Origin: Auriscalpium vulgare
Lineage: Eukaryota > Basidiomycota > Agaricomycetes > Russulales > Auriscalpiaceae
Assembly (NCBI GenBank): GCA_019915015.1
Contig: JAHBBC010000052.1
Location: 1 to 64,000, forward strand
Length of the DNA stretch: 64,000 nt
Direction: 5' to 3'
The position numbers were made by a program, and so were the translations under genes. Each line of letters starts with the position of its first letter. Position 1 is the stretch's first letter. The notes under the pieces were generated by a model. The model was not told the DNA's origin. It ran no database searches and saw nothing but the letters and a program-made list of their open reading frames with translations. Shown in pieces: positions 1-64,000 of this stretch.

Positions 1-91
1 AACCCTAAACCCTAAACCCTAAACCCTAAACCCTAAACCCTAAACCCTAAACCCTAAACCCTAAACCCTAAACCCTAAAACCCTAAACCCT
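1..91. repeat. Telomeric repeat tract, (CCCTAAA)n
   Basis: About twelve head-to-tail CCCTAAA units start at the first base. The last units drift (an extra A, then CCCTACAG) before unique sequence begins. The orientation puts the chromosome end to the left. The unit is seven bases, TTTAGGG on the G strand, not the TTAGGG usual in fungi. Confidence 0.97.
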
Positions 92-736
92 ACAGCCCAG
101 TTGGGGTGTTGTTTAATGTGTGGATGTTGTCTGCAGTGTAAGAGTGTCAGAGTGAGCAGAGTACAGATGTTGCTGAAGGTGCGCTAGCACTATGTGAGTA
201 TTGTCAGAAGATGTGAATACATAGTGATGACGGGCGACGTGAGTGACACGCTAGGGGTGGCATGCACCGTGAGCAGGTTGGGGCTCGGTCGGGGGGTGCA
301 GTGGCAGGTATCACGCCATGCAGGGTGCGTGTAGCTGCACCCGTCGATGCTGGCACTGGTGGACGGCACTGCTAGATGCCAAACAATAATTGTTGCCAAC
401 ACTTGAGCTCAAAAGCGATGACGTCATTTCGGCTTTTAAATGCACTTTAATACCCGGAATGATGTCATCGTCTCTTCCTACCGACTGTGCACTGTTCGAT
501 GTTCAATCCTGGCAATATAATCACTGTGCGCGTTGTATGGTCTGAGTAAGTTTCATAGGCAACAATACATGTGTAGTGTACAGTGTATCATCCCGTGAGG
601 CCGGTGAGGGAGCTGAAAGCACGAGTGAACAAAGCGTGGGACTGAATTTCCAAAAAAGGCGACACAGACTGTCGTTGCATGGGTCAAAAAAATGCTGGAT
701 GTAGATGACATAAGCAACGATTCAAAGGAATCGTAA
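92..736 (-). mobile_element. Hairpin-ended repeat element, telomere-proximal copy
   Basis: Read on the minus strand from 736, this begins with a 7-bp stem-loop (ACGATTC/GAATCGT). About 100 bp follow that match 13808-13910 and 23265-23370. Further in lies the CRE-like palindrome at 417-469, also present in the 13.8-kb copy. The stem-loop sits exactly at the junction with the F-box pseudogene, so this is an insertion or rearrangement edge. No protein is encoded. The far end merges into the telomere, so its true length is unknown. A Helitron-like terminus is one possible class, but I see no CTRR end. Confidence 0.6.
417..469. repeat. CRE-containing palindrome
   Basis: An imperfect inverted repeat of about 53 bp. 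Both arms begin GATGACRTCATT, which includes the bZIP/CREB-type site TGACGTCA on the left. The centre is AT-rich. Relatives lie at 14062-14115 and 14265-14316, and more distant ones at 26959-27010 and 34317-34367. Confidence 0.7.
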
Positions 737-2136
737 CCAGCGGTCGCCCAGGTGGACCAAAGCAAAAGTGCCTGGTCCTGTAGCACACATCTCTGAAATA
801 TCACCGTGCGTTCCGCCCTGCCCCACCTCGCTTCCGCTAGAAAACCCCCGGAGTGGAAGAGGCTGACCTGTTCACAGTCGTGGATGGTGACCCGAGCGAG
901 TTGCGGGAGGAACTGCCCGCCCTGAGCACCCACGCAGGCTCTCATCCACCCTTCGGCCCCACCCTGGTTGAGGGTGACCACAGTGAGCTGGTGTAGGGGA
1001 CACATGACTTCCCTCCAGACTGAAAAATCCGGATTCATGGTGGCACCAAGGTACCGAAACGCCTGTATGTTTCGCCTTCTGAGCAGCCGCAGGCAAGCGG
1101 ACAGCCACGCCATACGGTCCTCATAAACGGAGACGACTATTGTCGCATCTTCTGTATCATTCGTGATGTGGAGACAGCAGCTTGTGTCATTGTTCCGCAC
1201 GGACACAGAGACTGTCGTAGGTGTCTGAAGAGTAGGCTGTGGGTGGCATGACAATGAATAACGTGGGCTCATAGGCAGAAATTCCAAACATACGCTGCTC
1301 TCCGGAAATGCTAGGGCAGCTGCAATCCCTCCCATCTCGGACGGATCAATGTGACCATTGCTGAGCGTGATCTTCCGTTGACAGGTGGGGGGGATTATCA
1401 CCATGGATAGGAACTGCAGCATCCCATCCGGAGGGCCACGGCCTGTGAGACGCAGGACCCGGAGGTGGGGTAATGTCACGGCTTGTACTTCCACACCCAT
1501 GTGGAAGTCAACGTTGAACTCCAGGTGCTGCAATGAAGCGAATGTCCGAAGGGGCTGCAGCGCTCTGGGGACTGAATAGTTGTTGCGGTCGATGAATCCA
1601 TAGCTGACTCGGTGACCAAGTGAGATGTTGGTCAGGCTATGGCATCCCTGGGAGAGAAATTCGGTGGGCTATTCATGGCGCCCGACCGGTGTAGCAAGCA
1701 AGATGCCCACCAGCGCGTCCGCCGGGCCAGTCATCCGCCGCAGCAGTGAGTAGGTGTCACCAGCTTGTCGAAGATCAACATGTCGTAGACGACCCTGGTG
1801 CTTGATGAGGAGTGCACAGGTTGCATGGTCGAGCTGGCGGCGGGCGATGAAGTCGACCAAAGCATGTTTTGAGCGTTCAAACAACTCTGTGGTCCACCAC
1901 GGCCCATACCCCATGTCGATATGTGTCCACAGGTCGCCCTGGTGTAATGCCACCTCGCGCAAATAGCGGTTCAGGCCACTCAACGCGAGCAACTCTCTCA
2001 TCGAGTGTCCGTATTCATCGGCGACAAGCCGGAATATCTTCTCAACGACCTCAACGGGCTGGTTCTGGAGGACCATGACGGGGTTTCTGTGGGAGCACGC
2101 TGTGAGCCATATGTACCACATGCGTCGTAGGGGCAT
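737..2136 (-). pseudogene. F-box-like protein gene, broken and truncated
   Basis: The minus-strand reading frame opens at 2136. It carries an F-box-like start (QPVEVVEKIFRLV, then LLALSGLNRYLREVALHQG) followed by a leucine-rich-style C-terminal region, as in the expanded F-box families of mushrooms. F-box proteins are substrate adaptors of SCF ubiquitin ligases. The frame is interrupted by one TAG at 1669-1671 and then continues in the same frame without another stop to about 737. A 42-nt in-phase intron ending at that TAG is conceivable but its donor (GTGGGC) is poor. After residues LLLWSTWATAG the coding sequence runs into the hairpin element, so the 3' end is lost. I consider it a pseudogene. 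The F-box gene at 5972 is a relative. Confidence 0.7.
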
Positions 2137-2449
2137 TTACGCACTTTCGGTGATACAGCGACGAGCTCGTCTGCCACCCATGGATGGCCCTCTGGCGTTT
2201 ATATATCCTCACTGCATTTCAAATCGCGCACTTTCTGCTGTCAACGGGATTCTTCGCAGCGGCCTTCTCTGCCATGTCGGCATTCATTTCCGCATCTGAG
2301 TTGAATTTAATTTTAACCTTGTCTATATCTGGCATTTAATTTTCTTGCGCAGCGCGACTGCTCTTCTCTGCGCCATCGCATGAACACTCTCAATTTGGAA
2401 GACACAACGAGGCGAGGAAGGCGTCACTGCAAGCTCAGCTGGTAACCCA

Positions 2450-2760
2450 CTCGGCCTGTCCGTCCAGGACGGACAGCGCGCGCGGGGCCTAAGCTGTCCT
2501 CACGCATAGCGGTGCCCCTCAATCTGTCCGTCCCGGACGGACACGCGTGGGTGGCACCGCACCTGGACGGACAGGCCGAGCGCGGGGCCTAAGCTGTCCC
2601 CACGCACAGCGGTGCCCCTCAATCTGTCCGTCCCGGACGGACACGCGTGGGTGGCACCGCACCTGGACAGACAGGCCGAGCGCGGGGCCTAAGCTGTCCC
2701 CACGCATAGCGGTGCCCCTCAATCTGTCCGTCCGGACGGACACGCGTGGGTGGCACCGCA
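2450..2760. repeat. Minisatellite, 100-bp unit x3, with palindromes
   Basis: Three copies with an exact 100-bp period: AATCTGTCCG begins at 2521, 2621 and 2721. Each unit carries the palindrome GTCCGTCC-N-GGACGGAC or a near copy. The third copy has lost the central base. ORFs across it are by-products of the repeat. Confidence 0.9.
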
Positions 2761-3133
2761 GCTGCGCGCACATCTTGCTGCATGCCGTTGCTGTTTGCAT
2801 TGCCATATGCGATCTCGCGTCCATTTTGACACAGAACGCCTCGAGGAAACGTGATATGTAGTAGCTTATATGGCTCAACGTGAGAAGAAAATTCGAAAAT
2901 TTGTGCCAATACTCCAACGAAGCTCTTGTTATGCGTGACCTCAGTCTGATTGACAACACAACATGGCCCGTTGGTACCATTCAGTGGGTACAGTACTGTA
3001 TATGACCGCCAGGGACCCCTCACATCAGAGCGGCAACTTCTGCACTGCGCACCAGATGACCTTCCAACCGCGCACAATGATGACGGCGCTAGATGGGGTA
3101 TCAGCCACAAGAGTTCCCTTACAGTGAAATAAC

Positions 3134-4149
3134 TTACGATGTACTCTCTGTGGCGACAGATGGCAACCATGCAGTGGCAGTTAACCAGACTTTCAGAGCT
3201 CTGAACCCCCAAACAGTTGCCCGTATACTGGGACGTATGTGGGCTGCCTCCACAGACAGAGCATGGCCAAATGCGTTCAGGCAAGTGATATCTGGACCTG
3301 TCTTCCCTGAAATCTGTGCCAACATTGTTACCTCACCGCTGGACCAAGCGCCGAAGAAAAGGACTGACCTCCAACATTGTGGATATCGCGTGTCCCAAGC
3401 CGAATACATCGAACTGAAACGGGTCACCAGCGTTCTCCTTGTCTTTGGGGTGTAATGTGCCACAACTGTATCCACATTCGCAGTCTCTCCCAGTCGGTAG
3501 TTTGGCAACCATCTAGATGACCCGAAATCAATGAAGAAGACCTTGTTCCCTTCCTTGTCAAACACAAGATTGGAGGGTGCAATGTCCTGGTGAGGAGAAA
3601 TATTAGTGAATCCCTGGCAACCAGTTGTTTCCAAAAGTAGGCCCACAATATAAGCTATCTTGTTGTCATGCATGAAGCGCACTCCCTACAGGTGAATGAT
3701 CAGTTTTCCATGTCAGATATTATATATTTGGTCTGCCAATAAATACCTCAATTAGTTGTTCAATGACATTCAAAAACTCCACTGGGGTCCGCGCCAGAGC
3801 CACATGACTCGGTCTTGCGTCGACATTCGAGGCATGACAATTATCGCTGTAGATTCACACTCCAATATCTCGGCAGGGATTGTGTGGTTATGACGGTGAG
3901 GCAGGTGGGTGAGGATGCGCAGGATGGATAGCTCCTCTGAGTCGCGGTCAACGACCTTGATCACATACTCCTCGCCCTCATGTCCGTCTGCGAACACCAC
4001 AGTCGATTGCCAGTTCTACACATCGACTCGTCAGGACGTTCTGCCAGTCGAGAACGTAGAAATTGCCTCACCGCTGTCCTGCTGGTCAATACAATGCGTC
4101 TCCTCGCAAGGGCCTCGAGCTGATCATCCTGCCAGACGTATGGCTGCAT
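3134..4149 (-). pseudogene. Protein-kinase-like gene, frameshifted
   Basis: Reading the minus strand I find a kinase-fold series: YVIKVVDRDSEELSILRIL (candidate beta-3 lysine and C-helix glutamate), a segment ending MHDNKIAYI, then DIAPSNLVFDKEGNKVFFID and FGSSRWL (catalytic loop and DFG). Introns of about 55-60 nt fit before GVRFMHD and between AYI and DIAPSN. The HRD triad would be degenerate (Y-I-D). Two one-base frame shifts are needed, one after IIVMPR and one at HYTPK, to keep the fold (next segment PFQFDVFGLGHAIS). This is probably a decayed member of a basidiomycete kinase-like family. A sequencing error could explain one shift but hardly both. Confidence 0.6.
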
Positions 4150-4318
4150 TAATGTTATGGTGGATAGAACAAAGAGGGGCGACAAACTAAGTTCAGAGCA
4201 AGATATCTGCTTTGCACTCAGTTTCTGACTCCGCTGCGACAACCTTACAATAATAGATGGAGGTACATAAGGAACCCAAAGCGATTTGTGGACCACGCTG
4301 CTCTTTCTCCCAACCACC

Positions 4319-4935
4319 ATGTCCCCTCTACCAAACATTGTCTTTGTCCGCGTCGCGGACCGTCTCGAGGACTTGCTGAGCTCCGGGGATACGCTACAAA
4401 CGTTCGCGACGAGCGTCGTCCCCGTGATCGTCCCTGTGGACGACGAGCTAACGTGCGTACTCCAACATGTTGCCCTTAGTGTAGCTCACATTACATTCAT
4501 GTCAGCGTCGCTATCATGCAAACGTCTGAATCACACAACTTCAATGAGAGCCGAAAGCGCTACAGCATTACGGATGCGGTAGGGTTGTATTGGGTGTCAA
4601 CGGTGTACATCACCGACGTCCTCGGCACCACCAACTGGCGCGCCATCGTCAAAGCCCTCACGAGGGCCTTGAGGAGGCTCGGCACCGGCCCCAGCAGCGC
4701 GCAGCCGCTCAGCGCCACCGAGAGTGTCCTCGTCCAGGTGGGTCCCCTCCGTCTCTACCATGCAGGGCACATGCTGATGCGGTACAGTAAAACCGCGGGC
4801 CGAAGCCGGCCCGCCGGCCCCCACGTGAGCGTCCGGATGGTGGAGGACGGCGGAGCAAGCGGGCGGTGGGGCGCATGTGCTGAAAATATTCTTGGTTCGC
4901 GTTTGTTGTACAATCATGCTGTATTGTCGCTGTGA
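4319..4935 (+). CDS. Hypothetical protein, two exons
   Basis: ATG at 4319, exon 4319-4452, intron 4453-4505 (GTGCGT...CAG), exon from 4506. The spliced frame gives MSPLPNIVFVRVADRLEDLL joined to a second exon containing VYITDVLGTTNWRAIVKALT and a serine-rich stretch. The C-terminal part after about residue 140 is low complexity, and another intron cannot be excluded. It is transcribed divergently from the kinase-like pseudogene, about 170 bp away. I do not recognise the family and see no signal peptide or membrane segment. Confidence 0.45.
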
Positions 4936-5971
4936 AGTACGAGTCATTGATAGTCATTGATTTTCCTGCCCCTGTCCAAACTCGAAAAGCGCCGCTGCGT
5001 GCGGCAGCTGCCTTACTTGTTGCACGCACGGATCGTCAGGTCGGGTGCGCCTCATCGATTCGCGATGAACATGCAAATGCCACGGGTAGATGACTACGTC
5101 TCAGCGCCGACGCGCCCAACCAATTGTCCCCTATAGTAGGAGACAATGAGGTTAGCGAGCTTGACAGTGTTAAATGCTCGACAGGATGGATTAAGTACGA
5201 CGGCACTTTTCACACCCCGGTAGCTTGTTTTCATGCCAGTGGAGCGCAGCCAAACTATGTAGGCAACAGGTGTCCGCCGCATCGACCCTATTTGTCCGTC
5301 GCGGACGGACGGTTCGCGGCACCCCCTGTGCGAACACGTGACCTGTATGGGGTGGTCAGGGAGCGTCCGTCCAGGACGGACAGCTCCACCCCTTGATAGC
5401 GACCTTGGCATATTGTTCGATGCTCGACTACGACAGCAGTGTTTACGCGCCACATCAGGGGAAGCCTGTTTCACGCCGGTGGGCAAGAAGTGTCCAATCC
5501 TCAGGGTGTCCGTACAGACGGCTCGTGCCTCTCCTGGCCAATCACGTGACCTGCATGAGGTGTCCCGCCTGAACCAGCTGCCAGCGATGAAGTTGTCATG
5601 TTCCTCGGCTGGCGTGAACCACTTTGTGGGCAGGCGCGCACGTGTCCGTCCGGGACGGACGCAACCTGGTGTCAGGGTTGGGCATGGTACCCTGACACAG
5701 GGTCACTGCGACAGGGTCGGTGACAAGCCTGCGTCAGGGTCGGTCATAGCCCTGCAGCAGGGCCAACATGTATAGTATATGATAGGCGATAGATTGTTGA
5801 TGGCATCACCAATGTATCATTCGCCTGGACATACCGGGAAAGCAGCTCGTATAAAAGGGCTGTGACCAGGTTTTCCTCTGGTGCAGCCTTTGAAAGCCCC
5901 AGTCTTGGTAGGTCTTCAAAGTCTAAGGCCCTTGCATTGATGATGCTAACGAAGTGGAGTAGTGATCAAGA
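4936..5971. repeat. Dispersed palindrome-bearing modules, no gene
   Basis: No convincing gene. Palindromes of the GTCCGTCC-N-GGACGGAC type lie at 5293-5310, 5363-5381 and 5642-5660. The module 5222-5400 (CATGCC..GTGGAGCGCAGCCAAA, CACGTGACCTG, then a palindrome) matches 7610-7770 in inverted orientation. At 5670-5765 a degenerate short repeat around CAGGGT is seen. Confidence 0.6.
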
Positions 5972-7340
5972 ATGCCCTCACGTCTGGCAGCAGAAACATT
6001 GGGAGAAATATTCCTATACTTGAAGGCAATCGTGAAACATTCACGGAGTGGAAGTTGGACGGTCGTCTTGCTGGTGTGCCGGGATTGGAATCACGTTGCC
6101 GTCAATTTGCCTGCACTGTGGGTCACAATCTACACCCGACATGGCCCGGGCGCTGTGGCGAAGTACCTCGAGAGGACGCGTCGCGCACCAATCACCCTGG
6201 TCGTGCGGCCAGTCAAACTGCGCCGCACATTATCGAAGCAGATGGTCAAAACAATCTTGGCTTGCCAGGACCGCTTGGAACGCCTCCATTTCTTTGTGAC
6301 TGATGATACTCGCGCCTTGTGGAGTGATCTTTCGAAGGAGGTTCTTGCCGGGCCATTGAAGTCACTTGCAATCTCCAACCATCCGGTGTACGCGGTGGAC
6401 TTGCGCATGCCGGAGGTACTGCGGTTCTGCGGCGCCTTCGCTGGCCTGACGAACCTTGCAGTGCGAATTCACCTTCTGCCCGGAGGCACCCAACCAACCA
6501 TCACCTTGCCGAAACTGGAGAACCTGACTATTTGGGGGGAGTCCATGGAGGAGGCTACAACGCTCATCTCACACATCCATCACCCATCCAACTGTCAACG
6601 TGCCTATATGTGGTTCCCCAACGATTGGCCAGAGGCCTACCCAGCGATATCAGAGGAGGCGTTCATCCGGCTCATGGTGAATCCCCCCACTGGAATGGGA
6701 CAGGTGGGGTTCAGGTTATATTTTGCAATTCATTCAATGAAGGGTTGAACATCTTTTACAGGAGAATGTCGAAGACATTGCCTACGATGCTTGTATTGAA
6801 AAATGGGAGGGCCACCTGAGGATCCATATAATCGCGCGCACGCACGGTGACGAGGTTAAGGCCTGCTACATCACTGTCCCTTGGCGCCTCGCGCTGAGTC
6901 GTCATCTTGCCCAGGCTGCTGTCCCTGCGATGTCCGGGCTCAAGATAGAGCGGCTGCTTTACTCAGTAGGCGACACGTCGGCCGATGAAGATGTGTGGAG
7001 GGAATGGCTGGCATCGGCCCACCACCTGTACGAGGTGACGGTCGACGGACACAACGCGCTGGCCTTCTGTCAGGCGATGAGTAAGGCGCCTGTGGATGGG
7101 TCGTACCTGCCCAGCCTGCACACGTTGAATATTGACGAGGTGAACTTCATGAACTCCCCGACTGCGACATTCCCCCAGGATGTCGAGATGTGGAGGACGA
7201 GTCGGGATCGGGCTGCATTTTCGGTCATGCTTTCGTGTTGCAGGATGACAAAAGGGATACTCGCGGCGTGGGAGGAGGGAGCTCCAGGGCTAAAGATAAA
7301 GAGGTGGAGCTGTACGGTTGTTAAGGTGAAGGTGGCTTAG
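5972..7340 (+). CDS. F-box-like protein, two exons
   Basis: Exon 1 is 5972-6703 (244 codons). The intron is 6704-6761 (GTGGGG...TTTTACAG, 58 nt). Exon 2 is 6762-7340, giving about 436 residues with no in-frame stop. The N terminus has an F-box-like motif, RLAAETLGEIFLYL followed by LLVCRDWNHVAVNLPALWV. The rest resembles the variable leucine-rich region of mushroom F-box proteins. The predicted role is a substrate adaptor for an SCF ubiquitin ligase; the substrate is unknown. The last part of exon 2 (from 7154) is duplicated at 18895-19081. It is the only F-box gene in the window that appears intact. Confidence 0.7.
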
Positions 7341-8106
7341 GTACAAGTTGTTTAAGTCCTGTTTCAAACAAGTGTTATCGCACCATCATGTCATGCAGGA
7401 TGAACGTCGAGGACGGACCGCGCAGCGCGCGGCGAGATATAAACATAGCGCAGAGAGGAATGTAAATGGGCCTGAAACATCACAATAGTGAGACACCTAC
7501 CAGGCAGGGCAAATTAAGGCATTCCGCCACCATAATTCGCTATTGGAACACCTCGAAAGCGGTGGTTGTTGCTAAGGTGGGGGTTTGGGAATGCGACATG
7601 GGACGGGTTGTTGAGGTCGCTCTGAGGGGATGGGCGCGTCCGTCCGGGACGGACGCTCGCAGACCGCCCCATGCAAGTCACGTGATTTTGCAGGAGAGCC
7701 GCGTCCGACGTCGCGTCGCGCGACCGTCTGCCCACATAATTTTGGCTGCGCTCCACCGGCATGATAACAAACTACCTGATATGGCGCGTAAACAGGGCTT
7801 CGAGGATTTCAGAATTTGTCAAGGTCGCTATCAAGGGTTGGGAGTGTGCGCGTCCGCCAGGACGGACACTCCCAGGCCACCTCTTACAGGTCACGTGATT
7901 GCGTAGGAGTGCCGCGCGGCGTCCGCGGCCGTCCGTCCGCGACGGGCCCTTGCGGTTGTCTTATAATTAGTCGGTTGTCTCAGGCCGCCTGGGCGAGAAC
8001 GAGCCGGCGTGGGAAGGAGTCTGCGAGCTTGCGCCAGTCCGCCTCTCGTACCGCGTCCACCACCGCTGCAGCCTCCACCACCAAGCACCCTGCACACCAG
8101 CATCCG

Positions 8107-8570
8107 ATGCGCTTGAACAGGACCGAGCCCAGTTGGAAGCGAGAGGCTCGCAAGCTGAAGCAGCGAGAGGAGACGGCCATAAGATGGTGGGTCCTATGAG
8201 CACTCGCCCGTCGCAGATCGCTCACAGCGTGGAGCAGGGGCGCGCCAGCCTCCGGATGTGTCTGGAAGGACGGCGGGATTGTGTGGGATCCTGTCCGGGC
8301 GGCATTGCTGCGGAAGAAGCGGGGCACGAGCGAGAGGGGAGTATTTGGTGGGCCACTGAGGGCCCCTGCGGGGCCTCCACGCGTCACCGACCAGATGGTC
8401 CGCAACGCGATCGCTGCTGTCTGGAGGCGGAATGGCTGGGGCGTCTCGGGGGTGGGCAATGGCGGGGAAGGGGACGCCTGAGGCGGCTCGGGGTGGAATG
8501 GCTGGCATGACGACGTCTGGGGCGGTGGGTTTGCCGGCGTTGACGAGTCCTCGTCCTCGGGGAGTGGATG
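8107..8570 (+). pseudogene. WG-repeat protein pseudogene, copy 1
   Basis: The frame starts MRLNRTEPSWKREARKLKQ, has an in-frame TGA at 8197-8199, then continues with ASGCVWKDGGIVWDPVRAAL. This aligns with the gene at 51037-51528 (PVSGYVWIKGGLAWDP). A second stop at 8479-8481 replaces a tryptophan codon that survives in copy 2 (19847-20326). The lost tail would be rich in Trp-Gly pairs. Confidence 0.6.
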
Positions 8571-8733
8571 AGACGGCCTCCGCAGCGGGCGCCGCACGTA
8601 GCTCCCACCGAATACAGTCGCTGCATCTGTGCCCCCCTCTTGCCCGACGCGTGGCCTTCACTGGCATTTGCAAGTGTTTGCAAGGGCGTCACAGGTGGTC
8701 CTTCCTTGCCAGACAGATCAGTGCAATGGGGTG

Positions 8734-8997
8734 TCAATAGACTGTAATATAGATGTGTCTGTCTACAAAGGAAGATACATAAAACTTTCTACACTTGTCG
8801 AGGACGTTCTCTGAAGTCAGTGGCGAGGAGCTTGCGGCCCGAATTGCAGCATGAGGTGCACGCTCCGGTGGATGTCCTTGACGGCAATCGCGCTTGCCTG
8901 CCTGCGGAGGCCCGTTCGGAACTTTCGCGACACCCGGTAAGTACATGAGATGGTTCGGCTCTGACGCTGGCCCGAACGGTGGAAACCACTCCACGTA
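8734..8997 (-). pseudogene. Plavaka-type transposase C-terminal remnant, copy 1
   Basis: The minus-strand translation ends FYVSSFVDRHIYITVY, matching the C terminus of the transposase at 52833-56304 (FHVSSFVDRHTYITIY). Its upstream part is displaced to 11548-11650 by the inserted element 8998-11547. Frame shifts are present, and everything upstream of the last 120 residues is missing. Confidence 0.75.
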
Positions 8998-11547
8998 CAC
9001 CGCCAACTCAACCAGATATCACAGAGAGCTCCGGCGCGGAGCACCTGAGCGACATCTTCCTGAAATGTCCGTGGGATCTTAATTTGAGGCCCCGGAGATC
9101 ACAGCGCGTAGTTATCTGTAGGATACCTCTGAGATATCTATGAGATATCTCGAAGAGACAGTACAGATATTTTGCCTGGGCTCTCGAAAAATTTGGATAT
9201 CTGTGAAAGCTCTGGAGAAAATTTCCCCCCACTCGTGCCATCACACTGTTGTTTGATGGAAGTGTCAAGCAAGCCTGCCCTAAACACACTCATGCCCGCG
9301 TGACCATGTTCAATGTTCAACCTTCGAGCGTCGCCAACCCTCTTTCCTCCCGACTTCATCACTTCCCGCATGCCGGCCACGATGATACGTCTCTGCAAAT
9401 ACCAACCTGACATGAACACTGGATCCGAAAGGCCGTGGATGACACCACTCAGAGAAAACGCCAGCCTCACGCTCCCGCAGTCGCGCTCGAGTCCGTCCCA
9501 CTCGCCGCTTCGTCCGCCCTGTCTGCCGCCCTGTTCGCTCGCCGCCCTGTCTGCTCACTGTCCTGTCCGCTTGCTGCCCTGTCCCGCTCGCTGCCCTGTC
9601 CCGCTCGCTGCCCTGTCCCGCTCGCTGCCTAGCACAACTGCGCTGTCTGCTATGTCGCGCTTCCCATCCTCCAAATCGTCCGGACTCCGCCGTCTGTCGA
9701 CATTCCTCATCGTCATTCTTACACCGCCAACCCGACCGCATCTTTCCGAGATCCTCGAGTCCTACAGTTGGACAAGATTCTCGCTCAAGATCTTCTAACA
9801 ATTGGGCCAAGCTCCACACGTCATTCACAGCGACAGCTGGCCTGAAGCTTTTGCAGCTCTTGCGCGAAGATTCCGGCCACTATCTAGACAAGATTACAAT
9901 TCTCTCAATCTTCTGCCGTGGGGCCCTCCGCAACCACCGCCACCCTGTCACCCCCTTCACCTTCCGCACTAGTACTGTGCGCCCTCCGTTCCCCTGTTTG
10001 CGCGAGTCGCCGTCATCTTTGCCGCTGTCTCGGCTTATTTCGTAGGGCCTGCGACATGCAAATTGAGCCGCACAAGGTTCGTGCCCAATATTCCTCTTTC
10101 ACGGGTGCGCCTTTCGTCATGGTGCAGTCGGAGCGCACGCAATTTTGTTGAGCATTATGTACATATGATAAAGATAAAACTGAGAAACATGAGCTATCTG
10201 CTGCGCAATTGAACAGTGCAACGCGGCCGTAACGGTAAACCCAAGCCCAACAGAAGGCGGTCACAAGGCAAGGCGTTTGTGAGATGGTCTGTGCGCGACC
10301 ATTTTCGGTGCGTGGGAAAGTCAACAGGACGCGCGTCGACTGCGAGTTGATTTGCCATGTTTCGCCTTCTATGCCTTCAACGTCGTCGTCCTACCCTGGT
10401 CCTACCTGCTCGTCCTCCGTCTGGTCCTGGTCAGGTCTCTCCCTGGGCTGCTTCCTTGAGTGTTTTCTTTCCTGTGTGCTGTTCGCTTCAGGCTAGGCTT
10501 TTGGGATCTGGCTGCCTTCTTGGGTACTCGTTCCAGCGGCCATGGCCGCCAACTCTAACTAACACGCTCTACTTTTTTCTTCAGGTGCGGGACACACCGA
10601 AGCCGGGGACCAACGACCGGCAGTGCGTGAGGTGGAGATGGGACGGCAATGCGCGGAGGCAGTGAGAGCGCCAGGGTATGGAGACGGTGAGCGAACGAGG
10701 TTGGCCGTTGGCGCAACCCTGTCCGAGCCCCTTTGTGGCCGCACACGTAGTTCATGCACCTAGATGTAGTATTTATACCTGCGAAGATGTGCTACTGTGT
10801 GTATCTAGTCCTTGCAGTAATCAGCATTGTTTTCTGTTTAACATGTCTGATCATGGCTCCCCAATAATGCCTAATAAATGGTACATATAATGCCCTGCCT
10901 GCAGACAGCCGTGGAAGATTCCCGCTAACTCTTCTCAAAGCTTGCTCTTGGTGAAGCTTCAGTAAGAAGAGGGGCCGAGATTCTCCAAGAGTTCGTCGGA
11001 GATGCGGCAAGAGTTGCCTTGGCATCTGTGGGAGAATACGTCAGAAGACTCTCCGAAGCTCTGGCCGGAACGGCGGTGTAGGCTAGGACTGTTTAGCCAG
11101 CAACATATCGGGAGAGCTGGGGTACTGCTGGGACTGCCTGCCTACTCACGCTCCTTGTGTAGTGTTTATTGATGTTGTCATTGGGAGACTCTACTCTTAC
11201 TATTGTAAATACATACTACAGTAATACATGCAGTACCTTTCAATGCTAGTTTGCTGAGCACCACATAAGCGGCGAGCAAAAATTTTAAGCCCGGAGAAAT
11301 CAAGGGAAATAATCAAGCGGTGTATATTTATAAGCGAGAGCCACGGCCGGCACCTCGAAGACCTGGCGCATTGAATACCTGTGGGATATCCTAGGAGATC
11401 TTTGCTAGGTATCTGAATTTTCTAGCTCTCCTGTGATACTCATCTTCAGACCTCACAGGCCTGCCCTCGATATCCTACAGCTCTGATCACAAGGACTCAA
11501 GCATATTGTGCCGAGTCTTTAACTCAGACCCGGTTGAGTTGGCGGTG
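8998..11547. mobile_element. Non-autonomous TIR element, 2550 bp
   Basis: The ends are perfect 16-bp inverted repeats, CACCGCCAACTCAACC, flanked by TA on both sides (8996-8997 and 11548-11549). The empty site is preserved at 20747-20756 (CACGTACGCG) in the duplicated copy, which proves insertion. If the ends are drawn one base further in, the target duplication is GTAC. TA duplication suggests a Tc1/mariner-like target, but no transposase is encoded. Inside are GAGATATC-rich subterminal stretches near both ends (9070-9220 and 11380-11480) and a CTGTCCCGCTCGCTGCC tandem stretch near 9560-9630. Confidence 0.85.
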
Positions 11548-11700
11548 TACGCGAGGTGGGCGGGGCCAACGTAGTCCATTGGAAAAGCTGCCGCGCGAGC
11601 TTTCACCGGGAGGGTGAAGACGACGCGCACCTGCGCAGCTTGATACCCTACAGCGGCAGCGTTAGCATCTCAGCTGCTCCTGTCGGGGACCGCGGCGTAC
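11548..11700 (-). pseudogene. Displaced upstream part of the Plavaka remnant
   Basis: This continues the open frame broken at 8997. On the minus strand it encodes a segment equivalent to AQLRAIFSLPVRAREA of the intact transposase (here AQVRVVFTLPVKARAA). It is almost identical to 20753-20905. The splice acceptor region of the last exon (TGTAG before GGTATC) is still recognisable. Confidence 0.65.
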
Positions 11701-11706
11701 CTATCG

Positions 11707-13807
11707 CAGTGTGAGCGTCCTGGACGCCCACTGCACGCGCAATTGCTGTCAGCGGGCCCTGCGCTGTGTGTGTCCGTCCGGGACGGACACTGCCGAGCAC
11801 AGGCAACAACGCTGCGGAGGGTGGCGCACGGCGTGCGCGTCCTGGACGCCCACTGCACGCGCAATTGCTGTCTGCGGGCCCTGCGCTGTGTGTGTCCGTC
11901 CGGGACGGACACTGCAGAGCACAGGCAACACGCTACGGAGGCTGGCGCACGGCGTGGGCGTCCTGGACGCCCACTGCACACGCAATTGCTGTCTGTGGGC
12001 CCTGCGCTGTGTGTCTCTGTCAAGGAAAGATGCTGCAGAGCATGCTGCGCAGGCTGGCGCGCGGTGTGGGCGGCCTGGACGCCCACTGCACGCGCAATTG
12101 CTGTCAGCGGGCCCTGCGCTGTGTGTGTCAAGGAAAGATGCTGCCGAGCATGCTGCGCAGGCTGGCGCGCGGTGTGGGCGTCCTGGACGCCCACTGCACG
12201 CGCAATTGCTGTCTGCGGGCCCTGCGCTGTGTGTCTCTGTCAAGGAAAGATGCTGCCGAGCATGCTGCGCAGGCTGGCGCGCGGTGTGGGCGTCCTGGAC
12301 GCCCACTGCACGCGCAATTGCTGTCTGCGGGCCCTGCGCTGTGTGTCTCTGTCAAGGAAAGATGCTGCAGAGCATGCTGCGCAGGCTGGCGCGCGGTGTG
12401 GGCGTCCTGGACGCCCACTGCACGCGCAATTGCTGTCTGCGGGCCCTGCGCTGTGTGTGTCCGTCCGGGACGGACACTGCCGAGCACAGGCAACACGCTG
12501 CGGAGGGTGGCGCACGGCGTGCGCGTCCTGGACGCCCACTGCACGCGCAATTGCTGTCTGCGGGCCCTGCGCTGTCTCTGTCAAGGAAAGATGCTGCCGA
12601 GCATGCTGCGCAGGCTGGCGCGCGGTGTGGGCGTCCTGGACGCCCACTGCACGCGCAATTGCTGTCTGCGGGCCCTGCGCTGTGCGTGTCCGTCCGGGAC
12701 GGACACTGCAGAGCACAGGCAACACGCTACGGAGGCTGGCGCACGGCGTGCGCGTCCTGGACGCCCACTGCACGCGCAATTGCTGTCTGCGGGCCCTGCG
12801 CTGTGTGTGTCAAGGAAAGATGCTGCCGAGCATGCTGCGCAGGCTGGCGCGCGGTGTGGGCGTCCTGGACGCCCACTGCACGCGCAATTGCTGTCTGCGG
12901 GCCCTGCGCTGTCTCTGTCAAGGAAAGATGCTGCAGAGCATGCTGCGCAGGCTGGCGCGCGGTGTGGGCGTCCTGGACGCCCACTGCACGCGCAATTGCT
13001 GTCTGCGGGCCCTGCGCTGTGTGTGTCAAGGAAAGATGCTGCCGAGCATGCTGCGCAGGCTGGCGCGCGGTGTGGGCGTCCTGGACGCCCACTGCACGCG
13101 CAATTGCTGTCTGCGGGCCCTGCGCTGTGTGTCTCTGTCAAGGAAAGATGCTGCAGAGCATGCTGCGCAGGCTGGCGCGCGGTGTGGGCGTCCTGGACGC
13201 CCACTGCACGCGCAATTGCTGTCTGCGGGCCCTGCGCTGTGTGTCTCTGTCAAGGAAAGATGCTGCAGAGCATGCTGCGCATGCTGCGCAGGCTGGCGCG
13301 CGGTGTGGGCGTCCTGGACGCTCACTGCACGCGCAATTGCTGTCTGCGGGCCCTGCGCTGTCTCTGTCAAGGAAAGATGCTGCAGAGCATGCTGCGCAGG
13401 CTGGCGCGCGGTGTGGGCGTCCTGGACGCCCACTGCACGCGCAATTGCTGTCAGCGGGCCCTGCGCTGTGTGTGTCAAGGAAAGATGCTGCCGAGCATGC
13501 TGCGCAGACTGGCGCGCGGTGTGGGCGTCCTGGACGCCCACTGCACGCGCAATTGCTGTCTGCGGGCCCTGCGCTGTGTGTGTCCGTCCGGGACGGACAC
13601 TGCAGAGCACAGGCAACACGCTACGGAGGCTGGCGCACGGCGTGCGCGTCCTGGACGCCCACTGCACGCGCAATTGCTGTCTGCGGGCCCTGCGCTGTGT
13701 GTCTCTGTCAAGGAAAGATGCTGCCGAGCATGCTGCGCAGGCTGGCGCGCGGTGTGGGCGTCCTGGACGCCCACTGCACGCGCAATTGCTGTCTGCGGGC
13801 CCTGCGC
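11707..13807. repeat. Satellite array 1, 108-121 bp units
   Basis: About 19 head-to-tail units, each with TGCACGCGCAATTGCTGTC and GTCCTGGACGCCCAC. Type A units (108-112 bp) contain CTGTCAAGGAAAGATGCTGC. Type B units (119-121 bp) contain TGTCCGTCCGGGACGGACAC, a palindrome. Every unit also carries a palindrome with 10-bp arms GTGGGCGTCC around one T. All three plus-strand frames stay open for about 2.1 kb, although the unit lengths are not all multiples of three. I read this as non-coding satellite. Confidence 0.95.
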
Positions 13808-14061
13808 TGTTACGATTCCTATGAATCGTTTCTTATGTAATCTACATACAGCATTTTTTTGACCCATGCAACGACTATCTCCGTCGCCTTTTTTGGTAAT
13901 TCACTCCCACGCCCTGTCCACTTGTGTTTTCCCTCCGTCACTTTTGCTCTGGGTGATTCACATGAATTGTTACACATACAGCATTTCTTGGACCATGTAG
14001 TGCCGACAGATAATGCAGAGTAATCAAACAGCCTGGGTAGCATGAGCAGAAGTGTAAGGAT

Positions 14062-14115
14062 GATGACATCATTCCGGGTTTTAAAAATGCATTTAAAACC
14101 CGGAATGATGTCATC
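14062..14115. repeat. CRE-like palindrome
   Basis: A near-perfect inverted repeat with arms GATGACATCATTCCGGGTTT and an AATGCATT centre. Relatives are listed at 417-469. Confidence 0.8.
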
Positions 14116-14264
14116 CTCATGACTAATCATGTTCACTTCTGCAGAGACGCAGTGTCTCTCAGCAGCCTCTTGCATATATAGCACTTTTCAGACCATGTCA
14201 TACCTACGGATATTGCAGAACAGGAATTGAACAGCCAGGTAGTATGAGCAGAAGTGTAAAGATG

Positions 14265-14316
14265 ATGACATCATTCCGGGTTTCAAAATGCATTTAAAAA
14301 CCCGGAATGATGTCAT
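14265..14316. repeat. CRE-like palindrome
   Basis: Second copy in the same element, arms ATGACATCATTCCGGGTTT, about 200 bp after the first. Confidence 0.8.
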
Positions 14317-14620
14317 TATCTTGACTAATCATGTTTGCTTCCGTGGAGAGGCAATGTCACTGCACACAGCCTCTGGCAGCCCTCCACAGTACCTATTGCT
14401 GTATTGCCCAGGAACCAGGATTTTATTGCCAACTGCCCTGGACTGTCCACCCACTGTTGCCCTATACCATGTAGCATTGCAGGGGCTCTGAATGTATCAG
14501 TCAAGTCAAAGTAGTCTGTATCATTTGGTGTACATTTATTATGCATATCTGATAAAATAAGAACTCCCATAACAAGGGCGGAATCGTACCGCCGTGCTAC
14601 GCATCGGCCCACTCCCAGCA

Positions 14621-14711
14621 AGTGTGTCTCTGTCAAGGAAAGATGCTGCAGAGCATGCTGCGCAGGCTGGCGCGCGGTGTGGGCGTCCTGGACGCCCACT
14701 GCACGCGCAAT
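14621..14711. repeat. Single satellite unit between two insertions
   Basis: One type A unit bounded by the hairpin element on the left and the TIR element on the right. It shows that both inserted into a formerly continuous array. Confidence 0.9.
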
Positions 14712-16039
14712 CACTGCGTTCAGGGCCCGAATTCCCTAATATAAAGAAGATGAGCTACTTGAGGTGTGCGAGGCGGGTGAAGTAGACAACGTACCTAGGG
14801 TAAATGTACTTGGTAGTAGTTCGGAGTAGTTGACGTGCTAGGATATCAAGTAGATGGATGTGGCAAAGGCAGCTGATCGGAGATGCTTTGGCTTCAAGTA
14901 GCTGGAGCAACTCCCTGGGTATTTTCGTCGTCGAAAATGTCAAAGTAGCTGGTGTGCTACGGGGTGGGGCTGACGATGACGCTCTGTGACGCAATCGTTT
15001 GGCAACTTGAGATTTCGTCAAGTCGCGCGCCGTCTGTTTGCGACTCTTACCTTCTCCCATCACCCCATCATGCATCTTCGGTCACCACCACCCTTCCTCC
15101 CCTTTCCCTGGCCCCCACGGCGATTTCACACGTACGGTGTACACTTGCGTTCGCGTCCCATGATCTAGGACCGCCGTGGACGAGCACATGCGTGGAATAT
15201 CGGCGCGCTAGGCCATAGCCCCTGAAGATCGCTCCGACCTTCAGTCACACAACAACGAGCTCGGGAGGGAGCGCCTCCGGTTACAGTGAGCAGGGGGAGA
15301 CACATTACGGTGCTCATATAACGTTCGGAGGATTGGAAAACAAGGTGCGTCGATATGTTGAACATCTATGCGCCGCTAACGCGCGCCCGACGGTCGTGTC
15401 TTGCCTCCACTGCCATGCTATCGCTACTCTGCTGTGCTCTGACTCCCTGGTCTCTGCTGTCTTGCTGCGCTCTCTGTTACTGGCTTGTCTACCTGCGGAG
15501 CTTACAGTATGCCACGATCCGGAGAAATGAGGGCTCTCTGTCGGTCAGCGGAGCTAGATATATGCGCTGTAAGTTAACTCTCCTTTCCTCTTGCTGCTGT
15601 TCTCATCTTGTTGTTTCACCAGGCTAGGCATGAGCTCGCCTGTGTGTCGTCATGTTCGAACACATAAGCGCGTCAAGATCCAATTCCCTCCCACCCCTTG
15701 GACGACTTCTTCGAGGGCGCGTCGATACGGTGCCGGCCTGTAGCTCATGTGTATTACATAATTAGTTTTGAAATAAATTCAATTAATATTGCTGTGTCAT
15801 ATAATGAATAATCAAGGGGAAACACAAGAGCCTACTACAACCTGGTCCCAGCTACTTTGAATCCAAGCGGACGAGGTACTTACGGTCCGAGCAGGCTGTC
15901 TACTCGAACACTTAGTATTTGACGCGATCCCATCTTGTTCCGTCTACTTGCCGAATTTGACTTGCCGCTTCCGGGACTCCAAGTAGCTGACGTGTTCGGA
16001 GATACTTTAATCTATAGTATCCGGGCCCTGAACGCAGTG
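14712..16039. mobile_element. Non-autonomous CACTA-like TIR element, 1328 bp
   Basis: Perfect 18-bp terminal inverted repeats, CACTGCGTTCAGGGCCCG, inside a satellite unit and flanked by a 3-bp target duplication AAT (14709-14711 and 16040-16042). The uninterrupted satellite reads CGCGCAATTGCTG, so the target is known. Subterminal motifs related to CAAGTAGCTG recur near both ends, typical of CACTA/EnSpm-type elements. No transposase is encoded; short ORFs inside are not recognisable. CACTA-group elements normally start CACT and duplicate 2-3 bp. Confidence 0.85.
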
Positions 16040-18830
16040 AATTGCTGTCTGCGGGCCCTGCGCTGTCTCTGTCAAGGAAAGATGCTGCAGAGCATGCTGC
16101 GCAGGCTGGCGCGCGGTGTGGGCGTCCTGGACGCCCACTGCTGTCTGTGGGCCCTGCGCTGTGTGTGCTTGTCCAGGACAGATGCTGCAGAGCATGCTGC
16201 GCAGGCTGGCGCGCGGTGTGGGCGTCCTGGACGCCCACTGCACGCGCAATTGCTGTCTGCGGGCCCTGCGCTGTGTGTCTCTGTCAAGGAAAGATGCTGC
16301 AGAGCATGCTGCGCAGGCTGGCGCGCGGTGTGGGCGTCCTGGACGCCCACTGCACGCGCAATTGCTGTCTGCGGGCCCTGCGCTGTGTGTCTCTGTCAAG
16401 GAAAGATGCTGCCGAGCATGCTGCGCAGGCTGGCGCGCGGTGTGGGCGTCCTGGACGCCCACTGCACGCGCAATTGCTGTCTGCGGGCCCTGCGCTGTCT
16501 CTGTCAAGGAAAGATGCTGCAGAGCATGCTGCGCAGGCTGGCGCGCGGTGTGGGCGTCCTGGACGCCCACTGCACGCGCAATTGCTGTCTGCGGGCCCTG
16601 CGCTGTCTCTGTCAAGGAAAGATGCTGCAGAGCATGCTGCGCAGGCTGGCGCGCGGTGTGGGCGTCCTGGACGCCCACTGCACGCGCAATTGCTGTCTGC
16701 GGGCCCTGCGCTGTGTGTCTCTGTCAAGGAAAGATGCTGCAGAGCATGCTGCGCAGGCTGGCGCGCGGTGTGGGCGTCCTGGACGCCCACTGCACGCGCA
16801 ATTGCTGTCTGCGGGCCCTGCGCTGTGTGTCTCTGTCAAGGAAAGATGCTGCAGAGCATGCTGCGCAGGCTGGCGCGCGGTGTGGGCGTCCTGGACGCCC
16901 ACTGCTGTCTGTGGGCCCTGCGCTGTGTGTGCTTGTCCAGGACAGATGCTGGAGAGCATGCTGCGCAGGCTGGCGCGCGGTGTGGGCGTCCTGGACGCCC
17001 ACTGCACGCGCAATTGCTGTCTGCGGGCCCTGCGCTGTGTGTCTCTGTCAAGGAAAGATGCTGCAGAGCATGCTGCGCAGGCTGGCGCGCGGTGTGGGCG
17101 TCCTGGACGCCCACTGCACGCGCAATTGCTGTCTGCGGGCCCTGCGCTGTCTCTGTCAAGGAAAGATGCTGCAGAGCATGCTGCGCAGGCTGGCGCGCGG
17201 TGTGGGCGTCGTGGACGCCCACTGCACGCGCAATTGCTGTCTGCGGGCCCTGCGCTGTGTGTGTCAAGGAAAGATGCTGCCGAGCATGCTGCGCAGGCTG
17301 GCGCGCGGTGTGGGCGTCCTGGACGCCCACTGCACGCGCAATTGCTGTCAGCGGGCCCTGCGCTGTGTGTGTCAAGGAAAGATGCTGCCGAGCATGCTGC
17401 GCAGACTGGCGCGCGGTGTGGGCGTCCTGGACGCCCACTGCACGCGCAATTGCTGTCTGCGGGCCCTGCGCTGTGTGTGTCCGTCCGGGACGGACACTGC
17501 AGAGCACAGGCAACACGCTACGGAGGCTGGCGCACGGCGTGCGCGTCCTGGACGCCCACTGCACGCGCAATTGCTGTCTGCGGGCCCTGCGCTGTCTCTG
17601 TCAAGGAAAGATGCTGCAGAGCATGCTGCGCAGGCTGGCGCGCGGTGTGGGCGTCCTGGACGCCCACTGCACGCGCAATTGCAGTCTGCGGGCCCTGCGC
17701 TGTGTGTCTCTGTCAAGGAAAGATGCTGCAGAGCATGCTGCGCAGGCTGGCGCGCGGTGTGGGCGTCCTGGACGCCCACTGCACGCGCAATTGCTGTCTG
17801 CGGGCCCTGCGCTGTGTGTGTCCGTCCGGGACGGACACTGCCGAGCACAGGCAACACGCTGCGGAGGGTGGCGCACGGCGTGCGCGTCCTGGACGCCCAC
17901 TGCACGCGCAATTGCTGTCAGCGGGCCCTGCGCTGTGTATGTCAAGGAAAGATGCTGCCGAGCATGCTGCGCAGACTGGCGCGCGGTGTGGGCGTCCTGG
18001 ACGCCCACTGCACGCGCAATTGCTGTCTGCGGGCCCTGCGCTGTGTGTCTCTGTCAAGGAAAGATGCTGCCGAGCATGCTGCGCAGGCTGGCGCGCGGTG
18101 TGGGCGTCCTGGACGCCCACTGCACGCGCAATTGCTGTCTGCGGGCCCTGCGCTGTGTGTGTCCGTCCGGGACGGACACTGCAGAGCACAGGCAACACGC
18201 TACGGAGGCTGGCGCACGGCGTGCGCGTCCTGGACGCCCACTGCACGCGCAATTGCTGTCTGCGGGCCCTGCGCTGTCTCTGTCAAGGAAAGATGCTGCA
18301 GAGCATGCTGCGCAGGCTGGCGCGCGGTGTGGGCGTCCTGGACGCCCACTGCACGCGCAATTGCTGTCTGCGGGCCCTGCGCTGTGTGTCTCTGTCAAGG
18401 AAAGATGCTGCAGAGCATGCTGCGCAGGCTGGCGCGCGGTGTGGGCGTCCTGGACGCCCACTGCACGCGCAATTGCTGTCTGCGGGCCCTGCGCTGTGTG
18501 TCTCTGTCAAGGAAAGATGCTGCCGAGCATGCTGCGCAGGCTGGCGCGCGGTGTGGGCGTCCTGGACGCCCACTGCACGCGCAATTGCTGTCTGCGGGCC
18601 CTGCGCTGTCTCTGTCAAGGAAAGATGCTGCAGAGCATGCTGCGCAGGCTGGCGCGCGGTGTGGGCGTCCTGGACGCCCACTGCACGCGCAATTGCTGTC
18701 AGCGGGCCCTGCGCTGTGTGTGTCAAGGAAAGATGCTGCCGAGCATGCTGCGCAGGCTGGCGCGCGGTGTGGGCGTCCTGGACGCCCACTGCACGCGCAA
18801 TTGCTGTCTGCGAGCTGTGTGCTGCGTGGT
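16040..18830. repeat. Satellite array 2, about 25 units
   Basis: Same unit family as array 1, mostly type A (108-112 bp) with several type B. Two shorter units (near 16140 and 16905) carry a variant, GCTTGTCCAGGACAGATGCT. All three plus-strand frames are open for about 2.8 kb. The array ends CTGCGAGCTGTGTGCTGCG, identical to the end of array 3. Confidence 0.95.
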
Positions 18831-18876
18831 GAGTGGAGAGGTTTCACCAACCCTACTGAACCCTACCATGCCCCAT

Positions 18877-18896
18877 AACCCTAAACCCTAAACCCT
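18877..18896. repeat. Interstitial telomere repeat
   Basis: Nearly three CCCTAAA units in the same orientation as the chromosome-end telomere, preceded by degenerate CCCTA motifs (18850-18876). They join directly to CCCCGACTGCG, which lies inside F-box exon 2 in copy 1 of the duplication. The bases CTCCCCG can be assigned to either side. Confidence 0.92.
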
Positions 18897-20752
18897 CCCC
18901 GACTGCGACATTCCCCCAGGATGTCGAGATGTGGAGGACGAGTCGGGATCGGGCTGCATTTTTGGTCATGCTTTCGTGTTGCAGGATGACAAAAGGGATA
19001 CTCGCGGCATGGGAGGAGGGAGCTCCAGGGCTAAAGATAAAGAGGTGGAGCTGTACGGTTGTTAAGGTGAAGGTGGCTTAGGTACAAGTTGTTTAAGTCC
19101 TGTTTCAAACAAGTGTTATCGCACCATCATGTCATGCAGGATGAACGTCGAGGACGGACCGCGCAGCGCGCGGCGAGATATAAACATAGCGCAGAGAGGA
19201 ATGTAAATGGGCCTGAAACATCACAATAGTGAGACACCTACCAGGCAGGGCAAATTAAGGTATTCCGCCACCATAATTCGCTATTGCAACACCTCGAAAG
19301 CGGTGGTTGTTGCTAAGGTGGGGGTTTGGGAATGCAACATGGGACGGGTTGTTGAGGTCGCTCTGAGGGGATGGGCGCGTCCGTCCGGGACGGACGCTCG
19401 CAGACCGCCCCATGCAAGTCACGTGATTTTGCAGGAGAGCCGCGTCCGATGTCGCGTCGCGCGACCGTCTGCCCACATAATTTTGGCTGCGCTCCACCGG
19501 CATGATAACAAACTACCTGATATGGCGCGTAAACAGGGCTTCGAGGATTTCACAATTTGTCAAGGTCGCTATCAAGGGTTGGGAGTGTGCGCGTCCGGCC
19601 AGGACGGACACTCCCAGGCCACCTCTTACAGGTCACGTGATTGCGTAGGAGTGCCGCGCGGCGTCCGCGGCCGTCCGTCCGCGACGGGCCCTTGCGGTTG
19701 TCTTAGTCGGTCCGCCTGGGCGAGAACACTGGGCGAGAACGAGCCGGCGTGGGAAGGAGTCTGCGAGCTTGCGCCAGTCCGCCTCTCGTACCGCGCCCAC
19801 CACCGCTGCAGCCTCCACCACCAAGCACCCTGCACACCAGCATCCGATGCGCTTGAACAGGACCGAGCCCAGTTGGAAGCGAGAGGCTCGCAAGCTGAAG
19901 CAGCGAGAGGAGACGGCCATAAGATGGTGGGTCCTATGAGCACTCGCCTGTCGCAGATCGCTCACAGCGTGGAGCAGGGGCGCGCCAGCCTCCGGATGTG
20001 TCTGGAAGAACGGCGGGATTGCGTGGGATCCTGACCGGGCGGCATTGCTGCGGAAGAAGCGGGGCACGAGCGAGAGGGGAGTATTTGGTGGGCCACTGAG
20101 GGCCCCTGCGGGGCCTCCACCCGTCACCGACCAGATGGTCCGCAACGCGATCGCTGCTGTCTCGGGGTGGAATGGCTGGGATGGCGAGCCCTGGGGCGTC
20201 TCGGGGGTGGGCAATGGCGGGGAAGGGGACGCCTGGGGCGGCTCGGGGTGGAATGGCTGGCATGACGACGTCTGGGGCGGTGGGTTTGCCGGCGTTGACG
20301 AGTCCTCGTCCTCGGGGAGTGGATGAGACGGCCTCTGCAGCGGGCGCCGCACGTAGCTCCCACCGAATACAGTCGCTGCATCTGTGTCCCCCTCTTGCCC
20401 GACGCGTGGCCTTCACTGGCATTTGCAAGTGTTTGCGAGGGCGTCACAGGTGGTCCTTCCTTGCCAGACAGATCAGTGCAATGGGGTGTCAATAGACTGT
20501 AATATAGGTGTGTCTGTCTATAAAGGAAGATACATAAAACTTTCTACACTTGTCGAGGACGTTCTCTGAAGTCAGTGGCGAGGAGCTTGCGGCCCGAATC
20601 GCGGCATGAGGTGCACGCTCCGGTGGATGTCCTTGACAGCAATTGCGCTTGCCTGCCTGCGGAGGCCCGTTCGGAACTTTCGCGACACCCGGTAAGTACA
20701 TGAGATGGTTCGGCTCTGACGCTGGCCCGAACGGTGGAAACCACTCCACGTA
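18895..20752. repeat. Segmental duplication, copy 2
   Basis: Partner of 7154-8997, with scattered substitutions and small indels. Unlike copy 1, it retains the uninterrupted junction CACGTACGCGAGG at 20747-20759 and runs straight on into the Plavaka remnant and a short satellite array. Confidence 0.92.
19847..20326 (+). pseudogene. WG-repeat protein pseudogene, copy 2
   Basis: Same frame as copy 1, with the same early TGA (19937-19939). The downstream frame is open to 20326 and preserves the tail: SGWNGWDGEPWG, DAWGGSGWNGWHDDVWGGG and a serine run. The Trp-Gly spacing resembles the gene at 51037-51528. The shared TGA shows that the damage predates the duplication. Confidence 0.6.
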
Positions 20753-20850
20753 CGCGAGGTGGGCGGGGCCAACGTAGTCCATTGGAAACGCTGCCGCGCG
20801 AGCTTTCACCGGGAGGGTGAAGACGACGCGCACCTGCGCAGCTTGATACC
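20489..20850 (-). pseudogene. Plavaka-type transposase C-terminal remnant, copy 2
   Basis: The minus-strand frame reads VVFTLPVKARAAAF, then LAYVEWFPPFGPASEPNHLM, and ends FYVSSFIDRHTYITVY. The middle (YRVSRKFRTGLRRQ, IHRSVHLMPRFG) is in another frame, so two frame shifts are present. It is uninterrupted by the 2.55-kb element found in copy 1. Only the last exon is represented. Confidence 0.75.
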
Positions 20851-20904
20851 CTACAGCGGCAGCGTTAGCATCTCAGCTGCTCCTGTCGGGGACCGCGGCG
20901 TACC

Positions 20905-21195
20905 TATCGCAGTGTGAGCGTCCTGGACGCCCACTGCACGCGCAATTGCTGTCAGCGGGCCATGCGCTGTGTGTGTCCGTCCGGGACGGACACTGCCGAG
21001 CACAGGCAACACGCTGCGGAGGGTGGCGCACGGCGTGCGCGTCCTGGACGCCCACTGCACGCGCAATTGCTGTCAGCGGGCCCTGCGCTGTGTGTCTCTG
21101 TCAAGGAAAGATGCTGCAGAGCATGCTGCGCAGGCTGGCATGCGGTGTGGGCGTCCTGGAAGCCCACTGCACGCGCAATTGCTGTCTGCGAGCTG
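20905..21195. repeat. Satellite array 3, about 2.5 units
   Basis: Short counterpart of arrays 1 and 2 after copy 2 of the duplication. It has one type B and one type A unit and the same terminal sequence, followed by GTTTCACCAACCCTACTGAA and a single telomere-like unit at 21255. Confidence 0.93.
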
Positions 21196-21260
21196 TGTGC
21201 TGCGTGGTGAGTGGAGAGGTTTCACCAACCCTACTGAACCCTACCATGCCCCATAACCCT

Positions 21261-21900
21261 AAGCACCTGCAAAACTGGGACGCGGGAGACGAGCCGGAGG
21301 AGATGGTGGGGAGATTGGAGGAGATCGAGGAGATCAGTGGGCAGAGAGTGCGGTTCGCAGTACGTGCGCATGATCATCTCGAGGACATCAGCTTGTGGAT
21401 AGCTTCCGAGTGGGCCCACGTCCCTCACCCACGGCACGGACCTCACCAACGGATGCGTGCCCCAGTTGTAGCACTGCAAGCAGTATGGAGAAGGATGCGG
21501 GCACGGTTTGGCAGAACAGGACATGCCCACTAGAGCACGGACTCTAATCTCACATTCATTTCAGGCTATCTTGTACACCCGGACACTATCTTTCATTCTG
21601 TATTATAGATTTCACCTTCTAGATCTGTATCAATTATGTCACCAGAGCCAGAACTCTGATCTCACACTCATTTTTCCGTTATCTCTTACACGAACACACA
21701 ATCTTTTACTCTGTATTGTAGATCCCACTTTCCAGATCGGCCCACTATATCTTTCATCCCTTCATTTTCCCCAAAGACTCGCGTTCCCACGTCTCTTTTG
21801 TGTTTTGCCGGTTATCCGAGATAGCTAGCCACATGATTTCTTCAGATTCCGGGTCAGCAGATTAGGCTGCACCTTCCACACTCCTTCATCATTTTTTCCC
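21261..21900. other. No gene recognised
   Basis: AT-richer than the satellites. A minus-strand frame (21231-21530) has a Cys-rich patch, YCLQCYNWGTH, that could be a decayed zinc knuckle of a retroelement, but the support is weak. I see nothing else. Confidence 0.4.
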
Positions 21901-21914
21901 GCCGAGCTTCCCAG

Positions 21915-22040
21915 AATGTCCCAGAACATTCCAAGGAGTCAGGATGAGTCATTCCTAGTCAGAATGAGTCACTCTTAGAGTGAGTCATACCCATTCAGGA
22001 GGAGTCATTTGGAGTCAGTATGAGTCACTTTTTTATATAG
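21915..22040 (+). promoter_or_regulatory. Putative LTR promoter: bZIP and heat-shock-type sites with TATA
   Basis: Four exact TGAGTCA sites (21945, 21965, 21981 and 22021) lie within 85 bp, with further GAGTCA half-sites, just upstream of TATATA at 22034. TGAGTCA is the Gcn4/AP-1 recognition sequence. TTCCCAGAA and GAACATTC at about 21908-21932 resemble heat-shock elements. The position upstream of gypsy debris suggests an old LTR promoter. Confidence 0.45.
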
Positions 22041-22134
22041 CCATGTATTAGTCAGACAGTTTTGGAATAGTATTTAAGGAAGGACCCTCGATCCTTGACG
22101 GACGGGTACTTTCAGTGGAACATCACTTCTAAAG

Positions 22135-22465
22135 CTAGCACCTCAACACCATTCAGTCAGTAGTCGCAATCGCAATCCAGTCGCAATTCAGTCAAGTAAT
22201 CGCAATCCAGTCGCAAGCTAATCAGAAGTCGCAATCGCAATCGCAGTCATTTTTCGCCAAGCCAGCATCGGCCGTCTTGTCGAAATCTAGTCAGAAATCG
22301 CAATTGCAATCTAGTCAGAAATCACAATCGCAATCTAGTCAGAAATCGCAATTGCAATCCAGTCAGTAAATTGCAATCGCAATCCAGTCAGTAAATCGCA
22401 ATCGCAATCCAGTCAGTAGTCGCAATCGCAATCTAGTCAGTAGTTGCAATCGCAATCCTCTCGAA
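22135..22465. repeat. Degenerate tandem repeat, CAATCGCAATC(C/T)AGTCAG
   Basis: At least ten irregular copies of a unit of about 18-25 bp built from CGCAATCGCAATCCAGTCAG. It follows the TATA region and precedes the gypsy pol fragment, so it may be the leader of the same element. Confidence 0.8.
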
Positions 22466-22789
22466 TTCACGCAGTCGCCAACACCGGTTGTCGACACATA
22501 CTCATACCCGGTCTAGCTCTACGCGGCCAGCCCCCTGCTTATCGTCTCTCATTCGCTCTCATCTTTTGCCATCGTACTGTCACTCTCGCCAACCCTCGCC
22601 GTATAGTATTTTTCCTATCTCTTTCAGTTTAGACCTTTGAGTCTATTTTCGATCAGCTTATCTTCGGTTTATATTTAGGTCACACGTGCGGTTGCGGACA
22701 CCACATCCCTACCACAAGGATCATCAGGCTAAACCCTTCGAACAACAGAGGCAACCTCGAGAACTTAGAAAATCCAGGTCCCTCTGATT

Positions 22790-23264
22790 AGGAAGTTTGT
22801 ATTCAAACACGCTTCCGCACGACAACGTGTAGCAGGCGTATCAACGTGTGCGCCAAATGGAGCAAGCAAATAAGAAGCGCCGGGACTCACCACTCCGAGT
22901 CGGCGACTTGGCCTATTTGTCGACAAAGAATTTGCGGCTGCCTAAGGCGCGAGCCCGCAAGCTTGTACCTAAATATCTAGGACCATTTAGAATAACTGGC
23001 GAGCTCGAAAAGGGATCGACTTACCAACTCGAGCTGCCGGAGGAAATAAGGTCGCGCGGGGTACACAATGCGTTCCACGCCTCGTTGCTGTGTGCACATG
23101 TACCTAACAATGATAGGAAATTTCCGGGCCGTCAGTGGCACCAGGTGATAGGAATGACCGAGCCCGGCGAGTGGGCAGTCGACCGGATTCTCTCTCATAG
23201 TGGTCAAGGCACGGACACGCAATTTGAGGTGCAATGGTTGACAGGCGACGTTACCTGGGCGTCT
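22790..23264 (+). pseudogene. Ty3/gypsy pol remnant (integrase C terminus)
   Basis: Translation gives RVGDLAYLSTKNLRLPKAR, then LVPKYLGPFRI, YQLELPEEI and VHNAFHASLL. This is the GPY/F-type C-terminal module of gypsy integrases, followed by a chromodomain-like stretch (FEVQWLTGDVTWASL). Upstream, an in-frame TAG before QAYQRVRQMEQ and the absence of reverse transcriptase and RNase H show that it is a fragment. It is cut on the right by the hairpin element at 23265. Confidence 0.85.
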
Positions 23265-23422
23265 TTACGATTCCTACGAATCGTTGCTTATGTCATCCAT
23301 ATACAGCGTTTTTTCGACCCCATGCAACGATCATCTGTGTCGCCTTTTATGGAAATTCGCTCCCACGTTTCTTTTCTCCTCTCGCTTTTCTGTTCTAATC
23401 TTTCAAAGTACATAGATAAGGC
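23265..23422 (+). mobile_element. Hairpin-ended repeat element, short copy
   Basis: Starts TTACGATTCCTACGAATCGT directly after the gypsy frame. It matches the starts of the copies at 736 (inverted) and 13808 for about 110 bp, then diverges and meets the 3' end of the next gene. The other terminus is not defined. Confidence 0.65.
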
Positions 23423-25431
23423 TCAGACATGATGCTGACGATGTTCTGTGCACGCTAATGTATAGTACTTGGGTGGCATGAGAAGGGGTAGTGGGTAGAT
23501 TCCAAGCGTTGACTTGATGGTATCAGCTAGCACTGCCAGTAAGTAAATCTCTATGTGCCGGAGATTTGCTTCCGGTTCCGCGATCATGTTCCCCACCTGC
23601 TTCAGAATCTGGGGGTTGAAACCTGATGTGTCGCTCGCCAAGTGTTGTTGAACCGGGTATGCACTGACCAGGTCCCTCAATACCACTAGCCAGCCCATCC
23701 TGGCTGTCACACTCTCCAAGCTCCATGCCGGCGGCCGGTCCACGCCATTGAAGAAAATGAATCGCTTCAGGAGGTCGCTGCGGGGGTGACTTGCCTGGAC
23801 CTGTGCCAAGTCCCTTCCGACGTCTGATTCAGCAAGACCCAGCTCTGCGTCCAAACGGGCAAGATCGAGGAGGAAGGAATGCAGGGTAAGCTTGTAAATG
23901 AATGTCGAACGGTTGTCCAGGTTGTCAAACGTGTCATGCCCAGCCCGGCATCCGCACGCCATCGGGGTGATGGGTATAAGATGACCAGCCTTGATCAGTG
24001 TGTCGTCTTCCGGTGTGAAGAAGGATGTAGAACCGAACTGATAAAACAGCTCGCCATCAAAAATGTAGTCGCTTGTCGGGTCGAACTTTTCATTCATCAT
24101 TGGTGTCGTCTTCTTCCAGTATGTGTCGCTCAGAAAATCGCGCCAGCCCTGCGTTGTGAATCCAGGTTGTCCGGCTCGAATCCTTCGTTCACTGGAGGAG
24201 TACAGCTGTTGCGCACGCAGATAGAACTTCGTCTGCAGCTCCTCAGCGCGGCCCCAGAAAAGAGGCGGGGGTGGTAAATCAAACTTGCGAGGATAGGATT
24301 GACTCTTGAGGATACGATGATCACATGCGTGTAGCATGGCCTGATCCCAGATGGCGACCGGGTGTGGTAAGTACTCCGGCCGATCGCTAGGCCGATCAGA
24401 GAGCCAGCGTCGAAGCTCGGGATGTTGGACTTCGCGTACCCATCTACGGTCTTCACATTATACATCAGTCGACCACCCATTCTTCACATGTGTTACTACT
24501 TACCTTTTCCCTTTCCGTGCATACTCTGATACTGTGCTGAAGGCTTCCATTCATCTATGCGCGGGCTGTATCCTCTTGCCGCACTCTCGAACTTGCTATG
24601 TGTGTCGGTTTTCGGTGGGTAAAACCAAAGCGGGCCCTCATGCTCTGTTACTGGTCTTGGGTCTCCAACCGTTTGTACGCGCGTTCCTCGGGCCGTCCCC
24701 CTGACCCTGCGCCCGTAGTGCAACGAGGCTGTTGAGAGGTTGAGAGCAAGAAATATTGGAAAGCCGTGTCGTGAGATGTCGCGGTAAGTGAACCTGTCTG
24801 GGGAAATGCATCCCCTCATTGCCCTTCGCGCGTTTCCTGTGATTGCGTTGTCGTGCCCTCCATGGTCAATGTCGCGCCACCAGAGGATGAATCCCGTCAC
24901 CTCCAAGAGGCCTCGCTGAGCTGCTCTGACGCACATCAACAGTTGGTTCCAGCTTGGCAAGCCATCGCGGATGTCGGCGCGGGCTACGCGTGCGCGGAGG
25001 AGGGCATCGAAGGGGATAGTGATAGTCTCCGCCATGTCCGTCAATGCGGCACGTTGAAGTTGAAACTTCATGCCTTTTGCCCATTCGATGCGCTGATTTA
25101 GACGTCCCAGGAAACCAGCCTTAAGTGAATAGAGGCGGGGCTTGTCCGATGTCTGGACCATCTCGCTTCGCAATGGAGTCTTCCACAAAATCTCCACATC
25201 CAATTGGATGTCATGATCGCCCGTCGGGAGCGGGATGTAACCGAGATACGGCGCTGTGGCATCGAACGGTTGTGGGACGGCTGTCCACTCGTGTTCGCCC
25301 CACCAGCCGTCCGGATAGATTCTTGCGACATCAGATACACGTTGTTCAAAAATAGTTCTTGTATTCAGAGCAATAAGGCCTTGTCTTGAATTCGGCGCGC
25401 TCGTCCACGCATCATAGCTCTCGGAAGACAT
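23423..25431 (-). CDS. Hypothetical protein, 651 residues, two exons
   Basis: Exon 1 is 25431-24504, the intron 24503-24451 (GTAAGT...GAAG with CTGAT branch-like sequence, 53 nt) and exon 2 24450-23423. The phases fit, giving 651 codons without a stop. The N terminus is MSSESYDAWTSAPNSRQG. The protein is globular-looking, with Trp/Pro/Tyr-rich motifs such as YLGYIPLPTGDHDIQLDVEI and FDLPPPPLFWGRAEELQTKF. I see no transmembrane segment, signal peptide or catalytic motif that I can name. The C terminus lies next to the hairpin repeat and may have been altered by it. It looks functional by length and open frame, but I do not recognise the family. Confidence 0.6.
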
Positions 25432-25965
25432 TGTTCAAGCCAGTGAACGTACTGGTCCTTCTGAAGTCGGGCTTGTTAGTTACTTATGTACGGAGTCTAC
25501 ATTGTGCTGCGCACCTGTTGCCTTTCGCACAACTCCCCAGTAGTCCTTCCTACTTCTCTGCCGTCCAACTCTTATCCTAGCCACGTAACGGTCGCTGCGA
25601 TGCGTCGTAATCCCTACCTTACATACGGCTCTGATCAGCAATTTGCTCCTGTTTTTCCCTAATTGCAACATACCTGCCCTTCTCTTACGGATGTCTGCTC
25701 CTGATACGTACAATGCTCGTACGAGCTCTCTTGATTTTGAATCTGTGACAGCTCGAGGTCGCCTACTAGTACGCGGGCGAAGTCTGACGTCGAAGATGAA
25801 CCGCGCGGTGGATACGGGGAAGTCTTGAGGCAGTGTTCTGAAGGCCAGCTAATGACATATCAACAAGATGGAAAGAAGGGTCGTTGTTGCGACGCACCGC
25901 AGATATGATACCGCCCCAGGCTGCAGACAGTGCTGTTGAAGGGCGCAGAAAGACACTGTCAAAGG
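25432..25965. other. No gene recognised
   Basis: Only short, unconvincing frames on either strand. It may include the upstream region of the gene at 23423-25431. Confidence 0.4.
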
Positions 25966-27232
25966 CAAGTTTCCCACGCTTGATGCCCACGCGGCGTGCA
26001 GCGCACGGTGCAGTGCTCATCCCTCATCTCTTCTGTCAACCGACAACCGTCCTCACTGTCCCTCCTCCTCTGTCTTCTCTTTTGGGTCATCCGCGGTGCG
26101 CATATCGCTTTTTCTGCTGCTCATTGTCCATTAGACTGTCCACCTTCTTGTTAGATCGCAATCGTTTATCAAGATCAAGACCTCACCTTAACATCCACGA
26201 CATGTCGTCCTCCTCCACTGACGAACACGTTCGCGTCCAGACTGCGACCACGCTTGACTTGCTGTCCGCGTGCTAGCATACGGATGCCCGTGGCTCGTTC
26301 TCTACGTGTCAAGAATATCGTCAAGGCCTCACGCACCTCCCGCGTTCAAGATTCATCCATCTTCACCAAATTTCTCCCTCATTTCCCCCCTTCCTCGCCC
26401 CTTCTTCGATACCTGCTGCCGTGTTCGTGTCCCGGATGCGATCGCGCTCGACTTGTTGTCTGCGCGTTAGCTTACGGATGCCCACGTCTTGTTCTCTGTG
26501 GGAATTCATTCCATCAAGGCCCCTCGGATCTCTGAATTCGACGTGCCTCACTTACGGTTGGGAACGGATGGTCGGGGAAAGGCTGTGGCGACTAGCGTGC
26601 ATGCCGGTGCGCCCGGATGACACGTCTTGAAGGCGCGTATTGAGTTTACTTGTGATCTTTTTGCCTGACTTGATCTTGGTGTGCGTACGTCGCCACTCCG
26701 TTCAGATCTTCACTTGTGTTGTTCCACGTATTACAATGATACGCATGCTTTCACCCACCTATCCAGGCATGTTACACCGCCAATAGGTGTCTTGGTGCGA
26801 GGGTTTTTGACATTGTCCCAGGTGTCCTGTATTGAGCTCACTTTTGTACAGGAGACTACATCCTCATGTCAACGTCGACAAGTCATAACATTCCTTAGGC
26901 CTCGTGAGTCACTTTTAGTCTCCTCGTGTGCAGATTCTCATCGTCCTCACCAGCCACGATGACGTCAGTCCGGTCACTTACGCCGTGGTTAGTGACCGGA
27001 ATGACGTCATTTTCTCCTCTTCCTTCTTACGCGTTGGCCCCCTTTTTCGTGCTGCTATCTTGACTGGTTAGCTTCTAAAAGGCACTGAAATATACATTTA
27101 TCTTACCTTTGCAACGCAGCGATGGCAATTGCGTGTGCGTCCTCAGTGTCAGAGGGTAAAGAACAAGCGAAGGTTCCCGCCCGTGCGATGCTTTTTCATT
27201 GTCCGGGTATTCCATCATCCGTCGGCACTATC
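25966..27232. repeat. Duplicated host segment, copy A (empty Harbinger site)
   Basis: Homologous to 30064-30236 plus 33628-34587. At 26131 it reads GTCCATTAGACTGTCCACC, the pre-insertion form of the Harbinger target. It contains an internal near-repeat (26240-26290 and 26440-26500) sharing CTTGACTTGCTGTCCGCG and TACGGATGCCC. A possible short frame starts MSSSSTDEHVRVQTATTLD at 26202, with a counterpart in copy B at 33695, but no complete gene could be built. Confidence 0.8.
26959..27010. repeat. CRE-containing palindrome, copy A
   Basis: Arms ATGACGTCAGTCCGGTCACT and its near complement, both with full TGACGTCA. The counterpart in copy B is 34317-34367. Confidence 0.8.
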
Positions 27233-27261
27233 TCGGAATTCATCAGTAGGGCTGGGCCCTT

Positions 27262-28457
27262 TTGGTTTCACCTCCGAGGACGACCGGTCTCCGCACCAAT
27301 CTCGCCGTACGACGAGTCCCCCAGCCCGCAGCAGCAGCTCCCGCAGTAGCAGACGAGTGCGTGCACGCCTCATATGCCGGCCCCGGCACATTCCACGCGT
27401 ACCCTCCGGCGTCTTCGGGTGTCCCGCAGTCGCGCTCGTCCGAGCTGGGTGATGCGCTGAAGGAACCCGTCCGCATGCGGGCTGCGACGTCCAGCGTGCG
27501 AAACGAGGAGCGTAGAGCCATGTCGATGGAGGGGCCGCGCAGCCGCGACAGGACGGGGTCCCCGCCGATGGGCCATCTGCCCTTCCCCAATGAGGACGAC
27601 TTCAATGTCAAGGAGCGGACACCCACCGGTGTCGAATCACACCCGCAACCACCAACGCAGCGCGTGCAGTCTCAGCCGCAGGCATCGTCGCCCCCCGCCC
27701 CGTCGCTGCAGCGCTTCCTGCCCATTCAGCGTGCCGAACCGCGGGCGGGCCAGCAGCAGCATCGGCACCAGGCATTCCACCTCGTGCAAGACCTGGCGGC
27801 TTACCCTGAGTCCTACACACTGCGCAAAGTGAGTCATCGGCGCTGGTCTCATATCAGTGACTAAATGCTCTCTTATTTGCCCTGCAGCCGCGACCGACAC
27901 CGCTTGCGATCCCGTCGCGCTCGTCGACGCACTCGCAATCATTCTCGTCCCCATTGTTGCACACGTCGTCGTCAAATTCGTTCTCCTCGTCGCCCGCCCC
28001 ATCCAGCCCGCACCTGCACGCACACCCCCACTCGCACCCCGCCGCTTCGTCCAGGTCCGCCGGGGCGTCGTCCTCGACCAAGCCTGAGCGCCGCGCCACC
28101 CCGCCGCAGCAGACGTCGACCTCGACACTGCACCACGTGTCCAAAGCGCCTAGCGCTGCTGTGCCCTTCTTCCACCATCGATGCCGCGCTGCGCAGGGTG
28201 CGCAGCTCCTGAATGACGTCAAGCGTCCTCTGGAAGGCGGTGGAGCGCGGTGGGAAGGGAGGAAGGGAGGATGTCGCGGATGCCCGTGCGCGCGCGTTGT
28301 GGCGGCGCGGACGACGCTGCGCGCATGTTCCACGACTTGCTGGATGCATGCGCGCTATGTCTGCGTACAGCTGGACGTCGCCGCACGCGGCCAGTATCGC
28401 GGTGGACGTCACCCGAGGACTTCACACCCGCCGCGCGGCGGTCCCGCGGCGCTGTAA
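27262..28457 (+). CDS. Ser/Pro-rich hypothetical protein, partly resolved
   Basis: Exon to 27828, intron 27829-27887 (GTGAGT...CCTGCAG), then an exon from 27888. The first exon has MSMEGPRSRDRTGSPPMGHL and QRFLPIQRAEPRAGQQQH. The second is low complexity, dominated by Ser, His and Pro (HAHPHSHPAASSRS). From about 28250 the frame becomes Arg/Gly-rich and unconvincing. It is probably a disordered regulatory protein or a decaying gene. The start is uncertain because the first frame opens with a non-ATG codon. Confidence 0.35.
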
Positions 28458-28786
28458 TCGTCTGTGGACGGTGCGGCGGCGGACGCCATGGTTGCGTGTG
28501 CGGCCGTGGCGGCGCGAACGAGAGCAATTGAGCGACGGCGCGCGGCTGCTCGACGAGGGAAGGAGGGAAGATGGGATGCGCGGGAGGGAGGCGCGGGATG
28601 CGGGGAGGAGGCGCGACGGGCGACGGACTCGCCGCGGGGCCAGACGAGGCGGCGGTGTCGGAGGCGGGTCGCGCGCGTAGAGACTGTAAGTAGTCGACTG
28701 ACCCATGCGATCAATCGAGTTTGCAGTGTGCGGGACGGGCAGTCACGGGGCTTGCAGATCAGCTGGTAGATAGCGCGTAGCGAGTC

Positions 28787-29712
28787 ACAGCATTGCAGAC
28801 CACACAAACTCGACCGCCAACCTCGTCCGCGTCCACTAGCGCGTCGGCAAGAAGATCGGCGAGGGCTCGTTAGGTGTCATCTTCGAAGGTGCGCCCGCCC
28901 TCCAGCGGCCTGTGCACAGTGCGGTGAAGTGTGGCTCACGTCCTGCCCATTGTAGGCACCAACCTGCTCAACTTGCAAGCTGTGGCAATCAAGTTTGTCC
29001 ATATTGCTGTCCTGCCCTGCTCGGTGTTTGACCACTGCTCACGCGTCCCCATTTTTTGCCCTCATCCCACCCCACCGCCTTTTGTGTCGGCCCCCCATAG
29101 GAGCCCCGGAAAGCCGAAGCACCCCAGCTGCATGACGAGTGCCGCTCGTACCGCATACTCGCCGGATGCGGTACGTCACTTTGTGCCATTTCCAGCCTCA
29201 GCATCTGACCCGTGCCCGTGCGCGCCAGCCGGCATCCCGCAAATCTACCACTTTGGGCAGGAGGGCCTGCACAACATCCTCGTCATCGACCTGCTTGGCC
29301 CGAGTCTGGAGGACGTGTTCGACATGTGCGGCCGCAAGTTCTCCATAAAGACGGTGTGCATGGCTGCCCGGCAGATGGTGCGTATGGTGGCGTGTTTCGG
29401 AGGCTGTCTGATGCTGACCCCGGCGTGCGCACCTTTCGCGCGTACAGACCATCCAAGAGAAGAACCTCATCTATCGCGACATCAAGCCCGACAACTTCAT
29501 CATCGGCCACCCCGGGACGAAGAACGCTAACGGTTCGCATGCTCTTTTCGTCTCTCTACCCCGCCCGCTCATCGTATCTCTGCGCCAGTTGTTCACGTCG
29601 TTGACTTTGGCATGGCAAAGCAGTACCGCGACCCCAAGACAAAGCAGCACATTCCGTATCGGGAGCGCAAGAGCCTGAGCGGAACAGCACGGTACATGAG
29701 CATCAACACCCA
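28787..29712 (+). pseudogene. Casein kinase I pseudogene
   Basis: Exons separated by small introns encode [69 protein letters not shown] and [18 protein letters not shown], then [16 protein letters not shown] and [15 protein letters not shown]. This is the casein kinase I catalytic domain, with the nucleotide loop, catalytic lysine (AIKF), RDIKPDN and DFG all present. A TAG at 28837-28839 (NLVRVH*RVGKK) falls where CK1 proteins usually have Tyr. The gene stops being homologous right after SINTH (about 29707), losing the rest of the C lobe. No start codon is visible. Confidence 0.8.
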
Positions 29713-30063
29713 TCCGCAAGAAGCCTGCGCTGGCGCATACTCATATTTTGCGCGCCTTGAGTTCCGTCTTGCTTGCTGAAACCTGGGCGTGGTTGCGGGA
29801 GGCAGAAGGCCTCTGACTTGTCGCCGAGTCGTCGGCGTGGCCCGTATGCGATCCTCAGGTATGATTTCTTTGGCACCTGTTCGGCATCATTGAGGCAAAA
29901 TGTCAGAGGTCTTGCTCAAACCCTTGACCCTAGGGAGACGCGAATGCGGCTGCCCTCCATTCAGCGCCGCGGTGCTCGGCGCTGGGACGCGATCACGAAC
30001 AGCACGATATCCGGGTGAGTGCACCCCCGAATAATCAATTCTTACTATTGCTCATCATATTGT
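29713..30063. other. No gene recognised
   Basis: Sequence after the CK1 truncation point, of unknown origin, before homology to the duplicated host segment begins. Confidence 0.4.
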
Positions 30064-30236
30064 CAAGTTTCCCACGCTCGATGCCCACGCGGCGTGCGCG
30101 TGGTGCAGTCCTCATCCCTCATCTCCTCTGTCCACCGACAACCGTCCTCGCTGTCCCTCCTCCTCTGTCTTCTCTTTTGGCTCATCCGTGGTGCGCATGT
30201 CGCTTTTGCTGCTGTTTCTTTTGCTCATTGTCCATT
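30064..30236. repeat. Duplicated host segment, copy B, left part
   Basis: Matches 25966-26135 and ends in ATT (30234-30236), the left target-site duplication of the Harbinger element. Confidence 0.8.
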
Positions 30237-30389
30237 AGGGGAGCTCAGAGTAGACCGTTTTCGTTTCCGTTTCGTTTTCAAACGCCTTTCGTTTTCGATT
30301 CGGCGCCCCGGCGTGATATTACATAATGTCACTCAATCTACGCCGCTGCGCGACACCGCCGCCATTGCTTTCGAGCTCTTCCACCAGCC

Positions 30390-31713
30390 ATGGCCCGTGC
30401 TACCTACCACGATGAGATTATCGACGCATACATCACATATATGGCTATCCAGATGGCACTCATGCCTCCATCTTCAGCCACAGCTATGATGGAGCAGCTC
30501 CAACGCGATAGCTCAATCCTTCACACCATCCTATCCTCCCGCTACATCAACCCCCGTCCTCCCGTCGTTAAAGCCGGCAATCTCCAGCTTGCATGGGAGT
30601 ATGCACAGGATCCTGCCCATCACCACCGCTTTATCAACATGCTCCGTGTCTCTCCCCACGTCTTCGACACTATCCTTGGCCTCATCGAGGGTCATCCCGT
30701 ATTCCAGAACAACTCGAACACCCCGCAGGAGGATATCCGAACGCAATTAGCGGTGACCCTGTACCGTATGGGTCGCTATGGCAATGGCGCATCTCTCGAG
30801 GATATCAGCCGTGCAGCGGGCTGTTCAGAGGGCGCTGTGGAGCTATACACGGAGAGATGTCAGGAGGCGCTGATGTCCTTGCATGGGATGTTTGTACGGC
30901 CGCTAACAGAGGAGGAGAAAGAGGTCGAGAAAAGGTGGATTGATGAGCAGCTTGGTTTCACGGGATCCACCTGGAGGGAGGGATGGGTGATGTACGACGG
31001 GACAATTGTTGTCCTGTACAGTCGCCCCGGCCTCGACGGTGACGCGTACTACACAAGGAAGTGCAACTATGGGTTCAACGTCCAGGTATGCTGGATATCT
31101 TCTAATAGCTCCTGACTGACATATCTGTACACAGATTGGCAATACACCGTCGAATCTACGAATCGTTGACTATTCGCTTGGCATGACCGGTTCTGCTCAT
31201 GATGCATCTGCATTTGAGCATACTGCAGCTGTCAAGCATACCGACTGGTTCTTCAGAGGTGACGAGTTTGCATGGGGTGACTCTGCGTACCCTGTCAGCT
31301 CGCGGACCATCCCAGTTCACAAGAAACCAGCGTCGTTAGACCGCTCAAATGCCTTATTCGACAAACACGTAGCTCGCCTACGCGTTCGCTCTGAACACAC
31401 CATGGGTGCACTCAAGGGCCGATGGCAATCCCTTCGTGGCTTACGGCTCAATATCCGTTACAATCGGGACCATATACGAGCGTGTCGGTGGATTTCATGT
31501 TGCATCATCTTGCACAACGCAGTGCTCGACATCGAAGGATGGGCGAGTGGGACAAGCTTTGCGACTTGGCACTCACGTGCTCAGGAAGAGGACGATAGGG
31601 GGGAGCCAGATGATCCTATAGATGATGATATCACAGAGGATGATGATTGCGAGGCTAGGAGACGTGGCCTTGTGGCAGAAATAGTAGCCGCTCAACGAGC
31701 AGGACTTGTATAA
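30390..31713 (+). CDS. Harbinger-type DDE transposase (DDE_Tnp_4)
   Basis: Exon 1 is 30390-31085, the intron 31086-31134 (GTATGC...ACACAG) and exon 2 31135-31713, giving 424 residues. The N-terminal half has a helix-turn-helix-like segment (LAVTLYRMGRYGNGASLEDI). The catalytic half has the first Asp in WVMYDGTIVVL, the second in FAWGDSAYPV and the Glu in RVRSEHTMGALKGRW. This spacing is typical of HARBI1/DDE_Tnp_4 nucleases, which cut and rejoin transposon ends in the nucleus. The C-terminal tail is acidic (DDDITEDDD). No stops or frame shifts. It lies inside intact inverted repeats, so it is likely a functional gene. Confidence 0.92.
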
Positions 31714-31828
31714 ATGAACAAGATTAAATCTGAGATTGTAAAGAGTAAGAGAGATATAATCAGAAAGAAGAAAGGACTGTGTAGCATTAAATGAGAGGCT
31801 GCAGTTAGAAAGGACAAAAGCAAAATGA

Positions 31829-33425
31829 TCAGACTAAGCCTCGCTCCAACTCGTCTGGAACCACAGATGATCCTCGTCCAAGATCTCTGTCCAACTGGCT
31901 CTCATCCCAGGGAGGACTATTTTCTCTCTGGCTTGTCATCTCGCTCTCGGGCTCATCATCCGGAGGTGTCGATGCGCGCGGCAGAGATGAAGGCGTCGAT
32001 GCAGCGGTTGACATAGAGCCCGTGCGTGAGATGGAACGAGCGGGCGTAGCGGCGGCGACAACCAGAGGAGGATTCTGAAGGCGCGATATATTTTCACGGA
32101 GATCTTGAAGCTGCAGCTGAAGGTCATCGTCAAGTGCTTCCGACTTGCGGCGATACTCATCGTTCGTCCACAAGCCAATCTGCAGCTCACGAAAGAGGCG
32201 GTCGTGGCGATCGCGAGCGTCTTGGCGAAGACTATTCATGTCATCGCGCAGCCTGTCGACAGCTTTGCGGATGTTCTCTTCCTTTGACACCGCAAAGCTA
32301 CGCCTGCCACATGAATTAGTCCACGTGCATTACCAACAACTAGTATTACTTACTCGATGGACTCCTTCAGTATGTCTTGAATGCCGGTGCGTGACGTGGG
32401 CTTGAAGCGACCCTTCAAGCTCTCCAGCTTCTCTTCCGACAGGTGTGCGGGAGTCTTCTTCGCACTTGCTTGCGACGAGGGCGGCACGCGGTTCTCTTTG
32501 GGAGTGTGTGGCGTCTGCGGTGGCGATCCCGGGCCGGGTGCGGTCGCAGAAGAGTCTTGCGCGAGAGGCGCCGGGCCATCGTGAACGCGTAGGACGGGGT
32601 CTATGTCCTCTTCGCGCGGTTGCCGCACAGGTGGCGCGTCGTCGGGAGGCTGATAGTGCACTGTGCGGTGACCGTCCGGACCAACCCCAGTCGTGATGAT
32701 GATCGGGTTTTCATTTGGGCGGGTGGCAAGGATCGCGTGAATTCGGGGGAAGACAGCGAACTCGGCCTCGATCTCCTCTGCACAGGATGTGTTAGCCTCC
32801 AGCGTGCTCATCGGAGATCACAAAATGAACTTACGCCAGATATTCTTGTGGCGTGCATCGGTATCCTCGGATGGGCCATCTGGCCCTATGTAGCAGACCA
32901 AATACTCATCTGGACCATCGTCGGCATCACCTGTGTCGACGATGGCCTCATTCCCAGTGAGGACACCTCCACCCGTGCACTTAATGCGCCGAACCTTGGA
33001 GTGATAGGTGATGCGTAGCCTACACAAGCCTGTGAGCACGTATGAGGCATCCAATAAGGGTATGGACATACTGATTTATTTTCCCGAGCACCTTTGCTCC
33101 CAGACTGACGAAATCCGAGTCCGGAGCATCCTTCCAGAGGATGCGAGCAAGCCGCTGACCCGCTGCGACCTTACTTTCTCCGCTTTTCTTCTGGAAAGAT
33201 GTCAGTAACAAAGCCCAGATGATGCGTGGGCCACCTGCATACCTCACCACGCTTGTTACCAAACATAACCTTGCGATTTTGCGGCTGTTCGAGCTCCGTG
33301 ATGAGCTGCAGGAGCAGCTCATTTGGCTTCTTATTTGTGCCCCAGCTGATGTTCTCCTCACGGGATTTCTTGCCCGGAGCTGTCTCAGGCTGGTCGGAGT
33401 CCGAGCGGCCGCGTTTCCGGGGCAT
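31829..33425 (-). CDS. Harbinger second protein (Myb/SANT-like candidate)
   Basis: Start MPRKRGRSDSDQPETAPGKK at 33425, a basic nuclear-signal-like N terminus. Next come NISWGTNKKPNELLLQLI and SKVAAGQRLARILWKDA, split by small introns, a layout resembling the trihelix/Myb-type partner proteins of Harbinger elements. Later exons encode RIKCTGGGVLTGNEAIVDTG, a Pro/Ser-rich linker, and a coiled-coil-like end (NIRKAVDRLRDDMNSLRQDA and LQLQLQDLRENISRLQ). The partner protein normally helps DNA binding and nuclear import of the transposase. At least five exons; I did not fix every boundary. It converges on the transposase gene. Confidence 0.65.
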
Positions 33426-33627
33426 TAAGAGAGTAGGAGAGTGTAGATTAAGGAGGTATCGCGAGGGAATGAGTGTGTGAGACACGAAGACGCCGCACAA
33501 CGCGAGCGTCACCTAAAGTCACACGATTGTCACACATCGGGTCACTTATGCCGCGGGCCGAATCGAAAACGAAAGGCGTTTGAAAACGAAACGGAAACGA
33601 AAACGGTCTACTCTGAGCTCCCCTATT

Positions 33628-34587
33628 AATCTGTCCACCTTCTTGTTAGATCGCAATCATTATCAAGATCAAGACCTGACTTCAACATCCACGACATGTC
33701 GTCCTCCACCACTGACGAACACGTTCGCGTCCAGACTGCGACCACGCTTGACTTGCTGTCCGCGTGCTAGCATACGGATGCCCGTGGCTCGTTCTCTACG
33801 TGTCAAGCTTCCCTCAAATGTTCACGCACCTCCCGCGTTCAAGTCCATCTGTCTCCCCCGATATCTATGCCACCCCTCCCTCCGACAATCGTCCCGCCCC
33901 TCCTTCGTCCCCTGCGACCGTGTTCGCGTCCCGATGGCGACCGCTCTCGACTTGCGTCTGTGCGTTAGCTTACGGATGCCCACGTGTTGTTCTCCGCATG
34001 CAAATACTCTGCCAAAGTCCTCCGTATCTCCCGCAGGCGATTCTGGCTGGATTGGGCCCGAAGAAGATATGTTTGGATGCTGACGAGGGAAGATTGGGGC
34101 GGATATCGTGTATGCCAGTGCGCCTGGGTGCACATCGTGAAGGTGCGTATCGTGTTTCTGTATTGCGCTCACTTTGCCGCCGCAGGACGTATCACCTCGG
34201 TGGCAAATCAATGTCGAAGCCTACAAGTACGAGTACTGTCGTTATTCTTTGTCCTTGTGAGTTTCTCTCTGGTTCCTCATGCGCATGTACTCCTTGTCCT
34301 CACCAGCAGTGCAGAGTGACGTCAGTCCGGTCACTTAAGCCATAGTAAGTGACCGGAATGATGTCATACTCATTTAGGGTGCCTATATGTCGCCCGTCTT
34401 TTGCGTGCCGCTACCTCGTCTGGTTAGCTTTCAAATTCGGATATTTACGCATTACATTTATCTTACCTTTGCAATGCAGCGACGCGATTTGCGCGCGATC
34501 CTCTGTGTCAGAGGGAAAAGAACAAGCGAAAATCCATGGCTGCGCAATGCATTTTCAGCGTAGGGCTATTCCATGATCCGTCGGCAA
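33628..34587. repeat. Duplicated host segment, copy B, right part
   Basis: Resumes the homology to 26136-27232 after the Harbinger insertion, through the palindrome at 34317-34367 and up to CCATGATCCGTCGGCA. The copies differ by substitutions and several indels, so the duplication is not very recent. Confidence 0.8.
34317..34367. repeat. CRE-containing palindrome, copy B
   Basis: Arms TGACGTCAGTCCGGTCACTT and its near complement. One arm keeps TGACGTCA; the other has become TGATGTCA. Confidence 0.8.
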
Positions 34588-34795
34588 CACATGTGGATCA
34601 TTTCTTTGTCATTTGTGCCTGCTTACTATCACACATTGCATCAACAGGGCGAGTCACACGCTCCGTTCTGTGGCGGAGTCCAGGGAATGGTGTCCTGGGT
34701 ATCTCGCACGAGTCGCAGGTCCATGGCAATATTCTGTTCGCTGAGCCAATTCCAGATCAGCGCTCGGCATCATGGCGTGCGTCTCGCCTCCTCTT

Positions 34796-35287
34796 TTCTG
34801 CTCCTCGCGCAACTCACACCCCCGCAGATGGAAGAATAAATCCTGGGATGCGAGTTTCCAGGCCAACCATGTGCGTGCCCTTTCTGGCTGTCTCCCACCT
34901 CCATTTACTAACGCCATCCACAGGCTCTATATATCGCGGACGGCACCGTGCAGGTGGCGCTCAGCTTCTTCATGGTCGGCGCGCTGGTGCATCTGCTGAA
35001 CCTCCACCGCAACGAGTTCGCGCGCAGAGAAAACATCATCGCCCGGCTCACCATGTTCTTCATCACCCGCGAATTCGCATTAGCGTGCGTGCGCATGCTG
35101 GCTATCTTACCCCGTCATCTAAGTCCCTTCGCAGGCTCACGCAACTCGTCGTTTTCATCGTCGTGCGTGCCGTCCCTACCCGAGTCCCGTTCAACGCTCA
35201 CCCGTTTGCCAGCCCCTCGCCGCGCCAGCGCCTCGTCCGAGTCCGGCGCTGGTACGCGGGTCCTGCGGCTTTTGGACATGTTCAATA
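34796..35287 (+). pseudogene. DUF6534-like membrane protein fragment
   Basis: Joined exons give RWKNKSWDASFQANH, then ALYIADGTVQVALSFFMVGA, LVHLLNLHRNEFARRENI, IARLTMFFITREFALA and LTQLVVFIVVRA. The hydrophobic helices and the pattern resemble the C-terminal third of the seven-helix DUF6534 proteins common in mushrooms. Introns fit at 34869-34923 and 35082-35134. No N-terminal helices are found upstream; the sequence there belongs to the duplicated segment, so the gene is likely truncated. The start given is approximate. Confidence 0.45.
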
Positions 35288-35299
35288 AGCTTTTGCGTC

Positions 35300-36714
35300 G
35301 CCGCTGACGCTGCTGCATGGTACGTCGCCATCGCGCCGAGGCCGTATACCGTTTTTGCTCACGTCTTTCGTGCGCAGTGCTCGCCTTCTTTTTGATTCCT
35401 CCTGGCGTTCGGATTTCCACACCATAGGTGGAGTCCGAGTGTCTGCTCTTGTGCGTCACTGACTGGCTTTGTGAAGATAAGTTACTAACATGTTCCCGCT
35501 TGCTCGATCTTACAAAGATGATCTTTCTTCACGACATCAAGAGCATGTGATTGGTGTTATTGACGATCCAGGAGGATAATCGGTGCGACTCAAGGTCAGC
35601 GGAGGCAAGATCGCCGATGTGCACGGTGCGTAGTCTTGCCAAACGTCTCTCCTTCGTTCCCTGACATGCGGCTAGAGATTGATACCAGGACCGCACAGCC
35701 CACATTCTCGACACCCCGCCGCCTGCCGCGACGACTTCAACGCCGCGCACGCAATCTTTCCTAACACGGACCAAGTTCGCAACCCCACCTTTCTCTCATG
35801 CCGATGATCCAATGTCCGAAGCGGCTCGAACATGCCATCATGTTTTCCTGCCTGCTCATCTGCCTTGGACGACTTCTCCTGCGCCTGGCGACGCTATCAC
35901 TCGACACCGACACCGTGCACGGCCTCGTTCGAATGGCAGCACACAGTGGAGGAGCGCTTCAGTGCGCCATATAGGCTTGAAGAAGCAGGCGAGGTCACGC
36001 GGCCACGTTCTTCAGCTGGACATCACAGGGCCGCCGCGCATTCTTGCCAGAGGCGCCGAGCATTCCAAGCGCGGTCTAGAGGACACTAGTCGTAGTGTTA
36101 GTGTCCCGCGCTCTCATCATCACTGTGCGGGCTGCTGATGCAAGGCGCTGTCTTATCAGGGCGTGCGTCGCATCAGACCCAATGTGATGCGCCCGTTGTC
36201 ATGGCTAGGCACAGCTCGGCCTTTCTTTAATTTGCCTATCTTTTAACGGGCATTGGTATCCCTTGTCCCGCAGTGTGTGTGTATGGAAGTATCTGTAGAA
36301 AGCGTCAAAACTACGTATGTCAGGCAAGTTGTTTTCTCAATTGACGTTGTGATTGCTGTATTCACAATCAGCTCTATGCCTGTGTTCAAGCGTGAAGGTC
36401 GGCGGGTTTAGCGATCACCGGCGAGCTCGGCACTGCATAAGCCTACCGCGAGCACTAAATGCCGATAAGACACCGATGAGGTCTCGGCCAGGCAACTTCT
36501 ATTGTGTCGCGGCTAATTGTTGTTACGCTAAGGTCATGCAGAATGTCGATCTTGTACATTTTGATCTAATGCCTGTAAGAGAAGACATTCCGCCCAGCTG
36601 GATGGCTTTCATAAGGCTGTGTCTATCCCGTTTCGCTTTCGTGCCTTGAGGCTCCTAATCATTTCCTGTGCCTTGTCCTCATCCCACACCTCAGCCCCCT
36701 CTCACGCAGACGAC
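35300..36714. other. No gene recognised
   Basis: Short frames on both strands without family resemblance or consistent splicing. 36140-36600 is AT-rich and probably includes the upstream region of the next gene. Confidence 0.4.
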
Positions 36715-39700
36715 ATGCATTTGCACAGCGCCCTTTCCATGGAGACCTTTCCACTCACAGGCAGAGATCCTCGACTGCCTGCTTTGCTGCTCGTGGAAGG
36801 CGAACATCCTCAACGCAGCGACCCACGTCTGTCAGGATATGTAGGGGAAGTCGGCCGAACCTTCGTATACCTGCAAGACATTTCAGAATCCGCCATGAAG
36901 AAAGAGTTGGAGTACACGCGCAATCTTCAAATCCCGAAGACTTTTGCAGGTGCGATAGTCACTTACGCGCGTGTGCGGCTGCTTGCACATTCTCACCCGC
37001 GGTCGTCAGGGCTCTTGGAATTACAACCGGGCGATGCAATCTTTGCACGTGCACTAGATGGATGTCCTTGCGGGTGCGAGGATATCATTCAAGCGCTTCT
37101 TGTTGCCGAGTATGTCATTGTCCTTCGTCGCATTTTCCTCAGTTCTGACTGAGCATCAGACATCTCCTTCGTATGCTGCCCAACGGCGACATCCTCTGCA
37201 ACAATATGGACGCTGCGAGACAGCGCGTCCTTGGTCCCGCTGCAGATCGTACTCTGTCTAAATCCACGCGTAACGCCGACACCGGCAAGCCTGAGGGGGG
37301 AACTGCGTTTGAGCGTTCGAGCAACGCTCATCCTGTTCGAGGGGCTAGGGCCTACAACCTTGGTTTGGGATACGAACGCCCTACACAACTCTTGGCGCCA
37401 TCTGCGGGAAACAAAGGCTCGCCTGAACAGGGCTGGACGGATGGGCTGGCGATGCGCGCGCAGATACAGAAGGTCTGTCTGCTGCGTTGTTCGAATATTT
37501 GAACTACAACCTAACTTTCATATCTCCAGGCTGCAATGGCGCTCGCCACAGCTGGGTATTCCTTCCTGCCCCCTGCCCACTGTGCGGCCATGCGAACACA
37601 GGCAGAACTTGTCAATGCGCCTTCTATTGGTGTCGATGAAAATAAGTATTTCTTCAATTCGCAACTCAACGTATCGCCGAGCGTCCCCGCTCTTGACCGT
37701 GAGTTTCCTCGTTGCGATAGTCATAATTAATTAGTGCTCCTTTGTTGTTATCGTCATAATAATCAGCGCTGACTTCACGTGAAGGAAACACGGACTTGTC
37801 TTACACCTTGGGCTTCTTTGGCTTGGTCCATCGCGATCGGCAAGACCCCATTCCAGGACTTACTGGTATGGTGTCTTGGCCTGACCTGCCGCCTGGGTAC
37901 GATCCGGGTAATTTTCACCTTGTCGAGCTTGGTGTCTTCGTCCGGTTGGACGGTCTGCGTCTGATGTACTTCAATGGCTTGCGTCGTCACGGTGGAACGC
38001 CGCCACGTGCCCCTGAAGGTCAGGAGGTTCAGAACTGGGCCTACCGCATTGTCGTCGTCTGCTATCCCCCAAGTGTTGTCCTTGAAAACCATGGCGTCAC
38101 CGCTCTTGCGACGCTCCGCTCCGCAGACACCGATACCGGCAACGAATCGCAGGCGAAGGCACACGGGATGTTAACTTTGGACATGAATGTGAAAAACAAG
38201 TAACTATGCGTCTTGCTCATTGTTCACCGGTCTTTTGCTGACATCTTCCGCAGTCCCGAGGACCGCCAAAACCAAGCATGGTCGCGTCATGCCACATTTG
38301 CCGCAGACGGGCACGTTATCATGGAGGAGCCTGCATTACTGCGCTTCCATGCTCGATCTCTCTACCTCCTGTCAGTATATGTTCTTGCACAGCTGCCGCC
38401 ACATATCAAGGTCAGTTGGAAGCTTTTTATGGACGTGAAAACATCTTTCACCGTTAACACTGCACACGTCAGGCCACAATTGATGTCGACAAGTTCATGG
38501 CGTCTTTTAGTATCAAATCTTCCGACAGTGAATATGTTGCGCCGTCGTGGCTACTCGCGCCGGTGCTGAACGGTGACTATCGAGTGTACTCCATGAGTTT
38601 CAGTCTCTAACATGTGAATACAGACTTTGCGGATGCGCATGCTGTAGCTCGGCGTGCCGCAGCTGATGCATGGAAGATTTACTGGGCCAAATGCGCAGCA
38701 TTCATTCCCTACTTCTATGACACGACAGCCCACATCAAATCCCTCCAAATTAATTCTGATCCTTCTCCGCCTTCTGGGCCTACTGGCGGACGCCCTCCGG
38801 CTTATGCTTACAAGTCTGGTACGCCGTCTACCTTTCGCATCATTTTTTTTCCTGATCCTGGCCACAGATACGACTGCGCCAGAGGACTATGACGTACCTG
38901 AAGAGGAAGAAGTAGAAGAAAACACCAACTCAGTAAGCGCGGAAGTTGGCGCTGACGGTACGCTGGCCTTTTTGCATTGCCTCACTTTGGGTTGACATGT
39001 TTTGAACTAGGTGAAGTCGACACGAGCACTATGGGCATTATGCGGTCTACAGACAAACAAAAAATGTCGAATGCGCTCACTAAGTCCTCGGCGGCAACAT
39101 CGGCATCCCTGCACAACGCCAGCGGAAAGCGCAAACGTCTGACCGAAGAAGACCAGTTTGAGACCACGCGTGAAGATCGCAGACAAGCAGCTCAAGATCG
39201 AATGCCCGCCATTCCGGATGAAGGTATGTCTGTATTTCTGTCACACAGTGCCTTTATCAATCGCATCGCTAGACATGGTGAAAGACTACAAGGAGCGCTT
39301 GCAGTCTCTGTCCTCGTTTATTTCGGCGTCTGCTATCCCATCCGACTCTGTTGTTCCCAACCAGTGCATGGTCCAGCCGTGGGCGATCCCGCACAATATC
39401 ACCAGGAACGAAATCGTCAATATGAACACTTCACAGCCGATCGTGCACGGTATGTCCGCCTCAACCTGAGCTCTGACTGCGCTGACATTTTCCTCAGACG
39501 TGTCCGTCTTTTCGCTGCCTGTCATGGTGCGCGACACAGTCACCGTTGCTTCAACCCTTCAATGTGTCCGCTCCGCACAAGCCGAAGCAACTGTACATCA
39601 GGCTTCACATTTTCTGGCCAATGCTCAACAGCAAATAGCCTCCCGTCACTGGGCAACTCCCGACGTACTCCCTGCAGTCTCCGCCGCATGGAACGGATGG

Positions 39701-41533
39701 CATATATTGTCGCGTCCGATATCTGTCAGTGACCTTGACGTGCGCCACATGAAGGCTATGCTGATGCAACATCACGCTGCTCTCTGGACGTGGCTGGAGT
39801 CTGTGTGCTACCACTGTTCTATCTCCATTTCAACAACACCCACGAACACGCTTCTCTGTCTTGCGCAGGACATCTCCACGTCCATCTTATTGCGTCGTCC
39901 TTGCATCCTCACCCCCGCGCTATATCACCCTTCATTCCCTGCCGATCCTTACACTCTGCCTTTTGTTCGCAGGCAGACCGATCCGCTGTCCAACAGTGCA
40001 TTCACGCATCAACGCCATGTCTTCAATGGCATGATAAAAGTCCTTTCTATCTGGCTTGGCTTTCCACAAGAGCGCGCCAGCCGACCTCAGGCCTGGCTTA
40101 TCTGCGCCATGCGCCTTCTTCTTGGTCCAGACGTGCTGTATACAGCGGCTGCTTTCGATCTTTATTGCGGCTTGGCCAGGAAAGTCCTTGACGTCTCTGT
40201 CATCCCCACATCCATTTCACCCTCTGCGCTCGTACCTTTCCTTGCTAGCCTGATCGAAGAGCCGATCTTTTCCCCGGACTCACAGGAGGCCACCGCCATG
40301 CATATCATCGCATCTTTGACACGCTCGTTTGCGTCTGGTTCTGCGCCCGCGTTGTCCCCTACCCAAGCCGCCTTTTTGTCTTCCGCCTCAGCCGGCCAAG
40401 TTACGATTCATGCCACACACGGAGCTGGCGACCTTGTTGATGCCGGTTCGCCATCCACCAGTCAGGCTTCGGACGGCACTCATAGCATGCCTGGATCAAT
40501 GCTCGCCGGTGGTGGTGGTGGAGACGGTTCGAACACTGGACACCTCCCTGCCAATGACACGGGCTCAAGTGACGACAACACTGTACCATCGTCATCCTCG
40601 CTGATCACCTCTTCCACTGCGACGCCTCCCATCCCGACGTCGTTACCAGCGAACCACAACGTTGCGCCGCGGCTTCAACGCGCCATCAATGTCTTGAAGA
40701 TGATGGAGTACTTCATCGACGGGCCGACACTTCACAAGGCGTCACTCGCGCCGCCTCCCATGACAGGCGTCTCCAAGAAGGACCGCGAGTTCCTCACATT
40801 TGTTGCTGAAGACCTAGACAAGTTCTTGCCCTTCCGTGAAAAGGCACCGAGCGTCAAGCGCGCGCGCACAAGTGATGGGCCGTATGCTCCAGCACACCTG
40901 CGAACCAGATCCGGCTTCTTCAGCGCGCTCGTGTTTCGGACGATCCTTTTTAGCTGCGGGTACCTGTTTGACCATCCGTTCATTTTCAATGGCCCACATA
41001 AATTGGTGAACGACTTCAACACTATGACCACGAGCACACCCGCCACTCCGACCTCATATTTCTTCGACCCACGCTGTTATGGCGCAGCCATGCACAAACA
41101 GGTTTCCAATGTGAATAAGCTTTGGACCGCGACTGCTTCTCGAAACCCACTGTCCCCGACGTCGCCTCCACTACCCTTCCGTGCTTTCTACGCCCAAGTC
41201 ATCAAAAAGCCCGGGTTTTTCAACGTCGGTCCATTGATTGGATATCTGCTCACCGCGGACTATGTCCATGCTGGTGCTGTGGTAATGCCCTCGATCGACG
41301 AGATGGGCACTATCATTGACGTGAACGGATTGGGCTCGCTCCGCGGACTGCAGTTACTGCACCTGTGTAATCGGAACCCTTCACGACAAGAAGTCTTGGT
41401 AGCATTCCGTCATTTCTTCACCGTGGTGTCCGACGGTCTCACAGCTGAACAGCGCTTGCATATGGGCTGGGATGTCATCACGGCAGAGCACTTTCTCTGC
41501 AAAATCAGTCGTCTTAAGAAGTTCATGTTCTGA
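36715..41533 (+). CDS. Large multi-exon protein with dioxygenase-like core
   Basis: Eleven exons in consistent phase: 36715-37109, 37160-37472, 37530-37698, 37767-38199, 38254-38410, 38473-38572, 38624-38818, 38868-38957, 39011-39223, 39273-39449 and 39498-41533. Together they encode about 1425 residues without a stop. Residues about 300-430 read GFFGLVHRDRQDPIPG, WPDLPPGYDPGNFHLVELGV, MYFNGLRRHGGTPPRAP and WAYRIVVVCYPPS. The HxD, a distal His and a following Arg in beta-strand context suggest a double-stranded beta-helix Fe(II)/2-oxoglutarate-type fold. After an acidic linker and KRKRLTEEDQ comes a long, mostly helical C-terminal half. Two adjacent genes could have been merged by my splicing near 39000. 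It converges on the gene at 41563. Confidence 0.5.
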
Positions 41534-41562
41534 TGTATTCGAACTTTATGTCACATTCTCTG

Positions 41563-42810
41563 TTACGCATTGGCTTGCTCATCCTCTTCCATCGTGGCTA
41601 TCTCGGACGCCGTACTTTGCCTTGCTCTTTTCCCTCCTACTTCCTCGCTGTACCCTACTTTGCGCTTAATCGTTCTTTGCGTCTGTATGCCTGTATTTGC
41701 GGTCAAGCGTTTGTCAAACTGGTCGCGTTCGAATGCCTGCTGCTTGGTAAGTTCCATGAATGATGACTAGGACAGCACATCACTCACATCCTGCAATTCA
41801 TGGTCCAGAATGGCGATTGACCTTAGCTTTGACACCATACGATAGCTGCCCTTCTTCCCCCATAGGGGCACGGATCCAAAGGCCACTTGGAGTTGTACGA
41901 TTTGCCCGACTCGCAGGATGGACGGGTCGATCGGGGTATACACCAAGCTCCCTGTCCTAGTTAGAGAAGTGAGTATGCGGTCGCCCTCTAGGCTCTAAGC
42001 ATCCAATGACTTACGCCTGATCCTTCAAGCAGTCGTAATACAGCACCTGATTGTCTTCCAGATGAGATCCAACGCCAGTCATGGCGTTTGCGAGCAGTCC
42101 ATGAGGGTCCACAAAATTGCCGAACGCAATTGGTGCCTCGCCCTTGACTTGGCTGTGGGGAGTGATAAAGCGCGTTGCAAAGTTGAGTTCCATCGTGCAT
42201 CCGGCCATATTCAAGGCATGGTCCTCGAACGACTTGACCTTGTACATGGAGCCAATGCGTCGATGGATATCGCGAAGGCCATTGACTGCATTCGTGAACT
42301 CCGGAGCCCCAAATCCCATCAACTTCACCGCCTGCTTTGCCCAGAGCGGCTTAGCTCCAATCCTGTAACGTTAAGTCTTGCGACATCTCCTGATCACTAT
42401 GACTGCTGACTCACTGTGCTTTCGTCGTGACCGGCGGGAGGTCATAGTCAACCAGGACGCCTTGAACCTCGAGGGTTGCTTCAACCATCTCGTCGCCATC
42501 AGGTGTCATAACCGTGACGGTCCCATCGTCATGCTTGTGCATGACGAGCACGAGATGGCTGCCTGCGGTCTGGGAAAACACTCGCAGTCAGCATTTGCCG
42601 AACGAGACAAAAGACATGCGTCCCCTTACCTTGGCCGCTGATGCAAGCATGTAAGTTTCATCTCGATGCGCAACAAAGCTCTTGACCACATTGCTAATAT
42701 GCTCTTCTGTTGGCATACAGAACAGATAAGTGATCGTCCATGAGTTATACGCATGGTAACGCACCGCATCTATTCCTCTCAGCAAATTCGATAATGTCGA
42801 GCGCCGTCAT
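41563..42810 (-). CDS. Hypothetical fungal protein, multi-exon
   Basis: Minus-strand exons encode YLFCMPTEEHISNVVKSFVA, SHLVLVMHKHDDGTVTVMTP, LWAKQAVKLMGFGAPEFTNA, PSILRVGQIVQLQVAFGSVP and LRSIAILDHELQD, with a basic tail KRKVGYSEEVGGKRARQ. Donors and acceptors fit at about 42629/42570 and at the junctions near 42370 and 42010. The motif RVGQIVQLQVAF...LRSIAILD occurs, as far as I recall, in many unnamed mushroom proteins, often in repeated families. The 5' end is not resolved: an ATG at 42810 (MTALDIIEFAER) needs an unseen intron to join the next exon. No enzymatic motif is visible. Confidence 0.5.
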
Positions 42811-44241
42811 GTCTACGGGGTGGTTGTTGGTGAGTGCTTGCAGATGGGTACCGGCCATCGCGTTTAAGAATTCTGTCTAAGTATTCTCCTTTGCGTGGAG
42901 TCAAATTACCACTTTCGTGTTGGAACATACAATGGCCGTGCACGACGGCGTCATCATGGCACTTCTCTCATGCGAGCCCTCCCTTGTTGCCTGCGCAACG
43001 GCTCCATTCCCCCTTCTGATGCAGCCCTCGGAGCACGGCGACTTTTCTTAAGACTTTCCATAGCATTGGCGAATGCCTTTGCTATTTCCGTCTTAGCATT
43101 CAGTTCACCTTACCAATGGAATAATTGATCCCGATTGATCGGAAGTACCCCTTTGCCTCGCTTGCACTTCAACATACTAAGTCGTTTTTGTTTTAGGCAG
43201 TCCGGATATCCGCGCGCCACCCTTGCTACCCTTTATTCACCAGCTCCAATTTCCACGCAATGGAGCAATTTCACGTACAACTGCAGGTAGTATGCTGTCC
43301 ATAACGTCATTCCATGGTGTTCAAGACGGCCGAACACTCTCGTTCATTCATTCATGCGTACTCTTTTCACTGTACAAAGCTCAATATTGACCAAGTTTCT
43401 ATTAGCTGTTATGAATATGCACGGCATAATATGTGTCTACGGCTGAAATGTATGGCCGCATGGCATCATCCCCTCCGCTCCCACGGACTCGGACAAGATT
43501 GCCGTTGGCGCTCCTTCCCTTCTTCAAGACCCTGAAGAAAAGGTTAATAAATAGAAGCGCGGATCTGTGGGGTAATGGCGCAAACAATGTCCCCGTAACG
43601 AAGGATTCGACTATCGGAGATTTCGCTTACAACGCCTAACACTAAGAGCGGCCTAAGGTAAATATATCACCAAATCTTGATCTTTGCGGAGCGGCTGACA
43701 AGGCGGTGGAGTATCTAAATTTACCTGTCTGTTTCATACACATGCAAGTTTGGGTCACAGCGAAGGTCGTCGTGACGCCGGCAAATATTGAAGAGGAACA
43801 CTGCGGTACCGAAACAGCGTTGTGGAGAATTGGCGCTGAAATGAATCTTCTTCTGGACACCGTGACGATCGCAACATTGATATTGCGTCATGATTGTCGA
43901 CTTGATACCTGGCTCACGCTAAGCTATCTTCCTTGGCTTGCTCTGCATGGTTGTGGGGACGATGATCAACAGCCTCCTTACTGCTCACTGCCTAGGCGAT
44001 CCATATTGCGCACTGACTACCCTCATTAATTGGTGCATCACGCCATTTCCACAGTCTCCACTGGTATTAGCCGGATCTGCATTCCTTCTTGAAGTTGTGG
44101 CCATCGCAACATGGAGCTGGCATCATAGCCGTTGGCTTCTAGCATGTCTCAGGGCTGGCTGACCAAAATTGTGCCTTTTCCGCGCGGGCTTGAGGACACC
44201 GACGAGCGGTCTCCGCGCTGTTCGCGTACTACGCTCAGCAA
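42811..44241. other. No gene recognised
   Basis: Scattered short frames only. It separates the convergent gene pair from the left end of the large element at 44242. Confidence 0.4.
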
Positions 44242-44267
44242 CATCTGGAAACCTACTCTATACTAAT
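44242..44267. repeat. Left terminal inverted repeat (26 bp)
   Basis: Exact reverse complement of 59999-60024. Homology does not extend inwards or outwards. Confidence 0.85.
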
Positions 44268-44611
44268 TAATGCCTTACAGATGTCTAACCCCACCCCAAA
44301 ATGAAAATGTTGGAGTTTCAGCGTGAAACTTGGCATGCAGGTACACCTCAGTGGGGGCACCACACACACCAAAAATGAAGTCGATTGGGTTGCCCACTGA
44401 CCAGCAATATGTGTTGCGATTTGGTACTGATTTCCCGAGTGAATTGTCACTGTGCTGGTCACATGTGACATCCATGTCACCTGTACTACAAAACACATCC
44501 CTCTGGCACAAACCAAGCCAGTATTGACAGTATTGGGTAGCACTTGTCCAGAGGACCATAGAACATAATATCTACAGTATGCACATAAATTATGGTACCA
44601 TGGCAGCTAAG

Positions 44612-46369
44612 TCAATCAACCATGGCAGGGTTTGAAACGCCCTGCCCGTGCATCACCCTCAAACGCTCGCGCATCGTCCTCACGTCGTCCTGGAGCTCCC
44701 TCCTCTTTGAAAATAACTCCACCGACCGCTTCCACCGGAGATCGATCTCTTCGTCTAGGTGTTTTTTGAGCTCCGGGTCTTCGCGCTCAAGTGCTTTCTC
44801 CGTGCGCTGGCCGTACGCTTGCCAGCGAACCAGATCGCCTGAGCACCACTGTGTGAAGGACTGCCGCGTTTCGCCGTCCTGGATTGGGGTGTTGCTATGG
44901 GTGAGAAGTGCCGACGGAATGAGTATAGTGGAGCCGGGGGGGAACTCTACGATCAGCTTCAGCTCCCATAGAATCAGATGCCCTCCCTTTTTGTAGTCGT
45001 AGTTTCCGAGCGCAGTTATTGCGCACCACCCGAACGGCACATTCTTTGAGTCCCGGTGGGGCACGGTCAACGCCCGTGGTCCAAAGTTGAACGTGGCCAT
45101 GGGGAACACGCTCCGCGCGAAGGGCTTCTCGAGGAATGGCCTGCGCGCGCGCACGTCCTCCACGACTTCATCCAGGCGGCCAAAGAGACGAGGTGCGTTG
45201 AGAGACGTTGCGCCTAACATGCCGCAATGCGTGTGTGTCGCGTTGAGAGTCGTCGAGTGGGAGCTGCAGAGGGAGACACTCACTGCTCTGGAACCCTGCC
45301 GCGCGCTGAATGCCTTCGTGTGCCAGGATGCGTGATCTTGCCAGCTGGTGGTCACTGCTCCCGGCCTTTGTATTATGAGGCTCCTGAGGATCAAAAGTGA
45401 GTGCTCAATTTTCAGCGACAAGCACTGGCAAACACGCACTTCCGACCCTCCGCCATGAGTAAACCCTGCGTGCAGAAAAGGGTATCGCCCGCGCTGATGA
45501 GGGCCGGGCTCGAAATCAACAAGCGGGGCGACTTCATCTAGCACTTCGCTCATGCTCTTTGCTTGGTCGGGCCAGGTTTTGTCCGTAGGCGGCCGACCAG
45601 CCAATTGTACCAGTATCCGGTCCTCGCGGTCGGCCACCGACTTGCTGCCACTGGGGAGTGCATTGAGGCAAAGAATCAGCCCCCGACATGGCCAATCAAA
45701 TACGTGCCGGCGTCACTCACGTTCCATCCCAGTGCTGGACCCGAAACGCATGCTTCTCCACCAGCTCCTCCGGCGGTACGAGCCTGTCGAGGTATGTCGC
45801 CGCGACCTCGTCTAAAGCCGTCGTTCCCCGCCACCCTGCGCTGGAAACCTTGAAGTCGGCCATGGTGTCAGCCGGGACGGCCTCCGAGTGCGTGATTGAA
45901 TGGGAGGCGTGGGTGTCCGCCATGTGCTGAGTGGGCAGAGGCAGGCCTGACTGGGTCCTTGGCTTCGCTGCCTTGCGACGGCCGCGCCGGTGCCGTTTCT
46001 TGCGGGTCTTCTGGGGGTCCTCGCCTTCCACGACCCGCATCGCCCTCTCCTCGTCTTGCGTGTCTTCATACTCCCGCCGCTCGCGGGCGCGCGCACGCGC
46101 CGCGCTCCGGGCGGCTTCCGCCTGCTCACTTGACACGCCCGACCCCCTAGCCTCCTCTCTCTCGCATGCGGCATCACCTCCGCCCGGCGAACTTGAGCGC
46201 GCGTTCGCGCGGCTGAGCGCAACTGACGCCTCGATGGCACGCGCGAGGTCGAAGTCGAGGGACGAGTAATTGGCGTCGTAGCCTTTTTTTGACCGCGTCT
46301 GGAGGCAGCATGCTCAGCAGAACGTAAAGGCGCAGTAGAACGGCGGCGTACTGTGCGTCTTCCACTCAT
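44612..46369 (-). CDS. TET/JBP-type 2-oxoglutarate dioxygenase, one homopolymer frameshift
   Basis: Exons 46369-45721, 45650-45440, 45383-45284 and 45213-44612, all in phase, give about 520 residues. The catalytic half reads ATFNFGPRALTVPHRDSKNV (HxD iron ligands), PFGWCAITALG, GGHLILWELKLIVEFPPGS, LIPSALLTHSNTPI (distal His) and ETRQSFTQWCSGDLVRW (2-oxoglutarate-binding Arg). This is the pattern of the expanded fungal TET/JBP family, which can oxidise 5-methylcytosine in DNA. The N-terminal part is basic (KKRHRRGRRKAAK) and has a UIM-like helix, LARAIEASVALSRA. The A7 tract (T7 at 46284-46290) puts the first 27 codons out of frame with the rest; one more A restores it. It may be a sequencing error or a real break. 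Confidence 0.72.
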
Positions 46370-47381
46370 TTTGTCTCACGTCTTCCTATGCCTGCCTGCG
46401 AGGAGCAGCTTTTTGGCGACACGTGTCAGCGTTTGTGGACGTGTGCCAGCGCAGCCCGTACCCGCCGCGCGCACGCTCCGCACGCCTCTCGAGAGACCTG
46501 GTGCCAGCGTGATCCTCACCCTGGGTGCTTGCTGTAGGCCTTCCCTTGGCGGCTTGGCTCCCGCAACCTGAACAAGGCATGTCAGCGTGTGCGCCGCATC
46601 TGCGCAGCCCATGAATGAGCAGACAGCTGGCAAACTCACCTTGACCTTTGCTTGCAGACGCCCTTCGCGCGCACAGCGCGACTGCCGCGCAGGAATGAAA
46701 TGCAGCTGCGTCAGCATGCGCCGCTGGCACAGAGAGTGAGCGGGCTGGCAGAGGACGAGTGCTCACCTGGTTTTTTTCTGGCTGTTGATGCACACCTGCA
46801 CTGGGCAAGCTGGGGCCGCTGGGAGAGCTGGGAGAGCAATCAGCTTTGGCACACAAACAACGGATGAGTGGCGCACCTCTTGGCACACAAACAACGGATG
46901 AGTGGCGCACCTCAGTAGCCTCTCAATCGACCTGACAGACGGCCTTTCCCCAGGATGACGGCCGCGCCCAACGCAGCGAAGTCTGCGGGCCTTGCACGTC
47001 GAGCTACGTCCTGTGGCAACTCTTGTCAGTAGAGGCAAGCTAGTTTCATGTTGAGAAAGAGGAGGGCGCCGCTGCGCCGCGACCAGACGCGTCCAGCGCC
47101 ATACACGTCGTCGGGACGCGTCTGCGCAGCCCAGAGCCGCCTGGTGTAGCGTCATACAAGGCTGCGCAGGCGCGGCTCGACGGCGCGCGTACCGCGAGAC
47201 GCGTCCAAAGGGCGCGGGCAGCGGGAAGAAGACCACAGCTGAGCACGAACAAAAACGCGTCCAGCGCCATGCGCGTCGTCAGGACGCGTCTGCGCGGCCC
47301 AGAGCCGCCTGGTGTAGCGTCATACAAGGCTGCGCAGGCGCGTCTTGACGGCGCGCATCGCGCGAGACGCGTCGAAACGGC
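46370..47381. repeat. Tandem repeats between the TET-like gene and the next gene
   Basis: A 33-bp unit (GGCACACAAACAACGGATGA...) is repeated twice at 46848-46913. A 168-bp unit starting near GTCCAGCGCC (47091) recurs at 47259, with a partial third copy from about 47427. Translated on the minus strand the 168-bp unit gives 56-residue repeats (CAALYDATPGGSG), but it has no clear gene structure. Confidence 0.75.
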
Positions 47382-48837
47382 GTGCGTACTGCGGAGACGG
47401 CCACAGATGAACCCAAAAAAGAACGTGCCCAGCGCGATGCGCGTCGAAAGCCCGCGCGTGGCGGGGAGAATGCCGAAGAGAAACGAAACAAGACCCAACG
47501 ACTCACGTGCAACCGCTCGCTGTGTTCCTCGCCTATCTTCGGCTGGTCAATCCGTGGGCGCTGTCGAAGGGTGGGGGGCGTTGGAGGGTGGTCGGTCGAG
47601 GCGCAGTGGGTTGAGCGGGATTCTGGTTGTCGTTTCCCACGGACTGCCAACCCCGATGGTCGCGACTTCAACAACACGCGACGCACCCTCGCCCTCCGCC
47701 TTCATCCCTCTCCACTCAATGGCGTTTTGGCCAAAGGTCAGTCGTCGGTCCCCGGACTCCAACCTGTGCGCTTACCGGGCCTCCAGGATACTCTTCAAGA
47801 TGTGGACGTTGTGGTATCAGGGCACGGCACGCTGGAGGTGAGCTTCAAGCCCGACGACGGCGGCGTCCCCACGGTGCGTGTTCAGTTTTTGACCCCGAGC
47901 GGCGTATCTTGACACCCTCTCTGTTTAGCACATGCGAGTTGTCTCGCAGCCAAAGCATCGCGGGGCTGCGCAAGCTGTCCGAGCCGCCGCACCTCTCCCC
48001 CAGGCCGCCCAACCTCCGCTCTATGAAAACCGCACCGGGGGCACCCCAGCTCCCTGTGAGCCAGCTGCGACGCCCGCACCCAGGCAAGGCGACGTCTCGG
48101 GCACCCGCCGTCCTACTGGCACAGGCGCGCCGATGGACGTAGATCGACAGGACGCCCCCGTAGATCGACAGGACGCCCCCGTGCGCGGCGCCATGCGCGC
48201 ACCCGCTGCCATGAACCACACCATTCCTCCCGAGGAGCGCCCCCAAACCGCCGAGCAGCCCGTCGCGCCGAGCACCCACACGGCTTCCCCGCACGCGACC
48301 ACGCCGTCCGATGATGGCATACGAGCCAACACGCCTTCGGACTGGGGCGAGTATGCTGCCGACGGCATGCTTGTCCTCACTCCGTCCGAGGCTCAGCTCG
48401 TGCCCATGGACGGCGCTCCCGGGTACTTCAAGATGACGAACCCTCGCGTTCTCGCTCTCCTGGAGGGCCGCAGCGGCGTTCAGCACGACGCCCAGCGAGA
48501 TAGCGCCTCTGAGGCAGACGTCGACGAGCTTGCAGACGGCCAGCCAGACATCCCCTACGACCTCGATGACCAGACGGCTCCGGACCAGCCTCTGCGCGAC
48601 TCGGTGCGCCGGCGGGCTTCCGACCTGGCCGGCCGCAGCGCTGGTCCCTCCGAGCTCTCGTCGCCGTGAGTGCCCTCGCAAACATATCCCTACTCTCCTG
48701 TTCTCACCAGACGATCCAGCCTTGCGGTCGCCAATCGGACGAACAGACTCGCGGCCGCCAAGCGGTCGAGCCCACAGCCCCCACGTCAATCGGCGAGCGT
48801 GCGCAAGCGCGCCCGCCTTCAGGCGACCCCCGAGTGA
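47382..48837 (+). CDS. Small-motif family member 1, disordered protein
   Basis: Exon to 47873, intron 47874-47928 (GTGCGT...TTTAG), exon 47929-48665, intron 48666-48710 (GTGAGT...ACCAG), exon 48711-48837. The phases agree. The N-terminal region has DVDVVVSGHGTLEVSFKP, a beta-strand-like motif also found in three neighbours. The middle is Pro/Ala/Thr-rich with a 21-bp in-frame duplication (VDRQDAP twice), and the C terminus is basic (SVRKRARLQATPE). The true start is uncertain: the first 80 residues of the open frame derive from tandem-repeat DNA. No known family. It runs head-on into the gene at 49135. Confidence 0.5.
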
Positions 48838-49134
48838 AAGGCGGAAGCCGGCTGCGGGCCATCTAGGTTGGGCCACAGTCGGGCGGGGCCTGCGGGGTTG
48901 CCGAGAGCGTGTTGCAGCAATTCAGAGTAGCACCGTGTTCGTAGGCTTGTGTCTTGTTTGCGCAATCAGATATTTCTTGAGGCATGCCACACATGGGAAG
49001 GAGAGTGCCAAGTCAATTACATTTGTGTGAGTGCGATACGCCTCGAGGTAAGTAAGCCATGCATGCGCCCCGTAGCGATCGCCTGCGCACCGCCGAATGC
49101 GCTCATGGCAGGCGGGCGCGGCGCAGTGCACGCA

Positions 49135-50103
49135 CTACTGAGGCCCGCTAAATTTTGCCGTGAATGTGGGACCGCGGATGCCCCGAGCACGCGGGGGCTC
49201 GGAGTCCGCACGGTCGCCCTCGCGGCGTCGCTTGCATGGCGTGACAGGTGGCTCTATCCAGCCATTGTCAATAGCGCGGTACCTTGCAGGCGTCCGCACT
49301 CCCGAGGGGGTCCGCAGGCGCGAGGGCGTCGTAGTGAGTATGTCCTGGGCGCTGCGGCGTTCGTTACAAATCTGCCCGTGCGCTGACTGGTCGTTGATTG
49401 CTACGCACCTCAATTGCAAGCCTGCACTCGCTATGGAATCCTCCGGGGCTTGCGACGCCTCGCCGTCTGCGACGTGTGCCGGCGACGACGGGGCCAGCGA
49501 CGACGACACGAAAATGAGCGGATTGATGGCGTCCGAGTCGGGCTCCGTGTACGACTGGCTGGAGCCCGAGTCGAACGTGAATTGCGTGCCTGCTAGCTGG
49601 GTCTCGGACACGCCACTGTCGCCAACTGATGCGGCCTCGCCAGGTGGCGAGCCCGCTTCTGGCGGCGCAAGTGGGCTGCTCTCCCGACGTGCGATTGCGG
49701 GGGAATCGCCGGGCACATCCTCGGCAGCGTCATTGACGATTCGGGGCGACGAGCGCGCCTGATATGGAGAGCTGTCCGTAGGAGCTCAGTAGTGGCAGAT
49801 GCGTCCATGATTGACAGAGTGGGGCACGCACCGTGGCTCGGACTTGACTCTCTCGTCTCTCCTGGAGATACTCGCTGCTACATGTTGCCCATCTTGCGGT
49901 TCTATGTTCTGGCGCTGAGATCCATCGACCTCGAGGAACTGGCAAGAAGAGGTGCAGTCAGCAAGGACGCGGTGCAAGCTTATCCGGCGACGCACCAGAG
50001 GACTCGGCCGCCCCGTGAGAGGGTCGATCTCGGGGAGATACTGAATTTCGACCTTGCCAGGTCTGGGCAGCGATACATGCACAGTATTCTGACTTGAGGA
50101 CAT
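49135..50103 (-). CDS. Small-motif family member 2
   Basis: ATG at 50103 (MSSSQNTVHVSLPRPGKVEI), exon 50103-49832, intron 49831-49772 (GTGCGTG...GACAG, 60 nt), exon 49771-49135, about 302 residues. The N terminus carries the shared motif TVHVSLPRPGKVEIQYLP followed by EIDPLTGRPSPLVRRRIS. The remainder is acidic and Ser/Pro-rich, with DSGSSQSYTEPDSDAI, then a basic patch CKRRREGDRADSEPPRARG, a possible nuclear signal. The frame is open upstream to 50208, but the first ATG before this motif fits best. Divergent from the gene at 50316, sharing about 210 bp of intergenic DNA. Confidence 0.5.
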
Positions 50104-50315
50104 AGCTTGGCAGTCGGCAGAGTCGACAGTGTCCGGAGATTGTGTAACGCGGCAGCGCCCATGCGTGCACAGCCACACGCGCTGCCTCTTTGCCCGCGTG
50201 AGTGCCACTTTGCCCGCGTAAGTGTACCCTGCACAGCCACTGATGGAGTCGGTGAACTCTCTCGCCAGCGAACCTCTTCTCTTCCCAGCGCTCTCTCCAG
50301 TCTCGGCCCTCCATC

Positions 50316-50831
50316 ATGTCGCCTGTTTGGAACCTCAACATCAACGTAACCCTCGCCGCCCCAGGGCGCTATGTCCGTCCCCCAACACTGGCCTTGATCA
50401 CACCCTGCTGACAGCTTTTTCAGACTCTCGATGTTGCGCTCCCTGCGTGGGCTGCAGGCCGCGCGACCGGTTCGCCCTTCGTCTTCACCAGCTTCCCCAC
50501 CAACGCCCCGCCAATGCCAGGTGCCGGCGCTTCTGCCACGTTTGGGACGGGCATGCCTCCAGCTCCTCCACCCTCACCTGTCGCCACGCAGCAGCACGCT
50601 GCGGCCGATCTCTCCGGCGACGACGCCCCGCTGTTTACCCCGCTCTCCCCTCCGCCGCTGCGCCGCAAGCAGGGACACCGCCGCGCCGCGTCCTCGCGAG
50701 GCTCGCACCGACGCGTGCCCTCCAACCCGGTTGCAGTGCATCTGCCCCCCATGAGCGAGTTTGGGACCCGTGCGCCCGCAACGCCTCTCCGCGACGACGT
50801 GAAGTCTTCGTCCGCAGACAAGCAGCACTAA
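50316..50831 (+). CDS. Small-motif family member 3
   Basis: Exon 1 is 50316-50372 (19 codons, MSPVWNLNINVTLAAPGRY), the intron 50373-50423 (GTCCGT...TTTTCAG) and exon 2 50424-50831, giving 154 residues. The motif NINVTLAAPGRYTLDVALP spans the splice site. The rest is Pro/Ala-rich with a basic patch (PLRRKQGHRRAASSRGSHRR). The intron falls at the same place in the motif as in the gene at 52258, arguing for common descent. No other domain. Such a short first exon is easy to miss in automatic annotation. Confidence 0.55.
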
Positions 50832-51036
50832 GGCTCGCCTGTGGTGCGTGCTTTCCCTGCGCTGCTTGACCGTCGCTCATGGCCTCCTTTCAGACAGCAG
50901 CGAGGGTCGTTTTGTGCGTGTTGCGCGGACGTACCAACCCCACATTACTAGCTTACATTGACTAGCTTACATTAGTGACTGTGTTTCGTTCTCAATATCA
51001 TGTTTATGCCTCAACTATATTGTCGTGCTGATGCGC
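50832..51036. other. Intergenic, no feature
   Basis: Contains a small direct repeat, ACTAGCTTACATT, twice at about 50948-50974. Otherwise nothing is seen. Confidence 0.4.
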
Positions 51037-51528
51037 TCACGAGCCCCCCGACTGGGAACTCACGCTCTCCTCGCCCCAGCCGCCGGTCCAACCTTCCCAG
51101 CCGCCGGTCCAACCACTCACGCTCTCCGCCGCACCCCAGCCCCCCCAGGACCACCCACCCCAGCTCCCCTGCACTGGGGCCTCCGCAACCGCCTCCATGA
51201 GCGGCTGCGAGCGCGTGTCCACCTCCGCGATCGCGCGCTCTCGGGGATCGCGCGGGGGCGGCCTGCTTGGCCCAAACGCGCTCGCCCTCCCGGCTGCCTG
51301 TCTGTGTCGCCACACCCCCTGGTCCGGGTCCCAGGCAAGACCTCCCTTGATCCAGACGTAGCCCGAGACGGGCTTCCCAATCCTCCTGCACTGCCTTGTC
51401 AGCTGGATCATCCGTGGGCACTCGGCAAGGGCGCACCATTCTTTGAAGCGCTCCTCGCGCTTCTTCAGCTCGGTGGCCTTCTTGCGAGCTTCGCGCATCC
51501 AGCCCGGCTGGGGGGTGTCAATGCGCAT
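51037..51528 (-). CDS. GW/WG-repeat protein
   Basis: A single open frame of 163 residues starting MRIDTPQPGWMREARKKATE. A charged helical N-terminal third (ELKKREERFKEW) is followed by a conserved core, GKPVSGYVWIKGGLAWDP, and a tail of Trp-Gly pairs: GSWGGWSWGGWGAAES and SGWTGGWEGWTGGWGEE. The core and the tail style recur in two pseudogenes in the subtelomere (8107 and 19847), each beside a Plavaka transposase tail, so the gene travels with the transposon. GW/WG repeats are the known docking motif (AGO hook) for Argonaute proteins. A role in countering RNA silencing is a hypothesis only. Upstream exons are possible. Confidence 0.6.
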   Translation of the reverse strand: MRIDTPQPGWMREARKKATELKKREERFKEWCALAECPRMIQLTRQCRRIGKPVSGYVWIKGGLAWDPDQGVWRHRQAAGRASAFGPSRPPPRDPRERAIAEVDTRSQPLMEAVAEAPVQGSWGGWSWGGWGAAESVSGWTGGWEGWTGGWGEESVSSQSGGS

Positions 51529-52257
51529 GGGTGGGTAGGGCGTGGGCGAGGAAGACGGGCGATGGATAGGATACTTAGTAGATTGCGCGTACGACTTGCC
51601 CGCGCCGGCTCATATATTCAAGCACAACCCCGGCCAACACGGGGCAGTCGAGATGATCATGGGGGGCCGTCGATCGGTGAGGACTGTTCGTCCATCGATG
51701 CACGTCGGCCGCGGCATCGCTAAGAGTGGTGGGGGATGTACGCCGTGTGCGCCGCCGACCTCGTGCAGTGTCTCAGGAATGGTGGAGCGGGTCCGGTCGA
51801 CAACTGCGCGGTGTATCCACAGGTAACCGGATGAATGGCGGCGGCTTGCGCTGAGATCGCGGGGCGGGGTTTCGCGGTATCTTCGGCGCCCGCAGGCAAT
51901 GACTCGGCCCCACGCCACGCATGGCGAAGGGCGGGGTTGCGATCAGTCATGCAGATTAAGTCCTCAGAGAAGGACAGAGGGGTGTACTCACTGTGCCGAC
52001 CCCCGACTCTGGCAGCCTGACAACGGCGTCCGTCGTGTCGGACAGGAGGACGCCCACTTGTTGTAACGTATCCTGTAGAGCTAGTTAGCATACAAAATGA
52101 TTGGAGTGAGCCCGACAACTTGCCTTGCTCAGCATGCAGCCCGACCAGACCCCGACAGCGTAAGTACCTTGAAGGCCAAGGGAGCTGGGTGTGACGGCCT
52201 GTGACACCCCGCCGGCAGCGAACATTACGACCCATTCTTATGTGCCTACCGTCAACC
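51529..52257. other. No gene resolved
   Basis: A long minus-strand frame (51720-52568) is open but overlaps the gene at 52258 and has no recognisable composition. I treat it as chance. It may hold upstream exons of the WG-repeat gene. Confidence 0.35.
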
Positions 52258-52599
52258 ATGCCGACCAACACTCTCTCCCTCGTCATGCTCGAGATTGACC
52301 TTGAAGCCCAAGGGACCATAGTGCGTATCCATTGACTATACCTACCGCACTCCCTCTGATGGTTGCTCGCCCAGGTCATCGACGTTCGCGTCACTCCCAA
52401 CGGCAAGAAGTCGTGCACATCGTACTCCATCCCACCGGCGCTGAACCTGCCACACGCGCGGCCATCCGGTCTCCCCGTTGTGCGCACCGTCAACCTGAAG
52501 CTCAAAGTAGGGGACAAGGCCAACGATCGCTCACGCGTTGACCTCGCTGAGGCCGTCGACCTCATCAACGGCGTCGCTACAGTCTACGGCAGCGAGTAG
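52258..52599 (+). CDS. Small-motif family member 4
   Basis: Exon 1 is 52258-52320 (MPTNTLSLVMLEIDLEAQGT plus I), the intron 52321-52374 (GTGCGT...GCCCAG) and exon 2 52375-52599, giving 95 residues. The motif LEIDLEAQGTIVIDVRVTP again spans the splice site, as in the gene at 50316. It is followed by GKKSCTSYSIPPALNLP and TVNLKLKVGDKANDRSRV, more beta-strand-like than its relatives, without a disordered tail. It looks like the minimal form of the family. An in-frame ATG 18 nt upstream is an alternative start. Confidence 0.55.
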
Positions 52600-52832
52600 C
52601 GTGGAGTGGGCTCGCTGTCCGTGTCCTTTGGCCTGCTTTTTTTGCGTGCACTGACTCGCCTTCAGCCGGTGCGCGGGCCACCAACCTGAGTATCTCGCCG
52701 TAGAAATTTTCACCCGCCATCACCGTCCATACCGTTGACGCTTCGAATGAATGATTTCTTGACGCATTGTGTGCTACCTGTCTGCCTTGAGATGAACGTT
52801 CACGACGCCTGCATATCAAATGGACTATAGGA

Positions 52833-55800
52833 CTAGTATATGGTGATGTATGTATGTCTGTCTACGAAAGAAGACACGTGGAACGAGTCACAGACGTCCA
52901 AGACGTTGTCGGACCTCCAGTGACGCGGCACGACCGCACCAAATCGTGGAAGAAGGTGCACGCTCCGCCGTATCGCCCCGATGTCCACCACGGCCGACTG
53001 CCTCACACCATCCGCCCGGTATGACCGCTTCACTCGGTACATGAGGTGGTCAGGCTCTGCAGCGCCCGTGAATGGCGAAAACCACTCGACAAAGGCCAGG
53101 TATTTCGGGCCCTCGTACTGCGGAGGGAAGACGGCCTCTCGAGCCCTCACAGGCAGGCTGAAGATGGCGCGTAGCTGCGCGACGCGATACCCTGCGTGAA
53201 GTTTAGCAGCAGTCGATATCTAACCTGTTGCAGCACACCTTGGACTCCGTCGCCATCGCCCGCTCCCGTGTTGACCAATACAGTGTCGAAGCGGCCAGGC
53301 ACGGCCCCTCGTGGGCCGAGATAAGACGGCCGAGCGTGGGCGGCGTCGCGAGTGTCCGGGGCGCCGTCGATATCCTGGGGGTCTGCTAGCCAAAACTTCA
53401 TGACGTTGTAAGTCGCAACGGTGCGGAAGGGCAGATGGAGCCCGTTGGCGACATTCGCAATCTGGGCGTCCGTATGGTTGGGGTTGCGCTCGCGAAGGAT
53501 GTATCGAGCCAAGGCATACTCAAAGTCGGCCGCTCCGTGGCGATGCGCCATTTGCACAAAGGAGACGGCCTTGGCACTCGGATTGCGCGCAATATGGATG
53601 CGTGGATGGGGAACGACGGCGGCTGGAATGGCGGCGGCGTGGCCTGCATTTGCGACTCGCCACTTGATGAATTTTGCATGTCGAAGCACCTGTTCGCGGC
53701 GGACGAGCCATTTCGTCATTTGAGGGTACACGTCCTTGTGGTTTGAAGCCCGGTACGCGTTCTTTGCGTAGTCGATATGGAGCCGCTCGGTTGCCTCTGT
53801 GTTGCTATTGTCTGTTGTTCCGATGAGCTTGATAGAAGTAACATAGTGAGCAAGGGCGTGCAGCTTGGGAAAATTGAACCCTTCTCGAATGCCGAGGAGC
53901 TCAAATATGAACTTGCTATCATGGAAGCGTTTGAGAGCCTTGCTGAGGTACTTGAGAGTGGCGTCGCTATGCGAGGGATATTGTGCCAAGTAGAGGAAGT
54001 CCAGGAGCGCGCGGACCGTGCGCACGACGTGTGTGGGAGACGTCCCGTCGGGGAGTGGCAGGTCGACGATAAGGCCGAGCAGGACACGGCAGATGTCTTT
54101 GTGTTCCTGTCCAGAGACGCGGGAGAGTATCGAGATGCCGTTCTTGAAAACGCGTGTGTTGTGATTGGGCGGGAGGCGGGCGCATCGCGCATCGATTTCG
54201 GCCGAGCCAAAGGCAACTGTGAGCCAACCGACGAGATGCTTGACCATGCCCTGATACAATTGATGGAGGATGTCAGGAGTGATTGCGACGAACACGTTGG
54301 AGTAGGGCAGGTCCTCCCAGAAGGGGTGCAGGACTGGCTTGAGCCCAACGTTCTGGCATGCCTCGATGTACGCCTCCGGCCCGCGATCGATGGCAGAGAG
54401 GGCCTCCCGAGCAGCTGAAATGCTCCGCGGAGACGGCAAGGAAGGTGTGTAATCGCCTAGGGAATCGGGATGGACAAAACACTTGGGACACTCGCCAGAT
54501 TTGACGCATGCGACGAGAGCTTGCTCGGGGTAGTCTCCGATGAACACGGCGAAGATGGGGTGGCAGCGACGGACAACGCCGTCGCCGCTTGCCATGTTCA
54601 TACCGTGAAGTGCATGCGTGCGTGTCGGCGAGACGATTCTGTGAACGCACGCATGGAATAGATTTGCTGCGGCGCGCCGGCGAGTCTCTGCAGTGGTGAT
54701 ATGGGAGAGGCGGGCAGTAGGAAGGTAGCCGATTAGAATCTGCGCCTGCTTGGATGGTTTGCGCCGGTCTTCCTTCGCAATGTTGCCGATGGTCAGATAG
54801 AGGGGGTAAGCGGATTTGTTGCGAAAGTCGGTGACAAGAGTCTTGTCAGAGGAAAAGATCAGGGGCACAACGGTAGCGCCCGGGGTTCTGCTTTCGAGCA
54901 AGGTCTGCAAGCCAGATATCAGCCGATATGCCAGGAAGCGAGCGCTGCGACACACCTGTATATGCCACCACCACTTGCCCGTGTTCATCTGGCCGTACAG
55001 GCGGGGGCCATCATGCTCTGCTCGGTCGGGTGCACCTTCGTCTTCTTCATCGTCGTCGACATAATGCGCCTCCGGGGTAAAGGCCATGGAAGGAAGATAC
55101 TCCGGGTTGCCGTACAGCGATCGTATGCATGCAACAATGTCGCGGGAATACAGCTCGTATGTTTCACCGTCAACGGTGATTTCCTCGCAGTTGAACTCGG
55201 GGAATTTCGGCATGGAGGAGTCAATGATGGCGTTCAGCGCTTTGGACGTGTTGAACGACAGGCCAAGTTTTTGGCGAACCTTGGAAAGCGCTGCGCATGA
55301 GCCATGAACCGTATGAGAGCAGCGCCATGACGCACCTCATCAATCTGTAGCAGCTCAGTGAAGGCCGTCGACGAGGGCCCGCGCAGCTTCGCCCATCGTG
55401 CAATCTCCCACTCCAACTTATTTTGGAACGGAGCCCACACGTTTGCAGGCCCGCCGGGACCAAGCGCGTCGCGGTAAGCATCGTAGGTCGCCAGCGGCGC
55501 CGCCTGCGCAACGGCCTCCCCTGCTTGGCCCCCAAAGCGGACTATCTTCGCCCGCTTGTTAAGGCCCTGCTCGTCTTCATGCCGCCGCTGCTGCTCTGCG
55601 ACGCGCGCCGCCTCCTCCTCGTCCATGGCCGGGAAGGCCGGATGCCCGTTGAGTTCGTCTGCGGGTTGGGGATCTACTGGGTGGGGGCGGTCCTCGTCCA
55701 TGGGCTCATAGTCGACGTCGAGCTGGCCCGCTAGCTCCTCGTCCTCTTCTTCCTGCCCCTCGTCTAGGTCGTCGTCGTAGGGTGCATCGTCTCCCTGCGC

Positions 55801-56304
55801 TGCGATATCGTCCTCTCCAGCCCAATCGAGATCGTCCGGGGCCAGGTCGTCTCGCCAGATGTCGACTGGTGGCAGAGAGGCGTCAGTGCTTGGCCACAGA
55901 GGTTCAAAGGGACGACGCTCACGAGGATCCACCCCATCGAATCCCTCTTCGCGTGCCTCGAATTCTTCGTAGTCAGAGCCCAGCGGTGATTGGGCGCGCA
56001 CGGTGACCTCACTGCCGGCGGAGGGAAGTGGCGCTCCGGCGGGATGGACCGCTGCTGGGGAAGAACTGGAGGCAGGGAGTGGGCCGGGCGCATGCAACTC
56101 CGCTGCGGCGACGGTAAGCTGTCGACGCCGATCGTGTGAGGTTGTGGGGGCTTCGTCGGTGGGGTGTTGGCGCTGTTGCTCGCGAAAGGCCGCGCAGCGC
56201 AGGGCCGTCGTCCAGCGAAGATGCTTGGTGAGTCCGGACGGTAGGAAAGTTTTCCCGCAGCCACCGCAGGGCTCGCGATTGGTAGACATGATGCGTGAAT
56301 TCAA
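52833..56304 (-). CDS. Plavaka-type transposase, full length, three exons
   Basis: Exons 56304-55336, 55279-53239 and 53191-52833 with introns of 56 and 47 nt; the phases fit and give about 1122 residues. The N terminus has a C2H2-like finger (CGGCGKTFLPSGLTKHL). A long acidic region follows, then WAPFQNKLEWEIARWAKLRG, SRDIVACIRSLYG, VPLIFSSDKTLVTDFRNKSA and YPLYLTIGNIAKE, hallmarks of fungal Plavaka proteins. Candidate catalytic acids are the Asp of FSSDKT, the Asp of IGDYPEQ and a Glu in TEATERLHIDYAK (inference). The C terminus ends VSSFVDRHTYITIY. It cuts and moves DNA elements in the nucleus. Intact, and probably the mobiliser of the surrounding element. Two subtelomeric remnants derive from a relative. 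Confidence 0.85.
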
Positions 56305-56478
56305 GGGGAACGGGAGGGAGTGATACAGGCAGGGACCAAATCACCAAGGCGGAGCTATAATGTGGCGCGCCCCGGGCAGGTCCTATAAAATTGCTTCCAA
56401 GTCAGCAGCGGGCAGACCGTGCGACTTGTCCTCTCACCACACTGTCCCTCATTTTGTCTGCCCGGTGGCCGCTCGTCG
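56305..56478. promoter_or_regulatory. Divergent promoter region
   Basis: 174 bp between the start codons of the transposase (-) and the DUF6532 gene (+). It contains TATAA-like sequences on both strands (near 56356 and 56385). The arrangement suggests the two genes are co-expressed. Confidence 0.4.
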
Positions 56479-59400
56479 ATGCGCACTCGTAGCAAGAAAA
56501 CATCGGGCGCCCGCAAAGATAGCGATGGGCAGCAGCCCCCTAGTACGCAGCGCAAGATAGCGCCACGTCAACGCGGGAAGCAGGCCGCCGGCGGGGATGT
56601 CAACGTTGATGGGGATGTGAACACCCCTCCCATACGTCGTGAGCGGCTATGTCTCGTAGTGCAGAGCGCTGGCCGTTAATCAACACCCACAGAGCCAAGA
56701 AAATCAGCAGCGAAGAAAAAATCGTCGACTGGCACGCAGCAGCTCACCTTTACTCGACGTATGCGGCGTCTGACAACTCTTCCACAGCGCTGGACAGATC
56801 CAGTCGCCCCGCCAACGGTGAGAGCGAGGAGGAAGCGTCCGACGGCCCTGGGGCTCGCAAGCGGGCGGCGTCAACTGCCGAGCCGAGAGCTTCTAAATCA
56901 AGCGCTACTAAGAAAGCAAAGTCAAACGCAGGTGAGTGAAGGCGTGCATTAGCGAACCATTCACCCTCAGCGCCATCACAGCCCCGCGAGCACAGTCTGG
57001 AAAGCAAGGACCAACCGTGCGCGAGCAGGCCGCCAACGAGTCTGCCCTGAACGATGCGCTGGACGAAGACACGACGGATGAAGACACGCGCGACACGTGT
57101 GAGTGATTGCTCGGGATGAAGTCAGAACAACCTCACCTTATCATAGCGCATGGTGCTTTCCCGGGTCACGCCCGTTGAAGATCTCCAGAGGGCGGCCGAC
57201 AACTCCTGGATGGCTTCGAACGCGAGCCTGAGCACATCCAATCGCGGCACACAACTGGCGCTGGACGATGAAGAGCTCTTTGGCGAGGCCCTGGATCTTC
57301 CGGAGTCCGACGGAGAGGCGCCTGAGAAGGATGAAGAGTGGTCGGCGGAGGTAGACGGCGAAGAGGGAGGTAGGAAGTCTAACGTCGAGCGTCAGTTCAA
57401 CCGGGCGGTGAGTTGGTTCACCTCATTTGGACCTCAAGCTTTCAAGCGCTGAGCGCCTTCTCCGTGGGATCCAGACGCCCCAATGGGCCTCAACAGACGC
57501 TGTACCTGCGCCTGTCACAGAGGACGAGCGACGCTTGCTCGACGACTCCCTGGCAGAGCTCTCCGACTTTGAAGACGTCGCAAAGTCATCCTCCCGACCT
57601 CGCCACTCCTCCTCGCGCTCATCCCGAGTCATTGCCTCGCCAGAGGGCTCCCCGCCGCGCATCCCGTCAGCGTTAAAAGGTAAGGGGAAGGCTGCCATCG
57701 CGGCCGCTCAACCGCGCCCGCCCGTCCAGAAGAAGGCACCAGCAAACAACACCCACGGCCATGCGACACAGGTGGAGGTATGTAGGCGCACCCCGCGGGC
57801 CACAGGCATGTCCTGTCGGTCGGACTCACTTGTTTTCCTCGCAGATGGTCGTCGTCCCGCGCAGGCCCAACATGTCGCGGCCTTCAGCGCAGAAGAAGGC
57901 GCCGTCGAGCGACCCTCGAGGCCATCAGAGCGAGACACAGGTAAGTTGGCACGCCCGATCTCCCACTGGCGTTAGCTGATCTGTTTGGCTGGTACGTTTG
58001 AACGTTGCCAAGGTACGTCGCCGCCATATTCTTGACGTCTGCGCGGCTGACGACGAGTTGCTCATCGCAGACCGCTGGCCTGCTCCCGAGCATGTCCGGT
58101 GTGGTCGTCGTCGAAGATTCGTCGGACGACGGTGAGGCATCCGGGTGGGGCAGATACGGCCGCGTATGTACCTCCCGACATCGGTTGCGCTGCGCCACTA
58201 ACGCGACAAGCGCAGACACCAACTGCCGCAGCAAATGGCAGCAGAAGAGCCGCAGGCACGCCATCTACTCAAGTTAAGGAGATAAGTTTTGATTAGTATG
58301 CGTACTAACAAACTTCAGAACGGCATCGACGACGACATGCTACAGCTCGTATTGCACGACAGTGCAGACGGGCAGGACAGTAACCACGGCCCCGACGTCG
58401 CCGGCTCCGTCGCACGCAGCAACTCCTGCGGCCCTGCAAGTCAAGCCGTGAAGACTGCTATCGCTGCACCGGCTAGTGAGCGCAACGGCTGGCCGGCGTC
58501 AACAGACCTGGTCTTCCCTGAGAAGGGTGGAAGGAGTCGTATGACCATGGGCGACCAGACACGAGATGTGGCGCAGGTCATCCAGCGCGCCATGAAGCAT
58601 GAGGTGTCGAAGTTCATGTTCTTCAAAAATGCTTACCCTGTGGAGGGCGCTAGGGAAGCGTACATTGCGGAGGCGCTAACTGTCGCCGCGACCGACTTGA
58701 AGAAGATGGACATCGTGGCAAGGCTGCAAGAGGACCCGGCGTACAGGGAGGGCATGGCCATCATGGTGAGTCATCGACATTGCTGCTGCTGGGGTGCGCT
58801 GAGGAGGACGCATCTTTTTAGCCCGAGGCGCGGATGGCGAACCATCGGTTGAAGATCAAAGTTGGGGCCGACAACATCGTCAAGTCCGCGTACAAACTCA
58901 AGGAGATACCCGAGGGAAAGTACGCGAAGAATATGGCACGCGTGCTTCAGGGCGGGCTCAATGGCCGTCTGTACGTCTTCCCAGGCGACATCGCGGTGAG
59001 TGGGTCTTGCCTCCCCAATTTGTGTGCCTTGTCTGACTGGAGTGACGCTTCCCTCTGGCGGCGGCGGGCGCGGCTGCCTAGACTCTGAAATTCAACACTG
59101 GCCTGCCGTTCCACCACCCTGCCATTGTGGACCTCCTCGAGGAGAAGTTCTTCGGAGCCCGCGCGGCCTTCCGCTTCCCGAAGGCATTGTACATCAACGT
59201 GTCGCCTGGGCGCAAGGAGCCCGTCATACCGCCAGTGATGCTGGCGTTTGTGGCAACAACGGTACGTTCCTGTCGTGCTAGATCTATCAAACTAACCGCG
59301 ACACAATGTAGATCGACGCGGGCCTTCAATCTCACGCGCTGGGCCCCGGCGCTGCGACCAAGATCCCTTTCGACTCGGACAAATTCAAGCTCGTGTACCA

Positions 59401-59674
59401 GGACCATCTGAAGCGCCTTGCGCGCCTGAAGGGTACAAATGCCCAAGCATTCTGGGCAATGCTAGCCAAGTTGTACCAAGACGCATCGTGAGCACTAGCT
59501 TTGTGGGAGTATAGCCTTGATCATGTGCTGATGTTCCTTGCATGTAGATCTGGCGCGGGCCGCGACCCCAACGAGTTCGACGACGGCGACGGCGACGCAC
59601 CCAGCGATGACGAGGACGATATCGTGAACGCCAAGCATTTTGCTGCGAATTTTGCTGCCAGTGGTTCGAGCTGA
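56479..59674 (+). CDS. DUF6532-type protein, multi-exon
   Basis: Start MRTRSKKTSGARKDSDG at 56479, stop TGA 59672-59674, about eight or more exons. The N-terminal half is charged and disordered (SRPANGESEEEASDG, KSSATKKAKSNA, QRRAADNSWMASNAS-like exons), and the exact splicing between 56640 and 58300 is uncertain. The C-terminal domain (58490-59490) is well defined: VSKFMFFKNAYPVEGAREAY, KIKVGADNIVKSAYKLKEIP, TLKFNTGLPFHHPAIVDLLE, ALYINVSPGRKEPVIPPVM and FDSDKFKLVYQDHLKRLARL. This matches the DUF6532 pattern of mushroom proteins (role unknown). It is divergently paired with the transposase and ends 325 bp before the right inverted repeat, so I regard it as cargo or an accessory gene of the element. 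Confidence 0.7.
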
Positions 59675-59998
59675 CTGTGGGCCACGCTGTGGTCGCGGTT
59701 TCGGATGCGGTGTTGTAAGTGCAGGCTTATTTGCGCGCGATCATTGCTTATTCCTTCATATTTTCTGCAACATGGCCTGTCCCTGTCCCTAATACTACCA
59801 TGCTTGTCTTCTGCTCTGTACTTATTATATACTCTGTGCGCCAAATTAGAGCCTAATTATATGCTATTGCTGTCTGCAGAGTCTGTGGGATATGGTGCAT
59901 TGTGTGCAAATAAGATACAAATAAGTGCACAATAACGAAGGGGTACCCTAATATAATGCTAATCATAATTAGCAGCTATAAGAGGTAATTTAGACGAT
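59675..59998. other. AT-rich subterminal region of the large element
   Basis: No gene. Contains TAATTA and ATAATTAGC motifs that form short self-complementary stretches (59955-59975). Confidence 0.4.
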
Positions 59999-60024
59999 AT
60001 TAGTATAGAGTAGGTTTCCAGATG
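59999..60024. repeat. Right terminal inverted repeat (26 bp)
   Basis: Exact reverse complement of 44242-44267, bounded outside by AACC. Confidence 0.85.
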
Positions 60025-60246
60025 AACCAAGTTGCTCGCTCACCGCCCTCATTTTTTGACGCATCACGGTCTCTCCGCAGTCTCCACTGTTGCTGACCTC
60101 TATCTTATGTGTCCTTCCGACTTGTCGTTGAATAAGCGATCACTCTTGGAAGTTATAAGTCGTGGATATTCCCTCCCAACAACTTGTCCATCTATCGACA
60201 CACCAATTCTTCACCCGTATTCCTTCCAGTACTATCTTGACGCACC

Positions 60247-63200
60247 ATGGTCCTCACGCGCAATGCATCTGCTGCCGCCGGCCAAGAGCCCAACATTGTC
60301 AGTTTGGTTCTACCTCGTCTCTGCCTTCATCGTATTCTAACCAGGTGCCCCCTCCCAGGTGGTTCCTGTTTCTGCGAACAAGCCTACGGAGACGAAGCCA
60401 GCCAAGTTGACCAACAAGAAGCCACCCAAGGCGACCACCAAGAAGACGACTAGGAAGACGACCAGGAAGGTCAAGCCAACTGCCAAGGCGGGCGGTAACA
60501 ACACGACCACCGTTACCCAGCCTGCAGTCACCGAAGAGGTACCCACCTTTCAGCCAATCAATAGCCTCGGCGAGGACGTTGCGCAGGCCCAGGCCACTGC
60601 GGAGCATGCCGGCTCAGCGGATTCTGACGTCTTTTCTGGGCATTACACTTTGGCCTCCGAGCGTCTTGTCACTGTCCCTGCGGGTTTGCCTCGTCAGGCT
60701 GATGGGTTCGTCTGTCCTTTCTTGCAGGTTTCCACTTCCTCATTCCCGCGGGTCCGTCAGATTCCAGCCTCGCAAGTTGACTTATGCCCAGGCCGTATCC
60801 CGGTCCCCGTCTCCAGTGTTTGTCTATCATTTGTCATATTTTTCTCAGTGCTTACCTGCCTGCGCATAGTGAATCTTCGGATGTTGTCTACTATGATGCC
60901 AGCCCGTTGGCCAACAAGTCGCGCATTCCTCGCCAGCCATCATCCGCTGTCCCTATCGGCGGTGCGACTGTTGGCCTGTCCAAGTTTGTTTCTTCACGTC
61001 TTGAGATTTCTATTATTCACCTTGTTTGTCTTTAGTCCGGCTCAGGGTATGGGCAGGGATGACGCGGTGTCTACCAGCGTTGAAGGCGTCGTTACACTGC
61101 CATCGACTACCGCTCAGCCGGTCATGTCACCCTCGACAGTTCATAACATGTCTTCAGAGCATGTTCCGGTCAACACAGTGTACTATTATTCTACTTGCGA
61201 CATTCCGTACACTCACACACATTCTCAGTGGGCCCAAGGGAGTTCATAAGGGGAGAACTTTGAAGACAAACACGAAGACTTCTACCGGTGACTCCGAAGT
61301 TGTCATCAACAAGAAAAAGCCGGCTACAAAGAAGCCGGTCTTGTCTCCGCTTCATAACAAAACCGATTCGCGCATTGCAAAGTAAGTCCTCATCCATTTT
61401 GCGCTTTGCCATGTTACTCATATAACAACCACCAGGCGTAATGGTCCTCCACCTAGGATGCAGGCTGCCCCGTCATCAGGTTCATCTTCGAGTCAACCAT
61501 CGACTGCATTGGGGACAACGAATTCCATGTCCACCGACTCCGACAGCCCCTCAATGCCAACGTTTGTCTTTATCTTCTTTCATGGCTCCTTTGCTCATAT
61601 CTTACCTAGTCCCGAGAGGATAGTCACGGTGCCCGTGCAGTATGTCCACACTCCTCCACATGATATTGGTGTCTTGACATGCTCCTGCAGGCCCACGAGA
61701 CCCGCGCGCATTCTTACAGGGCGCATGTCGACAGGAGGCAAGCCAACACGTCGCCAGTGCGTCACCGTCATATTTAAATGACTTTCTTTCTTGTTCTAAC
61801 TCCTCATCAGGGCTGTCGCGATTGTGACAGCCGACTATGACATGGAAGATGTTCAACCGGAGTTGGCAGCCAGCCCCATTGCGCCAGTGCCTGACGTCGC
61901 TCATCTTTTTGATGATGACGTTCAGCTTGTCAGCGACACTCAGCGTTATGCCTCGGATTCAGAGGCGGATCAAGTCAGCGGCGCACTTAATGCCGACTGT
62001 ACCACAGACAGGGATGGCGATTTCGGCGCAGACCCTGCGAACACTGGAGCTCACAACGAGTCTGGCGAGGAGGGCAGCATGGATGTCGACGACACTCACA
62101 GTGTCTTTGTCGAACATGGTATGTCCCCGACACTCGTATTTGTGGTTTTCCATTGACTTTCGCAGCAGAGAATGACCGTGGCCATACTCAGTCGTCTGAA
62201 CACATGTCTCCGTATGTGCCCATTGATCACCGTGTTCAAGCTTTGCTTATTTTGTCATAGCCCGCCATCCACACAGCCGGGCAGCAAGCGTTCCCACAAT
62301 CAGATTGAGTCTGATGATGAACCGCCAAAGTGCGCTTTATATTATTTCTATTTACATTGCTTACTTACAATTCACTCAGAAAGCGACGCGCAGGCATGAA
62401 CCATGACGAGGCACCTGCTGAGAGCTCTCAGGGTACCACACAGTCAGGCTCCAGTGTTGTCCTTCTGTCACCTCCGTATGTATGACACTCTCGCTTTCAC
62501 ACACATCCCTCATTGTTTTGCCCATACAGGAAACAGGAATATGATCAGGTCATGCGCGCCGAGCTACAGGAGGAGATCTTGAAGCACACATACAAGGCCG
62601 TGCCTCGGCTCCGGTAAGCACTCTGGCTGATTTATTCTACAGTATCGTGCTCATAACATACTGTCTAGGTATACTGACCTCATTGACGAGGACATATTTG
62701 TGCCATACATGTTCTCACGTGTAAACGATCCTCAGTATCCGCGGGTCATCATAAGGTGAGATCATTTTTCCCCTTCGATACTTGATCGCCCCTCTCATTC
62801 TTGCTTCTTACTAGTGACTTGATCAAGCTCGTCGAGTTTGCATCCCATGCTGGAACCAACATGTACAATCCATCGCGTGCCGATCCTGCGTTGTTCAAGA
62901 CGCGGACCAATCCAAAAGCGAAAGCATACACCGACATCTGTCGCGTTGGCAGTAGTACTTTTGGCAAGAACGCCAAGCTCCCGTTGGCATGTTCGATTGT
63001 CTGGAGTCACACATCGACCATCAACTATCCAGAGGAATACAATGGGAAGCTCGCAGCAACACTTTTCGGGCATGGTCTTTCTCAGGAACTTGTCCGCCAG
63101 ATGGCGTTTTTTGCTCAGGTTTTGAATGACGACGGTCTTTCCCCAGTCGCCGGACCAAATGGCACTTTGAGGTTCGGCACTTACAGCGTTGATCCATCAG

Positions 63201-63701
63201 CAAAGCCCACTAGTCTGTCGCTTTCGCCTGGCTTTTTATGTCATGTCTGACTTGCTCACAGCCTCTGCCCGCTCCGGTCGTACTGCCCGAGCAATCGACA
63301 AGTCTGCTGTCATGTCATCTTCTGCTACGATGCAGATGAACGACACCTGCAACATGCTCTATCAGCGTCGAACGCTAGGGGCAAATGCAAACAGTACGTG
63401 ACCAGTCTATCTTTTCTGATCTATGTCTTACATGCTTGGCTTTACAGTTCCCGTCTGGGATGCAACAGGTCGCTTCAAAAAAGGATCCAAAAACCGTATC
63501 GGGAGTGCGCATAGTTTCCTGGCTCAATCTCTGCATGATCCATTGTACCACGATCCCATTCCTGATGATTCGCTTTGCGCTGTCCTGTACACAACGACAC
63601 GTACGGTCCGTCGGAATGACGAGGCAGAAGAAGAGTCTCGCCTCCTTTCCTTCAACATATCAGGTGTCATCATCTTGGTGATGCCGAACGCTGCCTCCTA
63701 A
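60247..63701 (+). CDS. Hypothetical multi-exon protein with Lys-rich N terminus
   Basis: Exon 1 is 60247-60297 (MVLTRNASAAAGQEPNI), the intron 60298-60358 and exon 2 starts at 60359. It encodes VVPVSANKPTETKPAKLTNK and a very basic KKTTRKTTRKVKPTAKA tract. Many small exons follow, with Ser/Thr/Asp-rich low complexity (DYDMEDVQPELAASP; GSMDVDDTHSVFVEH). The C-terminal part (62530-63701) looks globular: YTDLIDEDIFVPYMFSRVND, KLVEFASHAGTNMYNPSRAD, CSIVWSHTSTINYPEEYNGK and VPVWDATGRFKKGS, ending ISGVIILVMPNAAS. Similar unnamed proteins are, as far as I recall, common in mushrooms. The basic tail suggests nuclear or nucleic-acid association. Not all exon borders were fixed. It starts 222 bp outside the right inverted repeat. 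Confidence 0.5.
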
Positions 63702-64000
63702 TTCTGTCACCCTTTCATACAATTAATCCAATGTATTGTGTTTGCTCGTATAAGTACACTGTGATTTTTCAATTGTCCTTCCTCATCACTGTTGGTCATG
63801 CATAATACATTTGCTGCTTGTCTGATTTCATCTCTTTGTGCACATAAGATGATCTGAAATGTCATTTGGCAGACATGGAATTGACATCTTGCAATGTCAG
63901 TTGATAACTCTTGTGGGCAGATTGTTCACCTAATCTAATCTTATCAGTCTCCACAGCTTATGCAAGCATGTTGGACTTTGTGCGTCGGCTACCTTCTTTG
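63702..64000. other. Downstream region, no gene recognised
   Basis: AT-rich 3' flank of the preceding gene. Nothing further is visible before the window ends. Confidence 0.4.

What the first reader, a model, noticed from the sequence alone, without database searches (positions are those of the whole stretch)
44242..60024. A 15.8-kb TIR-bounded element carrying a TET/JBP-type dioxygenase, a WG-repeat protein and a Plavaka transposase
A perfect 26-bp inverted repeat at 44242-44267 and 59999-60024 encloses a complete Plavaka-type transposase and seven other genes or gene-like units. Seen: the repeat, the flanking AA, the gene set and the AT-richer flanks. Known: fungal TET/JBP genes are expanded and often linked to DNA transposons of the KDZ group. 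Inferred: the block moves as one unit and carries its own DNA-modification (TET-like) and possibly silencing-related (WG) cargo. A Plavaka element of this size and content would be unusual.
Basis: partly seen in the sequence, partly recalled or inferred. Interest (0 to 1): 0.93.

Follow-up and report, generated by a model that had tools for sequence, protein, structure and literature searches.

The report
Jumping gene carrying methylation-erasing enzyme
In a mushroom-type fungus, a 15.8-kb transposon that carries its own TET-type (DNA-demethylation-type) enzyme and several companion genes has jumped recently, as shown by near-identical copies and by an exact copy of its insertion site without it.

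Summary
Observation confirmed. A perfect 26-bp inverted repeat (44242-44267 / 59999-60024) bounds a 15,783-bp block. Four full copies lie in this genome at unrelated sites; the other three differ from the window copy by 2, 2 and 14 substitutions plus one indel each. The empty site of a second copy lies in the window itself. It moves as one unit with 2-bp target duplications.

The parts
44240..44241 (.). target-site duplication AA, left
   Evidence: C13 empty site has one AA
44242..44267 (+). left terminal inverted repeat, 26 bp
44615..45712 (-). TET/JBP-type 2OG-Fe(II) dioxygenase, open frame with the catalytic exon (HRDSKN at 45061-45041, THSN at 44902-44891, R in 44872-44855); two likely introns are read through
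   Evidence: codon-position bias against relatives
45720..46313 (-). likely N-terminal exon of the TET gene
   Evidence: protein conserved in C11 (61%), C4 (49%), C48 (42%); codon bias
47087..47422 (.). two copies of a 168-bp tandem repeat; next to it (47439) C22 and C51 carry 96 bp more
47929..48666 (+). possible accessory ORF (246 aa)
   Evidence: conserved only in the C10 copy (79% aa), mild codon bias 18/21/35
49135..50313 (-). accessory gene of unknown function, at least two exons
   Evidence: 61% aa identity to C38 and C32 TET-Plavaka loci
50288..50775 (.). conserved segment, strand of any gene unclear
   Evidence: 71-72% nt identity to C48, C45, C10
51040..51609 (-). WG/GW-repeat protein ORF, 190 aa (13 W, 9 of them next to G)
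   Evidence: homologues at window 8089-8502, 19829-20260 and C11:54618-55079
52836..56340 (-). Plavaka transposase gene: C-terminal exon 52836-53219, main frame 53150-55336, N-terminal frame with C2HC zinc finger 55237-56340
   Evidence: PF18759 E 3.3e-103; exon map by P0121; D, D, C(2)C, H(3)H, E; codon bias
58286..59488 (+). DUF6532 gene in four pieces, divergent from the transposase
   Evidence: PF20149, relatives, codon bias, linkage
59999..60024 (-). right terminal inverted repeat, 26 bp
60025..60026 (.). target-site duplication AA, right
11543..11782 (-). empty site (junction 11663/11662) for the C51 copy of the element, inside an old Plavaka remnant
   Evidence: 239/240 identity to the joined C51 flanks
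20750..20985 (-). second empty site (junction 20866/20865) for the C51 copy
   Evidence: 235/236 identity
19829..20260 (+). older homologue of the WG-repeat gene, with an in-frame stop, beside a Plavaka 3' remnant at 20492-20932 (-)
   Evidence: E 7e-13; remnant
8089..8502 (+). older homologue of the WG-repeat gene, with in-frame stops, beside a Plavaka 3' remnant at 8737-8997 (-)
   Evidence: E 2e-12; remnant

Best explanation
A recently active, apparently autonomous cut-and-paste DNA transposon of the Plavaka superfamily (CACTA/EnSpm-like). SHOWN: 26-bp ends, 2-bp target duplications, four near-identical copies and two empty sites, so the 15.8 kb moves as one unit; transposase, TET, DUF6532 and a WG-repeat gene are inside it and recur with other Plavaka loci. 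INFERRED: the transposase acts on the inverted repeats, excises the element and inserts it with a 2-bp staggered cut. INFERRED: the TET enzyme oxidises 5-methylcytosine that the host lays on the element, so that its promoters and ends stay active. INFERRED: the divergent DUF6532 protein is a regulatory or DNA-binding partner, as TnpA is in maize Spm. The confidence given is for the statement as a whole; for the mobile-unit part alone about 0.97, for the TET anti-silencing step about 0.55, for the DUF6532 role about 0.25.
For: Copies and ends. Empty site on C13, 400/400 nt with one AA, and collinear flanks at 99.85% and 99.77%. Empty sites of the C51 copy. Transposase domain and motif order; identical 729-aa frames without stops in four copies. 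TET fold; catalytic H219, D221, H272 and also N224 invariant in 38 of 38; identical 366-aa frames in four copies. Selection on TET, transposase and DUF6532 codons. TET beside Plavaka at 33 of 53 Plavaka loci (2.2 expected); distances correlate over 18 linked pairs. DUF6532 divergent beside Plavaka at 20 of 30 loci.
Against: C8 lacks a matching target duplication. No CpG loss in this element or its relatives (O/E 1.02-1.13), nor clearly in the flanks, so the sequence shows no sign of methylation pressure. No catalytic activity, expression or methylation data. C45 and C1:3544079 Plavaka loci (82% and 77%) have no TET match within 25 kb, so TET is not needed for persistence everywhere. Some TET/transposase pairs disagree between trees.
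Confidence: 0.55

Rival explanations
1. The TET enzyme acts broadly on the host genome, or on another base, rather than protecting its own element; the transposon keeps it for a general effect.
For: Kojima 2025 (discussion, first part, read) notes that oxidised cytosine in Coprinopsis and Laccaria also lies on retrotransposons and suggests non-targeted action, and cannot exclude other substrates. 113 TET-like match rows in this genome, 99 merged loci, of which 34 lie within 10 kb of a Plavaka locus.
Against: Kept inside a moving element with intact catalytic residues and codon-level constraint and inherited with its transposase.
Confidence: 0.3
2. The WG-repeat tail is a low-complexity minisatellite product without a role in silencing.
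For: A 21-bp tandem unit underlies part of the tail. W next to G exceeds shuffles clearly only in the window copy (7 of 10,000), not in C11 (968), the 19.8-kb homologue (829) or the 8-kb one (7,623). No homologue found in the fetched C4, C48 and C10 loci.
Against: Homologues with 35-50% identity over 36-162 aa come with a W- and G-rich tail of different repeat make-up.
Confidence: 0.5
3. C52 and C13 are a recent segmental duplication rather than two nuclear haplotypes, so the insertion is not an allelic polymorphism.
For: The flanks have further copies at 75-89% identity on C4 and C22, and at 76-80% on C10 and others, so this DNA is itself duplicated; C52 and C13 differ by about 3.4 kb in length between window 24 and 38 kb.
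Against: 99.8% identity and collinearity at all places tested, against 75-89% for the other copies.
Confidence: 0.3
4. A host gene cluster that happens to lie between two copies of a short repeat (no transposon).
For: Large size and several non-transposase genes.
Against: Four copies with the same ends at unrelated sites, target duplications and empty sites.
Confidence: 0.01

Closest known systems
TET+ Plavaka (PlavakaB) transposons of Agaricus bisporus and Gymnopus confluens (Kojima 2025, PMC12730594; abstract, sections 3.2 and 3.4, first part of the discussion and legends read, the rest as search passages; supplements not read)
   Same: Plavaka transposase, TET/JBP gene inside, CAT...ATG termini, 2-bp target duplications
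   Different: HxD...N instead of the PE-type HxE; termini CATCTGG..CCAGATG instead of CATCA..TGATG; Russulales-type host, where the paper reports only TET+ Kyakuja; DUF6532 and WG genes, which I saw no mention of in the parts read
Kyakuja/Zisupton (KDZ) transposons with AG-type TET, with CcTET as the solved relative
   Same: Transposon-borne TET in Agaricomycetes; CcTET is the best fold match
   Different: Unrelated transposase; 12-16% identity to CcTET; AG residues (G/S at 331, D at 337 of CcTET) are N224 and C230 here
Maize Spm (TnpA/TnpD) and Arabidopsis VANDAL (VANC) anti-silencing transposons (PMC10398659, passages read)
   Same: Works-like analogy: DNA transposons encoding a second protein linked to loss of methylation on the element
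   Different: No homology tested or claimed; here a TET enzyme is on board, and the DUF6532 role is a guess
Viral WG/GW silencing suppressors that bind Argonaute, e.g. SPMMV P1 (PMC2904775, search listing with start of abstract only)
   Same: W and G repeats in a tail
   Different: Those are viral proteins with shown binding; Argonaute binding is untested here

Membership tests
Plavaka superfamily | Plavaka transposase domain PF18759 | tested here: met
   E 3.3e-103, full profile 1-325
Plavaka superfamily | C(2)C and H(3-4)H between second D and last E (CMCT clade; Kojima 2025) | tested here: met
   CPKC and HALAH lie between FIGDYPEQ and TEATERLH; which D and E are catalytic is my reading
Plavaka superfamily | inverted termini with 2- or 3-bp target duplications | tested here: met
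   AA, AC, TA, AT, GA at five elements; C8 unmatched
PlavakaB lineage | termini 5'-CATCA..TGATG-3' | tested here: inconclusive
   CATCTGG..CCAGATG: four of five bases agree
PlavakaB lineage | place in the transposase tree | not tested
   the published alignment was not available
TET/JBP dioxygenases | TET fold | tested here: met
TET/JBP dioxygenases | facial triad HxD...H and 2OG arginine | tested here: met
   H219, D221, H272 invariant in 38 of 38, R283 in 90% or more; the arginine's role is recalled
TET/JBP dioxygenases | Pfam Tet_JBP above cut-off | tested here: not met
   window protein 14.7 bits against 34.9; 10 of 38 family members reach E 0.01, the window protein does not
TET/JBP dioxygenases | oxidation of 5mC | not testable with these tools
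   needs a bench assay
PE-type TET (Kojima 2025) | HxE instead of HxD | tested here: not met
   HRD at 219-221
AG-type TET (Kojima 2025) | Gly/Ser at CcTET 331 and Asp at 337 after H326 and D328 | tested here: not met
   N224 and C230 at the same spacing, both invariant in 38 of 38
PU-type TET (Kojima 2025) | type-specific residues of figure 7 | not testable with these tools
   figures not held
Argonaute-hook (WG/GW) proteins | repeated W next to G in a tail | tested here: inconclusive
   window copy beats shuffles (7 of 10,000), homologues do not
Argonaute-hook (WG/GW) proteins | binding to Argonaute | not testable with these tools
   needs a bench assay

The most novel reading that the evidence does not exclude
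The element carries a two-layer anti-silencing kit: a TET enzyme that removes DNA methylation, a WG-repeat protein that hooks the host's Argonaute and blunts RNA silencing, and a DUF6532 protein that brings the TET to the element's ends. It would be a transposon that attacks both silencing layers with dedicated proteins, kept together while Russulales genera diverged.
Probability: 0.1. Interest if true: 0.9.

Novelty: new variant of a known kind. Interest (0 to 1): 0.62.

Why it matters
Whether transposon-borne TET enzymes protect their own element is open (Kojima 2025 calls the function not experimentally validated). This genome offers a clean test: four near-identical, recently moved copies, one with its exact empty site and allele-like flanks, so methylation and oxidised cytosine can be compared between filled and empty copies of the same DNA. 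It extends TET-carrying Plavaka beyond Agaricales (host order inferred), with a TET that fits neither the PE hallmark nor the two AG residues. It also gives DUF6532, a domain without known function, a strong context: a divergent partner of one transposase lineage. A full-text search for DUF6532 found one paper, whose single passage only lists it among domains together with Plavaka.

Tried and rejected
A 68-kb giant element on C10 (ends 68 kb apart, GA/GA) was considered. The pieces read hold a KDZ-type cysteine cluster (CxC2, E 6e-26) and a duplicated, inverted 280-aa ORF; I take it as one older copy broken up by nested insertions. 34 kb of it were not read.

I first judged the WG ORF to be unconserved (no DNA match outside the four copies). 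Protein comparison with C11 and with the rest of the window reversed that.

A protein-database search with the C10 DUF6532 protein found nothing at E <= 0.001, so the DUF6532 linkage rests on this genome alone. The TET gave no match among solved structures by sequence, alone (E <= 1), and as a profile only 8 unrelated weak rows up to E 10. The transposase gave none at E <= 1. An RIP-like or CpG-loss signature was looked for and not seen; 7 of the 14 C8 differences read C to T or G to A from the window copy, too few to judge. The C8 joined-flank search found no empty site; its right flank begins a repeat found elsewhere, so a later insertion at that edge may explain the unmatched flanks. The C22 copy lies in the first coding exon of a gene that looks like sterol 24-C-methyltransferase (likeness recalled, not tested); a 90% relative without insertion is at C29:112034-112407 (87% over 1,556 columns), a paralogue or diverged allele, not a clean empty site. 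Iyer et al. 2014 is not held; known only through Kojima 2025. CMD1 stands lower in the VIA list (11.7), which I do not use. Two paper searches on Argonaute-binding repeats and transposon proteins listed no transposon-encoded case among the rows shown.
Full report
OBSERVATION. The 26-bp repeat is perfect and at the stated coordinates. A pattern search of the 51.6-Mb assembly finds 11 sites with up to 3 mismatches and none for the reversed control. Eight are the paired ends of four elements: window C52:44242-60024, C22:729432-745310, C8:1497282-1513068 and C51:73739-89617. Two are the ends of a broken C10 copy and one belongs to a C2 copy that matches only the first 2,186 bp. Against the window copy (15,783 bp), C22 has 2 substitutions and one 96-bp indel, C51 has 2 substitutions and a 96-bp indel at the same place, and C8 has 14 substitutions and a 4-bp indel.

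MOBILITY. Flanks differ at every copy. Two-bp duplications match at C52 (AA), C22 (AC), C51 (TA), the C10 ends (GA) and at C4, a 13,284-bp relative (AT); C8 is unmatched. The window's flanks joined with one AA match C13:1328239-1328638 over 400 of 400 bases. Around it C13 equals window 38803-44242 at 99.85% and window 60025-64000 at 99.77%. It is still collinear at window 38-39 and 24-25 kb, with about 3.4 kb of length difference between these. The best reading is a haplotig pair with a presence/absence polymorphism. A segmental duplication is not excluded, since more diverged copies of this flank (75-89%) lie on C4, C22 and elsewhere. The joined flanks of the C51 copy match two older repeats inside the window at 239/240 and 235/236 across the junction. 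The C22 copy interrupts a coding exon that reads on across the joined flanks.

TRANSPOSASE. PF18759 matches over its full length. The four copies encode the same 729-aa frame without stops. The Auriscalpium vulgare protein P0121 gives the exon layout. D, D, C(2)C, H(3)H and E appear in the order given for this clade (motif order from PMC12730594, passages).

LINKAGE. In this genome 33 of 53 merged Plavaka loci have a TET locus within 10 kb (2.2 expected by uniform placement; copies are related, so loci are not independent). For the 17 of these 22 pairs on contigs under 100 kb, plus the window, TET and transposase distances correlate (Mantel r 0.684, 0 of 9,999), and the window groups with the same Auriscalpium contig in both trees. 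Some pairs disagree (Av16046/Av64536, Av35154), so exchanges may occur. Both species are Russulales, Auriscalpiaceae; the host itself is unnamed and its order is inferred.

DUF6532. A gene at 58286-59488 (+) matches PF20149 in pieces and shows codon-position bias. Of 30 merged DUF6532 loci, 20 lie within 6 kb of a Plavaka locus and all 20 are divergent from it (0.4 expected); within 20 kb it is 24, of which 23 are divergent. Of 31 Plavaka loci at 55% identity or more, 20 have one within 10 kb; of 22 more distant ones, none does. Caveat: the DUF6532 query came from this lineage, so distant DUF6532 genes may be missed, and copies are related. It looks like a fixed part of one Plavaka clade.

WG PROTEIN AND OTHER ORFs. 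The 190-aa WG ORF (51040-51609) has protein homologues at window 19829-20260 (E 7e-13) and 8089-8502 (E 2e-12), both beside old Plavaka 3' remnants, and at C11 (36 aa at 50%, E 9e-6, at 54618-54725, followed by a W/G-rich ORF at 54747-55079), between TET and Plavaka. The two window homologues hold in-frame stops. The gene lies on the transposase's strand in the window element and on the opposite strand in C11. No match was found in the fetched C4, C48 and C10 loci. W next to G exceeds shuffles clearly only in the window copy. A gene at 49135-50313 is shared with other TET-Plavaka loci (61% aa). ORF 47929-48666 has one relative.

MECHANISM. Shown: it moved as a unit, recently. Inferred: cut and paste by the Plavaka enzyme; TET counters 5mC on the element. 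CpG O/E is about 1 in the element, its relatives and most flanks, so the sequence gives no sign of methylation pressure, and the anti-silencing step stays a hypothesis. An analogy, not homology: Spm TnpA and VANC are transposon proteins linked to demethylation (PMC10398659, passages).

NOVELTY. TET-carrying Plavaka elements are in print (PMC12730594). The host order, the HxD...N type of TET, the DUF6532 partner and the WG gene are, within the searches made and the parts of that paper read, not described for them. Verdict: new variant of a known kind.

Noticed in passing
window 8089-21000: A tandem-repeat-rich stretch holds old Plavaka 3' remnants (8737-8997, 11532-11729, 20492-20932) and WG homologues; it includes two empty sites of the C51 copy.
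   Followed up: partly
G000:C10:206594-274734: An older copy of the element with GA/GA flanks, apparently split by nested insertions including a KDZ-type cysteine cluster; 34 kb of it were not read.
   Followed up: partly
G000:C22:729431-745311: The C22 copy sits in the first coding exon of a gene resembling sterol 24-C-methyltransferase (likeness recalled); a 90% relative without insertion is on C29:112034-112407.
   Followed up: partly
whole genome G000: The genome holds 99 merged TET-like loci, of which 34 lie within 10 kb of a Plavaka locus; the partners of the other 65 were not examined.
   Followed up: no
G000:C45:150482-156891: A Plavaka plus DUF6532 pair (DUF6532 95% identical to the C10 one) with no TET match within 25 kb: a possible TET-less derivative.
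   Followed up: no
window 24001-44241: The left flank has 99.8%-type copies on C13 and diverged copies (76-89%) on C4, C22, C10 and C47, so this region is itself duplicated in the genome.
   Followed up: no
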